Assembly: GCF_000364445.2 (NCBI RefSeq)
Contig: NZ_CP043538.1
Coordinates: forward strand, 937,612-1,001,611
Origin: Methylobacterium mesophilicum SR1.6/6
GTDB lineage: Bacteria > Pseudomonadota > Alphaproteobacteria > Rhizobiales > Beijerinckiaceae
DNA: 64,000 bases
Direction of reading: 5' to 3'
Below are positions 1 through 64,000 of this stretch, piece by piece (the first letter of the stretch is position 1; each line of letters begins with the position of its first letter). The position numbers were made by a program, and so were the translations under genes. Below the pieces are notes generated by a model. It was given only the letters and a program-made list of their open reading frames with translations, did no database searches and was not told the DNA's origin.

Positions 1-30
1 CGCAATTCTGAACCCGTGGCCCCTCTCCCG

Positions 31-76
31 ACCCCTGCTGACGCAGGGGCCACCCTCCCCCGCAGAGGGGGGAGGG
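31..76 (-). terminator. Two GC-rich hairpins after the ABC transporter operon
   Basis: Just past the stop of the permease gene that ends at 122 there are two adjacent palindromes: CCCCTGC/GCAGGGG at 32-49 and CCCTCCCCC/GGGGGAGGG at 53-76. In the operon's direction they could end transcription or protect the 3' end, but no clear T-run follows. They might equally be a fragment of a dispersed repeat. Confidence 0.35.
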
Positions 77-121
77 AAAGACGCGGAACCGGTGTTTCTC
101 GAAACGAATCCGCCGCATGCC

Positions 122-1054
122 CTACAGCACCCGCCGCGGATCGAGCGCATCCCGCAAACCGTCGCCGATGAAGTTGATCGACAGCACCGTCAGGAAGATC
201 GCGCCGCCGGGAAACAGCGCCCAGTGCGGCGCGACGTCGAGGTGGTCCTTGGCGTCGAACAGGAGCCGCCCCCAGGTCGGGATGTCGGGCGGGAAGCCGA
301 GCCCCAGGAAGGACAGGGTCGATTCCGCGATGATCGCCGCCGAGACCTCGATCGAGGCCGCCACGATCACCGGCCCCAGCGCGTTCGGCAGGATGTGGCG
401 GCGCACGAGGTGCCCGGTCGTCGCCCCCTGCGAGCGGGCCGCCTCCACGAACTCCTTCTCGCGCAGGGACAGGAACTGCGCCCGCACCAGCCGGGCGACC
501 GGCATCCAGCGCAGGCCCCCGATCACCGCGACGATCATCAGGAACACGCCGCCCTGGCTGCCGAACACGGCCTTCAGGCTGTCGCGGAACAGGTAGATCA
601 CGAGGAGCAGCAGCGGCAGCTGCGGCAGCGACAGGAACAGGTCGGTCAGCCACATCAGCACCGGGTCGAGGAACCGGCGCGACATGCCGGCGAGCGCGCC
701 GACCAGCACCCCGATCAGGCTCGCCACCGCCATGGCGGCGAAGCCGACCGCGAGCGAGATCCGGCCGCCGTAGATCATCCGGGCGAGCAGGTCCTGGCCG
801 AGATCGTCGGTGCCGAACGGGTGGTCCCAGGACGGGCCCTGGAGCTGGGCCGCGAAGTCGATGTCGTCGATGGCGACCGGCCAGAGCAGGCCGCCGAACA
901 CCACGCCGGCGACGAGGAGCGCCAGCACGCCGACGCTGGCGAGCGCCAGCCGGTGCCGCCGGAAGCGCCGCCACGTCTCCCGCCCCGGCGAGGCCGGCGC
1001 GCGGGCAGGGGCAATCGCCTCATCGGAGGGCGATGCGAGGGTCGAGCCAGCCAT
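122..1054 (-). CDS. Peptide/nickel-type ABC transporter permease (DppC/OppC family)
   Basis: Inner-membrane permease of a binding-protein-dependent importer for peptides or similar solutes, 310 aa. A proline/alanine-rich cytoplasmic N-terminus precedes a first membrane helix at about 37-59. The signature HPFGTDDLGQD (78-88) of OppC-type proteins is followed by five more hydrophobic segments. The cytoplasmic EAA loop that docks the ATPase is at about 201-224. It overlaps the upstream DppB-like gene by 35 bases, so the pair is translated together and should form the heterodimeric channel. No ATP-binding gene is visible in the window; it may lie beyond the left edge. The substrate cannot be read from the permease. 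Confidence 0.93.
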   Translation of the reverse strand: MAGSTLASPSDEAIAPARAPASPGRETWRRFRRHRLALASVGVLALLVAGVVFGGLLWPVAIDDIDFAAQLQGPSWDHPFGTDDLGQDLLARMIYGGRISLAVGFAAMAVASLIGVLVGALAGMSRRFLDPVLMWLTDLFLSLPQLPLLLLVIYLFRDSLKAVFGSQGGVFLMIVAVIGGLRWMPVARLVRAQFLSLREKEFVEAARSQGATTGHLVRRHILPNALGPVIVAASIEVSAAIIAESTLSFLGLGFPPDIPTWGRLLFDAKDHLDVAPHWALFPGGAIFLTVLSINFIGDGLRDALDPRRVL

Positions 1055-1979
1055 AGAGCAGGTCCGCGACGAGGTTGAACAGGATGACGAGGCCGGCGAA
1101 CACGAAGGTCACCGCCATCACCACCGGCGTGTCGTTGGCGAGCATCGCGTCGATCAGCAGCGATCCGATGCCGGGAATGCGAAAAATCTGCTCGGTGACG
1201 ATGGCGCCGCCGAACACCGCCGGGATCTGGAGGGCGACGAGCGTCACCACCGGGATCAGGGCGTTGCGGGCGATGTGCCGGCGGGTCACCGTGCCCTCGG
1301 TCAGGCCCTTGGCGCGGGCCGTGGTGACGTAGTCGAGCCGGGCGACATCCAGCGCCGAGGCGCGCACGTACCGGGTGTAGGAGGCGGCCTGGAAGAAGCC
1401 CAGCACCGCCACCGGCATGATCGCCTGCCGGACATTCGCCCAGAGCCAGGGCAGGCCGGAGCCCGGCAGGTCGGCCTGGTAGACGAAGGGCAGCCAGCCG
1501 AGCTTGATCGAGAACAGCAGGATGAACAGCAGGCCGGTGAAGAAGGTCGGCAGCGAGAAGCCCACGAAGGCCAGCGTGTTGGCGACCTGGTCGGCGAGCG
1601 AGTAGGGCCGGCGCGCCGCGTAGAGGCCCACCGGTACGGCGATCAGCAGCGCCAGGACCTGCGAGGAGCCGACCACGAACAGGGTCGTGGGCAGCCGCTG
1701 CAGGATCAGGGTGTCGACATTCACCCGGCTCGCGAACGAGAAGCCCCAGTCGCCCTGCAGCATGGCGGTGAGCCAGTGCAGGTAGCGGGTGAGGATCGGG
1801 TCATCGAGGCCGAACTTGACGCGGAGCGCCGCCCGCACCTCCGGGGGCACGTTCGGGTTGCTGGCGAGCTCGCCGAACGGGTCGCCCGGCGCGAGCGCCA
1901 GGACGGTGAACAGGATCAGGCTGATGCCGAGCAGGCTCGGGATCGCGATCAGGAGGCGTCGCAGGATGTAGGCGCCCAT
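1020..1979 (-). CDS. Peptide/nickel-type ABC transporter permease (DppB/OppB family)
   Basis: Partner permease of the same importer, 319 aa, the family's normal length. The first membrane helix is at about 8-30 and is followed by the APGDPFGE segment typical of OppB proteins. Further helices occur at about 100-120, 133-158 and 185-203, and the EAA loop is at about 215-243. It starts 17 bases after the stop of the binding-protein gene and its 3' end overlaps the second permease, so the order is binding protein, DppB, DppC in one operon. Being the middle gene, it is presumably driven by the promoter upstream of 3786. Confidence 0.93.
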   Translation of the reverse strand: MGAYILRRLLIAIPSLLGISLILFTVLALAPGDPFGELASNPNVPPEVRAALRVKFGLDDPILTRYLHWLTAMLQGDWGFSFASRVNVDTLILQRLPTTLFVVGSSQVLALLIAVPVGLYAARRPYSLADQVANTLAFVGFSLPTFFTGLLFILLFSIKLGWLPFVYQADLPGSGLPWLWANVRQAIMPVAVLGFFQAASYTRYVRASALDVARLDYVTTARAKGLTEGTVTRRHIARNALIPVVTLVALQIPAVFGGAIVTEQIFRIPGIGSLLIDAMLANDTPVVMAVTFVFAGLVILFNLVADLLYGWLDPRIALR

Positions 1980-1995
1980 GGCGCGGCGCTCCCGC

Positions 1996-3786
1996 TCAGG
2001 CCTCCCGGTACCAGTCGGGCAGGAACGACAGGTCGTTGTCCCAGCCGCTGCGGGGGGCCGTGAGCGTCGCGCCCACCGCCGAGACCTCGGCGCGGTGGAT
2101 CAGCGGCAGCACGTTCTCGGAGACCGCGAGGTCGTTGCAGGTGATGAGAAGGGCCGCGCGCTTGACCGGGTCGAGCTCGCTCTGGGCGGCGTTGTAGGCC
2201 TTGTCGTAGGCGTCGTTGCGCCAGCGCACGACGTTGCGGCCCTGCCACTTGTTGGCCTTCTGGGCCACCTCCCAGGAGGCGTACATGAGCAGCCAGATCG
2301 CCGGATCGGCCTGGGTCATGCTGTAGGCGTACATCTCCATGTCGGCGTAGAAATGCGTGCAGGTGTCGGGGTTGGCGGGGTCCGAGGAGAAGAACACCGA
2401 GCCGGTCACCGATTTCAGCTCGATCTCGATGCCGGCCTTGGCGGCCGCCTGCTTGATGATCGCCTGGGTCTTCTGGCGCGGCGCGTTGATCGAGGTCTGG
2501 AAGACCAGCTTGAGCTTCTTGCCGTCCTTGGCGCGGATGCCGTCGGAGCCCTTCTTCCAGCCAGCCTCGTCGAGGAGCGCGTTGGCCTTGGCCGGATCGA
2601 AGGCGAAGCGCGTGGTCTTCGAGACGAAGCGATCGGGGCCGTTGACCGTGTTGGCGGTGGGCTTGCCGGTGCGGCCGTAGATGTAGGTCTGGATCGACTT
2701 GCGGTCGACCAAGAGGTTCATCGCCTGGCACACCTTCGGGTCGGAGAAGGCGGGGTGCCGGGTGGTGATCGAGGCGCGCTCGCCGTCGACCTCGACGTTC
2801 GGGTCGGTGGCGTTGAGGAGCAGGAACTCGAGCTTGCCGCCGTAGACCACGTCGACCCGGCCCTTGCCGCCGGTCTCAAGGCGCTTCAGCACCTCGTCCT
2901 CGATCAGCATGTTCCAGGCGTAGTCGTACTCGCCGGTCTGGAGCACGGCCCGGGCGGCCGAGACCGCGTCGCCGCCGCCCTTCATCTCGACCGTGTCGAA
3001 ATACGGCCGGTTCGGCAGGTGGTAGTCGGGGTTGCGCTCGCCGCGGACGATGTCGCCGGGCCGGAACTCCACGAACCGGTACGGGCCGGTGCCCACCGGG
3101 GCGAGGTTCTGCGGCGCGTCGCGCGATTTCGCGCCGCTGTATGGGCCGAACAGGTGCTTCGGCAGCACCATGCCGACGATGCCCACGAAGGCGTCGCACC
3201 AGTAGGGCGTCGGCTTGTCGAACAGCACCCGGACGCTGAGGTCGTCGACCTTCTCGACCTTGCAATCCTTGTAGGAGCCGGCCGTCACCGCGGCGGTGGC
3301 GGGGTCGCGGGCGTATTCCCAGGTGAAGACGAGGTCGTCGGCGGTGAGCGGCTTGCCGTCGTGCCACTTCACGCCGGGCTTGAGCGTCCAGACCACCGAG
3401 CGGCCGTCGGCGGCGAGCGCCCCGTTCTCCTTCGACGGGATCGTGGCGGCCAGCACCGGCACGAGGTTGCCGTCCGCGTCCCAGGCGGCGAGCGGCTCGT
3501 AGAAGATCCGCGAGGCGTCCTGGTCCTTGGTGCCGATGGCGAAATGCGGGTTGATCAGCGTCGGCGCCTGCCACCAGAGCAGCTTGAGCGCGCCGCCGCC
3601 GCCGGCCTTGGTCGGCTTGTAGCCGGCCCGGATATCGGCCGCCATCGCGACCCCGTTCCCGGCCAGCATCAGCCCGGCCATGGGCGCGGTGAGGCCGACA
3701 GCCACCATCCGCTGCACGAAGGCGCGCCGCGACAGGCGGCCGTCCTTCACCTGCCCGATAAGGCCGCGCAGATCCCGCTCGTCCAT
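1996..3786 (-). CDS. ABC transporter substrate-binding protein, family 5 (DppA/OppA type)
   Basis: Periplasmic solute-binding protein of the importer, 596 aa from the ATG at 3786, which has a GGGAAAG ribosome site just upstream. An in-frame start at 3870 lacks such a site. The N-terminus carries a twin-arginine-like signal (SRRAFVQRM at 19-27, then a hydrophobic stretch ending VAMA at about 49), so export by Tat is likely. The body has typical family 5 segments: an early KDQDASRIFYEPL stretch and a later GTGPYRFVEFRPGD segment. It is the first gene of the operon. Ligands of this family include peptides, nickel and amide-containing compounds; the divergent M20 amidohydrolase nearby makes an amide-bearing ligand conceivable, which is an inference only. 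Confidence 0.93.
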   Translation of the reverse strand: MDERDLRGLIGQVKDGRLSRRAFVQRMVAVGLTAPMAGLMLAGNGVAMAADIRAGYKPTKAGGGGALKLLWWQAPTLINPHFAIGTKDQDASRIFYEPLAAWDADGNLVPVLAATIPSKENGALAADGRSVVWTLKPGVKWHDGKPLTADDLVFTWEYARDPATAAVTAGSYKDCKVEKVDDLSVRVLFDKPTPYWCDAFVGIVGMVLPKHLFGPYSGAKSRDAPQNLAPVGTGPYRFVEFRPGDIVRGERNPDYHLPNRPYFDTVEMKGGGDAVSAARAVLQTGEYDYAWNMLIEDEVLKRLETGGKGRVDVVYGGKLEFLLLNATDPNVEVDGERASITTRHPAFSDPKVCQAMNLLVDRKSIQTYIYGRTGKPTANTVNGPDRFVSKTTRFAFDPAKANALLDEAGWKKGSDGIRAKDGKKLKLVFQTSINAPRQKTQAIIKQAAAKAGIEIELKSVTGSVFFSSDPANPDTCTHFYADMEMYAYSMTQADPAIWLLMYASWEVAQKANKWQGRNVVRWRNDAYDKAYNAAQSELDPVKRAALLITCNDLAVSENVLPLIHRAEVSAVGATLTAPRSGWDNDLSFLPDWYREA

Positions 3787-4102
3787 GTACGCTTTCCCGT
3801 TTACCGCCGTGACAGGCACAGCAACATTCCGGCAGCGGCCTTGGCAAGGGGCGGGCCAGTGACGGTTCAATCGGAACGTGTTGATGGATGCTTGGTTCGG
3901 GCAGCAGCATGGCCTGAGCGGTGCATGCGGGCAGGCAGCAGCGGGGCGCGCGCCGTATCCGTCTTCGCGAGCGAAGCAGTCCAGCAGCGCCGCGCTTCCC
4001 GAGGGCGCGCAACCCTGGGTCGCTTCGCTGCGCTCGCGATGACGGCGCGGAGCCCGCTATGGTGGCGCGACCTCGACGCGCAGCTTTCCCGGAGTGGACC
4101 CG
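3787..4102. other. Divergent intergenic region with a REP-like palindrome
   Basis: This 316-base gap separates the minus-strand transporter operon from the plus-strand amidohydrolase and must contain both promoters. At about 3962-4044 it carries a diverged inverted repeat: GCGAGCGAAGCAGTCCA pairs with a copy of the complement ending GCTCGCGATGAC. It belongs to the same family as the palindrome at 17953-18041. No clear operator was found. Confidence 0.5.
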
Positions 4103-5521
4103 ATGGACAACCGCAACGCCGTGTGGCGCCACGTCGACGCGCAGTCGGATCGGCTGATCGCCCTGTCCGAGCGCGTCTGGGGCATGCCGGAGGTCTGCTA
4201 CACGGAAAGCCGCTCCTGCGCCGAACACGTCGCCGAGCTGCGCCACCAGGGCTTCCGGATCACGGAAGCGGTCGCCGGCATCCCCACGGCGGTGATGGGC
4301 GAGGCGGGGGAGGGCGGTCCGGTCATCGCCTTCCTCGGTGAGTACGACGCCCTGCCCGGCCTGTCGCAGGAGGCGGGCGTCGCCGAGCACCGGCCGGTGG
4401 AGGCGGGCGGCCACGGCCACGGCTGCGGCCACAACCTCCTCGGCTCGGCGGCGCTGCTCGCCGCCACCGCCCTGAAGGACTGGCTCGCCGAGACCGGCAC
4501 GCCCGGCCGCGTGCGCTACTACGGCTGCCCGGCCGAGGAGGGCGGCGCCGCCAAGGCGTTCATGGTGCGCGCCGGGGCCTTCGCGGATGCCGATATCGCG
4601 ATCACTTGGCATCCGGGCAGCTTCTGGGAGGTGGCGCCGCCGGTGGCGCTCGCCAACACGCGGGTGGACTTTACCTTCACCGGGCGCACCGCCCACGCGG
4701 CGGCCGCGCCCCATCTCGGGCGCTCGGCGCTGGACGCGGTCGAGCTGATGAGCGTCGGTGTGAACTACATGCGCGAGCACATGCCGTCCGACGCGCGGGT
4801 GCATTACGCCTATCTCGACGCGGGCGGCATCGCCCCGAACGTCGTCCAGGCCGGCGCGACGGTGCGGTACTCGATCCGGGCCCGCGACCTGCCGGGCATG
4901 CTGGCCCTGGTCGAGCGGGTGAAGAAGATTGCCGAGGGCGCCGCCCTGATGACCGAGACCGCCGTCGCGGTGCGGATCGTCAGCGCGGTGTCGAACCTGC
5001 TGGGCAACGATCCCCTGGAGCGGGCGCTGCACGGCGTCATGGAGGAGCTCGGGCCGCCGCATTTCGACGCCGCCGACCGGGACTTCGCCGGCCAGATTCG
5101 GGCGACGCTCACCGACGGCGACATCGACGCCGTGTTCCGCGCCGTCGGGATGCCGCGCACCGAGGCACCGCTCGCCGACTTCCTCGTGCCCCTCGACGCG
5201 CCCCGCAACCCGGCGGTGGGCTCCACCGATGTCGGCGACGTGAGCTGGGTGGTGCCGACCGTGCAGGCCCACGCGCCGACGGTGGCGATCGGCACGCCGT
5301 TCCACACTTGGCAGGTGGTGGCGCAGGGCAAGACCCCGGCGGCCCACAAGGCGATGGTGCAGGTCGCCAAGGCGATGGCCGCCACCGGCGCGCGGGCGCT
5401 CACCGACGAAGGCCTGCGTGACGCCGCCAAGGCGGATCTCGCCCGGCGGGTCGGCGCGAGGGGCTACGTCTCGCCCCTGCCGCCGGAGGTCGAGCCGCCG
5501 CTGCGGATGTCGCTGGGGTGA
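4103..5521 (+). CDS. M20 family amidohydrolase (AbgB / p-aminobenzoyl-glutamate hydrolase-like)
   Basis: Metal-dependent amide hydrolase, about 472 aa. The ATG at 4103 is preferred over a GTG at 4094 because GGAG at 4091-4094 then sits 8 bases upstream. Metal-site motifs are visible: GHGHGCGHN at about 110 with the next strand LLGSAAL, CPAEEGGAAKA at about 145 with the catalytic glutamates, ITWHPG at about 170, and a dimerisation-domain segment GRTAHAAAAPHLGRSAL. The C-terminal half has the STDVGDVSW and TPFHTW segments characteristic of the AbgB / indole-acetyl-amino-acid hydrolase subgroup. The gene diverges from the peptide ABC operon, suggesting that the imported ligand is cleaved by this enzyme; this is unproven. 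Confidence 0.88.
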   Translation: MDNRNAVWRHVDAQSDRLIALSERVWGMPEVCYTESRSCAEHVAELRHQGFRITEAVAGIPTAVMGEAGEGGPVIAFLGEYDALPGLSQEAGVAEHRPVEAGGHGHGCGHNLLGSAALLAATALKDWLAETGTPGRVRYYGCPAEEGGAAKAFMVRAGAFADADIAITWHPGSFWEVAPPVALANTRVDFTFTGRTAHAAAAPHLGRSALDAVELMSVGVNYMREHMPSDARVHYAYLDAGGIAPNVVQAGATVRYSIRARDLPGMLALVERVKKIAEGAALMTETAVAVRIVSAVSNLLGNDPLERALHGVMEELGPPHFDAADRDFAGQIRATLTDGDIDAVFRAVGMPRTEAPLADFLVPLDAPRNPAVGSTDVGDVSWVVPTVQAHAPTVAIGTPFHTWQVVAQGKTPAAHKAMVQVAKAMAATGARALTDEGLRDAAKADLARRVGARGYVSPLPPEVEPPLRMSLG

Positions 5522-5621
5522 GCCGCCCTCACGCCACGGCTCGACGCGGGCCCGGGCCACCCCTATACGCCGCCGGCGGGCGCGGCCGTCACCGGCGCGC
5601 CGGTCCGCAGGGGAACCCGAC

Positions 5622-6908
<1,287 letters not shown>

Positions 6909-6938
6909 GGCGGGCCGGAACAAGCAGGGAGGCACGCC

Positions 6939-7535
6939 ATGCACGAGACGGCCGACGAGTCCGGCACCACGGCGATCGTGGATCGGCATGCCCGCTACCC
7001 CGACGCGCAGATCCGCGCGATCCTGAACGCCACGCGCACGATCGCCCTGGTGGGCGCCTCGGCGAACCCCGCCCGGCCAAGCTGGATCGTGCTCAAGTAC
7101 CTCATCGACCGGGGCTATCTGGTCACGCCGGTCAATCCCGGCCTCGCCGGGCAGGATCTGCTCGGGCGCCGGGTCCTGGCTTCCCTCGCGGAGGTCCAGG
7201 CCTCCCTCGGCGGCCAGCCGATCGACATGGTGGAGATCTTCCGCAATTCCGCCGCCGCCGGCCCGCTGGTGGACGAGGCGCTCGCCCTCGACCCGCTGCC
7301 GAAGGTGATCTGGATGCAGCTCGGCGTGCGCGACGACGCGGCCGCCGCCCGGGCCGAGGCACGGGGACTCACGGTGATCATGAATCGCTGTCCCAAGATC
7401 GAGTACGGGCGGCTCTCGGGCGAGATCGGCTGGACCGGGGTGAACTCCCGCATCCTCAGCGCGCGCAAGCCCGTCCTCGCCGCCAAGGGCGTGCAGAAGC
7501 TCACCATTGCGGAGCGGGGCCGGCGCGGCACGTGA
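6939..7535 (+). CDS. CoA-binding protein (CoA_binding_2 / YccU-like)
   Basis: Small Rossmann-fold protein of the CoA-binding family, 198 aa, function unknown. The nucleotide-binding segment IALVGASANPARPSW lies at about 35-49, followed by the family's VTPVNPGLAGQ strand-loop. The conserved MNRCPKIEYGRL segment near residue 150 is the usual C-terminal signature. The ATG has an AGGGAGG site upstream. The gene commonly precedes rplM-rpsI in Hyphomicrobiales, which supports the taxonomic call. It begins 30 bases after the dehydrogenase stop, so the two may be cotranscribed. Confidence 0.9.
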   Translation: MHETADESGTTAIVDRHARYPDAQIRAILNATRTIALVGASANPARPSWIVLKYLIDRGYLVTPVNPGLAGQDLLGRRVLASLAEVQASLGGQPIDMVEIFRNSAAAGPLVDEALALDPLPKVIWMQLGVRDDAAAARAEARGLTVIMNRCPKIEYGRLSGEIGWTGVNSRILSARKPVLAAKGVQKLTIAERGRRGT

Positions 7536-7602
7536 ATGCGGGAGGCTCACGGCCCACGACAATGCACCGTGGCAGGCTGATCGGATGATCCGACGCAAAC
7601 CC

Positions 7603-7716
7603 CTTCATCCTGAGGTGCCCGCGTCAGCGGGCCTCGAAGGAGCCCTCCAGAAGGCACCGCGATCCCTGGAGCCCTCCTTCGAGGCCTTCGCTGCGCTCCG
7701 GCACCTCAGGATGAGG
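7603..7716. repeat. Interspersed palindromic repeat (CATCCTGAGGTGCC family)
   Basis: Inverted repeat with outer arms CATCCTGAGGTGCC at about 7606-7619 and its exact complement at about 7700-7713. Inner arms (CGAAGGAGCCCTCCA and its complement) enclose a short spacer. A half copy lies at 17859-17901. Such elements are dispersed in Methylobacterium and Bradyrhizobium-like genomes. It sits between the CoA-binding gene and the rplM promoter and may fold into a long hairpin in the mRNA, acting as a stabiliser or terminator. Confidence 0.75.
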
Positions 7717-7838
7717 TGGAAGGATGGACAGCCGATCCGACCCTTCGCGGTCGCGAACCACAGATCATGTGGTATCAGGATACCGCTATCGTCAACTCCT
7801 TCTATCGATTTATCTTTTCACGATCTCCGATTTTCCTG

Positions 7839-7867
7839 TTGACCCGGCCGGCGGGTCCCGCTATCCA
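7839..7867 (+). promoter_or_regulatory. Likely housekeeping promoter of rplM-rpsI
   Basis: TTGACC at 7839-7844 and TATCCA at 7862-7867 are separated by 17 bases, a good match to the alphaproteobacterial sigma-70 pattern. They lie 113 bases upstream of rplM in an otherwise gene-free stretch (7536-7979). The start site is not measured. Confidence 0.6.
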
Positions 7868-7932
7868 CCCGCCACCGCCGCCGCGTGCACCCCACGCGGC
7901 GGCTCGTTTTTCGGCACCCCGATGCCTGAATG

Positions 7933-7948
7933 CCCCGATCCGTCGGGG
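7933..7948 (+). promoter_or_regulatory. Leader hairpin before rplM
   Basis: The perfect palindrome CCCCGA-TCCG-TCGGGG lies in the 5' leader, 31 bases before the rplM start and downstream of the predicted promoter. A similar GATCCGTCGG block follows at once (7952-7961), so alternative pairings are possible. It could be an autoregulatory or stabilising element for the ribosomal-protein operon; no T-run is present, so it is not a simple terminator. Confidence 0.4.
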
Positions 7949-7979
7949 CCGGATCCGTCGGAACCCCTGGGATTTGGCT

Positions 7980-8441
7980 ATGAAGACCACCTCGCTGAAG
8001 CCCGCCGAGGTCGACAAGAAGTGGATCGTGATCGACGCGGAGGGCCTCGTGGTGGGCCGTCTGGCGTCGATCGTGGCGATGCGCCTGCGCGGCAAGCACA
8101 AGGCCGCCTACACGCCCCACGTCGATTGCGGCGACAACGTCATCGTCATCAACGCCGAGAAGGTGAAGTTCACCGGGCGTAAGTACAATCAGAAGAGCTA
8201 TTTCTACCACACGGGCTACCCGGGCGGCATCAAGGAGCGGACGGCCAAGTTCATCCTCGAGGGCCGGTTCCCCGAGCGCGTGGTCGAGAAGGCCGTCGAG
8301 CGCATGCTGCCCCGCGGCCCGCTCTTCCGTCAGATCCTCGGCAACCTCCGCGTCTACAAGGGCGCCGCGCACCCGCACGAGGCGCAAGCTCCGCAGGCGC
8401 TCGACGTCGGCGCCCTCAACCGCAAGAACGTGAGCGCTTGA
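7980..8441 (+). CDS. rplM: 50S ribosomal protein L13
   Basis: Large-subunit ribosomal protein L13, 153 aa, full length. The sequence opens [15 protein letters not shown] and carries the L13 hallmarks [32 protein letters not shown] and the [17 protein letters not shown] region with HPHEAQ near the end. The open frame extends upstream, but the ATG at 7980 matches the start of other L13 proteins and lies behind the predicted promoter and leader hairpin. Its TGA is two bases before the rpsI start, the standard rplM-rpsI pair. Confidence 0.98.
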
Positions 8442-8443
8442 TC

Positions 8444-8929
8444 ATGGCGACCCTGCAGTCCCTCGCCGACCTCAACCGGTCGAACACCGGCGCGGTCGAT
8501 CCGGCCAACGAGGCCCCCGTGCACGTCCAGAAGCTGGACGCCCAGGGGCGTGCCTACGCCACCGGCAAGCGCAAGGACGCGGTCGCCCGCGTCTGGATCA
8601 AGCCCGGCAAGGGCACGGTCACGATCAACAAGCGCCCGGTGGAGACCTACTTCGCCCGTCCGGTGCTGCGCATGATCCTGCGCCAGCCGCTGGAGATCGC
8701 CGGCCGCGTCGACCAGTACGACATCACCGTCACGGTGGCGGGCGGCGGCCTCTCGGGTCAGGCCGGCGCGGTGCGCCACGGCCTGTCGAAGGCCCTGACC
8801 TACTACGAGCCGGAGCTGCGCGCCCCGCTGAAGCGCGAAGGCTTCCTCACCCGCGACGCCCGCGTGGTCGAGCGCAAGAAGTACGGCCGCAAGAAGGCCC
8901 GCCGCAGCTTCCAGTTCTCCAAGCGCTGA
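8444..8929 (+). CDS. rpsI: 30S ribosomal protein S9
   Basis: Small-subunit ribosomal protein S9, 161 aa, of the alphaproteobacterial form with an N-terminal extension of about 35 residues before the core. The core shows [42 protein letters not shown] and the basic tail [17 protein letters not shown], whose end reaches the decoding centre. ATG 8444 is used; a TTG two codons earlier overlaps the rplM stop. It forms an operon with rplM and is followed by a terminator hairpin at 8956. Confidence 0.98.
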
Positions 8930-8955
8930 TATCCGGTCACACCGGTGTCACGGAG

Positions 8956-8981
8956 AGGGCGGCTCCTGCGGGGGCCGCCCT
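8956..8981 (+). terminator. Rho-independent terminator after rpsI
   Basis: AGGGCGGC (8956-8963) and GCCGCCCT (8974-8981) form an 8-bp GC-rich stem with a 10-base loop. It ends in TTT and is followed by CGCGTTT, 27 bases after the rpsI stop. Confidence 0.75.
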
Positions 8982-9092
8982 TTCGCGTTTCTGACGGTCC
9001 AGTGCTGCCGTTGACACGATGGTGCAGCGCGATCACCTGAACAGCCGTGCCCGACTCGGGCGGTGCATGGGATTTCGAGAGCGAGACGGACG

Positions 9093-10043
9093 ATGGCTGG
9101 CGACGGCGCGAGGAAGCCCACCGTGTTCATCGACGGCGAGGCCGGTACCACCGGCCTCGGCATCCGCGAGCGCTTGGAGCGCGACGGCCGGGTCGCCCTG
9201 CGCAGCATCGCCCCCGAGCACCGCAAGGATCCGGAGGCCAAGCGCGCCCTGCTGGCCGAGGTCGACCTCGTCGTGCTCTGCCTGCCCGACGAGGCCGCCA
9301 AGGAGACCGTGGCGCTCGCCGACAGCCTGCCGGGCGGCGGCCCGCGCGTCCTCGACGCCAGCACCGCCCACCGGGTCGCCGAAGGCTGGACCTACGGCTT
9401 CCCCGAGCTGACCCGGGAGCAGGGCGCGGCCATCGCCCGCGCCCGGCGGGTCGCCAATCCCGGCTGCTACCCGACCGGAGGTGTCGCGCTCCTGCGGCCC
9501 CTGGTGGAGAGCGGGCTGATCCCGGCCGACCACCCGATCAGCCTCAACGCGGTGAGCGGCTATAGCGGTGGCGGCAAGAGCATGATCGAGGCCTACGAGC
9601 AGGGCACGGCGCCGCCGTTCCAGCTCTACGGCCTCGGTTTCGCCCACAAGCACCTGCCGGAGCTGCAGCGCTACAGCCGGCTGACCCGGCGGCCGATCTT
9701 CGTGCCCTCGGTGGGCAATTTCCGGCAGGGCATGCTGGTGAGCGTGCCGCTCCACCTCGACGCGCTGCCGGGCAAGCCCACGGCGGGCGACCTAGAGGCG
9801 GCCCTGCGCGACTGGTACGCCGGCCAGACGCTGGTGCAGGTCGTGCCGGGCGCCGCCACGGGCGCGCACCGCGAGAAGATCGAGCCGGAGGATCTCAACG
9901 ACACCGACCGGCTGGAGCTGCGGGTGTTCGGCTCGGTCGAGCACGGTCAGGCCGTGCTGGTGGCGCGCCTCGACAACCTCGGCAAGGGCGCCTCGGGGGC
10001 GGCGGTGCAGAATCTCGGGCTGATGCTCGGGCTGGACGGCTGA
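9093..10043 (+). CDS. argC: N-acetyl-gamma-glutamyl-phosphate reductase (short form)
   Basis: Third step of arginine synthesis: NADPH reduction of N-acetylglutamyl phosphate to the semialdehyde. It is 316 aa, matching the shorter type 2 ArgC of alphaproteobacteria rather than the roughly 345-aa type 1. The N-terminal [18 protein letters not shown] nucleotide-binding loop and the catalytic Cys125 in NPGCYPTGG are present, with FAHKHLPEL and VPLHLD later. The ATG at 9093 follows a GAGACGGA site; an upstream in-frame ATG at 9063 adds a non-conserved extension. Its position behind rplM-rpsI is typical of Hyphomicrobiales. Confidence 0.96.
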
Positions 10044-10056
10044 GGCGGCCGCCGCG

Positions 10057-10656
10057 TCAGATCAGATCGGTGCGCCACGTGACGCCGGTGCGGATCACCT
10101 TCGCCGGCACGCCGGCGGCCATGACGTTGGACGGGATGCTGCCGCGCACCAGGGAATGCGCGCCGATGAAGGATCCGTCGCCGATCGTCGTGCCCTTCAG
10201 CACCGTCGAGCGCGCGCCGATCCAGACGCGGTGACCGATCAGGATCGGGCGGGCGGGATTGATCCGCGCGCCGGTCTCCAGATCGATGACCGAGTGCATG
10301 TCGCTCACCGAGACCGTCACCTCGTCGGCGATGAGGCAGTTGTGGCCGAAGGTGATCTCGGCCGCTTCATGTGCGGAGATCTGCGCGTTCCCGACGAAGG
10401 ACGTGAACTCCGCCACGATCAGCTTGGTCGGCGCCACGATGTGCATCCGGGCCTTGGCCAGCCGCACGTGATCCCCGACATGGACCGTCGCGTCGGACCC
10501 GCAGTGAAGATAGATATCGTCACTGTTGGAGTTCTTCCCGATCATCACGTGATTGTTGCTGCGCTCGAAGAAGATGGTTCCGTTCTGCGTCTCGAGGAAA
10601 TCGTCCGCGGCGTCGATCTGATTGTTGTGGCCGAGGTCGACGATCTTGATAGGCAT
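10057..10656 (-). CDS. Left-handed beta-helix (hexapeptide) acyltransferase
   Basis: Acyltransferase of the LbH/maltose-acetyltransferase type, 199 aa. The central and C-terminal parts are hexapeptide repeats ([LIV]-G-x-x-x-x), for example VMIGKNSNS, VHVGDHVRL, PILIGHRVWIGARSTV and TTIGDGSFIGAHS, followed by the common closing segment VMAAGVPAKVIR. Such proteins O- or N-acetylate sugars using acetyl-CoA. It converges on argC and stands at the left border of the glycan region, back to back with the glycosyltransferase-like gene at 10987. The acceptor is unknown. Confidence 0.85.
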   Translation of the reverse strand: MPIKIVDLGHNNQIDAADDFLETQNGTIFFERSNNHVMIGKNSNSDDIYLHCGSDATVHVGDHVRLAKARMHIVAPTKLIVAEFTSFVGNAQISAHEAAEITFGHNCLIADEVTVSVSDMHSVIDLETGARINPARPILIGHRVWIGARSTVLKGTTIGDGSFIGAHSLVRGSIPSNVMAAGVPAKVIRTGVTWRTDLI

Positions 10657-10986
10657 GCTTGGTCGATCTCAGCTGGGAGGGCCCGGGCGAGCGGTCGCGA
10701 CGACGGCGTTCGCGGCACGCGGGCGCGCAACGACCGGAAGGCGTCAGATATCGCACCGACCGGCGCAGCCTGTCCATGTCGGGCGCGCGACGCCGCGGCG
10801 CGCCGAAGCGGCCCCTCGACCTCCCCGCCGGCCTCCCGTAGAGACGGCGCGCGGATCCGGATCACGGCGTCGTACGCGACGGCGCGGAATGTTCGGCCTG
10901 CGGCGACGTTCGCGATCGGAGCCTGCCGGGATGGACCGCGGTCGAGCCAGCGCGCGACGTCGGGCGGGGAACACGGAACGCAGTCG
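10657..10986. other. Divergent intergenic region, nothing recognised
   Basis: This 330-base GC-rich gap lies between the minus-strand acyltransferase and the plus-strand gene at 10987. It should carry the promoters of both, but no convincing -35/-10 pair, operator or repeat was seen. Plus-strand reading frames through it have no recognisable protein content. Confidence 0.4.
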
Positions 10987-12354
10987 ATGGCAGACGAACA
11001 GGCTTCTCCTCGCGACCTCGTCGAACTCGCTCCGGGCAGCCCGTGGACGGTCGTCGATCAAGATGGCGCGTCCGGGACCGGCGCCTGGCGGCAGGTCGAC
11101 CTGGGACTCCGCTTCCCCGTCCACACCATCGCGCTCGGGCGGGCCGGGACGGCTCCCTCGGAGGTTCGGATCGCCTTCTCCGACGACGGGGTGACGTGGG
11201 CGTCCCCCGAAATCGTCCCCGGGTCCGACAGTGCGAACGCCGCGGCGGCGATCGTGATCGTGCCGGGCGAGGCGAGCTGGACCCGCTACATCCGTGTCGC
11301 CGCCGCCGAGCCCGCCCGCGATGACGAAGCCGCCGCGCGGGTCTGGACCGAGCGCGCCGCCTTCGATCTGATCGTCTGGCGCACGCTCATGAACGCGGAT
11401 TTCGACCTCGTCTCCGAGCGGCCGGGCGTCGATCTCTACAGGGGCTACCGCCTTCTCGGCCATCCGGATCAGCGAAGCCTGTCGGTCGTCGGCATCGATC
11501 TCTACGAGAACGGCGCCTTCGGCAATTTCATCATCCAGTGCCTGCTGGCCATCGGGATCTGCATCGCCCTCAAGCTGAAGTACATCAAGCTGCCTGCCCG
11601 GGACCGGAGCGAGGTCCTCGATTACGCGGAACCGCGCGAGATCGGCGGCATCACCTTCATCCCGGCCTCGCATCCGCTGCCGGCCGACGGCTATTTCCTG
11701 TCGGGGATGTTCTTCGACGTCCAAGTCCAGAAGCTCGCCGGCGATCTGGAGCAGGAGCGCTCGCGCCACATCATCACGAACTACATCCGCCCATTCTTCA
11801 ACCGGCTGCCCGCGCGGTTTCCGGAGAAGCCCGACGATCAGCTCCTCATCCACATCCGCTCCGGCGACATCTTCAGCACCTGGGTCGCGCCGCATTACCC
11901 GCAGCCGCCGCTGGCGTTCTACAAGCTCGTGATCGCGCGCCTGATGGCGGAGAAGCGCATCGCCTCCATCAAGCTGGTGTTCGAGAACCGTCTCAACCCC
12001 GTGATCCCGGAGCTCGAGGCGCATATCGCCGGCCTGGGCATCCCGTTCACGACGCAGAGCGGGACGCTCGCCGACGACGTCGCCGCGCTGGTGAACGGCC
12101 GCTATCTCGTCTTCGGCCTCGGCACGTTCGGTCCCGGCGTCTGCCATCTCTCCGAGCGCGTGGAGGAGGTGTACTACTTCGCGTCCGGATGGCCGCAGCA
12201 CTTCAGGGGCATCCCGACCATCGGCAAGATCGTCGAGGTCGTGGACCGTGCGGGTGCCTACACCAAGGTCGGGGAGTGGGATAACTCGCCGGAGCGCCGC
12301 CAGATGATGATCGACTACCCGATCGAGCAGCTCGCCTTCGACGACCGGACGTGA
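10987..12354 (+). CDS. Glycosyltransferase-like protein with N-terminal discoidin-like domain
   Basis: 455 aa from the ATG at 10987 (MADEQASPRD). Residues about 5-110 resemble a beta-sandwich of the F5/8 type C class (GAWRQVDLGLRFPVHTIALG, then VRIAFSDDGVTW). The C-terminal 330 residues resemble fucosyltransferase-type folds: NGAFGNFIIQCLLA at about 180 is like the GT11 G-x-FGN-x-x-Q loop, and IHIRSGDIFSTW near 290 is like the H-x-R-x-GD donor-site motif. A relative without the sandwich is at 24635-25687, sharing RSGDIFST and a W-x-x-SPE-x-x-x-x-x-x-YP tail. The sugar and acceptor are unknown. No signal peptide, so it acts in the cytoplasm. Confidence 0.7.
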   Translation: MADEQASPRDLVELAPGSPWTVVDQDGASGTGAWRQVDLGLRFPVHTIALGRAGTAPSEVRIAFSDDGVTWASPEIVPGSDSANAAAAIVIVPGEASWTRYIRVAAAEPARDDEAAARVWTERAAFDLIVWRTLMNADFDLVSERPGVDLYRGYRLLGHPDQRSLSVVGIDLYENGAFGNFIIQCLLAIGICIALKLKYIKLPARDRSEVLDYAEPREIGGITFIPASHPLPADGYFLSGMFFDVQVQKLAGDLEQERSRHIITNYIRPFFNRLPARFPEKPDDQLLIHIRSGDIFSTWVAPHYPQPPLAFYKLVIARLMAEKRIASIKLVFENRLNPVIPELEAHIAGLGIPFTTQSGTLADDVAALVNGRYLVFGLGTFGPGVCHLSERVEEVYYFASGWPQHFRGIPTIGKIVEVVDRAGAYTKVGEWDNSPERRQMMIDYPIEQLAFDDRT

Positions 12355-12436
12355 TCGCCGGCTGATCGCGGGCCGGCGCCAGGTCGCGGCCACACCGCGC
12401 AGACGCCGCACCTCGGCCGCGATCGGACGGCGGGGA

Positions 12437-14416
12437 TCACAGGCGCTCCGTGAACGCCTCCTTGAGGGCGCCGTCGGCCATATGGGCCACATCGACCCGC
12501 AGTTCCGCCAGGACGGTGTCCCGGTTGACGGCGCCGCGGAACAGGTTCCAGCCGACGATCCGGCGCGACACCGTCCGGATATCGATGCCGGCCTCGAACA
12601 TCAGGGATCGCAGCATCTGGTGCGGCTCCAGGCGCTTCCGGCGCAGGACGCTCTCAGGGTCCGCGCCGTCGAAGATCCGCCGCGTATAGGTCCCGATCCC
12701 GGCGATCTCCTCGGCGGCCAACCTGTCCGCCAGGATGAAGCGGTCTCCGACGCCCTCCACGACCTGCGCGTAGGCATCCTGGTCCACGACGGCCCAGTTC
12801 GACCGGCCTCGCATCTGCTGGAAGACGGAGGCGAGCGAGCCGGAGAGGTCGCACAGGTCCGGCCTGATGAACAGGACGTGGGTCGGCGCCGGGCGCGACC
12901 GGTCGACGGCTGCCAGGATCTGCGTCACCGCGCTGATCCGCGAGAGCATCCGCCCCTGATTCATCAGCATCGTGTTGCCGTCGACCGCGTCCGCGATGGT
13001 TCGGCCCAGCGCGCGCATGTAGCCGCCCTCGCTGTCGACGTCGAAAGTCGTCTCGCCGGGGAAGGAGCGGGCGATCCGGCCCTCATCGATCTCCGTGCTG
13101 ATAGGCGCCTGGTCGAGGATCTTGCTCGCGACCCGCGGGCAATGCGGGCGGAGATCCGAGATCGTGCAGCAGCCCAGGCTTTTCAGGAGCGCCATGACCG
13201 GCGGCGACAGGAAGCCGCCGATCGTATCGATGTGGTCGTCGGGCAGGAACACCTTGCCGCCGGTCTCGCGCCAGGTGCAGACCGCGAAGGTCAGGTCGAC
13301 CTCCGCGGCGTGGGCGGCGAAGTCGTTCAGGATCCAGTCGCGCACCCCCGGCAGGGTCGCCTCGGGAAACCGCATCTGCCCGAAGACGGCGACCAGCAGG
13401 CGGGGCTTCGCCGGAGCGTCCGGAGCCCGCGGCGACGCCGCGCGCGGCCGGCGCGCCAACCGGGTCCTGATCTCCGCCTTTTCAAGCTCGGCGTCGCGCC
13501 AGGCCCAGGCCAGGGCGGCGTAGGCGGGATCGACGCGGTCACCGTCCGGGCGCGCCTCCGGGGCGGCGGAGACAGGCTGCGGCGCCAGCCGGCCCTTGAT
13601 GAACAGGGGGTGGAGGAGGGCGTTCGGGAGACCGCGGTGTGCGTCTTCCAAGGCCTTGGCCTGTGCCGCGAAGCCGAACGACACCAGGAAGAAATACGCG
13701 ACCGCGAAGCCCTCGGCAGACGTCTTGAACCGCGCCTGCGCGACCACGTCTGCCAGAGCATCGAGATCGTTGAGCCGATTGAAGCGGTCGAACAATATGT
13801 AAAGGATCGAATATAAAATATTCGGATCGCCCTCGATTTCCATGTAATGCCGGACGATCGCCTTATCGAAGGGGCCGCCGTCCATCTTCTCCATCACCAA
13901 TTTGATGAAGAGGACCCGCCAGATGTCGACCAGAATGCCGTCGTTCCGAATGGCGTCGAACGCAATCCTCTGAAACTGCTGCGGATCGAACCCGGCCGGG
14001 GATGTCTTGTGGATGTAGAACAGGCGCATGACGTTCAGGTCGTCGCGCCTTTCCATGTCCGGCGTCACGCGGGCGAGGAGGTGTTCGATCGCGCGCGCGT
14101 TGGTGTCGGGATACACGTTCACGCGGAACGTCAGCGCGATGAGGTTGGGATCACGCGGGAACACGCCGTACAGGAAGGCCAATCGCTGGAGTTCGCTCTG
14201 TGACGGCTGCGTTCCGGCGCGGCCGGCGAATTCGCGACACAGGGCCTGGGTGATCGTCTCGACGACGGGCGCGGGCAGGAGGGCCATGCCCTTGCGCACG
14301 GTGGCGTGTCCGACGGCGTGCCCCGTCCGGCCGGCATACGCGTAGATCGCCCGCGCGATCCGATCCGCCACGAGGCTTCGATCGGATCCCGTCCTCAAAC
14401 CGATACGGTCGGTCAT
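12437..14416 (-). CDS. Large protein of unknown function in the glycan region
   Basis: 659 aa from the ATG at 14416; a GTG at 14434 would add six residues. It converges on the preceding glycosyltransferase-like gene. No family is recognised with certainty. Residues about 55-280 are mainly helical. Residues about 300-335 form a charged linker. The C-terminal half begins LLVAVFGQMRFPEA and contains FLPDDHIDTIGG and a LFIRPDLCDLSG strand-loop, which looks like an alpha/beta nucleotide-sugar-type domain; a glycosyltransferase role is plausible but not shown. There is no signal peptide or membrane helix. Composition matches the chromosome. Confidence 0.7.
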   Translation of the reverse strand: MTDRIGLRTGSDRSLVADRIARAIYAYAGRTGHAVGHATVRKGMALLPAPVVETITQALCREFAGRAGTQPSQSELQRLAFLYGVFPRDPNLIALTFRVNVYPDTNARAIEHLLARVTPDMERRDDLNVMRLFYIHKTSPAGFDPQQFQRIAFDAIRNDGILVDIWRVLFIKLVMEKMDGGPFDKAIVRHYMEIEGDPNILYSILYILFDRFNRLNDLDALADVVAQARFKTSAEGFAVAYFFLVSFGFAAQAKALEDAHRGLPNALLHPLFIKGRLAPQPVSAAPEARPDGDRVDPAYAALAWAWRDAELEKAEIRTRLARRPRAASPRAPDAPAKPRLLVAVFGQMRFPEATLPGVRDWILNDFAAHAAEVDLTFAVCTWRETGGKVFLPDDHIDTIGGFLSPPVMALLKSLGCCTISDLRPHCPRVASKILDQAPISTEIDEGRIARSFPGETTFDVDSEGGYMRALGRTIADAVDGNTMLMNQGRMLSRISAVTQILAAVDRSRPAPTHVLFIRPDLCDLSGSLASVFQQMRGRSNWAVVDQDAYAQVVEGVGDRFILADRLAAEEIAGIGTYTRRIFDGADPESVLRRKRLEPHQMLRSLMFEAGIDIRTVSRRIVGWNLFRGAVNRDTVLAELRVDVAHMADGALKEAFTERL

Positions 14417-14761
14417 CGCATCCCGTCTCTGCACTTCGGTTCCGACAGCAGCGCCGGGCTCGCGCTCGCGCTAAGAAGCCCGCGTGCCGCCTCCATCGTC
14501 GAACGTGGCATTACCGCGGTGCCGGGCGCGTCCGCATCTCCCGTCCGGACCGGGGTGTCGATCCCGCCGTATATCCGATCCGCCGGTCAGGCGAGAGGGC
14601 GGCCGTCCCACCGGATCCGCGCCCAGGGCGTCCGGCGTCGCGTCGGCCATGACGTCGGGGATCGGGTAGCCGGGCGGGCGATCCGGTCACCTTGAGCCTC
14701 GCAGGCAGATCGCTTATGGCGTCCCGACCTCCCCGAACGCCCCGGACCCTGCCGGCCCATC
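14417..14761. other. Divergent intergenic region, nothing recognised
   Basis: The 345 bases between the minus-strand gene at 12437-14416 and the five-gene plus-strand operon must hold the operon promoter. No clear sigma-70 pair, hairpin or repeat was identified. Confidence 0.35.
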
Positions 14762-15511
14762 ATGCTCGATATCGTCATACCGATGGCTGGACGGGGGAGC
14801 CGGTTCGCGTCCGTCGGATATGCTCAGCCCAAGCCGCTGATCCCGATCCACGAGACCCCGATGATCAAGGTGGTCATCGACAACCTGCGCCCGACGCGCC
14901 CGCACCGCTTCATCTTCATCTGCCAGCGCGAGCATGTCGAAGCCTACGGCCTGGATCGGAAGCTCGCCGACTGGGCGCCGAACGCCGAGCTCGTCGCGAT
15001 CGACGGCGTCACTGAGGGTGCGGCCTGCACCGTGCTCCTCGCCGAGCGGCATCTCTCCGGCAACCCGCTGATGATCGCCAACAGCGATCAGTTCATCGAC
15101 TGCGCGATCGATGCGTATCTGAGCCGGACCGACGACCCCGCGGTCGACGGCCTGATCATGACCATGACGGCGCACGATCCGAAATGGTCGTTCGTCGGCC
15201 TGGACGAGACCGGTCGGGTGACGCGGGTCGTCGAGAAGCAGCCTATCTCCGACGAGGCCACCGTGGGGATCTACAACTTCCGGCGCGGCGACGACTTCGT
15301 CCAGGCGGCCAAGCGCATGATCGCAGCCGAGAAGCGCGTCAACGGCGAGTTCTACGTCGCGCCCGTCTACGAGGAGCTGATCGAGGCCGGCGCCCACATC
15401 GCCTACATGAATATCGGCCGGGAGGCCGACGGGATGTACGGGCTGGGCACGCCGGCAGACCTGGACCTGTTCCTGAGCCTGCCGATCTCGCGGGACGCCG
15501 CGGCCGCATGA
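14762..15511 (+). CDS. Sugar/polyol-phosphate nucleotidyltransferase (first paralogue)
   Basis: GT-A-fold nucleotidyltransferase, 249 aa, that should activate a phosphorylated sugar or polyol with an NTP. The canonical loop is intact: MAGRGSRF at 8-15 followed by QPKPLIPI, whose lysine contacts the phosphates. GAACTVLLAERHL, ANSDQF and VVEKQPISD follow. It is the first of five genes joined by ATGA overlaps. The gene at 16736 is a clear paralogue (shared GAACT, D-x-x-SFV, VNG-x-FYVAP). Relatives are common in capsule clusters; the substrate cannot be read from sequence. Confidence 0.82.
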   Translation: MLDIVIPMAGRGSRFASVGYAQPKPLIPIHETPMIKVVIDNLRPTRPHRFIFICQREHVEAYGLDRKLADWAPNAELVAIDGVTEGAACTVLLAERHLSGNPLMIANSDQFIDCAIDAYLSRTDDPAVDGLIMTMTAHDPKWSFVGLDETGRVTRVVEKQPISDEATVGIYNFRRGDDFVQAAKRMIAAEKRVNGEFYVAPVYEELIEAGAHIAYMNIGREADGMYGLGTPADLDLFLSLPISRDAAAA

Positions 15512-16116
15512 GGATCATCAGCCATCGCGGCTGGTGGCATCAGCCGGACGAGAAGAACACCGTCCCGGCCTTCGAGCGCACGATCGCCGCCGGCTACGGC
15601 ACCGAGACCGATGTCCGGGACAGCGCAGGCCGGCTGGTGGTCGCGCACGATCCCCCGGAGGCTGAGGCGCTGCCCTGGGAGGCCCTACTCGACCTGTTCT
15701 CTGGGACCGGGCTACCGCTCGCCGTCAACGTCAAGGCCGACGGGCTCGGGCCGGCGCTCGCACGCGCGTTCGAGGGACGCGGGATCTCTTGGTTCGCCTT
15801 CGACATGTCCGGCCCGGAGACGGTCTGGTACGCGAACGCCGGCCTGCCGTTCTACACCCGCCACAGCGACGTCGAGCCCGAGCCGATCCTGTACGGCGCG
15901 GCGCAGGGGGTGTGGCTCGACGCCTTCCGCGGCGACTGGTTCGACAGGTCGGTGATCGAGCGGCATCTGGCGGCCGGCAAGGCCGTCTGCGTCGTCTCGC
16001 CCGAGCTGCACGGGCGCGATCCGCGCCCCGTCTGGGACTGGCTCCTGGCGATGCCCGGCGACATCACCCTGTGCACCGATTTCCCGGATCGGGCCCACCG
16101 CATGATCAGCCCATGA
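15508..16116 (+). CDS. GDPD-like phosphodiesterase (short)
   Basis: 202 aa, shorter than typical glycerophosphodiester phosphodiesterases (about 240-250). The N-terminal catalytic features are present: SHRGWW at 5-10, EKNTVPAF, ETDVRD with the metal-binding acidic pair, and AHDPP with the second histidine. The C-terminal LCTDFPDRA segment replaces the usual TD-P end. ATG 15508 overlaps the preceding stop, so translation is coupled. In this operon it probably handles a phosphodiester-linked sugar or polyol intermediate, or works as a phosphatase-like hydrolase; this is inference. Confidence 0.75.
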   Translation: MRIISHRGWWHQPDEKNTVPAFERTIAAGYGTETDVRDSAGRLVVAHDPPEAEALPWEALLDLFSGTGLPLAVNVKADGLGPALARAFEGRGISWFAFDMSGPETVWYANAGLPFYTRHSDVEPEPILYGAAQGVWLDAFRGDWFDRSVIERHLAAGKAVCVVSPELHGRDPRPVWDWLLAMPGDITLCTDFPDRAHRMISP

Positions 16117-16739
16117 TCAAGGCCGTCATCTTCGACATGGACGGCGTCCTGATCGACGCCAAGGACTGGCACTACGAGGCGCTGAACCGCGCGCTCGGCC
16201 TGTTCGGCATGGAAATCAGCCGGACCGACCACCTGACGACGTTCGACGGCCTGCCGACCCGGCGCAAGCTCGAGTTGCTGACGGCCACCGAGAACCTGCC
16301 GGGCGGCCTCCACGGTTTCCTGAACCGGCTGAAGCAGTCCTACACGCTGGAGATCGTCAGCACCCGGTGCCGGCCGACCTTCGCCCACGAATTCGCCCTG
16401 GCCCGCCTCAAGGCGCGCGGCGTCAAGCTCGCGGTGGCGTCGAATTCCGTCCGGGACTCGGTCACGATGATGATGGAGCGCGCCAACCTCACGCCGCACC
16501 TCGACCTGATGCTGTCGAATGAGGACGTGACCCGGGCCAAGCCCGATCCGGAGATCTACCGGATCGCCATGGAGCGCCTCGGCGTCGCGCCAGAGGAGAC
16601 CCTGATCCTCGAGGACAACGAGCACGGCATCAAGGCGGCCCGGCAATCGGGGGCGCACCTGCTCGTCGTCCAGACGCCAGCCGACGTCACGCTGGCGAAC
16701 GTGGACCGGCGGATCGCCGAGATCGAGGCGGCGCCATGA
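16113..16739 (+). CDS. HAD superfamily hydrolase (subfamily IA)
   Basis: 208-aa haloacid dehalogenase-like phosphatase. Motif I is FDMDGVLID (8-16) with the nucleophile Asp9 and general acid Asp11. Motif II is VASNS, the motif III lysine is in RAKPDPEIY, and motif IV is LILEDNEHGI. A small helical cap lies between motifs I and II. It overlaps both neighbours by ATGA. It probably dephosphorylates a sugar or polyol phosphate of the pathway, like beta-phosphoglucomutase-type HADs; a mutase role is an alternative. Confidence 0.85.
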   Translation: MIKAVIFDMDGVLIDAKDWHYEALNRALGLFGMEISRTDHLTTFDGLPTRRKLELLTATENLPGGLHGFLNRLKQSYTLEIVSTRCRPTFAHEFALARLKARGVKLAVASNSVRDSVTMMMERANLTPHLDLMLSNEDVTRAKPDPEIYRIAMERLGVAPEETLILEDNEHGIKAARQSGAHLLVVQTPADVTLANVDRRIAEIEAAP

Positions 16740-17467
16740 ACATCCTCATCCTGGCCGCCGGCGCCAGTGCGCAGACCGAGGACGACCCCTATCCGGTCTG
16801 GCTCTCCGAGGTCGACGGACAGCTCATGCTGGAGCGGCAGATGACGGCGCTCGCGCCGCTCGATCCCAACCGCTACATCGTCTGCGTGCGCGCCAGCGAC
16901 AACGCGCGGCACCATGTCCGGGACATCGTCCGCCTGATCTCGCCAAAGGCCGACACCGTCGAGATCAAGCGCCCGACCGCAGGAGCGGCCTGCACCGCCC
17001 TGATGGCGATCGATCGGATCCAGGCCGACGAGGAGCTGATCATCCTGAACGCGACGGACCAGATCAGCGTCGACTTCGCCGAGATCGTGGAACGGTTTCG
17101 CGCCAGCGGCGCCGACGGCGGGGTGCTCACCTTCGACTCCCTCCACCCGCGCTACTCCTTCGTGCGCATCGACGCCGAGGGGCGGGTGATCGAGGTCGCG
17201 GAGAAGCGGCCGATCAGCCGGAAGGCCAATGCCGGCTTCTACTGGCTGCGCCGGGCGGGTGACTTCTTCGACGCCCTGCAGACGATGGTGCTGAAGGATG
17301 CCCACGTGAACGGCCTGTTCTACGTGGCGCCGGCGCTGAACGAACTGATCCTCCGGCAGAAGGTCATCCGGACGATCGGGCTCTCGAAGGATGCCTACAG
17401 GCCGATCAAGTCCCCGCGGCAGCTCAGCAACTACGAACACCTCACCGAAGGCGGATCCGCGACATGA
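16736..17467 (+). CDS. Nucleotidyltransferase-like protein with altered active-site loop (second paralogue)
   Basis: 243 aa, homologous along its length to the first gene of the operon (GAACTALMA, SFVRIDAEGRV, VAEKRPIS, VNGLFYVAP). The nucleotide-binding loop is changed: where the paralogue has GRGSRF and QPKPL, this protein has GASAQTEDDPYPVWL, lacking both the G-x-G-x-R and P-K-P signatures. It may have lost transferase activity, use another nucleotide, or act as a partner of the first enzyme. Translation is coupled to both neighbours by ATGA overlaps. Confidence 0.78.
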   Translation: MNILILAAGASAQTEDDPYPVWLSEVDGQLMLERQMTALAPLDPNRYIVCVRASDNARHHVRDIVRLISPKADTVEIKRPTAGAACTALMAIDRIQADEELIILNATDQISVDFAEIVERFRASGADGGVLTFDSLHPRYSFVRIDAEGRVIEVAEKRPISRKANAGFYWLRRAGDFFDALQTMVLKDAHVNGLFYVAPALNELILRQKVIRTIGLSKDAYRPIKSPRQLSNYEHLTEGGSAT

Positions 17468-17784
17468 AGCATCACCGTCTCGACGACATGAAGGGCGGCT
17501 GGTTCCTCGGCGATTTCGCTCCCTGCGCGGCGCGCAGTTCAGACGCCGAGGTGGGCGTGAAGCGCTACGCGGCGGGCGCGCGCGAGGACAAACACTTCCA
17601 CAAGATCGCCACCGAGCTGACGGTCATCGTGTCCGGCACGGTCCGGATGTTCGATCAGGTCTGGCAGGCCGGCGACATCATAACGGTGGAGCCGGGCGAC
17701 GCGACGGCGTTCGAGGCCCTGACGGACGCGGTGACCGTGGTGGTGAAGACGCCGTCCGTCCCCTCCGACAAGTATCCGGCTTGA
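17464..17784 (+). CDS. Small cupin-domain protein
   Basis: Single-domain cupin, 106 aa, last gene of the five-gene operon and coupled by an ATGA overlap. Cupin motif 1 is visible as KHFHKIATELTVIVSG with two histidines and a glutamate, and motif 2 as PGDATAFEAL, where the usual metal-binding histidine is not obvious. Such proteins in nucleotide-sugar clusters are often isomerases, epimerases or binding proteins; no specific function can be assigned. Confidence 0.75.
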   Translation: MKHHRLDDMKGGWFLGDFAPCAARSSDAEVGVKRYAAGAREDKHFHKIATELTVIVSGTVRMFDQVWQAGDIITVEPGDATAFEALTDAVTVVVKTPSVPSDKYPA

Positions 17785-17858
17785 GCCGCTGAGCCGGTCC
17801 CGCTCACGGGGCGCGATCGTACCCGGCGGCAAGCCGATCGGGTGATCCCACCCACCGC

Positions 17859-17901
17859 CTCATCCTGAGGTGCCTGTGTCAGCGGGCCTCGAAGGATGAG
17901 G
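17859..17901. repeat. Half copy of the CATCCTGAGGTGCC repeat
   Basis: CATCCTGAGGTGCC and the following TCAGCGGGCCTCGAAGGA match the left arm of the element at 7603-7716. Instead of the inner spacer the sequence turns back immediately to GATGAGG, giving a short hairpin. Confidence 0.65.
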
Positions 17902-17921
17902 GCGTGGGTTGGAGAGCTGAT

Positions 17922-18088
17922 ACCGTTTCCGGTTGATCAGATCGGTTCCGCCGTCATTGCGAGCGGAGCGAAGCAATCCAGCCGGCACCAGGTTCCCTGG
18001 GGTATCGCAGCCCTGGATTGCTTCGCTACGCTCGCAATGACGGAGCGGGCTGCACCGACCGAAGCGTTCAACCGGAGACGGTATGACT
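17922..18088. repeat. MITE-like palindromic element with nested REP palindrome
   Basis: The outer arms ATACCGTTTCCGGTTGA (about 17923) and the near-complement TCAACCGGAGACGGTAT (about 18068-18084) form an inverted repeat. Nested inside is a REP palindrome (17953-18041) whose left arm starts GTCATTGCGAGCGGAGCG and whose right arm ends CTCGCAATGAC, with AAGCAATCCA/TGGATTGCTT as the inner stem. The element has no coding content. Confidence 0.7.
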
Positions 18089-18152
18089 AAGGCTCCGCGG
18101 TCCGTGTCGTGAACCCTGTGCTCTGTGCACCGTTCGGCAGCCAGGGATCGTC

Positions 18153-18243
18153 TGATATCGCTTCCGGTTAATCAGCCCGGTGCCGTCTTTACGAGCGCAG
18201 CGGGTTGCACAGACCGAAGAATTCAACCTGAAATTGTCTGACG
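18153..18243. repeat. Diverged second copy of the MITE-like element
   Basis: The block from CTTCCGGTTAATCAG through GGTTGCACAGACCGAAGAATTCAACCTG follows the same order as the element at 17922-18088 but lacks the nested AAGCAATCC palindrome, leaving only GAGCGCAGCGGG-like sequence in its place. It appears to be an older or uninvaded copy. Confidence 0.5.
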
Positions 18244-18346
18244 TCTCGCAGGCCAAGTCACGGCTGCGGCGCGGTCGTCCGCCGCAACCTTGCCGAAGAT
18301 GCGAAAGTCGGTGACAAGCCCTCAGCCGATCACCAGGAGGACCCCG

Positions 18347-19591
18347 TTGGCCAGGGAGGACGAGGCGCCCGAGGCATTGTGCGTCAACGCGTACGACACG
18401 CATCGCGCCGAGGTGCGGATGGGGCAGCGCCGCCGCCTGCGCGGACGCCACAAGACGCTGGTCAGCTTCGCCACGAAGTACCACTACGTCGAGAGCCAGC
18501 GCCGTCTCGCAGCCGCCGCGGCGGCCACGGGTGACTTCGACACGGTCGAGAATTGGTCGCCCGACCGGCTGCGCCAGACGGCGTTCTACCGCGAGCACCG
18601 GGACATCCTCGACCGCGCGCGCGGGGCGGGGAACTGGGCCTGGAAGCCCTACATCATCGCCGACGCGCTGGAGAAGCGCCGGGACGGCGACTTCATCGTC
18701 TTCAGCGACACGGGGATGCAGGCGGTGGGCGAGGATCCGCTCCCGCCGGTGGCGCCGCTCCTGACGTGGCTCGCCGGGTCCGAGCGCCGGGTCGCGGGCG
18801 GCGTGCTGCACGGGAAGCCGCAGCGGCTCTGGACCAAGCGCGACTGCTTCGTGCTCATGGAGTGCGACTCGGAGCGCTACTGGGACGCCGATCAGATCCA
18901 GGCCTCCTGGATCGCCTTCATGGTGAGCCCGGCGACCCGCACCCTCGTCGCCGAGTGGCTGCGCTACGCGTGCGACGCCAGAGTCGTCACCGACATCCCC
19001 AACCAGCTCGGCCTGCCGGATTTCGACGGCTTCATCGATCATCGCTTCGACCAGAGCATCCTGTCGAACCTGATCTACAAGCTCGACCTCGAGATCCCGG
19101 CTTTGCGCGAGCCGTCGAAGCGGATCCGGACGCTGATCGACGAGTTCGAGCGGGCCGCGCTGGTCTGGGCGCGCCCGTCGGAGAACATCGCGCTGGGCAA
19201 GACCTGGACGGCGAGCTCGGCCTCGCCCTGGTCCGGCACCACGGGGGTCTACGGCCAGCGCACCACCGGGGACCCGTCGTTCTTCTTCCACACGGGCCTC
19301 GACCGGAACCCCTGGTTCGTCCTCGACCTCGGCGCGGTCGCGCGCGTCTCGGAGATCCGGATCTACAACCGGTGGGGCCAGCCCAGCGAGCGGGCACAGC
19401 TGATGCGGGTCTGGCTGGGCGAGACCGAGGACGCTTACCGCCTCGTCTTCGATGCCGTGGACGCACACTGCCATCCCGGCCTGCCCCTCCACCTGCGGTT
19501 CGACAATGCCCGGTTCCGTTACCTGAAGGTCGATCTCGACGAGGAGCAGCATCTGCACCTCGACGGGATCGAGATCTTCGCCGCGCGCTGA
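18347..19591 (+). CDS. Glycosyltransferase-like protein with C-terminal F5/8 type C domain
   Basis: About 414 aa. The TTG at 18347 is preferred because a perfect AGGAGG (18335-18340) lies six bases upstream; an ATG at 18299 has no ribosome site. Residues about 30-265 resemble a GT-A glycosyltransferase family of alphaproteobacteria: GAGNWAWKPYIIADAL, then DGDFIVFSDTG where a D-x-D-like metal site is expected, and a WTKRDCF...DCDSERYW-type segment. Residues about 280-414 form a discoidin (F5/8 type C) domain: NIALGKTWTASSAS, WFVLDLGAVARVSEIRIYN, FRYLKVDLDEE and LHLDGIEIF. The domain may bind glycan. It probably shares an operon with the SGNH gene 12 bases downstream. Confidence 0.78.
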   Translation: MAREDEAPEALCVNAYDTHRAEVRMGQRRRLRGRHKTLVSFATKYHYVESQRRLAAAAAATGDFDTVENWSPDRLRQTAFYREHRDILDRARGAGNWAWKPYIIADALEKRRDGDFIVFSDTGMQAVGEDPLPPVAPLLTWLAGSERRVAGGVLHGKPQRLWTKRDCFVLMECDSERYWDADQIQASWIAFMVSPATRTLVAEWLRYACDARVVTDIPNQLGLPDFDGFIDHRFDQSILSNLIYKLDLEIPALREPSKRIRTLIDEFERAALVWARPSENIALGKTWTASSASPWSGTTGVYGQRTTGDPSFFFHTGLDRNPWFVLDLGAVARVSEIRIYNRWGQPSERAQLMRVWLGETEDAYRLVFDAVDAHCHPGLPLHLRFDNARFRYLKVDLDEEQHLHLDGIEIFAAR

Positions 19592-19603
19592 GGCAGCCCG
19601 ACG

Positions 19604-21250
19604 ATGCCGGAGGCGGACAAACCGCTGTTCCCGTTCGGGCCGATCCTGTTCTTCGGCGATTCGGTGACGGCGGGGCTGACCGCCGAGACGCCGGACCTGT
19701 TCTCCGGGCCGCAGACGGTGCCCCGGGGCATCGCCGGGCAGTCGACCCGCGACATGGCGCGGCGCCTGCGCTCCGACATCGCCGCCTACGGCGCGAAGGG
19801 CCTGCACCTGATCGCCGGCCGCGACGACATCCTCACGCAAGGTCGCTCGCTCACGTGCGAGGCCATCGTCGCCGACATCGCCGCCATGCTGCGGGACGCG
19901 CGCGACCTCTACGTGCGCGCCTGGGTCGGCTCGATCCCGCCGGTGGATCCGGCCGCCTCCGGTGCGGCCGGATTGCCGTTCGCCCTCATCAGGCAGGTGA
20001 ATGCGTGGCTGCGCGACCATGCGCAGGATTACGGCGCGGACTTCATCGACTACGACGCCGTGCTCGCCATCGGGACGGGGGCGCTCAGGCCCGGTCTGAC
20101 CGCCGACGGGGTGCGCCTCAATGGGGTGGGCTACGCGGCGCTCCGCGAGGCGATGATGGCGGCCCTGACGGCCCCGGGGGTCGATCAGCTCTGGCCGCCG
20201 GAGGAGACCGAGGATGCCGCGCGGCGGCGCAAGTTCCTGCACCATTTCGGCTATCTCGACTCGAACACGCGCTATCCGAGCCCGTTCATCCAGTTCGCCG
20301 GAAAGCCCGGGGCGAGCCATTACGGGGTGCCGTTCGACGCGAACGGCTTCCTGAACGCGGCCCCGATCACCGAGGCCAAGCCGTCCGGGGAGACCCGGAT
20401 CCTCGTGGTGGGCGACTCGACCACCATCGACGGCGGCGACATCGCCAAAACCCTCCCGGGCCGCATCGAGCGGATCCTGCGGGCGGATGGGCTCGCCGGC
20501 GCGAAGGTCTACAATTTCGGGGTGATGTCGAGCTCCCTCACGCAGATGACGCACCTGATCTGGTCGCGGCTCGTGACCTGCGCCCCCGACGCCATCGTGG
20601 TGCTCAGCGGCAGCACCGACTTGTTCCAGCCCTGGACCTACGATCCCCGGCCGGGCCACCCTTACAACGCCTTCATCACCGAGCGGCTCTACGACCACTT
20701 CTTCGACACGCACGATCCCCGGGCGCGCGAGGACGGCCTGTCCTACGAGGCGCTGGTCACGCTGATCTACAAGGAGTTGAAGCGGCTGCGCGCCGAGGTG
20801 GGCTGGCAGAGCCCGGGATGGGAGGATGCCATCGTCCACCACTACCAGCTGGCCGCCCACCGCCTGACCAAGCTGTCCCACGATCACGGAGTGCCGATCG
20901 TGAGCGTCCTGCAGCCGACGGTGCTGCGCAAGCGACACCTCACAGAGGTGGAGCGCGGCGTCGCCTCGGGAGCGTTCCTGGCCTACCTGGACCGCCAGTA
21001 CGCCAAGCTGGAGGCGTTCACGGCCGCGCTCGCGGCGCGGCGCCCGTATCGGCGCACCTTCACAGCCCTGGACCTCAGCGGGATCTTTCAGGATCGGGAG
21101 GAGGGGACCTTCTACGACATCGTCCACTACGACGATCCCGCCCGCGAGATCGTCGCGGCGCGGTTGGCGGGTGAGATCCGCGGCGCCCTGGCGCGGGGCC
21201 GGGCTCAGCCGTTGCTCGCACGCATGCGCGACGCGATGCGGGGCGGGTAG
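19604..21250 (+). CDS. Tandem SGNH/GDSL hydrolase-domain protein
   Basis: 548 aa with two SGNH-hydrolase units. The first has FFGDSVTAG (GDS at 18-20), but the catalytic D-x-x-H position reads TADGVRLN near 168 (Arg for His), and the G-x-N block reads AGRDD, so it looks inactive. The second has VVGDSTT (GDS at 270-272), VLSGSTDLF for the G-x-N block, and DIVHYDD with His508. SGNH enzymes in glycan clusters remove or transfer O-acetyl groups. There is no signal peptide or membrane helix, so a cytoplasmic substrate such as a lipid-linked or nucleotide-linked sugar is likely. It follows the F5/8C glycosyltransferase closely. Confidence 0.78.
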   Translation: MPEADKPLFPFGPILFFGDSVTAGLTAETPDLFSGPQTVPRGIAGQSTRDMARRLRSDIAAYGAKGLHLIAGRDDILTQGRSLTCEAIVADIAAMLRDARDLYVRAWVGSIPPVDPAASGAAGLPFALIRQVNAWLRDHAQDYGADFIDYDAVLAIGTGALRPGLTADGVRLNGVGYAALREAMMAALTAPGVDQLWPPEETEDAARRRKFLHHFGYLDSNTRYPSPFIQFAGKPGASHYGVPFDANGFLNAAPITEAKPSGETRILVVGDSTTIDGGDIAKTLPGRIERILRADGLAGAKVYNFGVMSSSLTQMTHLIWSRLVTCAPDAIVVLSGSTDLFQPWTYDPRPGHPYNAFITERLYDHFFDTHDPRAREDGLSYEALVTLIYKELKRLRAEVGWQSPGWEDAIVHHYQLAAHRLTKLSHDHGVPIVSVLQPTVLRKRHLTEVERGVASGAFLAYLDRQYAKLEAFTAALAARRPYRRTFTALDLSGIFQDREEGTFYDIVHYDDPAREIVAARLAGEIRGALARGRAQPLLARMRDAMRGG

Positions 21251-21370
21251 AGCAAGGCCCAACCGCCGAGATCTGAGATCTGCATGGCCAAAACCGGCGC
21301 GAAGCCGCGGGTCGCCCTCGGTCCGGTGGTCTGGTAAGAGTCCGCGCGCCGTTTGCCAAAGGCTGTTTCC

Positions 21371-21757
21371 ATGCGATCCTTCGTGTTCCTATGCCTTCTG
21401 CTTCTGACATCCGTGGAAGCCTCTGCGGCCTGCCGGTGCGCCTGTGTCAGAGGTACGATGCGGGCGATCTGCGAACCGACCGACCTCGTTGAGCCGATCT
21501 GCCAGGGCATCTGTTCGGACGCAGTGCGCTCAGAAAACGTCGTACGGCCGCTTGCCGGTGGGCGACAGGCCATCGACCCGGTCCGGCCAATTGAGCTTGG
21601 AAAGCCGACCGTGACCTTTAATCCCTCGACTGGGCTTCCGGAAGATACGTCGAACTATGAGCTCGGCACCAACGGTTATCCTCTCGGAACTGCGGGCGTC
21701 ACGACGGGCACAAGCCAACTCTCGACCGGTGCGTCGTTAGCAGGATCCGGACGATAA
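21371..21757 (+). CDS. Small secreted cysteine-containing protein of unknown function
   Basis: 128 aa from the ATG at 21371. A signal peptide is clear: MRSFVFLCLLLLTSVEASA followed by ACRCAC, with cleavage probably after the alanine at 19. The mature part has six cysteines in its first third (CRCACVRG, ICEPTD, ICQGICS), suggesting disulfides in the periplasm or outside. The C-terminal half is rich in Gly, Thr and Ser (GTNGYPLGTAGVTTGTSQ) and looks unstructured. No family is recognised. It stands alone between the SGNH gene and the insertion-sequence block. Confidence 0.6.
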   Translation: MRSFVFLCLLLLTSVEASAACRCACVRGTMRAICEPTDLVEPICQGICSDAVRSENVVRPLAGGRQAIDPVRPIELGKPTVTFNPSTGLPEDTSNYELGTNGYPLGTAGVTTGTSQLSTGASLAGSGR

Positions 21758-21879
21758 AAGCCCTTCACGGATATGGCTCTCGCTAAATCCCGCACATTCC
21801 GACCATCTCTGATGGCGCCGATCTCTTCTACCGCTACTTTGGCAGATTGTTTTCAGGGTGGCAGATTGAGATTGGCTTC

Positions 21880-22200
21880 ACAGTGTCGGCATCACCGTGG
21901 TGGTGGCCGACCGAAGGCGTAGTGTGCATAAGCGAGTATGCAGTTGGCCTTTAGTGCCGCGCCGCCAAGTTACCGATCGGCCGCTCATGTCCGCCATGAT
22001 TGTCTCCGTTGCGACCGAGACCTGATCCGGGACGTAACGCCCGCGCGGTCGCCCCCGCCCCGCGCCGGGGAAGATCATCGTCACGTCCGCCGCGTACACC
22101 TTGCTGCGTCCCGAGATACCGACGGCCCAGCGCAGGCCGCGCGCTCAGGGCCTGCCGGAACGGGGCGGACCCATATAATGGCGAAGGCATCGCTGGCTCC
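21880..22200 (-). pseudogene. IS701-family transposase remnant
   Basis: On the minus strand one frame reads YGSAPFRQALSARPAL and a second continues with VYAADVTMIFPGAGRGRPRG, VPDQVSVATETIMAD and WRRGTKGQLHTRLCTLRLR. Together these match the order of the IS701 / SRSO17-type DDE transposase core (FR-x-x-L-x-x-RGL, R-x-G-RPRK, WRRGTKG-x-L). At least one frameshift separates the blocks and both ends are missing. It is an old insertion relic. Confidence 0.6.
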
Positions 22201-22256
22201 TTCACCGGTCAACGCCCCGACTACTATCCCGTCGCAACACCGCCGGGAACGGCTCA

Positions 22257-22298
22257 AATCGCGGCCACGACACGCTCGCGCAAATCAACAGACAAGGG
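22257..22298 (-). pseudogene. IS630-type transposase N-terminal fragment
   Basis: The minus strand encodes PLSVDLRERVVAAI, the start of many IS630-family transposases, followed at once by a stop codon and then further stops. Only this short block is recognisable, so the family call is tentative. Confidence 0.4.
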
Positions 22299-22395
22299 CA
22301 GACGCCATCGGCTCTTCGCCTCGGAAAGCCTCACATCGAATCACAACCTCGTCCGCGCCAAAACCCTAGACGGTTCAATCCGGCCGGTGCCTACT

Positions 22396-23239
22396 CTAGG
22401 TCGCGAACCCATAACGGCTGGCACGGTTGAACCGCGGCGTCGTTAGCCCTCTGAGCAAGAGGGCTTTGATGGCGCGGTTTGATCTGACGGATGCGGAGTG
22501 GGCGGTGATCGAACCGCTGTTGCAGACGGACTTGCGCGGCAAGGAGCGCGTGGATGATCGGCGGGTGCTGAACGGGATCTCCTGGCGGCTGCGCACGGGC
22601 GCGCCCTGGGCCGACATCCCGGCGCGCTACGGCCCACATACAACCGGCGGCAACCGTTTTCGGCGCTGGCGCAAGCGTGGCATCTGGGATCGGCTTCTGG
22701 ATGCGGTGCCAAAGGCTTACGACGGCGACCTGCAGATGATCGACGCCACCAGCGTGCGGGTTCACCAGCATGCCGCCTGCGCCCAAAAAATGTCGGCCGA
22801 TCCGGAGGCATGGGTCGCTCGCGCGGCGGCCTGACGAGCAAGATCCACGCGCTGGTAGATGCCGAGGGCCGTCCGGTGGCGCTCAAGATCACCGCGGGTC
22901 AAGCGCACGATGGGCGCGCGGCGGCCGACATGCTGGGCGGTCTGGGCACGGGCCAGATCCTGCTGGGGGATCGAGCCTATGACAGCGACGCGCTTCGCAC
23001 TCGGATGGCGGAGCAGGGCGCGTGGGCGAACGTGAAGCCGATGCCCAACCGCAAGCGAGTGCCGGCGTTCAGCCCGTTCCTGTACAAGTACCGCAACTTG
23101 GTCGAGCGCTTCTTTAGCAAGATCAAGCACTTCCGGGCCGTCGCCACCCGTTACGACAAGGATCCCGACAACTTCCTAGCCAGCGTCAAGCTCGCAGCCC
23201 TGCGGGTCTGGCTGCGAGTTTAATGAGTCCGCGACCTAG
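22396..23239 (+). mobile_element. IS5-family (IS427-type) insertion sequence
   Basis: An approximately 840-base element. Imperfect terminal inverted repeats are visible: GGTCGCGAACCCATAA at the left (from about 22399) and, as complement, GGTCGCGGACTCATTAA at the right (ending about 23236). CTAG flanks both ends (22396-22399 and 23236-23239), consistent with a 4-base target duplication. The right CTAG is also the first four bases of the neighbouring IS630-type terminal repeat, so this element appears to have inserted at the tip of that one. Confidence 0.75.
22469..23223 (+). CDS. IS5-family transposase, two frames joined by a possible -1 frameshift
   Basis: The first frame from ATG 22469 (MARFDLTDAEWAVIEPLL) carries the helix-turn-helix part, WRLRTGAPWADIP and the first catalytic Asp in MIDATSVRVHQHA. 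The second frame, one base back, carries GRSRGGLTSKIHALVDA, ILLGDRAYDSDALR (second Asp) and the KYRNLVERFFSKIKHFRAVA block with the catalytic Glu. The switch falls at C-AAAAAA (22785-22790), a classical -1 slippery run, as expected for the IS427 group, where orfA-orfB fusion by frameshifting is known. It may therefore be functional rather than broken. Confidence 0.75.
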
Positions 23240-24320
23240 TGATCTAGGTTAGAAGTTCGTTGGCAGAAGCGTTTGACGCTGGCGAGGATGGCGTCGGCTG
23301 ACTTGGTCCAGACGAACGGCTTCGGCTCGGCGTTGGTTTGGTCGATGTAGGCGTGGATGGCTGCTTCGAGATCGCCCGTGGTCTCGAACACGCCGCGTTG
23401 AAGCTGGCGTCGCGTCAGCAGCGGGAACCAGCCCTCGACGAGGTTGAGCCAAGAGGCCGAGGTCGGCGTGAAGTGCAGGTGCCAGCGCGGACGCTTCAGC
23501 AGCCAGCCGTGGATGAGCTTGGTCTTGTGCGTGGCCGCGTTGTCGAGAACCAGATGCACATCGAGATCCTTCGGCACGTCGGCCTCGACCTGACCGAGAA
23601 AGACGCGATGGAGCGATGACGCCGAGCGCAATGGCCGATGACGCGCCCGGCCTGTACGTCGAGCGCCGCGAACAGGTCGGTCGTACCAGCCCGTCTGTAG
23701 TCGTGGGTCTGGCGCTCGGACTAGCCGGGGCGCATTGGCATCACCGGTGCGGTGCCGGTCAGCGCCTGGATCTGCGGCTTCTCATCGACACACAGCACCA
23801 CGGCGCGGTGCGGTGGGACCATGTAGAGGCCGACGATATCCCGGACCTTGTCGACAAAGGCCGGGTCGGTCGACAGTTTGAAGGCTTCGGTCTTGTGCGG
23901 TTGCAGCCCGAAGGCGCGCCAGATCCGCGAGACCATGGTCTGGCTCATCCCCACTTGCCGGGCCATGGCGCGCGTCGACCAGTGGGTGGCGTTCTCCGGC
24001 TGGCTCTCCAGGGTGCGCGTGATCATCTGCTCGATCTCGGTATCCGCGACCTGGCGCGGAGCACCGGACCGGGGCAGGTCGACGAGACCGTCGAGGCGCT
24101 GCGTTAGGAAGCGGGCACGTCAAGTCGTGACGCTCATGCGACTGACGCCGAGCGCGCGAGCGATTCCGCTGTTGGTCGAACCCGGCTCAGCACAGGCCAG
24201 CACGATGCGCGCACGCTGGGCCAGCGCTTGGCCGACATTGCGACGGCGCACCAGGCCTTGCAGCCACGTGCGCTCATCCCCGGTCAGATCAAGGTGGGCA
24301 GGCTTGGGACCACGGACCAT
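23236..24320 (-). pseudogene. IS630-family transposase, broken
   Basis: Transposase read from 24320 downward. The first part ([31 protein letters not shown]) ends at an in-frame TGA near 24120. The same frame resumes (RARFLTQRLDGL) and runs through VSRIWRAFGLQPHKTEAF and VVLCVDEKPQIQAL (first DDE Asp) to an in-frame TAG near 23718. After [17 protein letters not shown] a frameshift near 23630 leads into the final frame with [12 protein letters not shown] and FTPTSASWLNLVEGWF (later DDE residues). Two stops and one frameshift mean it cannot transpose itself. Confidence 0.8.
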
Positions 24321-24401
24321 CGTAACGACCTCCTCGTAGAAGGCCGCTACCTAGTGCTCGCGCGAGCAAGCTGTTAGAAAACTTCTAACTCAGACCACTA
24401 G
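23236..24401 (-). mobile_element. IS630-type insertion sequence, degenerate
   Basis: The terminal inverted repeats CTAGTGATCTAGGTTAGAAG (from 23236) and the complement of CTAGTGGTCTGAGTTAGAAG (ending 24401) match at about 19 of 22 positions. The element is about 1.17 kb and contains one broken transposase gene on the minus strand. Confidence 0.7.
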
Positions 24402-24634
24402 ATTGGCGTGTGCGATAGATCACCGCGTCGCAACTCGTCCTACTTAGATCATCTAAGCGCGGCGATATTTTCAACCGCGTTTGATTAGCAACGGGCAGAA
24501 CCAAATCGCTCTTTATTTTGGATATGGGTCCAAACAGATTTAATCGTTGCTCATACTCGATAGGCCGCGACGATCAATAGAAAGCAACTCATCGGCGCCG
24601 CTCCGGCATACAACTCTCAAAAGAGGGGCTATCT

Positions 24635-25687
24635 TCAAATTATTTCACCCTTGACCAGCGGAGAACTTGGCAGCACATTCTCTCGCTTTATGGATAGACA
24701 CGAGGCCGGATAATTAAGGAGCTGATCAACTTGTTCAGGCGACAACTTCCAGTCGCCTAGTGCTATATAGGACTTGTTATCATCGGTTACACGATAGACT
24801 TCGGTCCCGGCACTTCCCAATATATTCGCGAATTTTGAGGATATTGAGAGCTCAACGCCTTCGTAAGCTGAAATTGATCGAAACGCGTACCATCTGCCCA
24901 GATTTTCATTCATCAAAGCCAGCACATCGCAAAATGAACTGTAAGAGGAAACGATACAGTCAACTGAGGCGATCAATCGGACGTCGTCGATAAAGCTCGA
25001 CGAATGGCTTTCATACGGCACCCCTTTTTCGCCAAGAAAGCTTTGAAATTTTTCTATGCAGGGATTTCTATTGTCTTCGTACACGACATGTATTTCACGA
25101 TTCGGCAACGTCTCACAGATATGCTCAAATGCCGTGGTATAATAAGATAGCGGCGGCTGAGTGTAGATAGGATTTATATTAGTACTGAAGATGTCGCCGG
25201 ATCTAAAGTGAAATGCGATCCGCTTTTTATTCCAATCTCGAGGCTTGGATTTTTTTTCTTGGAATAAGAGACGGAACAATCGTTCAGCGTCCAGTTTGAC
25301 ACGATTGCAGTTAAATGAGCAAATAAATTTTTCAAAACCTTGAAGGTAGAACATTGTTGCGCTTACTACGGGGGATTTTGGAGTTTCTTTGACCCCAAAA
25401 CGCACCTCAATATCGTCCATCACTATGAATTCAGTTTTTACTTCGTCTAGATGGAAATTACAGCTAATCATTTTGACAGACAAGTGGCGAGCCACAACCA
25501 AGGCATTGAGCAACTGATGGACATTATTGCCGAAACGGCCATACTGCTCTTGCACATAAATCTTAATCGGATTATTTTCTAGATCAATATCTACATCAGA
25601 GATCTCACCTCCAGATTGACTAAAAGATGGCCAACACAGCCCATCTACCCAAACGCCCTTAGTATTCAAATATTCCGCTAATCTCAT
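24635..25687 (-). CDS. Glycosyltransferase-like protein (fucosyltransferase-type fold)
   Basis: 350 aa from the ATG at 25687, with GGGA seven bases upstream. EQYGRFGNNVHQLLNALVVA near residue 50 resembles the G-x-FGN-x-x-Q loop of GT11 enzymes, and AFHFRSGDIFSTN near 165 matches the H-x-R-x-GD donor motif. The same RSGDIFST block and the C-terminal W-x-x-SPE-x-x-x-x-x-x-YP pattern occur in the GC-rich gene at 10987-12354, which has an extra N-terminal domain. Base composition is far lower in GC than its surroundings and it adjoins an IS block, so recent acquisition is likely. The sugar is unknown. Confidence 0.72.
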   Translation of the reverse strand: MRLAEYLNTKGVWVDGLCWPSFSQSGGEISDVDIDLENNPIKIYVQEQYGRFGNNVHQLLNALVVARHLSVKMISCNFHLDEVKTEFIVMDDIEVRFGVKETPKSPVVSATMFYLQGFEKFICSFNCNRVKLDAERLFRLLFQEKKSKPRDWNKKRIAFHFRSGDIFSTNINPIYTQPPLSYYTTAFEHICETLPNREIHVVYEDNRNPCIEKFQSFLGEKGVPYESHSSSFIDDVRLIASVDCIVSSYSSFCDVLALMNENLGRWYAFRSISAYEGVELSISSKFANILGSAGTEVYRVTDDNKSYIALGDWKLSPEQVDQLLNYPASCLSIKRENVLPSSPLVKGEII

Positions 25688-25907
25688 AATCAAGTCCCGT
25701 TAAGTGAGAATTTGATGCACTTAGAATAATTCTATAGTCGCCTTAGCTGGTCCTGTCTTGCGTACCCTGCCTAACGAATTTGATATACCATAAGCCTCAA
25801 CTCATACGTGATGGCTGCATGCCCGACTCGAAGCTTGGTTGTCCTTAACGCTGCGATTACAATCTCATGCCTTCCAATCAGCCTCGCAAACGGCTGATCA
25901 GTAGATC

Positions 25908-28310
25908 TTATTTGACATTACCGACCTTAGTTCGATGAGTAAATATAACCGAAAGCCAAGGCACTACCTCGTGTTCAATTTCTACAGAGACTAGCACTTC
26001 GAGGTGGAGCGCGTAGGGCAAGTTGAAGCGAAATCCGCACCTTGCTTCTTCCATGGTGGTAGGCATATCGCCCAGCACTGCCGCGATCACATCCGGCCGA
26101 TGGACCTCCACTGGGATGCGCTTGACCTCGCCATCGGCTTCCACGATCAGCGTCACCTTGGCGCGACTCGCCGACACTACCCAGCCGGCCAGCACCACCT
26201 GTCCGTCCTGAATTTCGGCCCAGACACGGTCCTGGGGAGCCTCTAGGTTCGCGCGGGCGAAAGAATCTGGTAACTCGCCGTCAAGTTCGGCCACGGTGCA
26301 GCCGACCTCGTACTTCTCGAAGCCGCGACCCTCGCCGAAGATGCGGGCGAATTGCTTCTGATACTGTGCGATTCGCACATTCTTAATATCCTCCGGCAAG
26401 CCCGACCACTGCCCCTTTTCTTGGACCGTGTAGACCGAGAGCAACTCCCGAAGAAACGCGATGCGACCCTTGTCGGCGACATAGAGGTTCATCAGCCAGT
26501 CGGCCGCTGATTCATTCTCGTAGTAGGCCTCCGGCACTCCACGCAGGGCCTCAGCACGGTAGAAGCAGCAGGAGAAATTCGCGGTAAGCGGCGAGTTGGC
26601 CAGAACCGGGAAACTGATCGTGCCGGTGGGATAGCGTCCTTGCTCGTCATGAGGAATGTAGGAGCCGGTCGCCGGGTAATGGAGCAACACCCAGTTAAAG
26701 CACATGTCGAGGCTACGGTCGTTGCGCAGCATCCGCATCTGCATAGCGATCTTGCGGTCCGACAGCCAATAATCATCTGCCTCGCAGAAAGCGATGTACC
26801 GGCCCGTGCAGGCGGAGAGGCAATCCTGCACGTTGCGCAGCATGCCGAAGTTCTGTGGTCGGGGTCGCACCATGATCCGATCCGGATCGCGGGTCCGATA
26901 GGATTCAACGATAGCGGCGGTGCCGTCGATGGACTTATCATCGCCGATCACGACTTGCAGTTGGAACAGCCCGCGCTGGCCCAGCACCGCGTCGAGGCAG
27001 CAGCCGATATCGGCAGCGTGGTTGTAGGCGGTGATGATAACACTGACGGTAAGCTGATCAATCAACCACGCGCGCAGGGCGTCCACTTCGCCAGAGAGAT
27101 CCTCGGGCGCGTCGAGGCCCATGTCGTGAAGGGCAGCCCGGGCGATGTCGGGGTTGGCCTCGATCAGGAGGCCGAGGCTCGGCACGTCCTCCTCGTCGAG
27201 ATAGGCCTCGGCCAGCCGACGGAAGATCGCCTTCTGCGACGCCTCGTAGCTCGCCGCGTATCGGCCGCCGAAATGGCCGCGCAGCTTGCGGAAGAACGCG
27301 ATCTCGGAGTTGCCGAGCTTCTTATGGCGGGCAAGTTCGGTGGCGTAGGTCGCCCACATCCCGGCGGCGTGCTTGCGGTAGACCGCCATCACCTCCGGCA
27401 GGAAGCCGACGCGCCCGACCTCGGCGTGCATCAGGTGGACGTACCAGTCGCCGGGGGCGATGCCCTCGTCGAACACGAACGCCTCCTCGCCGTGGTAGCG
27501 CCAGCGGTAGAGCACGCTGTTGGTCTGGACGAAGTTGTGCGCCACGAGGTCGGACAGCGACGGCTGCGGGCCGCACTGCTTCGGGTACAGCTCGTCGACC
27601 CCCGGCATGTCCTCGTAGACGACGCGCACGCGGTGGAAGCAGAGGGTGAATTCCGGGCGCGCGCGCAGAAAATCGACCTGCCGCTGGAGCTTGTGCGGGT
27701 CCGTCCAGTAATCGTCGCCCTCGCAGATCGCCACGAACTCGCCGCGGGCGCGGGCCGTCAGGTCGGCGAAGTTCCTGTTCGGCCCGAGATTCTCGCTGCG
27801 CAGGACCGCCACGAGGTTGGGGTGGCGCGTGGCGTACTCGGCGATGATCTCGACGGTCCCGTCCGTGGAGCGATCGTCGCCGACCAGCAGCTCGAAGGGG
27901 AAGTCCGTGGCTTGGCCGAGGATGCTCTCCAGCGTCTGCCGGATGAAGGCCACCTGATTATAGCTGATGCACAGGACCGAGACGACCGGCCGGTTCCAGA
28001 CCGGCGCGGCCCGAGTCTCGGCGCGCGCCCGGATCAAGGCCGCGAAGGGATTGACGAAGCTGCCGTCGAAGGTCTCGTCCGGCGGCGCGGTGAAGTCGGC
28101 CCGGGGCCGGCGCCCCAGCCGGGCGCCGTACTTCACGTAGTGCTCCAGGGGCGATAGGTCGGTCAGGCCGACATCGGGATAGCGCGTCGCGTAGCCGATA
28201 TGGTCGAACAGGCCGCTCGCGTAGATCGTGGCGAAGTCGTCCTGCCACGGCTCGAGCGCGGGCGGAGCCGTGGTCGAGCCCGGCGCGCTCGCGCTTGCAC
28301 CGTCCTGCAT
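25908..28310 (-). CDS. Double-domain GT2 glycosyltransferase
   Basis: 800 aa from the ATG at 28310; AGGGA lies eight bases upstream. Residues about 34-70 form the FDHIGYATRYPDVG ... SPLEHYVKYG module that recurs in four other genes here. GT2 domain 1 (about 108-330) has VSVLCISYNQVAF, GDDRSTDGT and EGDDYW. GT2 domain 2 (about 425-640) has VSVIITAYNHAAD, GDDKSIDGT and EADDYW. Both keep the acidic metal-binding motif, so two sugars could be added in sequence. About 130 C-terminal residues are unassigned. GC content falls clearly from the 5' to the 3' half, so the gene may be a mosaic. Confidence 0.88.
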   Translation of the reverse strand: MQDGASASAPGSTTAPPALEPWQDDFATIYASGLFDHIGYATRYPDVGLTDLSPLEHYVKYGARLGRRPRADFTAPPDETFDGSFVNPFAALIRARAETRAAPVWNRPVVSVLCISYNQVAFIRQTLESILGQATDFPFELLVGDDRSTDGTVEIIAEYATRHPNLVAVLRSENLGPNRNFADLTARARGEFVAICEGDDYWTDPHKLQRQVDFLRARPEFTLCFHRVRVVYEDMPGVDELYPKQCGPQPSLSDLVAHNFVQTNSVLYRWRYHGEEAFVFDEGIAPGDWYVHLMHAEVGRVGFLPEVMAVYRKHAAGMWATYATELARHKKLGNSEIAFFRKLRGHFGGRYAASYEASQKAIFRRLAEAYLDEEDVPSLGLLIEANPDIARAALHDMGLDAPEDLSGEVDALRAWLIDQLTVSVIITAYNHAADIGCCLDAVLGQRGLFQLQVVIGDDKSIDGTAAIVESYRTRDPDRIMVRPRPQNFGMLRNVQDCLSACTGRYIAFCEADDYWLSDRKIAMQMRMLRNDRSLDMCFNWVLLHYPATGSYIPHDEQGRYPTGTISFPVLANSPLTANFSCCFYRAEALRGVPEAYYENESAADWLMNLYVADKGRIAFLRELLSVYTVQEKGQWSGLPEDIKNVRIAQYQKQFARIFGEGRGFEKYEVGCTVAELDGELPDSFARANLEAPQDRVWAEIQDGQVVLAGWVVSASRAKVTLIVEADGEVKRIPVEVHRPDVIAAVLGDMPTTMEEARCGFRFNLPYALHLEVLVSVEIEHEVVPWLSVIFTHRTKVGNVK

Positions 28311-28506
28311 AGGTCTGATCCCTCGCACGTGTCCCTTCTGGCAGCTCCCTAGATCACGGGACGGGGAGGGTCAACGCGACCGATAGAGACGATCGCGAAG
28401 TCTATCAGCTTTGCTTCTAGCTTTATACTTGGCGTGATTGATCGCAGAGCGGACATAGACTTCCGGGATCGGTCACCCCGCCGCGCGCCCGCGCCGTCGA
28501 CCGGCC

Positions 28507-28923
28507 TCACAGCGTCGAGGGAAGGCGCGCCTCCTCCGATCCGTGATTGTAGTAGTGCATCATCGGATCGGCTCCCGCATTGGCGACGTCGTCGTTGCAC
28601 GCGAGGTAGAACTGGCGGTCGAACAGGCCGGAGGTCTCAAGCCACGCGAGCATCGTCTGCTCGGGCACGACCGGGGCGCGGTCCGGGGTGGCCTCGGCGG
28701 CCTCCCGGTAGAGGTGGGCGAACCGGGCGATCCGGGCCGCGACCTCCTTGGCGGCGGGACGGCGCACCGACGAGGCGACGACGCTCGACTGCTCGCCGGG
28801 ACGCCGGCGCTGGAGATCCGCCTCGGCGAGGCGCACCAGCCGGGCCAGCTCGCCCTGCGCTTCCTTGAGCCGCGCCTGGGTCTCGGCAAGCTCCGCCCGC
28901 AGCGCCTCTACGTCCTCGCCCAA
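28507..28923 (-). CDS. Small coiled-coil protein with the recurring FD-x-x-FYL module
   Basis: 138 aa, starting at a TTG (28923) with GGAG seven bases upstream; no ATG is available before the coiled coil. Residues about 1-35 are a heptad-rich coiled coil (VEALRAELAETQARLKEAQ). A basic linker follows. The last 38 residues carry LFDRQFYLACNDDVAN and AGADPMMHYYNHG, the module shared with the double GT2 gene and the GT61 genes. No catalytic domain is present. It lies just upstream of, and on the same strand as, the double GT2 gene, and could be an adaptor for glycosyltransferases; this is inference. Confidence 0.65.
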   Translation of the reverse strand: MGEDVEALRAELAETQARLKEAQGELARLVRLAEADLQRRRPGEQSSVVASSVRRPAAKEVAARIARFAHLYREAAEATPDRAPVVPEQTMLAWLETSGLFDRQFYLACNDDVANAGADPMMHYYNHGSEEARLPSTL

Positions 28924-29096
28924 GGTCGGCTCCGTCTCAGTCGTGGGGCCCGACGGGTCTCGGGCACGCGGCCGCCGGCGGGATCGGCCGGAGGCCGGCG
29001 CGACGTGGCGCCCCTGTCGGGTCGAGGCCGGCTGTACGATCGGCTCCGGGACCGGTCAACCCTGCACGCGGGGCGCTCGGATCGCGGGGCGGGCAG

Positions 29097-29564
29097 TCAC
29101 GCCGCCAGACCGACGGCCTCCTCGGACTCCGCGTCGGCCTCGTCCTCCGGACGCGGGAGCCACCGGCCGACCACCAGCAGCAGGAGAACGGGGACGACAA
29201 GGATCAAGGCGATGCCGAGGATCCCGACATGCCCGATTAGCCGCCCGTAGAAGCCGCCGGTGACGCCATCGTGCCACGAGATCACCGCCATGCCGGCGCC
29301 GGCGGCGACGAGCAGCACGGGGATCTTGAACCACAGGGGCCAGGGCACGCGCCGAGTCCGGACGGCCGCGCGCGTGGGGGCCTGCGGCGCCGCGCGTGCC
29401 CGCTGGGCCAGGAGCGCTTCGATCTGATTCTGGAACTCCGCCTGGACGGGGCTGCTCGGGTCCACGCCGCCGTGCGCCGGGACAGGCTCCATGACAGGCT
29501 CGACCCGCGCCTCGCCGAGCCCCCCGCCGAGCGGTCCCGGGATCTCGGCCTCGGCGGCGACCAT
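29097..29564 (-). CDS. Two-helix membrane protein of unknown function
   Basis: 155 aa, with ATG 29564 overlapping the stop of the dedA frame (TGATG), so translation is coupled. Residues about 30-55 are polar and helical (EFQNQIEALLAQRARAA). Two hydrophobic segments follow: WFKIPVLLVAAGAGMAVISW at about 75-94 and GILGIALILVVPVLLLLVV at about 108-128. An acidic C-terminal tail (PEDEADAESEEA) ends the protein. No family recognised. It probably sits in the inner membrane. Confidence 0.6.
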   Translation of the reverse strand: MVAAEAEIPGPLGGGLGEARVEPVMEPVPAHGGVDPSSPVQAEFQNQIEALLAQRARAAPQAPTRAAVRTRRVPWPLWFKIPVLLVAAGAGMAVISWHDGVTGGFYGRLIGHVGILGIALILVVPVLLLLVVGRWLPRPEDEADAESEEAVGLAA

Positions 29565-30165
29565 CAGGCGCGCCTCTCGTGCCAGCGCATGAAGAGCCAC
29601 AGCGCGACGGCGCCCAGCAGGACGAAGGCCAGCAGGCCGAGGCCGACCGGGCCCATCACATTCTCGATCGACCGGCCGCACAGGTAGGCGCCGAACCCCA
29701 TGATCGAGGCCCAGGCGACGCCGCCGAGGGCGTTCAAGGCCATGAAGCGGCGCGCGTCGAGCTTGTTCACGCCGCCAGGACCGCCGCGTAGGCCCGGAGC
29801 ATCGCAGTGAAGCGGCCGAAGAACACGATCTTCCCGCCGTGCCGGCGGAACAGGTACTGGCCGAGCTTGAGCCGGCCGTGGTCGAGCCCGATCAGGTGCC
29901 CCTTGCGCAGGAGCAGGGGCAGTCCCCAGCGGCGGCCGACCCAGTAGCCGGCATTGTCGCCCAGGATGGCGGCGGTCGCGGCGATCGCCACGACGACGGC
30001 GATGTTGATGTTGCCGGTGCTGCCCGCGTAGGCCGCCGAGGTCAGCAGCACCGTCTCACCGGGCAGGGGCAGCCCGGCGCTCTCCAGGGTGATGATGACG
30101 AAGATGGCTAGGTAGCCGTAATGCGCGATCAGGTCCGCGATCGGCAGATCGTGCAGGAAGGACAT
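29564..30165 (-). pseudogene. DedA-family membrane protein, split by a one-base deletion
   Basis: From ATG 30165 (GAGGAGA ribosome site) the first frame has the DedA hallmarks ESAGLPLPGE, GDNAGYWVGRRWG and FFGRFTAMLRAY, then stops after AVLAA at 29767. The next frame continues without a gap in homology: VNKLDARRFMALNALGGVAWAS, followed by membrane helices to HERRA. Inserting one base in the GGCGGCG run at about 29771-29777 restores LAGVNK, the usual DedA sequence, and a protein of about 200 aa. DedA proteins are inner-membrane lipid transporters. Sequencing error, true pseudogene or split translation (GTG at 29770) are all possible. Confidence 0.75.
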
Positions 30166-30244
30166 GGGCTCTCCTCGCGGATCGATGCCGCGCGCTGTCG
30201 CCGACAAACGTGGCCGCTCCGGGGCGAAGAGAAGATCCGGTCGG

Positions 30245-31252
30245 TCAGCCGGCGGCGGGGCGCGCGCCCGCCGCCCGCGACTGGTCCAAGTGGGCGTGCA
30301 TCCACGCGATGGTCCCGGTGAGCCCGGCCCGCAGGGGGACGCGGGGCTGCCAGCCGAGCTCCGCCCGGATCAGCGCGGTGTCGAGAACGCTGGTCGGCAC
30401 GTCGGCGGCGCGGCTCGGCCGGTGCACGCAGGGGAGATGGTCCCGCCCGAAGGCCGCCTTCAGCTCGGCGATGACCTGATTGACGCTCAGGCCCCGGCCG
30501 CTACCGACATTCAGCACCTTGTGCGGCCCCCGGTAGGCGACAGCCCCCAGGAAGGCATCGCTGACGTCGTCGATGTGCAGGAAGTCGCGCACCACCGCGC
30601 CGGTCCCCCAGACCTCCAGCGGCTGGTCGGTGAGGACGCGGTGGATGTAGCTGCCGATCAGGCCCTGGTGCTTGGTGCCGAGCTGGAAGCGGCCGTAGGG
30701 ATTGGCGATCCGCAGGATCTGGTAGTCGATCCCGTGCAGGTGCCGGTAGAGATAGAGCGATTTCTCAATCATCAGCTTGCTGATGCCGTAGGCCGAGATC
30801 GGGTCGGTCGGGGCCTGCTCAGGAATCGGGATGGCCCCCGGGATCCCGTAGATCGCGCCCCCGGAGGACGCGAACACGAGCTTCCCGATCCGGGCCGAGC
30901 GGCAGATCTCCAGGAGGTGCAGCGTGGCGATCGGCGCGGCCGAGAGCTCCGCCGACGGGTCGCGGTTGGAGCTCTCGGGGATCGAGCCGGCGATCAGGTG
31001 GAAGACGACGTCCTGGCGCTCCACCGCGTTGGCGAGGGCGAGGCGGTCGGAGAACTGGCCGGACACCCGGGCGACGCGCCGGTCCAGGACCTCGGCCTGC
31101 GGGTGGCTGCGGCTGAAGCACGTGACCTCGGCACCTGCCGCCGCGAGGCGGTTGCACAGGTTCAGCCCGAGGAACCCGCCGCCGCCCAGCACGAGGCAGC
31201 GGGCGCCCGCGAGCCCCGGCCCGGACGGCCCGCCGGCGGCGTCGCCGCTCAT
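30245..31252 (-). CDS. NAD-dependent sugar epimerase/dehydratase (GalE-like)
   Basis: Extended short-chain dehydrogenase acting on a nucleotide sugar, 335 aa. The NAD loop is LGGGGFLGLNL (22-32). The catalytic serine lies in FASSGGAIYG (127-136), and Tyr155 and Lys159 form the Y-x-x-x-K pair in ISAYGISK. RIANPYGRFQ and VRDFLHIDDVSDAF are typical of UDP-glucose 4-epimerase relatives. The GxxGxxG pattern is present as GGGGFLG. ATG 31252 overlaps the stop of the upstream gene, so the pair is coupled. Product identity (Gal, Rha-type, or other) cannot be decided. Confidence 0.85.
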   Translation of the reverse strand: MSGDAAGGPSGPGLAGARCLVLGGGGFLGLNLCNRLAAAGAEVTCFSRSHPQAEVLDRRVARVSGQFSDRLALANAVERQDVVFHLIAGSIPESSNRDPSAELSAAPIATLHLLEICRSARIGKLVFASSGGAIYGIPGAIPIPEQAPTDPISAYGISKLMIEKSLYLYRHLHGIDYQILRIANPYGRFQLGTKHQGLIGSYIHRVLTDQPLEVWGTGAVVRDFLHIDDVSDAFLGAVAYRGPHKVLNVGSGRGLSVNQVIAELKAAFGRDHLPCVHRPSRAADVPTSVLDTALIRAELGWQPRVPLRAGLTGTIAWMHAHLDQSRAAGARPAAG

Positions 31253-32010
31253 GGCCGCGGATCGGCGGGGCGGCCGCCGTCGGACCCGGTCTCGCCCGCC
31301 GCGATTAGGCGCTCGACGAGCGTCAGGGCGGTGTCCTCCAGGGCGCGCCGGGTCGGCTCCAGGAGCGCCTTGCCGGAGGCGCGAGCCGCCGCGTAGGCCG
31401 CCGCGTAGGCGGCGTCCCAGGCTGCGGCGAGGATCGGCCCGCCGGCCGCCTCCAGATCGTCGCGGATCGCCGTCCAGGCCGCCCGCTGGGCGACGTCCCA
31501 GGCCGCCGCCCGCGCGGAGGGGCCGGTCTGGCGCAGGGTGAGGTTGGCGGTCACCGCCCGCTTGCGGGCGCGTCGGAGGTCGTCGCACAGCCCGGCAAGG
31601 TCGCCGAGATCGCGGATCTCGGGCAGGCCGGCCAGTACGTCGGCCTCGACGTTCAGCTTGGCGAGGTGGAACCACGCCGGCAGGTGGACGCGGACGAGCC
31701 AGTCGGCCACCATCCCGGCCCGGTGTCGCTCGACGGATTCCGGACCGCGCGTCCCGACGAGGCGGGGAAGCAGCGGGAGGATGAGGCCGTCGCGCGCCGC
31801 CTGCGGCAGGCCGTCGCTCCAGGTGCGGACGTAGGCGGCGATTACGGGCGACGCGCAGGCCGGCCGGTCCGAGAGCGGCTCGCCGGCAAGATGGGCGACC
31901 GCCTCCATGGCGCACAGCGCCCCGTCGCGCCCCGCCTGCCGGCCGGCCGCCAGCGTCCGGACCGACGCGCTCCGGTCACCGTCGATCTCAAGGCTCCCCG
32001 ACTCAGGCAT
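31249..32010 (-). CDS. Alanine-rich helical protein of unknown function
   Basis: 253 aa from the ATG at 32010 with AGGAAAG upstream; an earlier start at 32049 is weaker. The sequence is almost entirely helical. Residues about 205-235 hold a repetitive stretch (AAAWDAAYAAAYAAARA) that suggests a long amphipathic helix. A central segment MVADWLVRVHLPAWFHLA could be a hydrophobic core helix. No family recognised. It is coupled to the epimerase by an ATGA overlap, which suggests a role in the same glycan pathway. Confidence 0.6.
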   Translation of the reverse strand: MPESGSLEIDGDRSASVRTLAAGRQAGRDGALCAMEAVAHLAGEPLSDRPACASPVIAAYVRTWSDGLPQAARDGLILPLLPRLVGTRGPESVERHRAGMVADWLVRVHLPAWFHLAKLNVEADVLAGLPEIRDLGDLAGLCDDLRRARKRAVTANLTLRQTGPSARAAAWDVAQRAAWTAIRDDLEAAGGPILAAAWDAAYAAAYAAARASGKALLEPTRRALEDTALTLVERLIAAGETGSDGGRPADPRP

Positions 32011-32239
32011 CCGAAGGCTTTCCTCTCTCCCGCCCGCGCGCCGGCCCAATGACGCGTCCCGCGGCCGGCGCGCAATGCCCCGGCTGACCGGTTCGGGACG
32101 GGGATTTACCAGTTCCGCGGCGGGACGCTAAGGGTGGGCTCCTGCCACGACGCCCGATGCGCGGTCCCGCTTCTGCCGGCGGCCGTCCGAGGTTGGGACC
32201 ACGTCGAGGCCGGGAACGGGCCGGTCGAGCGCGCGGAAC

Positions 32240-34105
32240 ATGTCACACTTCCTGGACCTGATCAGAGATCATCGCGGCGGCCAGGCCGACCTGATCGTGC
32301 GGCTCGGCGCGCTCGCGGCTGATCCGGAGGCGGCCGGGAGCAGCCCCGGCACGATGATTCGCCATCTCGACGCCCTGGCGTTCCGGCTGGACGGCGGCGG
32401 CGCGCCCGATCTCGCGGCGCAGGCCTACGACCTCGCGGCCACCCTGGCGGGCCGCGACGGCGGCCGCTGGGCCCTGGCCGCCGCGGAGGCGCGCCTGCGG
32501 GACCTCTGCGCCCGCGGACGCTTCGCCGAGGCGGATCCGGTCGTCGCGCGGCTGCTTGCCCCGGACGCGAACCGGCTGCGGCCGCGGATCATGGAGGACC
32601 TGATCGACAGGGCGTGGCTGCTGGAGCTGCGCGGCGAGGCCGAGGCGAGCGTCCAGTTCTACCGCCTCGCCCTGGACCTCAACGGCGGCGCGCCCGGCCT
32701 CGTGTCGCGGGACGGCGACCCGCTCGCCAAGAAGATCAAGAACCTGCGCCGGCTCCAGCTCGACGCGCTCATCGAGGCCGGCGAATTCGACGCGGCCGTC
32801 GCCCTGCACGAGACGACCCGCCGGCTGATCGGCGCCGGCCCCCTGGCCTGCTACGACATGGTCGCCGCCGCGTCCCTGGCCGGCCGGCCCGGCATCGACT
32901 ACGCGGAGTTGCGGCCGCCCAGGCCGATCCAGGCACCGCGGCTCAAGTTCACCGAGCCGCCGCCGCCGCTCACCTCCGAGCCCGGGGATCTGGAGGCGCC
33001 GAGCCAGTACCTGGCGTTCGTCGACGGCTGCCACGCCTTCCCGCGCAGCAACCTCGTCGTGAAGGACGGTTACCTGATCTACGACCTCGCCGCCCATCCC
33101 CGCCGGCGGGACGTGCTGCTCCAGGACGGGGTCAACCCGGACCAGATCGTGATGGCGGCCTTCGGGGAAAGGCGAGCCCTCGTCGAGGTTCCGGAAGACA
33201 GCCTGTCCATCGAGGCCGGCCTGTCGATGTTCGGGCTCCAGAGCCGGAATTACGGCCACTGGTTCTGCGAGTTCGTCCCGCGCATGCTGGCGTACAACGA
33301 CCCGCGCTGCCCGGACGGCATCCCGCTCTGCATCGACGACCACATGCCGGCGACCCACGAGGAGGTGGTCCGGCTCCTCGACACGCGCGACCGCCCGATC
33401 ATCAAGCTGCCGCCCCGGCCGGTGGCGTTCGGCCGGCTCGGCCTCGCACCGGTGCCCGCCTTCTTCCCGTTCGAGATGCGGCCGGGGCAGCCGGTCTACG
33501 ACACCATCTGGCCCTCCGACATCCTGGTGGATCTGCGCACCCGCGTTCTCGACAGCGCCCGCGCGCGCGGGGCCCTGAGCGGCCGCACCGGCCGTAGGCT
33601 ATTCATCTCGCGCAAGGCCTTCGCGCAGCGCCAACTCGTCAACGAGGTCGAGATCGCCGAGGCGCTGCGGCCGCACGGCTTCGAGGTCATCACGCCGGAG
33701 ACGATGACGTTCCTCGAACAGGTCGACGCGTTCCACGCCGGCGACATCATCGTCGGCTCGTCGAGCTCGGCACTCACGAATGGACTGTTCTGCCGCCCGG
33801 ACTGCCGGATCCTCGGCCTGATCCACGCCAATCTGAGCTTCAACTTCCGAGGCTATACGAGTTTCATCGAGGCCAGCGGCGCGCAAATCACGTTCCTGCG
33901 CGGCGCAACCACGAACGAGGATGGTCACGCCTTCCACGCCAGCTACCACGTCGCGCCGAGCGCCGTGATTGCGGCCCTCGGACATCTGCCGCGGCCGGCT
34001 CCCGTCTTATCGCCGCTGCAGCCACCTCACCCGCCGCCCATCGCTCGCTCGGTCGTCGATCGACTGCTCGGCGCGCTCCCCTTCACGCGTCGGACCGAGG
34101 GATAA
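32240..34105 (+). CDS. GT61-type glycosyltransferase with helical N-terminal domain
   Basis: 621 aa, longer than usual GT61 (DUF563) proteins because residues about 1-230 form a helical, TPR-like region. The GT61 part includes SRNYGHWFCEFVPRMLAY, GRRLFISRK near 450, the following NEVEIAEALRPHGFEVI, and the family's strong PETMTFLEQVDAFHAGDIIVG...SSALTN block near 495-520. These proteins transfer sugars in capsule or exopolysaccharide synthesis. It diverges from the operon at 31249-32010. The FYL module seen in other GT61 genes of the window is absent here. The sugar transferred is unknown. Confidence 0.8.
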   Translation: MSHFLDLIRDHRGGQADLIVRLGALAADPEAAGSSPGTMIRHLDALAFRLDGGGAPDLAAQAYDLAATLAGRDGGRWALAAAEARLRDLCARGRFAEADPVVARLLAPDANRLRPRIMEDLIDRAWLLELRGEAEASVQFYRLALDLNGGAPGLVSRDGDPLAKKIKNLRRLQLDALIEAGEFDAAVALHETTRRLIGAGPLACYDMVAAASLAGRPGIDYAELRPPRPIQAPRLKFTEPPPPLTSEPGDLEAPSQYLAFVDGCHAFPRSNLVVKDGYLIYDLAAHPRRRDVLLQDGVNPDQIVMAAFGERRALVEVPEDSLSIEAGLSMFGLQSRNYGHWFCEFVPRMLAYNDPRCPDGIPLCIDDHMPATHEEVVRLLDTRDRPIIKLPPRPVAFGRLGLAPVPAFFPFEMRPGQPVYDTIWPSDILVDLRTRVLDSARARGALSGRTGRRLFISRKAFAQRQLVNEVEIAEALRPHGFEVITPETMTFLEQVDAFHAGDIIVGSSSSALTNGLFCRPDCRILGLIHANLSFNFRGYTSFIEASGAQITFLRGATTNEDGHAFHASYHVAPSAVIAALGHLPRPAPVLSPLQPPHPPPIARSVVDRLLGALPFTRRTEG

Positions 34106-34298
34106 TAAACCTGAAATTGCATTTATTTCGCAAAGCTCGGTATAGTTGACCGGACCGTTGCGGATCGGCCGACTTGCGCTTAGAGGGCTTCGCAACATCG
34201 GACCGCGCGCCAGACGCGAAGGGCCCTCGATCGCGCTCCATCGCATGTTCCGCGGTGGAGGGCCGACGTCAGAAAGCCGGGACTTCGGCAGGGAAACG

Positions 34299-34703
34299 AT
34301 GATTCAGCCACACCTGATCGAGTTTCGCCACATCCTCGATAACAGGGGTGCGTTGACACCCATTGAGGCCGAGAAGGATGTGCCGTTCGCGATCCGACGC
34401 GTCTATTTCATCTACGATGTCTCGCACGGCGCGGTGCGCGCGGGGCACAGCCACAAGGAGTTGCAGCAGGTCCTGATCGCGATCTCTGGCAGCTTCAAAG
34501 TCCACTTGGATGACGGCCACACGCGCCAGACATTTCTGCTCAATCGACCCAACATCGGCCTCTATGTCCCGCGCATGGTGTGGCGTGATATCGACGAGTT
34601 CTCCGGTGGGGCAGTGTGTCTCTCCTTAGCCTCGCAGCATTACGAGGAGAGCGACTATTACAGGGAATACGACACGTTCCTGCGCGCCGTGGGAAGCCGG
34701 TAG
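34299..34703 (+). CDS. dTDP-4-oxo-6-deoxy-hexose 3,4-ketoisomerase (FdtA/QdtA family)
   Basis: Cupin isomerase, 134 aa, that moves the keto group of dTDP-4-keto-6-deoxyglucose from C4 to C3, the step before 3-amination. ATG 34299 follows AGGGAAAC. The active-site segment is RAGHSHKELQQVLIAISG with His50 and His52. The family end VCLSLASQHYEESDYYREY is present. It is followed 12 bases later by the aminotransferase gene, the standard fdtA-fdtB pairing. Whether the product is the 3-keto-fuco or -gluco isomer (FdtA or QdtA) cannot be settled from the sequence. RmlA and RmlB, which make its substrate, are not in the window. Confidence 0.85.
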   Translation: MIQPHLIEFRHILDNRGALTPIEAEKDVPFAIRRVYFIYDVSHGAVRAGHSHKELQQVLIAISGSFKVHLDDGHTRQTFLLNRPNIGLYVPRMVWRDIDEFSGGAVCLSLASQHYEESDYYREYDTFLRAVGSR

Positions 34704-34715
34704 AGGAGGCCCGCG

Positions 34716-35837
34716 ATGAAGGTTCCGTTTCTCGATCTCGGCCGCACCCACGATACCGTCCGCGCCGACCTCGACGCCGCGTGGCACCGCGTCCTGGACC
34801 GTTCGCGATACGTCCTGGGTGAGGAGGTCGAAGCTTTCGAATCGGAGTTCGCCGCCTATTGCGAAGCCGAGCATGCGATCGGCGTCGCCAACGGCCTGGA
34901 CGCCCTGATCCTGATCCTGCGGGCCTACGGGATCGGTCCCGGCGACGAGGTTCTCGTGCCGTCGAACACGTTCATTGCGACCTGGCTGGCGGTGAGCCAG
35001 GTCGGCGCGAAGCCAGTCTCCGTCGATCCGGACCCGTCGACCTACAACATGGACCCGGCCGGAGCCGCGCGGGCCGTCAGCAGCCGGACGAAGGCCATCA
35101 TGCCGGTCCACCTCTACGGCCAGCCGGCTGACATGGAGGCGTTCCGCGCCCTGGCGCACCGACACAATCTCGTCTGCATCGAGGATGCCGCGCAGGCGCA
35201 CGGCGCGACCTTCGCCGGACAGCGGACCGGCAGCCTCGGGCACGCCGCCGCGTTCAGCTTCTATCCGGGCAAGAACCTGGGGGCTCTGGGCGATGGCGGG
35301 GCCGTGACCACGTCGGACACCGCGGTCGCGCGCAGGATCCGCGAACTCGCCAATTACGGCTCGCGCGAGAAGTATGTGCACCGGCAGCAGGGCGTAAATT
35401 CGCGGCTCGACGAATTACAGGCCGCGCTCCTTCGCATCAAGTTGCGCCACCTCGACGACTGGAACAGCCGCCGCCGCGCCGTCGCGGCCGCGTATCAGGA
35501 CGGCCTCGCCGAGACGGACCTCGCCCTTCCACAATTCGATCCGCGTACGGACCCCGTCTGGCATCTGTTCGTCGTCCGGTCCGGGCAGCGCGACGCGCTG
35601 GCGGCAGCGCTCGACCAGGCGGGGGTCGGCACCCAGATCCACTACCCGATCGCACCGGCAGACGCCGAAGCCTATGCGGGGACGCCGATCGCCGGGGAGA
35701 GCCAGTTAGGCCGCACGCTTGGTCGGGAGATCCTAAGCCTGCCGATCGGACCCCATCTCCAGGACGCGGAAATCCGGCACGTCGTGCGCGCTTGCCAAGC
35801 GGCCGCGAAGCCGGACCCTCGCACCGCCTCGACGTGA
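34716..35837 (+). CDS. DegT/DnrJ/EryC1 sugar aminotransferase (FdtB/QdtB type)
   Basis: PLP-dependent enzyme, 373 aa, that aminates the 3-keto sugar made by the neighbouring ketoisomerase to a dTDP-3-amino-3,6-dideoxyhexose. ATG 34716 has GAGGAGG upstream. PLP-site features: Lys186 in [14 protein letters not shown], the [10 protein letters not shown] segment with the ring-stacking Asp, and [10 protein letters not shown]. The [19 protein letters not shown] opening and [13 protein letters not shown] are typical of FdtB/QdtB. The spacing to the isomerase indicates one operon. A formyltransferase that could finish the sugar lies at 38856. Confidence 0.88.
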
Positions 35838-35990
35838 GGTTCGCAGCGCCGGGCCGCGGGGCCCGGTTCCGTCAGCGGTCCTAATGTCCGCGGACAGACC
35901 GACGTGCCACCCGAATCGGGGTGCCGTGAGCGCGGCGAGGCCGGGATTGCCCAGGCCCCGCGCCAATCCCAACCACAACAGGAGGCCGCC

Positions 35991-36752
35991 CTGTCATCGT
36001 CTTCCCTGAACGCTGCCGGCGGCGATCCGTCCGAAAGCGCGTCGCGCTTCTTGGAGCGCCTCAGGACCGAGCACGACATCGATCTTGCCAAGGTCGGTCT
36101 GACCTTCGAGGGGTTCCGCGCCCTCGCGCAGAACCCGCACCTCTCCGCCAACGAGCGGATCGGTTTCCCGGAGACGTACCGCGACGGCTTCGAGGAAGCG
36201 ATCCTCCGCGACATCGCGGCCAAGCTCCCGGCACTCCTCGGGACCGGCGCCACCATCGTGGATATCGGGCCCAGATGTGCCGGGCCGCCGCATCGCCTCA
36301 TCGACTTGTGCCGCGAGCGGAACCACCGCCTGGCCCTCGTCGATAGCGCGGAAATGCTCGCGCAGTTGTCCGACGTCGCCGGCGTGACCATGAAGATCGC
36401 CGGGGCGTTCCCGGCGAACCGGGACACCGTCCGGGATGCGATCGGCCAAGCCGACATCGTCCTCTGCTACAGCGTTTTCCATTACGTGTTCGCGTTCGGC
36501 ATCTCGGCCGAGGAGGGCGGCCGCACTGTGAACCCGCGCCTTCTGACCCAGAAGGAGTTTGATAATTCCTATTCAACAGTACTTCATCGGTTTGGGCAAT
36601 GGCTTACGTCATTTTTCTTGGTATTCTACTTACCAATGAATATATGTGGTAAGCACACGGTAAGCAACACTAACAGGTACCCTGCCGCTTCAATTCTCCA
36701 CAGCCTTGCCAAGGCTTCCAATTCCAGGATCGGCGCAACAACCGGAGCATAG
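35991..36752 (+). pseudogene. SAM-dependent methyltransferase, truncated
   Basis: The N-terminal half is a class I methyltransferase: TIVDIGPRCAGPPHRLID corresponds to motif I, LALVDSAEML to motif II and ADIVLCYSVFHYVFAFG to motif IV. After about position 36500-36555 homology stops and the frame enters AT-rich sequence with no family character, ending at 36752. So the 3' half was lost where the AT-rich segment joins. The start is uncertain: AGGAGG at 35980-35985 sits just before a CTG at 35991, while a GTG at 35904 gives a longer N-terminus without a ribosome site. Probably inactive; it may once have modified the amino sugar. Confidence 0.6.
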
Positions 36753-36823
36753 CTGGCAAATTTAGCTATCGGGTGCTTCTCATAGCGCGGGTAGAAGATT
36801 GACTTGATCAATAAGTTCCGCAA
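36626..36823 (-). other. Short AT-rich open frame, possible membrane-protein fragment
   Basis: A 65-codon minus-strand frame (MRNLLIKSIFYPRYEK..., with hydrophobic AAGYLLVLLTVCLPHIFIG near its end) lies antisense to the foreign tail of the truncated methyltransferase frame. It reads like the end of an imported gene, but no family is recognised and its start lacks a good ribosome site. It is recorded because it is the only sign of what the imported segment carried here. Confidence 0.25.
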
Positions 36824-36875
36824 AATAACAGATTACGATTAGAAAGAAGCAAATCTTACTGTGGGTTTAATATAA

Positions 36876-38402
36876 ATGCTCTTCAATAAAAGCAAATTTG
36901 TGAATAAATTGAAGCATTGTCTTGCAAAAATTGTCGTAAACAAAGAATTTTATCTCTCGAATTATTCAGATGTAGGGGTCGCAAAAGTCGACCCGGTCAA
37001 ACATTACGCAAAATATTGGAAATCATCACCAATTCGCGCTCCCAATAGCACCATTTCTCGGTTGCTGTTTGTAGTTTCACCTGTCGTGGTGGGATGGTAT
37101 GCGGCGAGCGGCCGAGCAAACCTTGAATGGCTTGCTATATTCAGAGTGCGATTTAAGGAGCTGCATTGGGCCAATAAGCCGTTTCAACGCAGAATTGCCG
37201 TGAGGGTCGTTAAAAAAATCACTGACGCAGAGGTCCTGCAAAATTCTACCGTAGCCGAGTATTTCGGTCAGCGTCTCCGGGTGTTCCGCGCCTGGAGGGA
37301 TGATGCCCCCTGGTTGACTCGGACACAAATAGAACCCGAAGCCAATTACTATTTCAACGAAGTGCATCCGGTCGGCTGGAGAAATAAGACACGACGCCGA
37401 GAAGTAATCATTCCGCCCTTGACGCACATCACAATAAATGACGCCACTATTTTTGGTACGGCACAAATAATGGCCGGAAACCGATATGTCGTTGAGGAAC
37501 CGGCAGCCGATCCAAAATTCTCGTTCGTAGCCGGCCAACAGGATATAATCCTGAACCTTGACCGCACCGGCGCCTCAGCAATTGCAAAGATACCCGCGAT
37601 CACGGAGGCGATTCCTGAAGGCATCCTTCTCGGCGGCCGCTGCGCAAAGAACTATTTCCATTTTATGCTAGAGTACTTAACAAAAGGGTATATTTTTGAA
37701 CGTTGCAATTTGATTGATCAAATTCCTTTGGTAGTCACGGACGACCTATTCCCTTCACAATACGAAGCGATCAACATCATCTTTCCAGGAATCCCACTAT
37801 TTAAACGGCCATCTAATACAGCTTTGAAGGTTGATCTACTACACACTGCGTCTGTCATGAATTATTTGCCGGATGCTGGCGAAGTACCGGACTGGATGAA
37901 ATCGGGCCTCCGCGATGCTAGCTTAAAATGGCTAAGGGATCGTGTTCTCTCCAACACGCCTTTAGACGCAATACGTCAATCCCGAGGTCGGTATTTCCTG
38001 TCGCGAAGATTCGGGCGCAGCATCACAAACGCCGCCGAAGTCGAAGATATATTTTTGCAGAGGGGTTTCGAAGTTATTGATCCTGGTAGCTTGAGTTTCG
38101 TAGAGCAAATAAATCTCTTCCGAACAGCTGAATGCATTGCAGGACCGACTGGAGCTGCCTTTACCAACATGATTTTTTGCAACCCAGGCACAAAGATCAT
38201 AGCCTTATCAAGTCGCCATTCTATGATGTCGGTATTTCAGAATATCGCTCACTTCGCAAATTGCGATTATCACCAGATTGCAACTCCAGGGCCAAAGATA
38301 GATCTTTATCGAAATCGCCCGCCCTCTGTTGCGCAAATTCATGCAAATTTTAGCATTGACACTGGCAGCCTGTCTGATTTTTTATCTCTAAATATCAGAT
38401 AA
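36876..38402 (+). CDS. GT61-type glycosyltransferase with N-terminal FYL module (low GC)
   Basis: 508 aa. Residues 24-57 carry the module FYLSNYSDVGVA, then VDPVKHYAKYW and RAPN. A single hydrophobic segment (LLFVVSPVVVGWYAA at about 63-77) follows. The GT61 domain spans about 240-500: GRCAKNYFHFMLEYLTKGY, SRGRYFLSRRFG, NAAEVEDIFLQRGFEVIDP, LSFVEQINLFRTAECI and GPTGAAFTN. It is colinear with the GC-rich gene at 40627-42150 but much lower in GC, so the two are homologues of different origin. It probably adds a sugar at the cytoplasmic face of the membrane. Confidence 0.82.
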   Translation: MLFNKSKFVNKLKHCLAKIVVNKEFYLSNYSDVGVAKVDPVKHYAKYWKSSPIRAPNSTISRLLFVVSPVVVGWYAASGRANLEWLAIFRVRFKELHWANKPFQRRIAVRVVKKITDAEVLQNSTVAEYFGQRLRVFRAWRDDAPWLTRTQIEPEANYYFNEVHPVGWRNKTRRREVIIPPLTHITINDATIFGTAQIMAGNRYVVEEPAADPKFSFVAGQQDIILNLDRTGASAIAKIPAITEAIPEGILLGGRCAKNYFHFMLEYLTKGYIFERCNLIDQIPLVVTDDLFPSQYEAINIIFPGIPLFKRPSNTALKVDLLHTASVMNYLPDAGEVPDWMKSGLRDASLKWLRDRVLSNTPLDAIRQSRGRYFLSRRFGRSITNAAEVEDIFLQRGFEVIDPGSLSFVEQINLFRTAECIAGPTGAAFTNMIFCNPGTKIIALSSRHSMMSVFQNIAHFANCDYHQIATPGPKIDLYRNRPPSVAQIHANFSIDTGSLSDFLSLNIR

Positions 38403-38855
38403 GACCGAGGCAGCTCATGCGATAGGCCGATGACGCGGCCCAACAATCGAGGCACCGTTTTGCGGTGCTTGTGGCCTTGCCATCACGTAGGTGTGTCTTT
38501 AATCACGGCTGGTCTTGGCGACATTTGAGGGCCATTGAGGATAGTCCTACCATTCACGCACCACTTGCTCGGAGTAGCGCATTGGAAGCGGGGCACTCAT
38601 AGGCAAAGCGAGCTGACCGCCCCCCCGTATCTAATTTTGATCTGCCCCCCACCCTTTGTCTCGAGTGGGGCTCCCCTGCGACAGGCTACGCGTCGACGTC
38701 CATGGTGACACGGATCGACCCGCTGACTAAAGCTGTCTTTCGCGTTCGTCGCATATATCCCTATGCTACAGATGGCCCCCCAAAAAACCGCTCGAAACTT
38801 CTGCCTTACTGACTGATCTTGTAAGGACATGCCCGCTAAGGATAGCGATTTCGGT
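38403..38855. other. Gap without a supported gene
   Basis: These 453 bases lie between the convergent GT61 and formyltransferase genes. They contain several short C-tracts (seven C at about 38622, six C at about 38645 and again near 38775) and mixed GC content. Frames on both strands are short and show no family signature. Nothing else is seen. Confidence 0.4.
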
Positions 38856-39731
38856 TCATTCCTCTTGCAATTCATTGAAAATGAGAAATCGATCACGGCT
38901 AGATATAGTCACTGGGTCAGTGCGCAACACAATCCCTGGCTTGTGGGGCTCGGAGCGCTCGCCGATAGTCGGAGGTGCAAGAACCCGGTACATTTGTTCT
39001 TTGATCTTTATGCGGGGATAGAGGGAGGGAGGAAATGTAAAAGCTCGCGTAAATCGCTCTACTTGATGTGCAGTCCGGTTAAAGTTAATTACACTGTCGT
39101 TATAGTCGATATCGAACTGCCCGTAATAGGTGGCGATGCTGTCATCCTGCTCATGAGACAAGCTGGTTAGAGACCGAAGGCCAATTGTTGTTAATATTTT
39201 ATCCAAATTCGACCTAACGAGTTCTATTCCAGCCCACTCACAAGAAGTATAAACTTCTCGATTTGACATTTTTTGTATGTCAAAAACCGCCTGATCTATA
39301 ATCGCGCCGGTGTCTATTCCACTATCTATTATATGCAGCGTTACGCCGAAACGCGGTTCACCGTTCAATATTGCATGGGTAATTGGCGCCATCCCACGAT
39401 AAAGCGGGAGAGGCGAAAAATGAAGATTTATAAGCCTATCTCTGCCGGCTTCAATTACCTCCGGCGATAGTATTATTGAAAATTGGATCGACACCAAAAG
39501 GGCAGGTTTTGAAATTATGTAAAAATCTGTCAGCTCTTTGGCATTACGAACGCAAAATACCTTTACCTCGAGCGAATTTGCAAGATCAATGATGGGCTTG
39601 GACGAGTCGTAATCTTTTTCCGCATACACATAATACACTTCATATTTATCGGAATATTTATGTATGAGCGACAAACTCTCTTTACAAACTATGTTTTTCC
39701 CACAAAGAACTACTGTCGGCTTATCAATCAT
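38856..39731 (-). CDS. Sugar N-formyltransferase (Fmt-like, VioF/QdtF/FdtF type)
   Basis: 291 aa enzyme of the formyltransferase fold that uses N10-formyl-tetrahydrofolate. The catalytic triad is visible: Asn102 and His104 in INLHFSPLPLYRG, and Asp140 in the SGIDTGAIID loop. The C-terminal third is not the Fmt tRNA-binding domain but has NRTAHQVERFTRAFTFPP, as in dTDP-amino-sugar formyltransferases, so the substrate is probably a nucleotide amino sugar. AT-rich, unlike its surroundings. With the FdtA/FdtB pair 3 kb upstream it could complete a 3-formamido-3,6-dideoxyhexose; with the aminotransferase at 43533 it could instead formylate a 4-amino sugar. Confidence 0.85.
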   Translation of the reverse strand: MIDKPTVVLCGKNIVCKESLSLIHKYSDKYEVYYVYAEKDYDSSKPIIDLANSLEVKVFCVRNAKELTDFYIISKPALLVSIQFSIILSPEVIEAGRDRLINLHFSPLPLYRGMAPITHAILNGEPRFGVTLHIIDSGIDTGAIIDQAVFDIQKMSNREVYTSCEWAGIELVRSNLDKILTTIGLRSLTSLSHEQDDSIATYYGQFDIDYNDSVINFNRTAHQVERFTRAFTFPPSLYPRIKIKEQMYRVLAPPTIGERSEPHKPGIVLRTDPVTISSRDRFLIFNELQEE

Positions 39732-40046
39732 GTGAGATGCTCTTTTTTACGCTGGCAGCAGAAGGTCCATATCTCGGAAGTTGCAGTCTACTGAGTGTCG
39801 GTGGCGGCTAAGGTGGTGGTTGGCAGCGGCGATCTGTGCCCACGGATCAACGAAAGCGGTAGAGTTTATTTTCATACCAGCCTCTCGCCGACAGCTCAGT
39901 GAGCGCAGGTAGCGGGTTCTTTACCCCATGAGCAAGTTGCGCGTCCGCTCTAGCCAGTTCAGGGAAGCAGAGAGGCCCAACCATCAGCGAAGGGGCTCGG
40001 AAGGCTACGGCGCACGCTCGCTGCCAAATCGCGTTATTATAGCGCC
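39732..40046. other. Gap without a supported gene
   Basis: The 315 bases between the formyltransferase start and the small gene pair at 40047 contain no recognisable protein, RNA or repeat. Composition changes back from AT-rich to GC-rich across it, marking the right border of the imported segment. TTATTATAG at about 40034 might be a -10-like element for the small genes. Confidence 0.35.
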
Positions 40047-40214
40047 TTGAGCAACGATTACGACCGGTTTTGGAGACTGTTACGGCACTCCGGACCGCCG
40101 GTATCGCTGATCGGCGACGAGTTGGAGCGCTGGCAAAGCGAGGACCTGATCTTCTCGGATATTAACGTGCTGCGGCTGGCCGAGAGCCGCGGGCTCGTCG
40201 AGGCCGGGTTATGA
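40047..40214 (+). CDS. Small protein of unknown function, first of a coupled pair
   Basis: 55 codons from a TTG at 40047, reading SNDYDRFWRLLRHSG, later IGDELERWQSEDLIF, and ending SRGLVEAGL. Its TGA overlaps the ATG of the next gene (ATGA at 40211), the pattern of a real two-gene unit. The content is acidic-helical and consistent with a small globular protein. No family recognised with confidence. Confidence 0.4.
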   Translation: MSNDYDRFWRLLRHSGPPVSLIGDELERWQSEDLIFSDINVLRLAESRGLVEAGL

Positions 40215-40501
40215 CGCGAGTGCCCGTTGAGACCTATACGCCGGGCGTAGGCGCCCCGGTACCGCGGCACAGGCGCAACCCGCGCCGGGCCTACGATTCC
40301 ATCGGACGCGAGATTACGCCGGCCACGATCGCGAATAGCATGGAGAATGGCGTTCTGACTCTACGCGCGGAATGCCCGTGTGGGCACGCGGCCGAGCTCC
40401 CGATCGCGCGCTTCCTGCCTGAGAGCTTCGTCCCCGACGCCGGCTTGCGCCTCCGCTGGGAGCGGTGTGGCGCCAAGGAGCCGAAGACTGAACCGGTGTG
40501 A
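40211..40501 (+). CDS. Small putative zinc-ribbon-like protein
   Basis: 96 aa. It contains YDSIGREITPATIANSM, ECPCGHAAELPI with two cysteines and a histidine, and RWERCGAKEPKT with a single cysteine where a zinc ribbon would have C-x-x-C. Proteins with this layout are common small hypotheticals in Methylobacterium genomes and are often near mobile DNA. The second metal knuckle seems to have lost one cysteine (WERC). It is coupled to the small gene upstream by an ATGA overlap. Confidence 0.5.
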   Translation: MTRVPVETYTPGVGAPVPRHRRNPRRAYDSIGREITPATIANSMENGVLTLRAECPCGHAAELPIARFLPESFVPDAGLRLRWERCGAKEPKTEPV

Positions 40502-40626
40502 CCGCAGGTGAGCGACAGGCGATGAGATGACGGCCTCGAACCGCAGGCCAAGATCGGTCCATGGCGTCTTCATGCTGTCATCCCTATCGACCAGATCGCG
40601 ACGACGTGTATCGGAAGGGCAAGATT

Positions 40627-42150
40627 TCAGACATAGGTCCGCAGCACCGTATCCAGGTAATCGAGATCGATGCGGTAATTGCCATGCGTCAGCTCGAGCG
40701 AGCGGCGCCTCTTCTCGGCTCCGGGGCGATAGGCCTCGTGCTCGCCGGGGACGGCCAGGTAACGACACCCGGCAAACGTCGCGAGGCTGGCAAACGTCGA
40801 GAACTGCACGGCGAACGGCGACACAAGTCCCAGGACGAGCGTGCCCGGGGATGCGAAGACTAGGTTGGCGAAGGCGGCACCGATCGGCCCGGCGATGCAA
40901 CGCGCGGTCCTGAAAGCCTCGACCTGCTGCGTGAAGCTGAGCTGACCCGGGTTGACGATCTCGAAGCCGTGCCGGCGAAAGACGGCTTCCACCTCCTCGG
41001 CGTTCGTGATGTTACGCCCCGCGGATCGACCGAGATAAAGCTTTCGCCCCGGCGGGGTGCCGGGCGCCGGCGCGGCGTCGAGCACCCGCCCGCGCAGCCA
41101 GGACAGGCTCGCGTGATTGACAGCGGCAACCGTCCAGAACTCGACATCGGGCGTGTCTGGAATGAAGGTCATCAAGGATGGAACGTAGAGCGTCTTCACG
41201 TCGAGCCGCTTGCCGTGCTCTCGAATCGTGAATGGGCGGCTCGGGAAGAGCAGCTTGAGGGCGTCCATTTCCTGTGGGAACAGATCGTCACTCAGGATGA
41301 GCGGCACATCCTGCGGTATCGACGCGTTGTCGACGATATAGCCCTTCGTGGCGTACTCGATCAGGAAGTGGAAGTAGTTCGCACCGCATCGCCCGATCAG
41401 AAGGATGCCCGCATCGATCGCCCGATCGGCATCCTGCGGGACACGGGCCAGGACCCGGTCGCCCTTGGAGCCGAAGCAGGTGATGACGAACTCGCACTGG
41501 CGGCTCGTGTAGCGGAATGTCGGGTCCGCCTCCGGCTCGTAGACCACGAAGGCAGAATGGGAGACGACCTGAGCGAAGCCGAAGATCGACGCGTCCAGGA
41601 TCGTCGCGCACCAGAGTTCCGGCCTGCACAGTCGACGAGCAGTCGGAGGCTGAGCGGACAGGGCGACCTCTGGATCCGCGAAGTCGAACACGCCGGCTTC
41701 CGCGATGCTGCGGCAGTCGATCCAGGGCACCGCATCCTGCCCGATCCGCACCACCGGGTAAATCGAGCCGAGATCAGTGCCCGCTCCCCCGCTCGGACGT
41801 GCGGGCGATGCGGACCGCACGGCGAGGAAGCGCGCAAGCGCGAGCGCTAGCCGAAGCTGCAGGCCGAAGCCGCGTCGGGTCGCGAGCTGGTTGATGCGGT
41901 AGCGGAAGCAGTCCGTGATGTCCTGACGGCGCTGCCCGAGCATCGCCAGAACGGCGACTAGCACGGGCGACCACGCGTAGATCCGCGCCTCCATGCGCAC
42001 GTTGGGCGCGCGCAACGGCGCCGCGGACCAGTGTCGGGCGAAATGGGCGACCGGATCGACGCCCGCCGCCGCCACATCGGCATTTCGCGTCAGATAATAG
42101 TCACTGTCGACAATCCGGCGCGCGATCCGTAAGGCAAACCACTCCAACAT
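40627..42150 (-). CDS. GT61-type glycosyltransferase with N-terminal FYL module
   Basis: 507 aa, colinear with the low-GC gene at 36876-38402. Residues 17-50 are the module DYYLTRNADVAAAGVDP ... HFARHW and RAPN. A hydrophobic segment (YAWSPVLVAVLAML at about 58-71) follows. The GT61 core includes GRCGANYFHFLIEYATKGY, GRKLYLGRSAGRNITNAEE, HGFEIVNPGQLSFTQQVEAF and GPIGAAFANLVF. The conserved Asn-Tyr-Phe-His and Gly-Ala-Ala-Phe blocks are kept. It probably transfers a sugar during capsule or exopolysaccharide assembly at the inner membrane. The acetyltransferase gene at 42236 is upstream on the same strand. Confidence 0.83.
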   Translation of the reverse strand: MLEWFALRIARRIVDSDYYLTRNADVAAAGVDPVAHFARHWSAAPLRAPNVRMEARIYAWSPVLVAVLAMLGQRRQDITDCFRYRINQLATRRGFGLQLRLALALARFLAVRSASPARPSGGAGTDLGSIYPVVRIGQDAVPWIDCRSIAEAGVFDFADPEVALSAQPPTARRLCRPELWCATILDASIFGFAQVVSHSAFVVYEPEADPTFRYTSRQCEFVITCFGSKGDRVLARVPQDADRAIDAGILLIGRCGANYFHFLIEYATKGYIVDNASIPQDVPLILSDDLFPQEMDALKLLFPSRPFTIREHGKRLDVKTLYVPSLMTFIPDTPDVEFWTVAAVNHASLSWLRGRVLDAAPAPGTPPGRKLYLGRSAGRNITNAEEVEAVFRRHGFEIVNPGQLSFTQQVEAFRTARCIAGPIGAAFANLVFASPGTLVLGLVSPFAVQFSTFASLATFAGCRYLAVPGEHEAYRPGAEKRRRSLELTHGNYRIDLDYLDTVLRTYV

Positions 42151-42235
42151 CGCTGAGATATGTATCCTCTACGTCGAACGACGCATCATGCAGCCGGAAT
42201 CGGGTGTCCAGCACCGTCGCTCGTCGCCGCACCGA

Positions 42236-42829
42236 TCAGGAGGTCTGCAACAAGGCGGAGTGCCGCTCAATGGCCGACGCATGCGCCGACCTGAACGCGT
42301 CATAAGCTTCGCGACTGAAGTGAAAGAAATAATCTTGCTCACCCTCGTCGACGATCTTCGCGCCTGAACGAAGGTGGAAATTGATCACGCTCTCATTTTC
42401 GCGACGCACGTCGAAATGACAATGCTCAAAGCCGAGATGCTCAAATCCCAGTTCGTAGATCACGAGCGCGGAGTAACCTGCGAGGCCGACGACCGGAGGA
42501 GGCGCGATGATCCAGCTGCCCCAACAGAATGACTTCAATCCCTTGATGATCCGAAAATCGTACATCCGGACCGTGCCGCGATCCTGACCATCGGAAACGA
42601 TGATGAAATAGTACTGTCTGCCTGCGGCCTCGTCGTTCTTGTATCGCGTGAGCCACGCTGCCTGCTCTTCCACTGTGGTGGGTGGCGCGTTGAGGAAACG
42701 GCTGAGACGGTTATCAGAGCGCAACCGGTAGATCAGAACCGCGTCGCTCGGCTCAGCCAGCCGCAGATGCGAGCGCCGCCGGCTGTCCAGCGGACGCGTT
42801 TCACGGATCCGGTCGATGGGCATGTGCAT
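42236..42829 (-). CDS. GNAT-family N-acetyltransferase
   Basis: About 197 aa from the ATG at 42829; the frame is open further upstream, and no ribosome site fixes the start. The GNAT fold is recognisable from LRLAEPSDAVLIYRLRSD, YYFIIVSDGQDRGTVRMYDF and the ENESVINFHLRSGAKIVDEG segment, which matches the acetyl-CoA-binding N-x-x-x-x-x-x-x-x-x-GF/GA end of RimJ/PseH-like enzymes. PseH- and WecD-like GNATs N-acetylate 4-amino-4,6-dideoxy sugars, and a 4-aminotransferase gene lies just upstream at 43533, so the same job is plausible here. The acceptor is not proven. Confidence 0.75.
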   Translation of the reverse strand: MHMPIDRIRETRPLDSRRRSHLRLAEPSDAVLIYRLRSDNRLSRFLNAPPTTVEEQAAWLTRYKNDEAAGRQYYFIIVSDGQDRGTVRMYDFRIIKGLKSFCWGSWIIAPPPVVGLAGYSALVIYELGFEHLGFEHCHFDVRRENESVINFHLRSGAKIVDEGEQDYFFHFSREAYDAFRSAHASAIERHSALLQTS

Positions 42830-42983
42830 ACGGGATAGATACGCCTCTGTGAGTGGAACGCGACGAACGCACGGATTTCGGCAAGTCCTGCCACGCGCAG
42901 AGGCCCTTGTCACGCGACGCCTCTGGGACGGTCTGCCGTGGTGCCGACACGTCGTGAGCCATTGGGTTAGACGCGGACGAGGG

Positions 42984-43460
42984 TCACGCATCCCGGTATA
43001 GGATGACTTGGGCTACCGCCGGGTCCGTAAAGTGGGCGAAGCCACCAATCTTCAATGTGGCGTTGACGATCCGCTTCAGATTCGCAGCGTCGGGCCCTGA
43101 ACCCGTGGCCCGGACCGCCAGGAGACGTGCAACCCAGCGAGCGAAACGGAACTCCAGACCCAGATCGCCGCACCAGAGCTCTTGATAATGGGCGACGAAA
43201 CATTGGACTCAGTCGTCGCGCCGGATCGGCAGGACTACGGCCGCCAGCGCCAGGAACGGTGAGAGCCTGATGATGGCCCGCTCCATGGTCGCCGCGCAGA
43301 TGGGCACGGCATGCCCGCATTCGGCGAAGTGTCGGATCGGATCGACTCCGGCCGCGCGGGCGTCTGGATAGCAGTTGAGATAATACTCGGCATCGACCGG
43401 TTTCCGCGCCAGAAACAGGCTGACGCGTGCGCGCAAACTGGAGATGAGGACGGCACTCAT
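42984..43460 (-). pseudogene. Decayed GT61-type glycosyltransferase (N-terminal part)
   Basis: From ATG 43460 the first frame encodes the FYL module (AEYYLNCYPDARAAGVDP, HFAECG) and the hydrophobic helix LSPFLALAAVVLP, then hits a TGA after PIRRDD at 43207-43209. The same frame continues with VAHYQELWCGDLGLEFRFA, WVARLLAVRATG and GGFAHFTDPAVA, matching the corresponding part of the gene at 40627 (LAVRSA, GVFDFADPEVA). It ends at a second TGA at 42984. The remaining two thirds of the GT61 gene are absent. This is a remnant of a third module-bearing GT61 gene. Confidence 0.7.
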
Positions 43461-43532
43461 ACCAATCCCTTCGTGCGTCGGGCGCTCAAGGGCCGGATCG
43501 AGAAACACTCATTATCCCGACGCCGGCCGATC

Positions 43533-44699
43533 TCAGGCTGCGTGCACAGCACCGACGGCGCCGTCCATCACGATGTGACGAAGGATCTGGCAGATTCGCT
43601 CCGCGTTGGCAGTCCCGAGCTCGCCGTAGAAGGGCAGGCAGAGGACTTGGTTGCCCACTCTGTTGGCCACCGGCAGATTGTCGCTCGCACTGTCCGGAAA
43701 GAGACGGTAGGGCTCATACTGGCTGCACAGCGGATAGAAATAGCGACGCGCGAAGACATTGTAGTGCTTGAGGCGGTCGTAAACCTCGTCACGGCTCACG
43801 CCTGCGACGGCCCGGTCGATTCGAAGACAGTAATATTGCAGGCTGTCGGTATCGAGGTCCAGCGGCCGTGAAACGGTGATGCCGGGCACACCGCCGAGGT
43901 GATCCCGGTACACATGCGCGAGGTCCAGCCGCTTTGCCTTCTCGGTCGCGATCGCATCGACCAAGCACAGGCCCATGGCGGCCTGAATCTCGTTCATCTT
44001 GCTGTTGATGCCGACAGCCTTGACGGTTACCTCGTCGGCGATCCCGAAATTCTTGAGCAGCTCCATTCGCCGCTTCACGTCTCCGTCGTTCGTGACCACG
44101 GCCCCGCCCTCCGCGGTGTGGAAGAGCTTTGTGGCGTGGAAGCTGAACATGGTCGCGTCGCCGTAGCTCGCGACGGGCCGGCCGTTGACCCGCGTCCCGA
44201 AAGCGTGGGCGCCGTCGTACAGCACCTTGAGGCAATGCTTGCGCGCGATCCGCTCGATAGCCTCGACGTCACACGGATTGCCGTAGACGTGAACCGCGAG
44301 GATGCCGGTGGTGCGCTCCGTGATCGCGGCCTCGATCCGGGCCGGATCGAGAGTCATCGAATGCTCCTCGATGTCGGCGAAGACCGGCCGGATGCCATGC
44401 CAGGCAAGCACGTGCGGCGTCGCCGCGAACGTGAAGGGGGTGGTGATGACCTCGCCCGAAAGGTCGAAGGCCTTGACCGCCGTCATCAGGGCGTTGGTGC
44501 CGTTGTTGAACAGCGCGATGTGGCCGTCGCCCAAGTGCGCGTGGAGCCGCTTCTCCAGCTCCACGTGCTGCGGCCCGCCGTTCGAGAGAATGGCACACTG
44601 CCAGATCGCCTCCAGATGCTTCGTGAAGACCGCGAGTTCGGGCAGCATCGGACGGGTCACGTAGATCGGCTGCTCGAACGATCGCGGCTCAGCGCTCAT
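43533..44699 (-). CDS. dTDP-4-keto-6-deoxyglucose 4-aminotransferase-like (VioA/DegT family)
   Basis: PLP enzyme, 388 aa; ATG 44699 has a perfect GAGGAGG site. Lys191 lies in FSFHATKLFHTAEGG, the form typical of VioA/RffA/FcnA-type enzymes, and LYDGAHAFGT holds the PLP-ring aspartate. NNGTNALMTAV, VHVYGNPCDVEAIE and FARRYFYPLC are also family features. It should make a 4-amino-4,6-dideoxyhexose (viosamine or thomosamine). It is the last gene of a minus-strand run with the NeuD-like acyltransferase, SDR, carrier proteins, KAS III and FkbH genes, suggesting that the new amino group receives an unusual acyl chain. Confidence 0.87.
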   Translation of the reverse strand: MSAEPRSFEQPIYVTRPMLPELAVFTKHLEAIWQCAILSNGGPQHVELEKRLHAHLGDGHIALFNNGTNALMTAVKAFDLSGEVITTPFTFAATPHVLAWHGIRPVFADIEEHSMTLDPARIEAAITERTTGILAVHVYGNPCDVEAIERIARKHCLKVLYDGAHAFGTRVNGRPVASYGDATMFSFHATKLFHTAEGGAVVTNDGDVKRRMELLKNFGIADEVTVKAVGINSKMNEIQAAMGLCLVDAIATEKAKRLDLAHVYRDHLGGVPGITVSRPLDLDTDSLQYYCLRIDRAVAGVSRDEVYDRLKHYNVFARRYFYPLCSQYEPYRLFPDSASDNLPVANRVGNQVLCLPFYGELGTANAERICQILRHIVMDGAVGAVHAA

Positions 44700-44798
44700 G
44701 GAACCTCCTCGCGATGTTCGGACGCGAGGCCGACCATCTGAACAAATCGAATTTGGAAAGACTGAACTGACGCAGCAATCGGGCGGAGCTGAGGCCGA

Positions 44799-45449
44799 TC
44801 AGGCCGGTTTCGGCGCCGGGGCCACGATGTCCGCCCGGGGCCAGATCGTGGCGTTGTCGGGCAGGGCGCGCAGGACGTTGCAACCCATGCCGACCGTGAC
44901 GCCCTGACCCAGGGTGAGGCCCTGAAGAACCTTAGCGAGCGGCCCGACGAGGCTGTCGGCGCCGATCGTGCAGCGGCCGCCGACGAAAGCGCCCGGCGAG
45001 ATCGTGGTATTGTCGCCGACGACCGTGTCGTGGCCGACGATGGCCGCCGAGTTCAGCACGCAGAAGCGCCCGAGCCGGGCATCGGCGTTGACGATCACCC
45101 CGTGCGCCACGAAGGCGCCGGCGCCGACCGCGACGTCCGGGCTCACGATCGCGCGGGGCGAGACGAGGGCGGGGCAGGGGAGGCCGTGCCGGTCGAGCCA
45201 CGCGATCAGCTCGGCCCGCGCCCGGATCGCGTGCCGGCTCACGCCGCCGACCGCCAGGACGACGCCGTCATACTCCGCCCGGTCGGCGAGCAGCGCGTCG
45301 AGATAGCCGCGGTAGCGGCCGACCTGGACCTCCGGAGCGGTGGAATAGGTATCCTCGACCGTGTGGCCGAGGGCGCGCGCGATCTCGGCGATCTCCTTGG
45401 AGAAGCCGCCGCCGCCGATCAGCGCGAGCCGCTGCCCCGGCCCGGTCAC
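44799..45449 (-). CDS. NeuD/PglD-like hexapeptide acyltransferase
   Basis: 216 aa with the two-part build of the NeuD/PglD family: an N-terminal Rossmann-like sugar-nucleotide domain (LALIGGGGFSKEI at 8-20, then YDGVVLAVGG) and a C-terminal left-handed beta-helix (IVSPDVAVGAGAFVAHG, GRFCVLNSAAIVGHDTVVGD, TIGADSLVGPLAKV). The catalytic histidine is expected in IVGHD. PglD-type enzymes acylate the 4-amino group of UDP- or dTDP-4-amino-6-deoxy sugars. Its stop is 99 bases before the aminotransferase start, and its ATG overlaps the SDR stop. It is the prime candidate for moving the acyl group from the carrier protein or CoA to the amino sugar. Confidence 0.85.
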   Translation of the reverse strand: MTGPGQRLALIGGGGFSKEIAEIARALGHTVEDTYSTAPEVQVGRYRGYLDALLADRAEYDGVVLAVGGVSRHAIRARAELIAWLDRHGLPCPALVSPRAIVSPDVAVGAGAFVAHGVIVNADARLGRFCVLNSAAIVGHDTVVGDNTTISPGAFVGGRCTIGADSLVGPLAKVLQGLTLGQGVTVGMGCNVLRALPDNATIWPRADIVAPAPKPA

Positions 45450-46171
45450 AGCACGGCCCCGCCGTCGACCCGCAGGATCTCGCCGGTGACGTGCCGGGCC
45501 TGGGGCGACATCAGGAACGCGATGGCGTCGACCACGGATTCGACGGTCGCGGCGCCCGCGGGGCTGCGCTTCTCCAGCGCGTCCTTGAAGTCCGCACCGT
45601 ACAGGCGGGCATGGGCCTGGGTCATCTCGGTATCGAGCCAGCCGGGGGCGACGCCGACCGCGCGCCGGGGAGCGAGTTCCCGGGCCAAGCCCTTGATCAG
45701 GGCGTCGAGGCCCGCCTTGGAGGCGGCGTAGGGCACGATCGCCGGCTCGGGCCGCTGCGCCGCGACGGACGAGACCGCGCAGAAGACCGCGTCCCGGGTC
45801 GAGACGCGGGCGCTGCCGAAGGCGGCGGCGAACAGGGTCGGCGCGACGAGGTTGGTGCGATAGAGGCGCTCGACCTCCTCCACGCCCAGGCTGCGCATCG
45901 GCTTGATGACCTGAACGCCCGCGCAGTACACGAGCCCGGTCAGGAGACCCCGCTCGGCGACCGCCGCCTGCAGTACGCCGCCGATCGCCGGCAGGTCGGT
46001 GACGTCGGCCGAGACGGCGGCGCAGCCGAGCGCCTCCAGCTCGGCGAGCCGGTCCGCCCGCCGGGCGAGGGCGGTGATCCGCACCCCGCCCGCGCGGAGG
46101 CGCTCGGCGACGGCGCGACCGATGCCGCTGCTTGCCCCGACGACGAGGACGTGCGCCCCTAACTCCGACAC
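45446..46171 (-). CDS. SDR-family oxidoreductase (FabG-like)
   Basis: Short-chain dehydrogenase, 241 aa, from a GTG at 46171 four bases after the carrier-protein stop. NAD(P) loop GASSGIG at 12-18, YCAGVQ (the NNAG position) near 82, active-site serine in AVSSVAA at about 134 and Y-x-x-x-K in YAASK at 148-152. DGGAVL closes the protein as in FabG. Given the KAS III and carrier genes in the same operon, it probably reduces a 3-ketoacyl-carrier intermediate to the 3-hydroxyacyl form. A role on the sugar itself is the alternative. Confidence 0.87.
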   Translation of the reverse strand: MSELGAHVLVVGASSGIGRAVAERLRAGGVRITALARRADRLAELEALGCAAVSADVTDLPAIGGVLQAAVAERGLLTGLVYCAGVQVIKPMRSLGVEEVERLYRTNLVAPTLFAAAFGSARVSTRDAVFCAVSSVAAQRPEPAIVPYAASKAGLDALIKGLARELAPRRAVGVAPGWLDTEMTQAHARLYGADFKDALEKRSPAGAATVESVVDAIAFLMSPQARHVTGEILRVDGGAVL

Positions 46172-46175
46172 CGGC

Positions 46176-46403
46176 TCAGGCCTGCAGCTTCGCGCCGGCC
46201 AGCGCGATCAGGTCGTCGGTGGTCGCCGCCCCCGCGATCCGCTGCGGATCCACCTCGAGGCCCAGCGTGTCGTAGAGCGCCATGATGTTGAGGATGCCGA
46301 GCGAGTCGAAGGTCTCGATCTCCCCGAGGCTCTGCCCGCGGGCGAGCGGCCCCGGCTGGTCGAGGATCGTACCGAGCTCGTCCAGGAATGCGCCCTCGGT
46401 CAT
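46176..46403 (-). CDS. Acyl carrier protein
   Basis: 75-aa carrier protein. The phosphopantetheine-accepting serine is Ser34 in TFDSLGILNIMALYD, and helices before and after have the acidic carrier-protein character. ATG 46403 overlaps the KAS III stop (ATGA). It is not the housekeeping AcpP, which normally sits by fabG/fabF and is more acidic. It probably holds the acyl chain built by the KAS III and reduced by the SDR on either side. Confidence 0.85.
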   Translation of the reverse strand: MTEGAFLDELGTILDQPGPLARGQSLGEIETFDSLGILNIMALYDTLGLEVDPQRIAGAATTDDLIALAGAKLQA

Positions 46404-47440
46404 CGGGTGGTCTCCTCGTAGGTCAGGACCGGGGGCGCGAAGATCCGGTCGGTGGTGATCGTGCAGGCTCCCCAGCTTAGCCCGACCCCGAAGCCGGCGA
46501 GCAGCGAGCGCACCCGCCGACCCGCATAGGCCTCCGCGAGGAAGCCCGAGATCGTGCCGGGGATCGAGGCCGAGTTCTGGTTGCCGTAGACCGACTGGGT
46601 GCCGGTCGGGAGCTTGCTGTCGTCGAGTCCCAGGCGGCGCTGGAGGTTCTTGAGGATGTACTTGTTCGGCTGGTGCAGGACCAGGAAGTCGACGTCCTCG
46701 GCGCGCGTGTCCGAGAAGGCCAGGATGCCCTCGATCAGCGGCGGGACACGCTTGAGGGTGAAGTTGAAGACCTGCGCCCCGTCCATGTGCATGGTGCCGG
46801 GCTTGCCCGCGTCCTCGGCGTCGGCGCGGAGGCCGCTGTGCGGGATGAACAGGGCCTTCTCGCCCGAGCCGTCGCTGTGGAGCTGGAAGAAGCTCTCGCT
46901 CTCGCGCCGCTCGATCAGCACCGCGGCGCCGGCGTCACCCATGATCGGCGTGATCGACCGGTCCCCGGTCGCGACCATGCGGCTCGCGACATCGCCGACG
47001 CAGAGCAGGACGCGGTTGAGACCGGATTCGACCAGGCTGTAGGCGACCGACAACCCGTAGACAAAGCCGCTGCAGCCGAGGCGAATGTCGAAGCAGAGCG
47101 TGTCGGTCCGCATGCCGAGGCGGTGCTGCATCCCGATCGACGTGGACGGCGAGCTGTAATCCGGGGTCTGGGTGACCAGGATCAGGCCGTCGACGGCGTC
47201 GGGCGGCAGGTCGAGGCCGCTCAGGAGCTGCCGCGCCGAGTGCAGGCAGAGATCCGCCGTCGTGGTGCTGGGATCGGCGACCACGTGCCGGGTCGAGAAG
47301 CCCATGGCCCGCTTGAGGCGCTCCGCCTCCTCGGGTGCGAGCCCGAGGCCGGCCGCCTCGTCGTCGAAGGCCTGGACGCGCGCGCCGATCGTGGTGACAA
47401 GCCCCGCGAGGGTCGCGCGCGAGAACCGCAGGTCAGCCAT
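46400..47440 (-). CDS. 3-oxoacyl-ACP synthase III family protein (KAS III)
   Basis: Condensing enzyme of the FabH type, 346 aa. The catalytic triad is visible: Cys123 in RLGCSGFVYGL, His in VLHQPNKYI and Asn in VYGNQNSASIP. GDAGAAVLIE and the FGVGLSWGA end are family features. It would start chain elongation by condensing an acyl-CoA with malonyl-ACP, or transfer a short acyl unit. It overlaps the upstream carrier-like gene by eight bases and the downstream carrier gene by ATGA. KAS III genes of this kind occur in flagellin- and O-antigen-glycan islands that build 3-hydroxybutyryl amino sugars. Confidence 0.88.
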   Translation of the reverse strand: MADLRFSRATLAGLVTTIGARVQAFDDEAAGLGLAPEEAERLKRAMGFSTRHVVADPSTTTADLCLHSARQLLSGLDLPPDAVDGLILVTQTPDYSSPSTSIGMQHRLGMRTDTLCFDIRLGCSGFVYGLSVAYSLVESGLNRVLLCVGDVASRMVATGDRSITPIMGDAGAAVLIERRESESFFQLHSDGSGEKALFIPHSGLRADAEDAGKPGTMHMDGAQVFNFTLKRVPPLIEGILAFSDTRAEDVDFLVLHQPNKYILKNLQRRLGLDDSKLPTGTQSVYGNQNSASIPGTISGFLAEAYAGRRVRSLLAGFGVGLSWGACTITTDRIFAPPVLTYEETTR

Positions 47441-47750
47441 GCTCGACCGTCTCGGCGACGTAGTCGATCCAGCCCTGGAAGCGGCGGAGCGGCGACTTCG
47501 TGCTGTCGAGGATGCTCTCGTTGGCGAGCGGCACGTAGCGGCCGACCGTCCGCTCGATCTCGGATTCCGTCTCGAGGAGGAGTTCGACCACCGCGAAGGA
47601 ATCGAGCCCCTCGTAGACGTCGTCCTCGGGCCCGGGATTCTCCAGATCCGGGCGTCCCCAGGTCTCGACGAGCCGCGCGAAGGTCGCGCGGGCAGCCGCC
47701 TCGACGGCGCCGCGGTCACTCCGCGACGATGTGGATGTAGGGGGTGTCAT
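47433..47750 (-). CDS. Second acyl-carrier-like protein
   Basis: 105 aa. The core looks like a carrier protein: DDVYEGLDSFAVVELLLETE places Ser51 at the phosphopantetheine position. An N-terminal tail of about 15 residues and a C-terminal extension (SPLRRFQGWIDYVAETVE) make it longer than the other carrier. It overlaps the FkbH gene by 35 bases upstream and the KAS III gene downstream, so translation is tightly coupled. FkbH proteins load glyceryl units from 1,3-bisphosphoglycerate onto a discrete carrier; this one is the natural partner. Confidence 0.75.
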   Translation of the reverse strand: MTPPTSTSSRSDRGAVEAAARATFARLVETWGRPDLENPGPEDDVYEGLDSFAVVELLLETESEIERTVGRYVPLANESILDSTKSPLRRFQGWIDYVAETVEHG

Positions 47751-49323
47751 CCGGTCCTCGTGTCAGTCGGTACGTCTTGCCATTGGGGCCAGCGCTGAGG
47801 GGTTCGAAGCCGTTGTCGTCCAGGAAGGTCTCGACCATGCGATTCTTCGCGCTCAGGCGATACTGGGCCTTCAGGTTCCGATCGCCCTCCTGCTGGCAGA
47901 CGTGGCGCAGAATTTGGGCCTCGATGCGGCGTCCGAGGGCCCGGCAGCTCATTAGGAACGTCTCGAGCTCACCGCCCCGGACGATGGCGACCCCGACGAT
48001 GCCCATGTCGCCGAACCGGTCGACCACCCGGGCGGCGTAGACGCCGCCCTCACGCATGGCGGTCGCGACCTCGTCCTCGGTGTAGCGCCGGGTTGTAAGG
48101 TTGAACTGGTTGGTCTTGTTTATCAGCTGCGTGACCCGCCGCAGGGAGCCCGGGTTGTTGCGGGCAACGTGCACGCGGATCTCGAGGGAGGCGAGGTATT
48201 CGTCCATCGAGGCGGCGGAGCGCTGAAGCTCCTGGCGCTGGGCCTCGCCGCGGTACTGCTCGGTCTTGGCCAGATCCTCGGCGGTGACGTTGCGAGCGCG
48301 TAAGGAAGCGATTCCGTCGAGCAGGCTGAGTGCCTGCTCGGGGCGCGTCCGGTCGAACAGGTGGCACTCGACCCCGGGGAGCCGGGCGCGGACCTCCTCG
48401 ATCTCAAACGGGTTATCGTCGAGGAAGATGAAGCTGTCGAGGCCGAGGTTCAGGGTCGCCGCGAGGTCGCGGATGTTCTCGCTCTTCTCCGACCAGTTGC
48501 TGCGGTAGGCCACGAAATCGTCGAGGTGCAAGGGCATCGCGCGCTGGGCGAAGACCGCGCGGAAATCCTCCTCGTTGTTCTTCGTCACCGCGCAGAGCAG
48601 GATCCCGAGGCTCTTCAAGCGCAGGAGCTGGCGCTGGAGCTGAGTGTGGACGATCCCCGGATAGTCGCTGTCGACTTCCAGGTTCTCCACGCCGTCCTCG
48701 CCGACGACGCCGCCCCAGAGAGTGTTGTCGGCATCGACCACCACCACCTTGCGCCGCGCCCGCAGCCGCGCCGCGACGGCGTCGGCGTAGCGCTCGACCA
48801 GCGCGTCCACGGCGGCCGGGGCGTAGGGCATCTGGTACATGTACCGGTTTCGCTCGCGGAAGGCGTTGGCGAAGCCGAGCAGCGTCAGGGCGCCGGCGGC
48901 GTCGACGACGCTGACGCGCTCCTGCGCCCGAGCGAGCTCGAACAGCACCCCGTTGACTTGCGCCAGCGCCTCCAACTGGTCGTGGAGGTCGCTCTCGACG
49001 GACGAGACCGGCCTGAACGGCACGGTGTTGAGGATGATCGTCCCCGGCGCCTGGGCGAGCCGCGCCGAAACCAGTTCGGCGAGGCCGCGCGCGCGGGCCA
49101 CGGCCGCCTCGTCTGGGGCGACGTCAAAGAACCAGCGATGGTCGAGATGCACGATCAGGACGTCGGCCACGGCGGATCCCGCCAGCACCTGCTCGATCTG
49201 CCCGATGGGGAGATGCTCGCACGAGACCGTGGCGAGATCCGCGAGGCGGCCCGCCACCTTCCCGAACGGGTTGGTGACGACGTTTCCGACAAAACCGATC
49301 GACAGGGCGCGAGCCGTGGTCAT
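47716..49323 (-). CDS. FkbH-like protein (HAD-IIIC phosphatase plus GNAT-like domain)
   Basis: 535 aa from the ATG at 49323. The N-terminal ~190 residues resemble an SGNH-like/FkbH-specific region (GFVGNVVTNPFGKVAG). The HAD-IIIC domain has VVVVDADNTLWGGVVGEDG with Asp197 and Asp199, then AVTKNNEEDF and FIFLDDNPFEIEEV. The C-terminal part (about 375-520) contains RVTQLINKTNQFNLTTRRY and FGDMGIVGVAIV, as in FkbH and other glyceryltransferase/phosphatase enzymes. The family forms glyceryl-S-ACP for polyketide extender units; some members work in glycan or lipid modification. As first gene of the operon it probably defines the acyl precursor. Confidence 0.87.
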   Translation of the reverse strand: MTTARALSIGFVGNVVTNPFGKVAGRLADLATVSCEHLPIGQIEQVLAGSAVADVLIVHLDHRWFFDVAPDEAAVARARGLAELVSARLAQAPGTIILNTVPFRPVSSVESDLHDQLEALAQVNGVLFELARAQERVSVVDAAGALTLLGFANAFRERNRYMYQMPYAPAAVDALVERYADAVAARLRARRKVVVVDADNTLWGGVVGEDGVENLEVDSDYPGIVHTQLQRQLLRLKSLGILLCAVTKNNEEDFRAVFAQRAMPLHLDDFVAYRSNWSEKSENIRDLAATLNLGLDSFIFLDDNPFEIEEVRARLPGVECHLFDRTRPEQALSLLDGIASLRARNVTAEDLAKTEQYRGEAQRQELQRSAASMDEYLASLEIRVHVARNNPGSLRRVTQLINKTNQFNLTTRRYTEDEVATAMREGGVYAARVVDRFGDMGIVGVAIVRGGELETFLMSCRALGRRIEAQILRHVCQQEGDRNLKAQYRLSAKNRMVETFLDDNGFEPLSAGPNGKTYRLTRGPDDTPYIHIVAE

Positions 49324-49502
49324 CCTCGATACCGGTCCCTGCGACACCCTGCGGATGCCTGCCATCCGGCGATCGACCGGCCCCTTTCCGTGCGTGCGAG
49401 CGCCGCCCTCTTGCGAGATCGCGTGCCATAAAGCAAGGGGCCTAGCATCCGGTGGCCAGCCAGTCCGGCCAGGGAGGAGACCGGCCGAGGAGGAGCTGCG
49501 CG
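49324..49502. promoter_or_regulatory. Divergent promoter region of the acyl-amino-sugar cluster
   Basis: These 179 bases separate the FkbH operon (minus) from the MaoC-SDR gene (plus) and must carry both promoters. An AGGAGGAG ribosome site for the plus-strand gene is at about 49488-49495. No specific operator was recognised. Confidence 0.4.
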
Positions 49503-50936
49503 ATGAACGGATCCGGTTCGGACGACGCCGCCGCGACGACGCGGATCTGGAACGAGGCCCATCAGGCCGCTTTCGCGCGGGCCACCGGCGACGTGAACCC
49601 GATGCACATGGACGCGCGGATGGCCCGGCGGACGCTGGCCGGCGAGCGGGCCGTCCACGGCGTCCACGCCGCCCTCTGGGCCCTCGATGCCTGCGCCGAC
49701 GCCCATCCCCTCGACCGGCTCGCGACGCTGCAGATGCGGTTCGAGCGGTTCGTGCTGGTCGGGGACCGCACCGTCCTGACGCTCCACGAGGCGGACGCGG
49801 GGCACCTGCGCCTGTCCATAGCGGTGAACGGCGTCCGCACTCTAACGATCCAGGGGACCTTCGCGGCGGAGCGAGCCCCAGCCCGGCCGGTCGATGCGGC
49901 GCCGGGCGCGATCCCCGCGGAGCCGGTCGCCCGCGATCCGGCGACGCTGACGGGTCTCGCCGGGGCCTTCGCGCTGCCAAGCCCGGAAGCGATCGCCGCC
50001 CTGGCACCGCGCCTCGCCCGCGCCCTCGGTCCCCGCCGGGTCGCGGCCCTGGGGGGCCTCTCGACCTTGGTCGGCATGTTCGTGCCCGGCTTCCACTCGA
50101 TCCTCTCGAAGATCGACGTGACCGTCACCGAGGGAGGCACCGGTTCGAGCCTCGGCTACGCGGTTAAGCGCTTCCAGCCGATGCTGCAATCGGTGACGCT
50201 GGACGCCGTCGGCCCGGGCCTCGTCGCACGGGTTGAGGGCTTCGTCCGCCCGCGGCCGGTGGAGCAGGAGAGCCTGCAGGACCTTGCGGCGCTCGTGGAG
50301 CCCGGCGCCTTCGCTGCGGTGTCCGCCCTGATCGTCGGCGGGTCGCGGGGCCTCGGCGCCGCAACCGCCAAGCTGATCGCCGCCGGGGGCGGGGCGGTCT
50401 GCATCACCTACGCGTCCGGCGCCGAAGAGGCGGAGACGATCGCCCGGGAAATCCGCGACACCGGCGGGCGCTGCCAAGTCCTCCGCTATGACGCTGCCGA
50501 GCCCCCCGCCGCGCAGCTCGCGGCGCTGGCGATGCGGCCGTCGCAGCTCTACCATTTCGCGACGCCCCGCATCTTCCGCCAGAAGCGCGCGCCCTTCGAG
50601 CCGGCCTGCCTGGACGAGATGATGCGCGTCTACAACACCGCCTTCTACGAGCTGAGCCAGTTCTGCCTGGAGCGCGGCGACGCGGTGGCGGCCTTCTATC
50701 CGTCGACCAGCGCCATCGACGAGGCGCCCCGCGACATCCTGGAATACGTTATGGCCAAGATCGCGGGCGAGACGCTGGCAGCAACCCTGGCGCGCACGCT
50801 CCCGAACCTGCGGACGGTGATCGCGCGGCTGCCCCGGGTGAAGACTGATCAGACGGCCACTATCTTCCCCGTGCCAGCCGCCGCCCCGAGCGCGCTAATG
50901 CTGCCGATAATCCGCCAGATGTCGGCAATTGCCTGA
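49503..50936 (+). CDS. MaoC-like dehydratase / SDR fusion protein
   Basis: 477 aa; ATG 49503 follows AGGAGG. Residues about 13-115 are a hot-dog MaoC-type domain with ATGDVNPMHMD (27-37, Asp and His of the hydratase site) and RAVHGVHAALWAL. A second, weaker hot-dog-like segment may occupy 150-265. Residues about 275-477 are an SDR domain: LIVGGSRGLGAATAKLI at 276-292, Tyr415 and Lys419 in LEYVMAK. It could hydrate or dehydrate and reduce a carrier- or CoA-bound acyl chain in one polypeptide. Divergent from the FkbH operon, so it probably belongs to the same pathway. Confidence 0.8.
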   Translation: MNGSGSDDAAATTRIWNEAHQAAFARATGDVNPMHMDARMARRTLAGERAVHGVHAALWALDACADAHPLDRLATLQMRFERFVLVGDRTVLTLHEADAGHLRLSIAVNGVRTLTIQGTFAAERAPARPVDAAPGAIPAEPVARDPATLTGLAGAFALPSPEAIAALAPRLARALGPRRVAALGGLSTLVGMFVPGFHSILSKIDVTVTEGGTGSSLGYAVKRFQPMLQSVTLDAVGPGLVARVEGFVRPRPVEQESLQDLAALVEPGAFAAVSALIVGGSRGLGAATAKLIAAGGGAVCITYASGAEEAETIAREIRDTGGRCQVLRYDAAEPPAAQLAALAMRPSQLYHFATPRIFRQKRAPFEPACLDEMMRVYNTAFYELSQFCLERGDAVAAFYPSTSAIDEAPRDILEYVMAKIAGETLAATLARTLPNLRTVIARLPRVKTDQTATIFPVPAAAPSALMLPIIRQMSAIA

Positions 50937-51010
50937 TCCAAGCGTTGTCGGGCATGGGGGACTGCTGGGCCGGACAAGCCCGTCCCAATCCGACGAAGTT
51001 CCGTCACCCG

Positions 51011-51610
51011 TCAGCGGCAGCGGCCTCTCGGACGGGCGCAAGAGCCCGGAAGCTTTAGCGGAGCACCTTCCACAATTGAGGTTAGGGCAGTTTCGGCCGT
51101 ATGTAGCTTCGTCAGGTCCGCCGCAAACCGCTCGTACTCGCTCAGGAATGTGCGCGGCTGTACCTTGTGCAAGTCCGGAATGTCATGACTGACAGCGTAC
51201 GTTGCTTTGGGCGTCGATAACTTACCTCCTCGATCCAGCCGCTCGCCAGTGTCGCGGCAGATAACGCCACCGCCGATCAGCCGTTTGAACGGGCTGGCCT
51301 TGCCGCCCGGGATCGGGCGGCGGTGGGGATCCGCGATACCAACGTGCCGGTCGCGCACTCGCCGCACCCGCGCGATCACGCCAACGTCGCCCACAGTCTT
51401 GGCTGCGTGACAGGGCCGGCACAGCACCTGACAATTCTCCAGCGATGCGTCCTCCGTCAGCGCGGCCGGGACGATGTGGTCGTAATGGAACCGACCGACC
51501 TGGAGTGCGCACGGACAGCGGTTGCCGTCCGTAAGCACACCCTCGCAGCGCCCGTCAGCTCGGGCAAGGGCGGCGCGCAGCACCGCCTTGCTGAATTCCC
51601 GCCGTGCCAT
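51011..51610 (-). CDS. HNH endonuclease-domain protein
   Basis: 199 aa from the ATG at 51610. An HNH nuclease core is clear: RCEGVLTDGNRCPC (zinc-type cysteines), YDHIVPAALTEDAS with the catalytic histidine, then NCQVLCRPCHAAKT with the asparagine, two further cysteines and the last histidine. The rest is basic and unassigned (RVRDRHVGIADPHRR, then ISRDT-like text). Phage and mobile-element HNH proteins have this layout. ATG overlaps the stop of the preceding gene (TGATG), so the two are cotranscribed. It marks the left part of the accessory segment. Confidence 0.8.
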   Translation of the reverse strand: MARREFSKAVLRAALARADGRCEGVLTDGNRCPCALQVGRFHYDHIVPAALTEDASLENCQVLCRPCHAAKTVGDVGVIARVRRVRDRHVGIADPHRRPIPGGKASPFKRLIGGGVICRDTGERLDRGGKLSTPKATYAVSHDIPDLHKVQPRTFLSEYERFAADLTKLHTAETALTSIVEGAPLKLPGSCARPRGRCR

Positions 51611-52053
51611 CACATCAATTCGGTAGCAGAGGCATCGGTGGGACCGCCGAGATCAGCCGTGACTGCGACGCGCTCGAGCGCAGTCTCGGTTAACCGATAA
51701 GTGTGCAGTTCATGCGCGCCGAGCCTGGCACAGGCCGCGAGCCAGCCGAGAAAGCCGGCATCGTTCGCCTCACAGGCGCGAGCAGCGACGATCAAGGCCT
51801 GCCCTTGCGCATTCCGAGCGACGGCGAGGACGACCGCAGCTTGCTCATAGGTGAGGTCAGGTACGTCAAGTGGCTGGACAACCACGACATAGCGTCGGCT
51901 TGAGCGTCCGCGCCAAACGCTCATGGCGAGAGCAGGTGCTCCGCGCAAACTCGTGTTTGTGCATAGGCGCTCCTCCCGCACCAGAGAGCGGATGGCGCGG
52001 TCAGCCTTTAATTCGCGTAGGGCAGCCGCCCAGGAGATGTTGCGGATCGACAT
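51610..52053 (-). CDS. Hypothetical protein coupled to the HNH gene
   Basis: 147 aa if started at the ATG at 52053 (MSIRNISWAAALRELK); a start at 52065 adds four residues. Residues about 60-110 look like a compact alpha/beta unit (RYVVVVQPLDVPDLTYEQAA, then ALIVAARACEANDAG). The end is acidic and polar (ERVAVTADLGGPTDASATEL). No family is recognised. Its TGA overlaps the HNH start codon, indicating one transcript and perhaps a shared function. Confidence 0.5.
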   Translation of the reverse strand: MSIRNISWAAALRELKADRAIRSLVREERLCTNTSLRGAPALAMSVWRGRSSRRYVVVVQPLDVPDLTYEQAAVVLAVARNAQGQALIVAARACEANDAGFLGWLAACARLGAHELHTYRLTETALERVAVTADLGGPTDASATELM

Positions 52054-52308
52054 GGCCGCCCTCATGCCGCGAACGATGGGAAGAGCGGGAAGCGCAAATC
52101 TGCCGGTCCAAGAGCAACTGGTTCCCCAACACGTATCCGAAAAGGAGAGGGCAGGCGGCAAATTTGGATTGAGGTTTCAATGTGCATGGCAGCGTGCCTC
52201 GAGGTCGCGACGGGTCAGCCCCGCCACTGCCCTGACCCCGCACTCGGCCTTATAAGCCTGCGGGGCAATTTGGCTGCCATATCTGGGAAAGTGTGCCTGC
52301 AGCGCGCC

Positions 52309-52539
52309 TCAGCCAGAGTGTAATGCTAAGATCCTTTCTGGTGACCTTCCCTTCATCGATAGTTGTGCCATGCGCTCGATCAAGTTTCTTTCATCGAATT
52401 CCAGAGACGAAACTCCCGCCCTCGTTTCGGCACGCGATGCTGCTGCGGCGCAGGTTACGATCATCACTACGCTCGCGCCTCCTTCGATCAGGCGCAGGTC
52501 GATCACTCGAGGATCGAAGATGCGGCTCTGCGTAGCCAT
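52309..52539 (-). CDS. Possible small protein
   Basis: A 76-codon frame reading MATQSRIFDPRVIDLRLIEGG, then VVMIVTCAAAASRAE, and SLEFDERNLIERMAQLSMKG. Amino-acid usage and a single short hydrophobic stretch look protein-like, but there is no strong ribosome site, no recognised family and no coupled neighbour. It lies in a stretch otherwise lacking genes. Confidence 0.3.
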   Translation of the reverse strand: MATQSRIFDPRVIDLRLIEGGASVVMIVTCAAAASRAETRAGVSSLEFDERNLIERMAQLSMKGRSPERILALHSG

Positions 52540-53205
52540 GATTAAGGCATCTCAACTAGATTCGCAGAAGAAAAATGCTTCGCGGCATGACCATTCATGA
52601 TCCAATTTTCGCAGCAGTCCAGTCGAATGTTGCCGAATTTCTCCCATCACCTCGGATTGGATCGGCCAGCCCGGGGACTGGTTGCCAGACCGCGGAATCG
52701 AACGCGTTTTGCGGCTGATCAGGCTCGGAACAGCGTCAACAATTGACTCGTTTGCCAAACCTTTCAGATGCGCTTGCAGTTTGCCAGTACAGCCCGGCGA
52801 GCAGGCGTCGCGCCTAACCTGCATTGCGAACACATATTCCACCAGAGAGCCTTCGCTATCGCGCTGACGGGCGCGATGCGACCGAGATTTTGTCGTTCTC
52901 GCATGTGCGCCGCGGCGCAAAAGTGCTTGCTGGCGTGCCCCCGGTCGAACGATCGGTCTACCAACGCCGACGACGCCTTCTTTATGCGGCCCCTCGACTG
53001 AAGCTCGTAGTGCGAGTGGCCCTTTGAGAAAGGTGCGAAAATCCCGCCGAGCGTGTCCTTTGCAACCTTGAATAGGAGGCCGGCGCGAGCGACACAGCTC
53101 ACGCACGTAACTTGAGGTCGGAACGAAGCTCGTCCGCGAAGAGCAGGGTGAATGCTTCACCAGCCGTCGTGTCGTGCTGCAGATGCCGTACTGATTAGGT
53201 CCGCC
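52540..53205. other. Gap without a supported gene
   Basis: In the 666 bases before the DUF4011 gene several open frames exist on both strands, but all overlap each other, change frame often and show no family signature. Composition is lower in GC than the backbone. It may hold decayed coding sequence of the accessory segment; nothing specific is identified. Confidence 0.4.
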
Positions 53206-53712
53206 ATGGAATCGACTGTGCGAGACGAAATCGCGATTAAGTGCTCGGCAACGGAGCACGTCAGCGTGGCCTACCATGAAAATGCGATTCCGGTCGTCCG
53301 GGAGATCGTGATCACGAATGCGTCTGAGCAAGATCTCTTCGATGTTCGACTGCGCATCGAGAGCCGTCCAGCGGTCGTGCAGCCGCTGACGCTGCGCGTC
53401 GATCGGATCCCGGTTGGGTCCGACCACCACATCGAGACGCCGGACCTCCGCCTCGATGGCGCGCTGCTAGCAGGGTTCACTGAAGCCAGCCGCTTGGAAC
53501 TGACGGCGATCCTGGAGGATGCGACCGGCGAGCGAGCGCGGCTCATGGAAGAGCTGCGCCTGTTACCGCCCTCGCACTGGGGCGGAGGTCGAAGCGCGCC
53601 CGAGCTTCTCGCTGCATTCATCCGACCCAACGACCCGGCGGTCGACGTTGTCCTGCGCGATGCAGCAACCAAGCTGGGGGACGCCGGACGGGAGACAGGT
53701 CTGAACGGTTAG
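53206..53712 (+). pseudogene. 5' fragment of DUF4011 helicase-nuclease gene, ended by TAG
   Basis: From ATG 53206 (MESTVRDEIAIKCSA) 168 residues are encoded, with a beta-rich N-terminal domain typical of the start of DUF4011 proteins (VVREIVITNASEQDLFDV, RPAVVQPLTL), then a helical segment LLAAFIRPNDPAVD. The frame ends at TAG (53710-53712) inside LNG-stop-ATGKKSRAWELAEAIWAAL. The same frame stays open for the next 5.4 kb with the expected homology, so one nonsense change (probably a Tyr codon) splits the gene. Confidence 0.7.
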
Positions 53713-53790
53713 GCCACCGGCAAGAAGTCGCGCGCCTGGGAACTGGCCGAGGCGATCTGGGCGGCGCTCGCGGACAGGCGCATCGCCTAC

Positions 53791-56700
53791 GTGCTGCCGC
53801 CGGCGAGCTTCGAGCAGGCCGGACAGAAGGTGCGCGGCCCGAGCGACGTGCTGGAGCGCAAGGTCGGGACCTGCCTCGATCTCTCGCTGCTCTACGCGGC
53901 CTGCTTGGAGCAAGCCGGGCTCAATCCGGTGCTCGTGTTGACCGCCGGTCACGCCTTCGTCGGCGTCTGGCTCCAGGATGAAGATTTTTCGAGCGCGGCC
54001 GTCGACGACATGCAGCTCCTGCGCAAGCGGCGCGATCTGCAGGATTTGATCCTCGTCGAGACGACGCTGCTGACCCACAATCCGCCAGCGGCATTCAAGG
54101 TCGCCACAACGCAAGGTGGCGTCCAGGTCGAGGACGAAGCGCCCGCGGCGCTTGAGGTCGCCATCGACGTTCGGCGCTGCCGCCAGCGCGGCATCCGCCC
54201 GATGGATCTCGGCGGCGTAAAAGCCGGTCTGGTCAATCCTGCGCCGATCCAACTCATCAGCCAGCCGCTCGGCGCGACGCCGGTATTCGACGATGAGCAT
54301 CGAGCTCCCGTCGACGAAGCTCCGGAAACCCCAGTCGGACGCATGGAACGCTGGAAGCGCAAGCTTCTTGACCTGACGCTGCGGAACAAGCTCCTGAACT
54401 TCAAGCCCGGGAAAGGCTCCGTCGTCCTCGAATCCATCTCGCCTGGAGCCTTGGAGGATGGCCTCGCTGCGGGGCACGAGTTTCGGTTGAAGCCCGTCTC
54501 CGATGTGTTGAATGGGTCCGACGAGCGCAGTGCCGACCTCTACGCGCGCCGACACCATGACGATGGTCGCCGCAGCTACCTCGAGGCGGCGCTTGCCCGG
54601 AAGGAGATCTACACGACCTCGACCGAGGCCGATCTCGATCGTCGCCTGCTCGATCTCTATCGGCTCGCTCGCAACGGTTTCGAGGAGGGCGGGGCCAACA
54701 TCCTCTTCCTCGCGATCGGCTTTCTGTCGTGGATGAAAAAGGACGGCGAGGACGCGTACCGCGCGCCGCTACTGTTGGTACCGGTCTCGCTCAAGCGCTC
54801 CAGCGTCCGAGCTGGCTTCAAGCTCGCGCTCCACGACGACGAGGTGCGGATCAACCCGACCCTGCTGGAGATGCTGCGCGAGGACTTCAAACTCCGCATG
54901 CCGGAGCTCGAAGGCGATCTGCCGCGAGATGGGTCCGGGTACGACGTCGACGGCATCTTCCGGATCGTCCGCCAGCACGTGAAGGAGCTGCGCGGCTGGG
55001 AGGTGGTGCCGGACGTCGTGCTCTCGGCCTTCTCCTTCACCAAATACCTGATGTGGAAGGACTTGGTCGACCGCGCCGAGCTCCTGAAGCGCAATCCGGT
55101 TGTGCGCCACCTCATCGAGACGCCAAAGCATTCCTACGGCGACAGCATACCATTTCCGGAACCGGCGCGTCTCGACCAGGAGCACCCGCCCGAGACCGTG
55201 TTTGCGCCGCTCTCGGCCGACTCCTCTCAGCTCTCTGCGGTCCTGGCCGCCGCCAGCGGCAAGGACTTCGTGCTGTTCGGGCCGCCTGGCACCGGCAAGA
55301 GCCAGACGATCGGCAACATGATCGCCCAGTGCCTCGCCCATGGGCGTACCGTGCTGTTCGTCTCACAGAAGACGGCCGCCCTGGAGGTCGTGCAGCGCCG
55401 CCTGCAGGAGATCGGCCTCGGCGACTATTGCCTGGAGGTGCATTCGACCAAGTCCCAAAAATCGGCCGTGCTTGGTCAGCTGCGCCGCGCCTGGCACGAG
55501 CGGACGACGCCCACGCAGGGTGCTTGGAATGCGGCTACGAGTGAGCTCGAGAGCCTACGCGAAGAACTCAACGGGCTCGTAAACGCGCTGCACCGGCGGC
55601 GCGAGAACGGGTTCTCGGCCTACGAGGCCTTCGGTCGTGTGATCGCGGCCGGCAGCAGTGATGCTCCAATCGTGCTCGCGTGGCCGGATCACCTCGCGCA
55701 TAACGAGACGACGCTCGCGACCTTGCGTGTGAGCTGCCGGGAGCTTCGGCCTGTCCTGGCCGCCGTCGGTTCGCTCGTGGATCACCCGCTGCAAGGTGTC
55801 GCGGCCATCCGATGGTCACCCGTCTGGCGCGACGACATGGGTGCGGCGAGTCGAACCGTTGAACAGGCGCTCGGCGCGCTTCGTGTCAGCGGACAGGCTT
55901 TCGCCGAGGCGATTGGTCTGCCTTCCCTGGTCTCGACCTATGCCGGCACGCGCGCGCTCATGGTGCTCGGCAACTACCTCGTCCGCCCCGAGGCACGCTG
56001 CGGGGCTGCGTTCCTCGCCGACGGCGCTGGCGATCTGCGACGAGCCGTCGTCGCGCGCGATCGCTTTCAGGTAACGAAGGCTCAGCTTCTCGGTCGGCTC
56101 TCCGGCCGATACGGCCCAGGCATTCTCGATCAGAACCTGCCAGGGCTCCTCGCCGAATGGGTCGCCGCGCAAGCGTCGAATTTCCTCGTTCGCGGCGGCA
56201 AGCTCAAGCGCGTGGTGGTCCAGGTGCAGCCCTATGCCGAGAGCGATCTGCCCGCCGATCTCGGACCGGACCTCACCGGTCTGATCGAAGTCGCCAAGCA
56301 TGTGAAAGCCGGGTGCCTGGAGGAGCTCGTTCTCGCTCGGCTCGGGCTGCCCTGGAGTAACCCGGAACTGCCAGTTGCCGAGTTTCAACCAGCGATCGCC
56401 TGGGCCGAGAAGCTCGAGCAGCTTCTCGACATCCTCGGTCCCCTGTCGCCCGGGATCGATGGTCTGCGCGACCACCTTGTGCAACTAATCGAGCGCCAGA
56501 CCCGGGCTCTCGCCGAAGGCGGTCGCATTGCCCAGGCCCATGCGGTGTTTGCGCAGGATCATTCCCGGGCGACCGAGGCCATGAAAGCGCTCAGCCAGAT
56601 TGCAGGGCGTGCTGATCCCGAGGAGCCGTTGCCGACAGACGCCGATTGGATCGAGGCGAGCATCGTCCTTGCCCGGCGCTGGGCATCCGGTCTCGGGCGA

Positions 56701-59163
56701 GCCCAAGGGTGGTGTGCGTGGCAGGCCGCCGCCCAAAACGCGCGCAAGACTGGCCTCACCTCGCTGATCGAGGCGCTCGAAGAGGGACGCGTCGCACCCG
56801 ATCAGGCCGAGATGGCGTTTGAGACCGCCTACGCGCGCTGGTGGATTGATCGCGTGGTCAGCCACGATCCGGTTCTGCGGCGCTTCCTGCCGGAATTGCA
56901 CGAAGACGCTATCCAGCGCTTCCGCGCCGCCGATGCGCGCGTCACCGAGCTTTCGAAGCAGGTCGTCCGCTCGCGCCTGGGCCGCGGAATTCCTGGGCCG
57001 ACGGCGTTCGGGGCCGATCCGGAATGGGGCACGCTCTCGCACGAGTTGACGAAGAAGACGCAGCATATGCCGCTGCGGAAGCTCTTTGGCCGAATGCCGA
57101 CAGCGCTGACCCAGCTCACCCCCTGCGTGATGATGAGCCCGCTCTCGATCGCGCAGTACCTGCCGCCCGACAAGGAGCCGTTCGACGTCGTCATCTTCGA
57201 CGAGGCGTCGCAGATCTCCCCGTGGGACGCGGTCGGTGCGATCGCGCGTGGCAAGCAGGTCGTGATCGTCGGAGACCCTGAGCAGTTGCCGCCGACCAAC
57301 GTCGGCGACCGCGGCGTCGACGATATCGAGGATGGGACCGATGTCACCGACCAGGAGTCCATTCTGGACGAGTGCTTGGCGGCCAACCTCCCGCGGCGGA
57401 ACCTCGATTGGCACTACCGCAGTCGGCACGAGAGCCTGATCGCCTTCTCGAATGCCCGCTACTATAGCGGCCGGCTCGTCACGTTCCCGTCGCCTGAGAC
57501 CGAGGACCGAGCCGTTCGGCTCACCCTCGTGCCGGATGGTGTCTATGAACGCGGATCGGGCCGCGTGAACCGGCCTGAGGCCCGCGCCGTCGTCGCCGAG
57601 ATCGTACGTCGCCTGCGCGATCCGGGTTTCGCGCAAGAGCGCCGCTCGCTCGGCATCGTCACCTTCAACGGCGAGCAGCAGCGCCTGATCGAGAACCTGC
57701 TCGACGAGCAGCGGCGGTCGTACCCTGAGCTAGAACCGTACTTCGACAAGGATCGCTGGCACGAGCCGGTCTTTGTGAAGAACCTCGAGAACGTGCAGGG
57801 CGACGAGCGTGACGTCATCATCTTCTCGGTCGCAGTCGGGCCTGACCAGACCGGGCGTCCGGTCAGCACGGTGTCCTCGCTCAACAAGGACGGTGGCCAC
57901 CGCCGCTTGAACGTCGCGATCACCCGTGCCCGGCGCGAACTCGTCGTGTTCGCGTCCCTCCGGCCCGAACAAATCGACCTCGGCCGCACGCATGCGCGCG
58001 GCGTGCGCGATTTCAAGCACTTCCTCGAGTTCGCCGACCGCGGGGCCCGAGCGATGGCTGAGGCGTTCGCGCCGACTGGCAGCGACGTCGAATCACCCTT
58101 CGAGGCCGCGGTGATGGCGGCGCTTCAGGCGAGGGGCTGGACCGTACACACGCAGATCGGCGTCTCAGGTTTCCGCGTCGATCTCGGCATCGTCCATCCA
58201 GACGCCCCTGGGCGCTATCTCGCCGGTGTGGAGTGTGATGGCGCGACCTACCACAGCTCGGCCACCGCCCGAGATCGCGACCGCCTGCGCGAGCACGTGC
58301 TGACCGACCTCGGTTGGCGCATCCGCCGGGTGTGGAGTACCGCGTGGTGGATGGATGCTGAAGGGGCGCTGGCCAAGCTCGATCAGCGCTTGCGCGAGGA
58401 TCTCGAAGCTGACCGTGTGGGGACTGCGGCTGCAGCGGTTCCACCCGACGAAGGCGCCGAGCCCGTTATTGTCGGGCCGGACGGTCCAGAACTTCAAGCC
58501 GAACCCTTATCGGTCTCGTCTGTCGAGGAAGTTCCGCTCGAACCGGCGAACGATTCGATACAGTCAGGCGACTTCGCACCGCCGCGCCTCTATGCGGACC
58601 AGATCATGCCGGCCGCGATCTCAGTTGCGCGTCTCGAGCCGAATCCGAAAGTACGAGACTATAGGATCGCCGATCTGACGGACCTGGATCTGCCGATCGA
58701 ATCGGGGCGGTTCTACGACGCCTCCTATCGGCCGACCCTTCACGCAGTCATCATGCATATTCTGGCCAGCGAAGCGCCGCTCTACGAAGATGTGATTGTT
58801 CGGCGCGTCGCTCGCGCCCACGGAATTTTGCGTGTCGGGTCCCAAATCCGAGAACTTATCGCCGCTCAGATCGGCCCTTCGGTCGCCCGAAGCGATGACG
58901 ACGGCCGCCCTGTCCTTTGGCCGCCTGGCGTGGAGCCACAAACGAGCTACCCACACCGGCCGGCCGATCCGAGCGTGCGCAGCCATGGCGACACGCCGAT
59001 GGCGGAACTCGTGGGGCTCGCGAGAACCCTGCAATCCAACGCCTCAGAGGCTGAGCGCGCTAGGTTGATAGGGCAGAGGCTCGGGCTGTCCCGCATCGAG
59101 GCTCCCGTGCGGGCACGGTTCGAACGCGCCAGCGAGATAGCGCGTCAGGCTACCCATTCGTGA
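53791..59163 (+). CDS. DUF4011 / SF1 helicase / Vsr-like nuclease / DUF3320 protein, main body
   Basis: 1790 aa from a GTG at 53791, in the same frame as the fragment at 53206; together they would make about 1985 codons, normal for the family. Order, numbered from the intact start: transglutaminase-like segment (GTCLDLSLLYAACLEQAGL, GHAFVGVWL) near 225-255; DUF4011 around LLDLTLRNKLLNF at about 385; helicase Walker A GPPGTGKSQT at about 692; Walker B VVIFDEASQI at about 1329; GDPEQLPPT at about 1356; QGDERDVIIF at about 1532; NVAITRARRE at about 1569; Vsr-like nuclease SPFEAAV, FRVDLGI, GVECDGATYH at about 1630-1690; DUF3320 near 1790-1950. Relatives are catalogued as a single-gene antiphage system (Hhe). 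Activity depends on reinitiation or suppression. Confidence 0.85.
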   Translation: MLPPASFEQAGQKVRGPSDVLERKVGTCLDLSLLYAACLEQAGLNPVLVLTAGHAFVGVWLQDEDFSSAAVDDMQLLRKRRDLQDLILVETTLLTHNPPAAFKVATTQGGVQVEDEAPAALEVAIDVRRCRQRGIRPMDLGGVKAGLVNPAPIQLISQPLGATPVFDDEHRAPVDEAPETPVGRMERWKRKLLDLTLRNKLLNFKPGKGSVVLESISPGALEDGLAAGHEFRLKPVSDVLNGSDERSADLYARRHHDDGRRSYLEAALARKEIYTTSTEADLDRRLLDLYRLARNGFEEGGANILFLAIGFLSWMKKDGEDAYRAPLLLVPVSLKRSSVRAGFKLALHDDEVRINPTLLEMLREDFKLRMPELEGDLPRDGSGYDVDGIFRIVRQHVKELRGWEVVPDVVLSAFSFTKYLMWKDLVDRAELLKRNPVVRHLIETPKHSYGDSIPFPEPARLDQEHPPETVFAPLSADSSQLSAVLAAASGKDFVLFGPPGTGKSQTIGNMIAQCLAHGRTVLFVSQKTAALEVVQRRLQEIGLGDYCLEVHSTKSQKSAVLGQLRRAWHERTTPTQGAWNAATSELESLREELNGLVNALHRRRENGFSAYEAFGRVIAAGSSDAPIVLAWPDHLAHNETTLATLRVSCRELRPVLAAVGSLVDHPLQGVAAIRWSPVWRDDMGAASRTVEQALGALRVSGQAFAEAIGLPSLVSTYAGTRALMVLGNYLVRPEARCGAAFLADGAGDLRRAVVARDRFQVTKAQLLGRLSGRYGPGILDQNLPGLLAEWVAAQASNFLVRGGKLKRVVVQVQPYAESDLPADLGPDLTGLIEVAKHVKAGCLEELVLARLGLPWSNPELPVAEFQPAIAWAEKLEQLLDILGPLSPGIDGLRDHLVQLIERQTRALAEGGRIAQAHAVFAQDHSRATEAMKALSQIAGRADPEEPLPTDADWIEASIVLARRWASGLGRAQGWCAWQAAAQNARKTGLTSLIEALEEGRVAPDQAEMAFETAYARWWIDRVVSHDPVLRRFLPELHEDAIQRFRAADARVTELSKQVVRSRLGRGIPGPTAFGADPEWGTLSHELTKKTQHMPLRKLFGRMPTALTQLTPCVMMSPLSIAQYLPPDKEPFDVVIFDEASQISPWDAVGAIARGKQVVIVGDPEQLPPTNVGDRGVDDIEDGTDVTDQESILDECLAANLPRRNLDWHYRSRHESLIAFSNARYYSGRLVTFPSPETEDRAVRLTLVPDGVYERGSGRVNRPEARAVVAEIVRRLRDPGFAQERRSLGIVTFNGEQQRLIENLLDEQRRSYPELEPYFDKDRWHEPVFVKNLENVQGDERDVIIFSVAVGPDQTGRPVSTVSSLNKDGGHRRLNVAITRARRELVVFASLRPEQIDLGRTHARGVRDFKHFLEFADRGARAMAEAFAPTGSDVESPFEAAVMAALQARGWTVHTQIGVSGFRVDLGIVHPDAPGRYLAGVECDGATYHSSATARDRDRLREHVLTDLGWRIRRVWSTAWWMDAEGALAKLDQRLREDLEADRVGTAAAAVPPDEGAEPVIVGPDGPELQAEPLSVSSVEEVPLEPANDSIQSGDFAPPRLYADQIMPAAISVARLEPNPKVRDYRIADLTDLDLPIESGRFYDASYRPTLHAVIMHILASEAPLYEDVIVRRVARAHGILRVGSQIRELIAAQIGPSVARSDDDGRPVLWPPGVEPQTSYPHRPADPSVRSHGDTPMAELVGLARTLQSNASEAERARLIGQRLGLSRIEAPVRARFERASEIARQATHS

Positions 59164-59440
59164 CACAACGATGAGTGTCCGAATACTCTCGGCCCTGATG
59201 CTGATGTGAGGCTGTGAGGCCGCATCGTCTCAGGCGACAGGGCGTTCCACGCCTAAAGCGGCAGGCTTGATAGCGCGTTTGCATATCGGACGATCTAACT
59301 GCGTCGTCTACATATGCCGAAGATTGCGCCAAGACCCAGCGACTCACGAGGCGGCAAGCGCTTCACTCCCTCCGCCAGCTCTAAAGCCCGCGGAGAGAGT
59401 TCTCAACGTGATCTCGCCTTCAGCTCGATCTTGTTCGAGT

Positions 59441-59983
59441 TTAGGTCGTGATCCGAACCTGGTCTACGCGACGATGTGGACGTGCCTCTTCGGCGAAGTC
59501 GGGATGGTGGAAATAGACATCGCCCGTATGTAAATCGAGCGAGACGTCATCGGGGTGTGGAACGTCGGGCCCGATCGGAAGCCCTTTCTCAATCAACCGG
59601 GCGCGCTGATTACTCGCTTCGGCTTTGAACGCGAATAGGGCTTGGAGAAGCTCTTCATGCCGAGCTTCGTGTTTGTTCTCTACGCGAAGCACATAATCTA
59701 ACACTGCTCGTTGGGCTGCTTGGTTACCCTTGGCCGCCAACTGAATCTGGCTGCGCAGGATCGCTTGAAGAGCAGGAATTTTTATGACTTTGTCGCCCTC
59801 GCGGACGGTCACGAGCCTGAAGGCCTCTTCCATGATGAGCTCATCCGTATGTACGTAGTGGTCGTCCTTCTTCCTACGACCACCCGGATTGCCGCTCTGC
59901 CCCTTCTGGAAGCGCGTTGCGATTGGCGGCCGGGCGTATCCAACCGCGTAGTTTTTCCGTGCCCTTGTGCTCTGTCCGCTCAT
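59441..59983 (-). CDS. DUF5681-domain protein
   Basis: 180 aa. The N-terminal KGQSGNPGGRRK motif (27-38) is the signature of DUF5681, found mostly in phages and integrated elements and often beside methyltransferases or terminases. The middle is helical with LAAKGNQAAQRAVLDYVLR. The C-terminal part has PHPDDVSLDLHTGDVYFHHPD. Its ATG overlaps the methyltransferase stop (TGATG), so it is the second gene of that operon. Role unknown; a DNA-binding or small-terminase-like function has been suggested for the family. Confidence 0.8.
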   Translation of the reverse strand: MSGQSTRARKNYAVGYARPPIATRFQKGQSGNPGGRRKKDDHYVHTDELIMEEAFRLVTVREGDKVIKIPALQAILRSQIQLAAKGNQAAQRAVLDYVLRVENKHEARHEELLQALFAFKAEASNQRARLIEKGLPIGPDVPHPDDVSLDLHTGDVYFHHPDFAEEARPHRRVDQVRITT

Positions 59984-61368
59984 CAGGCGGCCTCCTCTAG
60001 CTCAATTTCCGTAGGCGTGGACTGAATTGATGGCGCGCTGCGTCTTTCCTCGGCTACCGCCTCGAAGGTTCGACCATCGGATAGGATAGCTGCCTTACCC
60101 GTGACGGATTGGTAGCGAGCGACGATCGCATCGCAATAGCGGGGATCGAGTTCGAGCAGCCGTGCTCGTCGCCCGGTTTTCTCAGCCGCGATCAGCGTCG
60201 TGCCGGATCCGCCAAAAGCGTCCAGGACGATCCCGCCCCGCTTCGAGCAGTCGCGGATCGCATCTGCCACCAGGGCGACAGGCTTGACGGTTGGATGAAT
60301 GTGTAATTCATCCGCGCGATCGGCCTTGAACGTGTTCACGCCGGCATAATCCCACACGTTCGTACGGTAACGCCCTGTATCTCCAAGTCCAAAAGTATTG
60401 ATATGTGGCGCCATTCCAACTTTGTAGACGAAGACCATCTCGTGTTTCGAACGGTAGAAATTTCCCATACCGGCGTTGGTCTTATTCCATACGCACACAT
60501 TCTTCAGCTCGGAGAACACGGCCTCGCCGGCCTGCATCAGCTCGCCCATGTGACGCCAATCCATGCAGACGTAGGCGATCGCGCCGTCGCGGCTGTGAGC
60601 GGCCGCATGGCCGAGGGTAGATCTCAGGAACTCGATGAAAGCTTCTCTCGTCATCTCACCGGCTGCCATCACGAACTCTTCGTGATGCGTACGGCCAAGC
60701 CCGCTGACATGCCCATTGATCCGAACGTTATACGGCGGATCCGTGAACAGGAGATCGGCGGTCTCTCCCGCCATGAGGCTTACGAAGGACTCGGCCTCGC
60801 GTGCGTCCGCGCAGATCAGACGATGGCGCCCCATCGTCCAAACATCGCCCACGCGCGTGATTGAAGAAGCCATCTCCCCAGGTTTTCGGATCGTATCTTC
60901 GGGTCCTGTCTCCGGACCAGGGGCACTCTCCAAGACGCTGTCGATAATGATATCGACCTCGGCGAGTCCAAACCCCGTGATCTCGACGTCGAAGCCTAAG
61001 TCGACGAGACCTTGCAGTTCCTTTGCCAGGATTTGACGGTCCCACCCAGCGTTGAGGGCGAGCTTGTTGTCGGCGAGCACGTAAGCCCGCCGTTCGGCCG
61101 GCCCGAGATGGGTGAGGCGCAAGACGGGAACGGTGCTGTGGCCGAGGAGCTTGGCGGCCTCAACGCGGCCGTGGCCCGCGATAATCTCGTCATCGTCAGA
61201 GATCAGGACGGGATTGATGAAACCGAACCGCTCGATGCTTCGCGCGATTTGGCGGATCTGAGATTTAGAGTGCGTTCGAGCGTTGCCAGAGTAGAATTTG
61301 AGCCGGTCTACGGCCATAAATTCCAGGCTTTTTTGCACATTTGTCGGGTTCGAAAGTAAATCTTTCAT
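59983..61368 (-). CDS. ParB-domain site-specific DNA methyltransferase
   Basis: 461 aa from the ATG at 61368 with AGAGG upstream. Residues about 18-105 are a ParB/Srx-like domain (GNARTHSKSQIRQIARSI, GFINPVLI, IIAGHGRVEAAKLLG). The methyltransferase follows with motif IV TDPPYNV (Asp210) before motif I FGGSGTTLIAAEKTGR at about 383-398, the beta-class order, so N6-adenine or N4-cytosine methylation is expected. The target domain between them includes GMGNFYRSKHEMVFVYK. No restriction gene is adjacent; together with the DUF5681 gene it looks like a phage or element-borne orphan methylase. Confidence 0.9.
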   Translation of the reverse strand: MKDLLSNPTNVQKSLEFMAVDRLKFYSGNARTHSKSQIRQIARSIERFGFINPVLISDDDEIIAGHGRVEAAKLLGHSTVPVLRLTHLGPAERRAYVLADNKLALNAGWDRQILAKELQGLVDLGFDVEITGFGLAEVDIIIDSVLESAPGPETGPEDTIRKPGEMASSITRVGDVWTMGRHRLICADAREAESFVSLMAGETADLLFTDPPYNVRINGHVSGLGRTHHEEFVMAAGEMTREAFIEFLRSTLGHAAAHSRDGAIAYVCMDWRHMGELMQAGEAVFSELKNVCVWNKTNAGMGNFYRSKHEMVFVYKVGMAPHINTFGLGDTGRYRTNVWDYAGVNTFKADRADELHIHPTVKPVALVADAIRDCSKRGGIVLDAFGGSGTTLIAAEKTGRRARLLELDPRYCDAIVARYQSVTGKAAILSDGRTFEAVAEERRSAPSIQSTPTEIELEEAA

Positions 61369-62106
61369 GCAAACCTCTTTGGGATTGCAAGACAGAAAGC
61401 GACGACGCTGCGTCGCGCGGGGCAAAACAGAACGATCGATCTTCGATCAGGTCTGCGGCGATCAGATAATCCGCCAGCTCGATATCTCTGGGTCGCCTTT
61501 GTGAGGAGCTCGGAGGAACGTGAGCTCTTCATTCCATCTGTCATGCCTGCGGCCGACTGGTGAGGCGACCGCCTGCTTCATAGGACGATGTCAAAGAGTG
61601 ATGCTGGCGATGGAATCGCGCCTTGCGCATACTTGCGAGGGTAATGCCCTCTACGGGCCGATCCCTGCGCCGAACATAACAAGAACGTGCCGAGGCTTGT
61701 CAATCGAAGCCGAAGCTTGGCAGCGATGGGGGAGGCTGCGCGACGATGACCGTTGCTTCATAGCCACAGCTGCTGCGGTCAACGATGACATCGCGGGCCG
61801 TGTTCGAACGCAGGGGGACCTGCATCATCGATCTGGTTGCCGGGAGGGTTGGACCTCCCGACCGGTCATCCCCGAAGGACCCAGTCTCGGCTTGGACGCA
61901 AGCGGCGAAACGGCGAGCTGCATGCGGCACAGGCCGAGCAGGATCTCATCCGCTCTTGTCGGTGCCGAACGGCAAGATCGAGCCGGACAGGAGAAGCCCA
62001 TCCCGTGAGGGGCCACGCCCACCTCGCCCAACTGCTGCCGTCGCGGCGCTCCTCAGGTTGATGACGGTCGAGGAGACATCTTGCGGCTCGTTCTGACCGG
62101 CGACGC
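61369..62106. other. Gap with only a possible transposase relic
   Basis: In 738 bases between the methyltransferase promoter side and the end of the ureohydrolase gene no intact gene is found. At about 61770-61880 the plus strand shows, across two frames, VNDDIAGR then RRGTCIIDLVAGRV and PDRSS, resembling the V-DD-W-A-x-R-x-G-x-x-YGT-x-x-x-DL block of ISL3-type transposases. The match is short and broken, so the call is weak. Confidence 0.3.
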
Positions 62107-63045
62107 TCAGATCGCGTCCGGGATCAGTTCGTGCTGTCGTGCCAGCAGGAGCATCGCCTCCATGATCATGTGCGCGCACAGATGCGCGGCCATGTCGTTC
62201 ACGTCCTGCGGGGGACTGACCGTGTTGAAGTCCATCGCCACGATATTCAGGCCGCTCAGGCTGCGGATCAGCTCGATCCCCTCTCGTGCCGTGAGGCCGC
62301 CCCAGGTGGGCGTGCAGACGCCGGGGGCGACCGACGGATCGAAGACGTCCATGTCCCAACAGAGATAGACCGGTCGTTCGCCGACGGTGCTGCGGAACTC
62401 GGCCATGGTCTGCGCGAAGCCACGCCGCAGCAGCGTCTCCGCGGTGACGACGCGGAAACCGAGATGGGCCGCGTGATCGAGGACGCCGCTGCAATAGGTG
62501 AACCCGCGCACGCCCACGTGCCAGGATCGCGACGCGTCGACCCAGCCTTCCTCGGCGGCGTTCGTGAACTGTGTCGCCGCATTGTAGCGATCGTCCGGCT
62601 CGTATGGGTAGGCGTCCGTGTGGCTGTCGATATGGAGCGCGACGAGGCCCGGGTACCGGCGCCCTGCCGCCCGCATGAGCGCCAGCGACACCGAGCCATC
62701 CCCCCCGATCCCGACCGGCACGGCCCCCGCATCGAGGATCGCGCCGGCTGCCGCCTCGATCCGGGGCAGCGCGTCGTCGATCCGCCCCGGCGTGAGCGCC
62801 ACGTTCCCGCAATCGACCGCACCGAGCAGGCTCAGGACGTCGACATCCGCCAGCGACGGATGGAACCGGCGGATGAGGCCGGATTGCCGGCGCACGGCGG
62901 CCGGGCCCTGCCGCGCCCCGACCCGGAAGGCATGGGTCCCGCAATCGAACGGCACGCCGAGGATCGCCGCCCGGCATCCGGGACCGGGGCGCCCAACGGG
63001 AAGCCCCATGAAGGACTCCGGCGGCGTGAACAGCGGGTCGGTCAA
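62107..63045 (-). CDS. Ureohydrolase-family protein (agmatinase/arginase-like) with altered metal site
   Basis: 312 aa, start TTG 63045 overlapping the M20 stop (TTGA), with GAGGGA nine bases upstream; ATG at 63009 is the alternative. Family features: GVPFDCG near the start, HIDSHTDAYPY (138-148) and CWDMDVFDPSVAPG (229-242), which give most Mn ligands. But the first ligand motif GGDH reads GGDG (Gly117 for His), and the later conserved Glu region reads MDFNTVSP. So either the site binds metal differently or the substrate is unusual. Coupled to an M20 peptidase, it may act on an amide- or guanidine-bearing amino-acid derivative. Confidence 0.82.
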   Translation of the reverse strand: MTDPLFTPPESFMGLPVGRPGPGCRAAILGVPFDCGTHAFRVGARQGPAAVRRQSGLIRRFHPSLADVDVLSLLGAVDCGNVALTPGRIDDALPRIEAAAGAILDAGAVPVGIGGDGSVSLALMRAAGRRYPGLVALHIDSHTDAYPYEPDDRYNAATQFTNAAEEGWVDASRSWHVGVRGFTYCSGVLDHAAHLGFRVVTAETLLRRGFAQTMAEFRSTVGERPVYLCWDMDVFDPSVAPGVCTPTWGGLTAREGIELIRSLSGLNIVAMDFNTVSPPQDVNDMAAHLCAHMIMEAMLLLARQHELIPDAI

Positions 63046-64000
63046 GGCTGCGTGTCCCTCAGGAAGTCGAAGGCGGTGAGCGCGTGGACGCGCGCCACCT
63101 GGCCGAGTTCAGCGATCGCGGCATACTCGTCCGGACCGCCCATGCCGTGGGGGGTCGGCCCGTAGACGACGGTCGGGATGCCGCGCATCCGGAACCAGCG
63201 GGCGTCCGAGCCGCCGACCCGCATGTTGACCGCGACCGGGGCGCCCAGGACCTCCTCGGCGGCGGCGGCGCAGAGGCGCACGAGGGGGTGGTCCGGGTCG
63301 GTGTGGTTCGGCGCGAAGTCGCGTAGCACGCGCACCGTCAGACTCGGATCGTCGAGGGCGCCGTGGATCGCCGCCTCGACCGCCTCCGTCGCCACGCCGA
63401 CGGGCAGGCGGATATCGAGCGCGGCGCGGGCCCGGGCCGGGACGAGATTGGGCGAGGTGCCGCCCTCGATCCGGCCGAGATTGACGGTGATGCGGCCGAG
63501 CGTCTCCGCCTCGCCGGCCCCGGCCAGGGGCTCGGAGATGGGGCGCGACCGGGCAATCGCCTCGGTCACAGCCGCGGGCGCGGCGACGGGCACCGCCGCC
63601 AGCGCCGCGCCGAGCCGGTCCAGCGCCCCGCGCAGCCGGTCGATCGCGTTGTCGCCGAGGTGGACATGGGCGCCGTGGGCGGGTCGCCCCGCCGCCTCGA
63701 CCTCGATCCAGAGGAAGCCCTTCTCGCCGAACCGCAGGACGCGCGGCGATCCGGCATCGCCGATGATCACCGCGTCGCCCGCGGCGTGGGGCACGGTGTC
63801 GAGCAGCCACCGGGTTCCAAGGGGGCCCATGCTCTCCTCGTCCCCGGCCAGCGTGAGGACGACCTCGCCGGGCCATGCGTCCGCGACGCCGGCGAGCCCG
63901 GCGAGGGCGACGATGGAGGCGGCGATCCCGCCCTTCATGTCGGCGGCCCCGCGTCCGTACAGGCGCCCGTCGGCGGTCGCACCGGCCGGATCGACGCTCC
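63042..64000 (-). CDS. M20-family peptidase/deacylase (ArgE/DapE-like), 5' end beyond window
   Basis: Partial gene, open to the right edge; the visible 319 codons cover most of the protein. GRLYGRGAADMKGG holds the bridging aspartate, TLAGDEESMGPLGT has the catalytic Glu-Glu, and the dimerisation domain contains GEKGFLWIEVEAAGRPAHGA. VVYGPTPHGMGGPDEY supplies the last metal histidine. Substrates of this family are N-acyl amino acids or dipeptides. It precedes, and is translationally coupled to, the ureohydrolase-like gene, so the two probably form one catabolic route. Confidence 0.88.
   Translation of the reverse strand, partial: SVDPAGATADGRLYGRGAADMKGGIAASIVALAGLAGVADAWPGEVVLTLAGDEESMGPLGTRWLLDTVPHAAGDAVIIGDAGSPRVLRFGEKGFLWIEVEAAGRPAHGAHVHLGDNAIDRLRGALDRLGAALAAVPVAAPAAVTEAIARSRPISEPLAGAGEAETLGRITVNLGRIEGGTSPNLVPARARAALDIRLPVGVATEAVEAAIHGALDDPSLTVRVLRDFAPNHTDPDHPLVRLCAAAAEEVLGAPVAVNMRVGGSDARWFRMRGIPTVVYGPTPHGMGGPDEYAAIAELGQVARVHALTAFDFLRDTQP

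Follow-up and report, generated by a model that had tools for sequence, protein, structure and literature searches.

What is made by a run of bacterial genes in which an FkbH-like enzyme, two carrier proteins and a KAS III stand ahead of a PglD-like acyltransferase and a sugar aminotransferase, and which amine receives the product? The question is raised by a locus in the 64,000-nucleotide stretch of Methylobacterium mesophilicum SR1.6/6 DNA that was analysed here (the window, to which all positions refer). A preliminary description had proposed that a dedicated acyl group is assembled and transferred to the amino group of a sugar. All eight ORFs that it named exist at the locus according to the ORF list of the window, and our family matches agree with its family names.

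The minus-strand run starts with the FkbH-like enzyme (47716..49323), for which we corrected the start to 49323, giving 535 amino acids as in its relatives. It is followed by carrier protein 1 (47433..47750, 105 aa), the KAS III (46400..47440, 346 aa, PF08545/PF08541), carrier protein 2 (46176..46403, 75 aa), an SDR (45446..46171, PF13561/PF00106), a PglD/NeuD/VioB-like hexapeptide acyltransferase (44799..45449) and a DegT-family, DesI/VioA-like sugar aminotransferase (43533..44699). Neighbouring genes overlap or lie no more than 4 bp apart, the exception being the 99 bp between the acyltransferase and the aminotransferase. On the plus strand, a MaoC-SDR fusion (49503..50936; PF01575, 39 bits, and PF00106, 30 bits) diverges from this run; its start is more probably the ATG at 49503, which gives 477 amino acids, than the ORF start at 49452.

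The FkbH-like enzyme matches TIGR01686 with 273.1 bits (cut-off 146.65) and combines a GDSL-like N-terminal part, a HAD phosphatase and a GNAT-like C-terminal part, the latter two with HAD and GNAT folds; the HAD motif DxDxT and the Cys of SCRALGR in the GNAT-like part are invariant in 21 rows. Neither carrier protein has a Pfam match, even at E 5. Both keep their Asp-Ser (DS) site in all 26 rows of the carrier table, in which two rows (L005 and L107) apparently represent one genome. The structural model of carrier 1 is a three-helix bundle with a mean pLDDT of 89.7, for which Foldseek gave no match at E <= 0.001; carrier proteins or domains by name make up 10 of its best 17, weak, matches. 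The preliminary description had given carrier 1 a C-terminal extension. An additional conserved part is indeed present, whereas in the sequence rows and the model it looks like a stretch between the second and third long helices rather than a tail. Cys122, His255 and Asn286 of the KAS III are invariant in a 22-row alignment, which bears out the earlier statement that its catalytic residues are intact.

Based on these families, we propose the following route. By known FkbH chemistry, the FkbH-like enzyme would take a glyceryl unit from 1,3-bisphosphoglycerate, dephosphorylate it and load it onto carrier 1, the presumed glyceryl carrier. The glyceryl thioester would then prime the KAS III for a single condensation with malonyl bound to carrier 2, which presumably holds both the malonyl unit and the product. 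The SDR, a presumed 3-oxoacyl reductase, would reduce the 3-oxo group, so that carrier 2 bears a chain of the 3,4,5-trihydroxypentanoyl type, which the MaoC-SDR fusion may modify further. Judging from enzyme families and genome comparison, the DegT enzyme would produce a nucleotide-linked 4-amino-4,6-dideoxyhexose whose amino group the PglD-like enzyme acylates, and a GT61 enzyme would place the finished sugar. We consider it likely that the cassette makes an acyl group for a sugar amine, the best candidate being a group primed by glyceryl, extended once and reduced, for example 3,4,5-trihydroxypentanoyl. The complete route from FkbH to GT61, as an acyl-assembly cassette dedicated to an amino sugar, stands at an even chance in our judgement, and priming of the KAS III by glyceryl slightly below that.

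We analyzed the distribution of the gene order FkbH-carrier-KAS III-carrier and found at least 26 distinct cassettes, including 17 Methylobacterium genomes and at least nine other loci. Seventeen of 111 Methylobacterium genomes have the cassette, and all 17 that encode the KAS III show this order. The other loci (L006-L014) belong, among the matches listed, to Campylobacterota (seven), Massilia and one Bacteroidetes MAG, so that relatives of the cassette span three bacterial phyla; the contig scan took in the best 80 of 596 stretches, so nothing can be concluded from a taxon's absence from this sample. The Bacteroidetes case is a single MAG contig. The SDR is present in 16 of the 17 Methylobacterium cassettes (L119 lacks it), and in five of the nine other loci the SDR and PglD likewise follow in order. 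A PglD-like N-acyltransferase ends the cassette in Methylobacterium and in these five loci. The MaoC-SDR gene adjoins the cassette in all 17 Methylobacterium genomes, but elsewhere it was found at only one of nine loci (L006, at 29% identity and roughly 3 kb upstream on the same strand; the DNA of L010 does not extend upstream), and therefore it looks like an accessory.

A search with the single KAS III sequence at E <= 1e-60 in 297 genomes of the order returned its own genome only, while searching the class with a profile at E <= 1e-90 gave hits in 3 of 385 genomes and added two loci (L086 and L087), neither of which has an FkbH match within about 4 kb. L034 (C. taeniopygiae) was set aside as a relative since its KAS III is preceded by an AMP-binding ligase and not by FkbH. 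Matches on plasmids numbered 23 records, all below 60% identity and 19 of them from Azospirillum, and those on phages two records.

Among 81 KAS IIIs placed in trees, the FkbH-linked enzymes form one side of a single branch (support 100; none of 500 shuffles was as low), and in this set FkbH and carrier 1 immediately precede every KAS III of the branch. At 29 other FkbH loci (30-40% identity) no KAS III neighbour was present within 3.3-4.6 kb, thus the link between FkbH and KAS III marks a subgroup. The CoA-contact residues of the E. coli FabH type that we compared as a test of primer type are absent from FkbH-linked and unlinked KAS IIIs alike, and therefore do not discriminate the primer. 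The separate branch with its constant upstream pair argues against an alternative in which the KAS III is primed by acetyl-CoA and works with carrier 2 and the SDR to yield 3-hydroxybutanoyl, while the glyceryl group of FkbH and carrier 1 goes to another position. That alternative can point to Pseudomonas syringae, where vioS-vioR-acp-vioB-vioA appear without FkbH in the published list and the sugar bears a 3-hydroxy-1-oxobutyl group (PMC3927599). Two separate groups sit poorly with a cassette that has one acyltransferase for two carriers, and we regard this explanation as unlikely, at perhaps one chance in five.

The acyltransferase scores 155.6 bits with TIGR03570 (the NeuD/PglB/VioB model), slightly below the cut-off of 160.8, and its PDB matches include the pilin glycosylation protein 4m98 (E 3.2e-19), perosamine N-acetyltransferase (4ea7) and VioB (7txp, E 1.2e-17). 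The aminotransferase matches PF01041 (DegT/DnrJ) with 319 bits and the DesI model TIGR04427 with 347.8 bits, below the cut-off of 650; with 2po3 as its best PDB match (E 1.8e-78), it is classified as a DegT-family, putative dTDP-sugar 4-aminotransferase. RmlB is encoded in the same genome. The fixed tie to a VioA-like aminotransferase that had been suggested earlier is not supported: such a gene accompanies the cassette in 6 of the 17 Methylobacterium genomes, and the remaining 11 have no match at E <= 1e-60. The preliminary description had called for a search for the same set in other genomes and named sets apart from any sugar aminotransferase as counter-evidence. Gene order proved conserved, but because of these 11 genomes half of that counter-evidence was found. 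Downstream of PglD in the DegT-less genomes, few family matches were obtained in the ORFs tried, some of them possibly spurious in this GC-rich DNA.

Within Methylobacterium, PglD identity is 81-97% among DegT-bearing genomes and 62-77% between these and DegT-less ones. All six acyl genes of L116, and five of six in L111 (FkbH excepted), are nearest to those of DegT-less genomes, while PglD and DegT in both are of the window's type. PglD and DegT hence travel as a pair in Methylobacterium, and in two genomes the pair sits on acyl genes of another lineage. Some difference between DegT-bearing and DegT-less genomes is also seen in the KAS III, the SDR, FkbH and the two carriers (11 to 38 of 5000 permutations were as high) but not in MaoC-SDR, the genomes not being independent in this test. 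A GT61-type glycosyltransferase gene follows DegT on the same strand in L105, L108, L111 and L116. In this strain it is truncated: the remnant (43047..43508, minus strand) aligns with roughly residues 1 to 156 of an open frame that is 533 residues long in L105, and its own frame ends at 43209, leaving an ORF of 99 aa. Identity of the remnant is 86% to L105, 77% to L111, 55% to L116 and 53% to L108. L104 has a GT61 gene near DegT on the opposite strand that matches the remnant poorly (36%, residues 15-87).

KAS III enzymes and carriers are also known from metabolite clusters. This fact, together with the missing close aminotransferase relative in most Methylobacterium cassette genomes, speaks for an alternative in which the acyl acceptor is a small molecule or lipid instead of a surface sugar. 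At other loci, however, the cassette adjoins genes for sugars: at least three of the nine have genes of the legionaminic or pseudaminic acid type as neighbours, namely NeuB and NeuC in L006 (both over cut-off), a LegC-type aminotransferase in L008 (under cut-off) and PseI in L013 (over cut-off). A GNAT acyltransferase adjoins the cassette in L011, L013 and L014. The occurrence of PglD-like or GNAT acyltransferases beside nonulosonic acid-type genes in other phyla, and of GT61 and other glycan genes in the surroundings, makes the small-molecule or lipid acceptor improbable. Of the few ORFs scanned near the cassettes of L007, L009 and L010, none was recognised as an amino-sugar synthesis gene; a DegT-like gene lies some 8 kb from the L009 cassette. 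The main idea of the preliminary description, that a sugar amine receives an acyl group made for it, is supported by the conserved unit, its PglD end, the amino-sugar genes beside some relatives, and the nearest described gene sets, which N-acylate 4-amino sugars. At somewhat less than an even chance, a KAS III subfamily primed by glyceryl-carrier instead of acetyl-CoA may work in a portable cassette that would build C5 polyhydroxy acyl groups and deliver them, in three phyla, to N-acyltransferases for 4-amino sugars with either of two unrelated folds (PglD type or GNAT type).

FkbH, a carrier and a FabH-like enzyme also form the tetronate trio (PMC7489565), which is present in the cassette; the KAS III could accordingly join glyceryl-carrier 1 to a 3-oxoacyl group on carrier 2 to give a tetronic acid ring as the group or product made. 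No polyketide synthase gene is found among the cassette genes, a sugar-type N-acyltransferase comes next, and the family assignments, which name a hexapeptide enzyme, an SDR and MaoC-SDR as partners, recognised neither an Agg4-type acyltransferase nor an Agg5-type dehydratase; we hold a tetronate product for quite improbable, at about one chance in ten. Less probable still is a route in which FkbH supplies an oxidised extender unit, hydroxy- or methoxymalonyl on a carrier, as in methoxymalonyl pathways (PMC7489565), and the KAS III joins this unit to an acetyl starter. Among the cassette genes we recognised neither the two dehydrogenases nor the O-methyltransferase of methoxymalonyl-carrier loci, which also leaves the methoxymalonyl-like product considered earlier unsupported.

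If glyceryl priming for a sugar amine is true, a chemistry that draws glycerate from glycolysis and is known mainly from antibiotics would be joined to surface sugars, and a class of N-acyl groups is predicted that could be found by mass in glycan work. Strains that have naturally exchanged the acyltransferase and aminotransferase together, with their other acyl genes retained, offer ready comparisons, and the FkbH-linked KAS III branch a testable case of primer switch. Among the open-access matches listed, neither trihydroxypentanoyl nor a combination of FkbH with nonulosonic acids or with Methylobacterium glycans was found; FkbH together with O-antigen appeared in one paper, on pathway software, and together with viosamine or flagellin in PMC7099621. 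This is weak evidence that the cassette is unpublished.

Several described systems share parts of this arrangement. The flagellin of Campylobacter jejuni 11168 carries di-O-methylglyceroyl pseudaminic acid (PMC3068675) and its flagellin glycan locus includes the FkbH-domain gene cj1302 (PMC7099621), which resembles our proposed case in that an amino sugar carries a group derived from glycerate; no link between cj1302 and the glyceroyl group was found in these two accounts. The tetronate glycerate-utilisation operon has an FkbH-like enzyme, a stand-alone carrier and a FabH-like enzyme acting on the glyceryl carrier, but there this last enzyme forms the tetronate and releases the polyketide (PMC7489565), whereas the cassette continues with a second carrier, a reductase and an acyltransferase of the sugar type. 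The wfp genes for the Flavobacterium psychrophilum O-polysaccharide, proposed to make 3,5-dihydroxyhexanoyl and transfer it to UDP-Qui2NAc4N, include a carrier, 3-ketoacyl-ACP synthases, a reductase and a pglD homologue, but that account describes two ketosynthases, names one carrier and mentions no FkbH (PMC6519341). In gene content the cassette further resembles the viosamine island of P. syringae pv. tabaci 6605, with a counterpart in P. aeruginosa PAK, which encodes an aminotransferase, a carrier, a KAS III, a 3-oxoacyl reductase and the VioB acyltransferase for a 4-N-acyl-4,6-dideoxyhexose (PMC3927599). The Pseudomonas KAS III/ACP-type genes were rightly cited in the preliminary description, and they make the core less new. 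The island has a 3-hydroxybutanoyl product, the methyltransferase VioM and the transferase VioT (PMC3927599), the latter two not recognised among the genes of the cassette, which has MaoC-SDR and GT61 genes. The core of aminotransferase, carrier, KAS III, reductase and acyltransferase is thus already known from this island, whose published list of seven genes contains neither FkbH nor a second carrier (PMC3927599); the new part is the FkbH with its own carrier, added to the known core.

A KAS III of the type encoded in the window was found in 17 of 111 Methylobacterium genomes (E <= 1e-90), including the 6.56-Mb genome that contains the window, which its protein relatives place in Methylobacterium; the M. 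fujisawaense locus L005, apparently the L107 genome, was counted once. All 17 genomes share the gene order FkbH, carrier protein 1, KAS III, carrier protein 2 and PglD-like acyltransferase, together with the divergent MaoC-SDR fusion, and 16 of them also have the cassette SDR. The Methylobacterium cassette L119 has no SDR between carrier 2 and PglD (8432-8601; no tblastn match), and offers a natural setting in which to ask whether MaoC-SDR, through its SDR domain, replaces the absent enzyme.

The DegT-family aminotransferase (43533-44699 in the window) adjoins PglD in six of the 17 cassette genomes, and no match to it was obtained in the other 11 (E <= 1e-60). PglD proteins are 81-97% identical among the six DegT genomes, 62-98% among the eleven DegT-less genomes and 62-77% between the groups. 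We compared between-group and within-group identities by permuting the DegT labels 5000 times; as the genomes are related, the following values are guides. PglD had the largest difference (0.130; 0 permutations as high), followed by carrier 1 (0.086; 11), KAS III (0.062; 21), carrier 2 (0.058; 21), SDR (0.024; 29) and FkbH (0.016; 38), while MaoC-SDR had none (3072 of 5000 as high). The PglD difference persists after regression on KAS III and FkbH distance (5 of 5000 as high). Judged from these genes, L116 is the clearest candidate case of acceptor exchange: all six acyl genes are closest to those of DegT-less strains (89-100%), and PglD and DegT are closest to the group of the window. In L111, five of the six acyl genes are closest to DegT-less strains (88-99%), the exception being FkbH. 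No such break between acyl genes and PglD/DegT is seen in L108, save in MaoC-SDR. The best family model for DegT scores below its cut-off, and the sugar substrate is predicted only; RmlB is encoded in the same genome as the window.

Of the five other genomes with DegT, four (L105, L108, L111, and L116) carry a GT61 gene with a full-length open frame after DegT on the same strand. The window has a truncated remnant directly downstream of DegT (43047-43508), which retains about the first 156 of 533 residues and whose open frame ends at 43209, so this strain may not transfer the sugar via that enzyme. Further GT61 genes lie nearby. A second glycan block (32240-42991) contains GT61 genes at 32240, 36876 and 40627, a second DegT aminotransferase (34716-35837), a formyltransferase (38856-39731) and a GNAT protein with a weak PseH match (42236-42991). 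Elsewhere in the window, a 556-aa minus-strand ORF (30248-31915) encodes an NAD-dependent epimerase/dehydratase (PF01370, 154 bits); its true start may be internal, since the domain begins at residue 241. A 1790-aa protein (53791-59163) combines DUF4011, superfamily 1 helicase parts, an MTES_1575 nuclease domain and DUF3320, a domain combination known from candidate defence proteins.

Genome records were also scanned with the KAS III alignment. Among the best 80 of at least 596 matching stretches, FkbH and carrier 1 directly precede KAS III in L005-L014, which belong to M. fujisawaense, one Bacteroidetes MAG (a single contig, with binning error possible), Massilia and seven Campylobacterota MAGs; the FkbH of L010 is a fragment at the contig end. 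L019 and L065, two more of these 80 loci, carry an FkbH-like gene (about 33% identity) that does not immediately precede KAS III. The distinct cassettes thus number at least 26 (17 from Methylobacterium plus L006-L014). Contigs of matching length that gave hits in both the KAS III and the FkbH protein searches, such as Undibacterium, Roseomonas and Sphingopyxis entries, hint at more, adjacency not being implied.

In phylogenies of 81 KAS III proteins, a single branch separates the 11 FkbH-linked ones from all others (support of 100 in both FastTree and IQ-TREE SH-aLRT). This grouping was matched by 0 of 500 shuffles, a result that relatedness alone favours. On the tree topology, the FkbH-KAS III link is taken to have one origin. 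FkbH itself was detected in 46 of 398 genomes of the phylum searched (E <= 1e-80). We inspected 30 of these FkbH matches, that of the window included, and a KAS III match within 3.3-4.6 kb was present at none of the 29 loci from other genomes of the phylum (30-40% identity). A second FkbH-like gene of the genome containing the window lies outside it (G000:C1:307336-308523, 326 bits to the profile).

The cassette continues with SDR and then PglD in L006-L010, and not in L011-L014; for those scanned among the latter (L011, L013, and L014), carrier 2 is immediately followed by a gene for a GNAT acyltransferase, and then in L013 by PseI (above cut-off). NeuB and NeuC, both above cut-off, are encoded beside the cassette in L006. 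The neighbours in L008 are a LegC-type aminotransferase, a 4,6-dehydratase-type protein and a PglB-type oligosaccharyltransferase, all below curated NCBIfam cut-offs. Among the few ORFs scanned close to the cassette in L007, L009 and L010, no amino-sugar-type gene was recognised. As the same leading genes are paired with a PglD-type acyltransferase in some loci and with a GNAT-type one in others, the gene content suggests that the cassette product is an acyl donor moved between acceptors.

Taken together, the comparison systems cited here make glyceryl priming with a single extension the best reading, in which glyceryl would serve as the primer and one extension would follow. According to PMC3927599, the vioA, vioB, vioS, vioR and acp genes of P. 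syringae are associated with 3-hydroxybutanoyl on viosamine, and the viosamine sugar is lost in a vioR mutant. For the wfpC to wfpG genes of F. psychrophilum, PMC6519341 proposes that a pglD homologue transfers 3,5-dihydroxyhexanoyl. These two sets, the nearest by gene content, both make N-acyl groups on 4-amino sugars.
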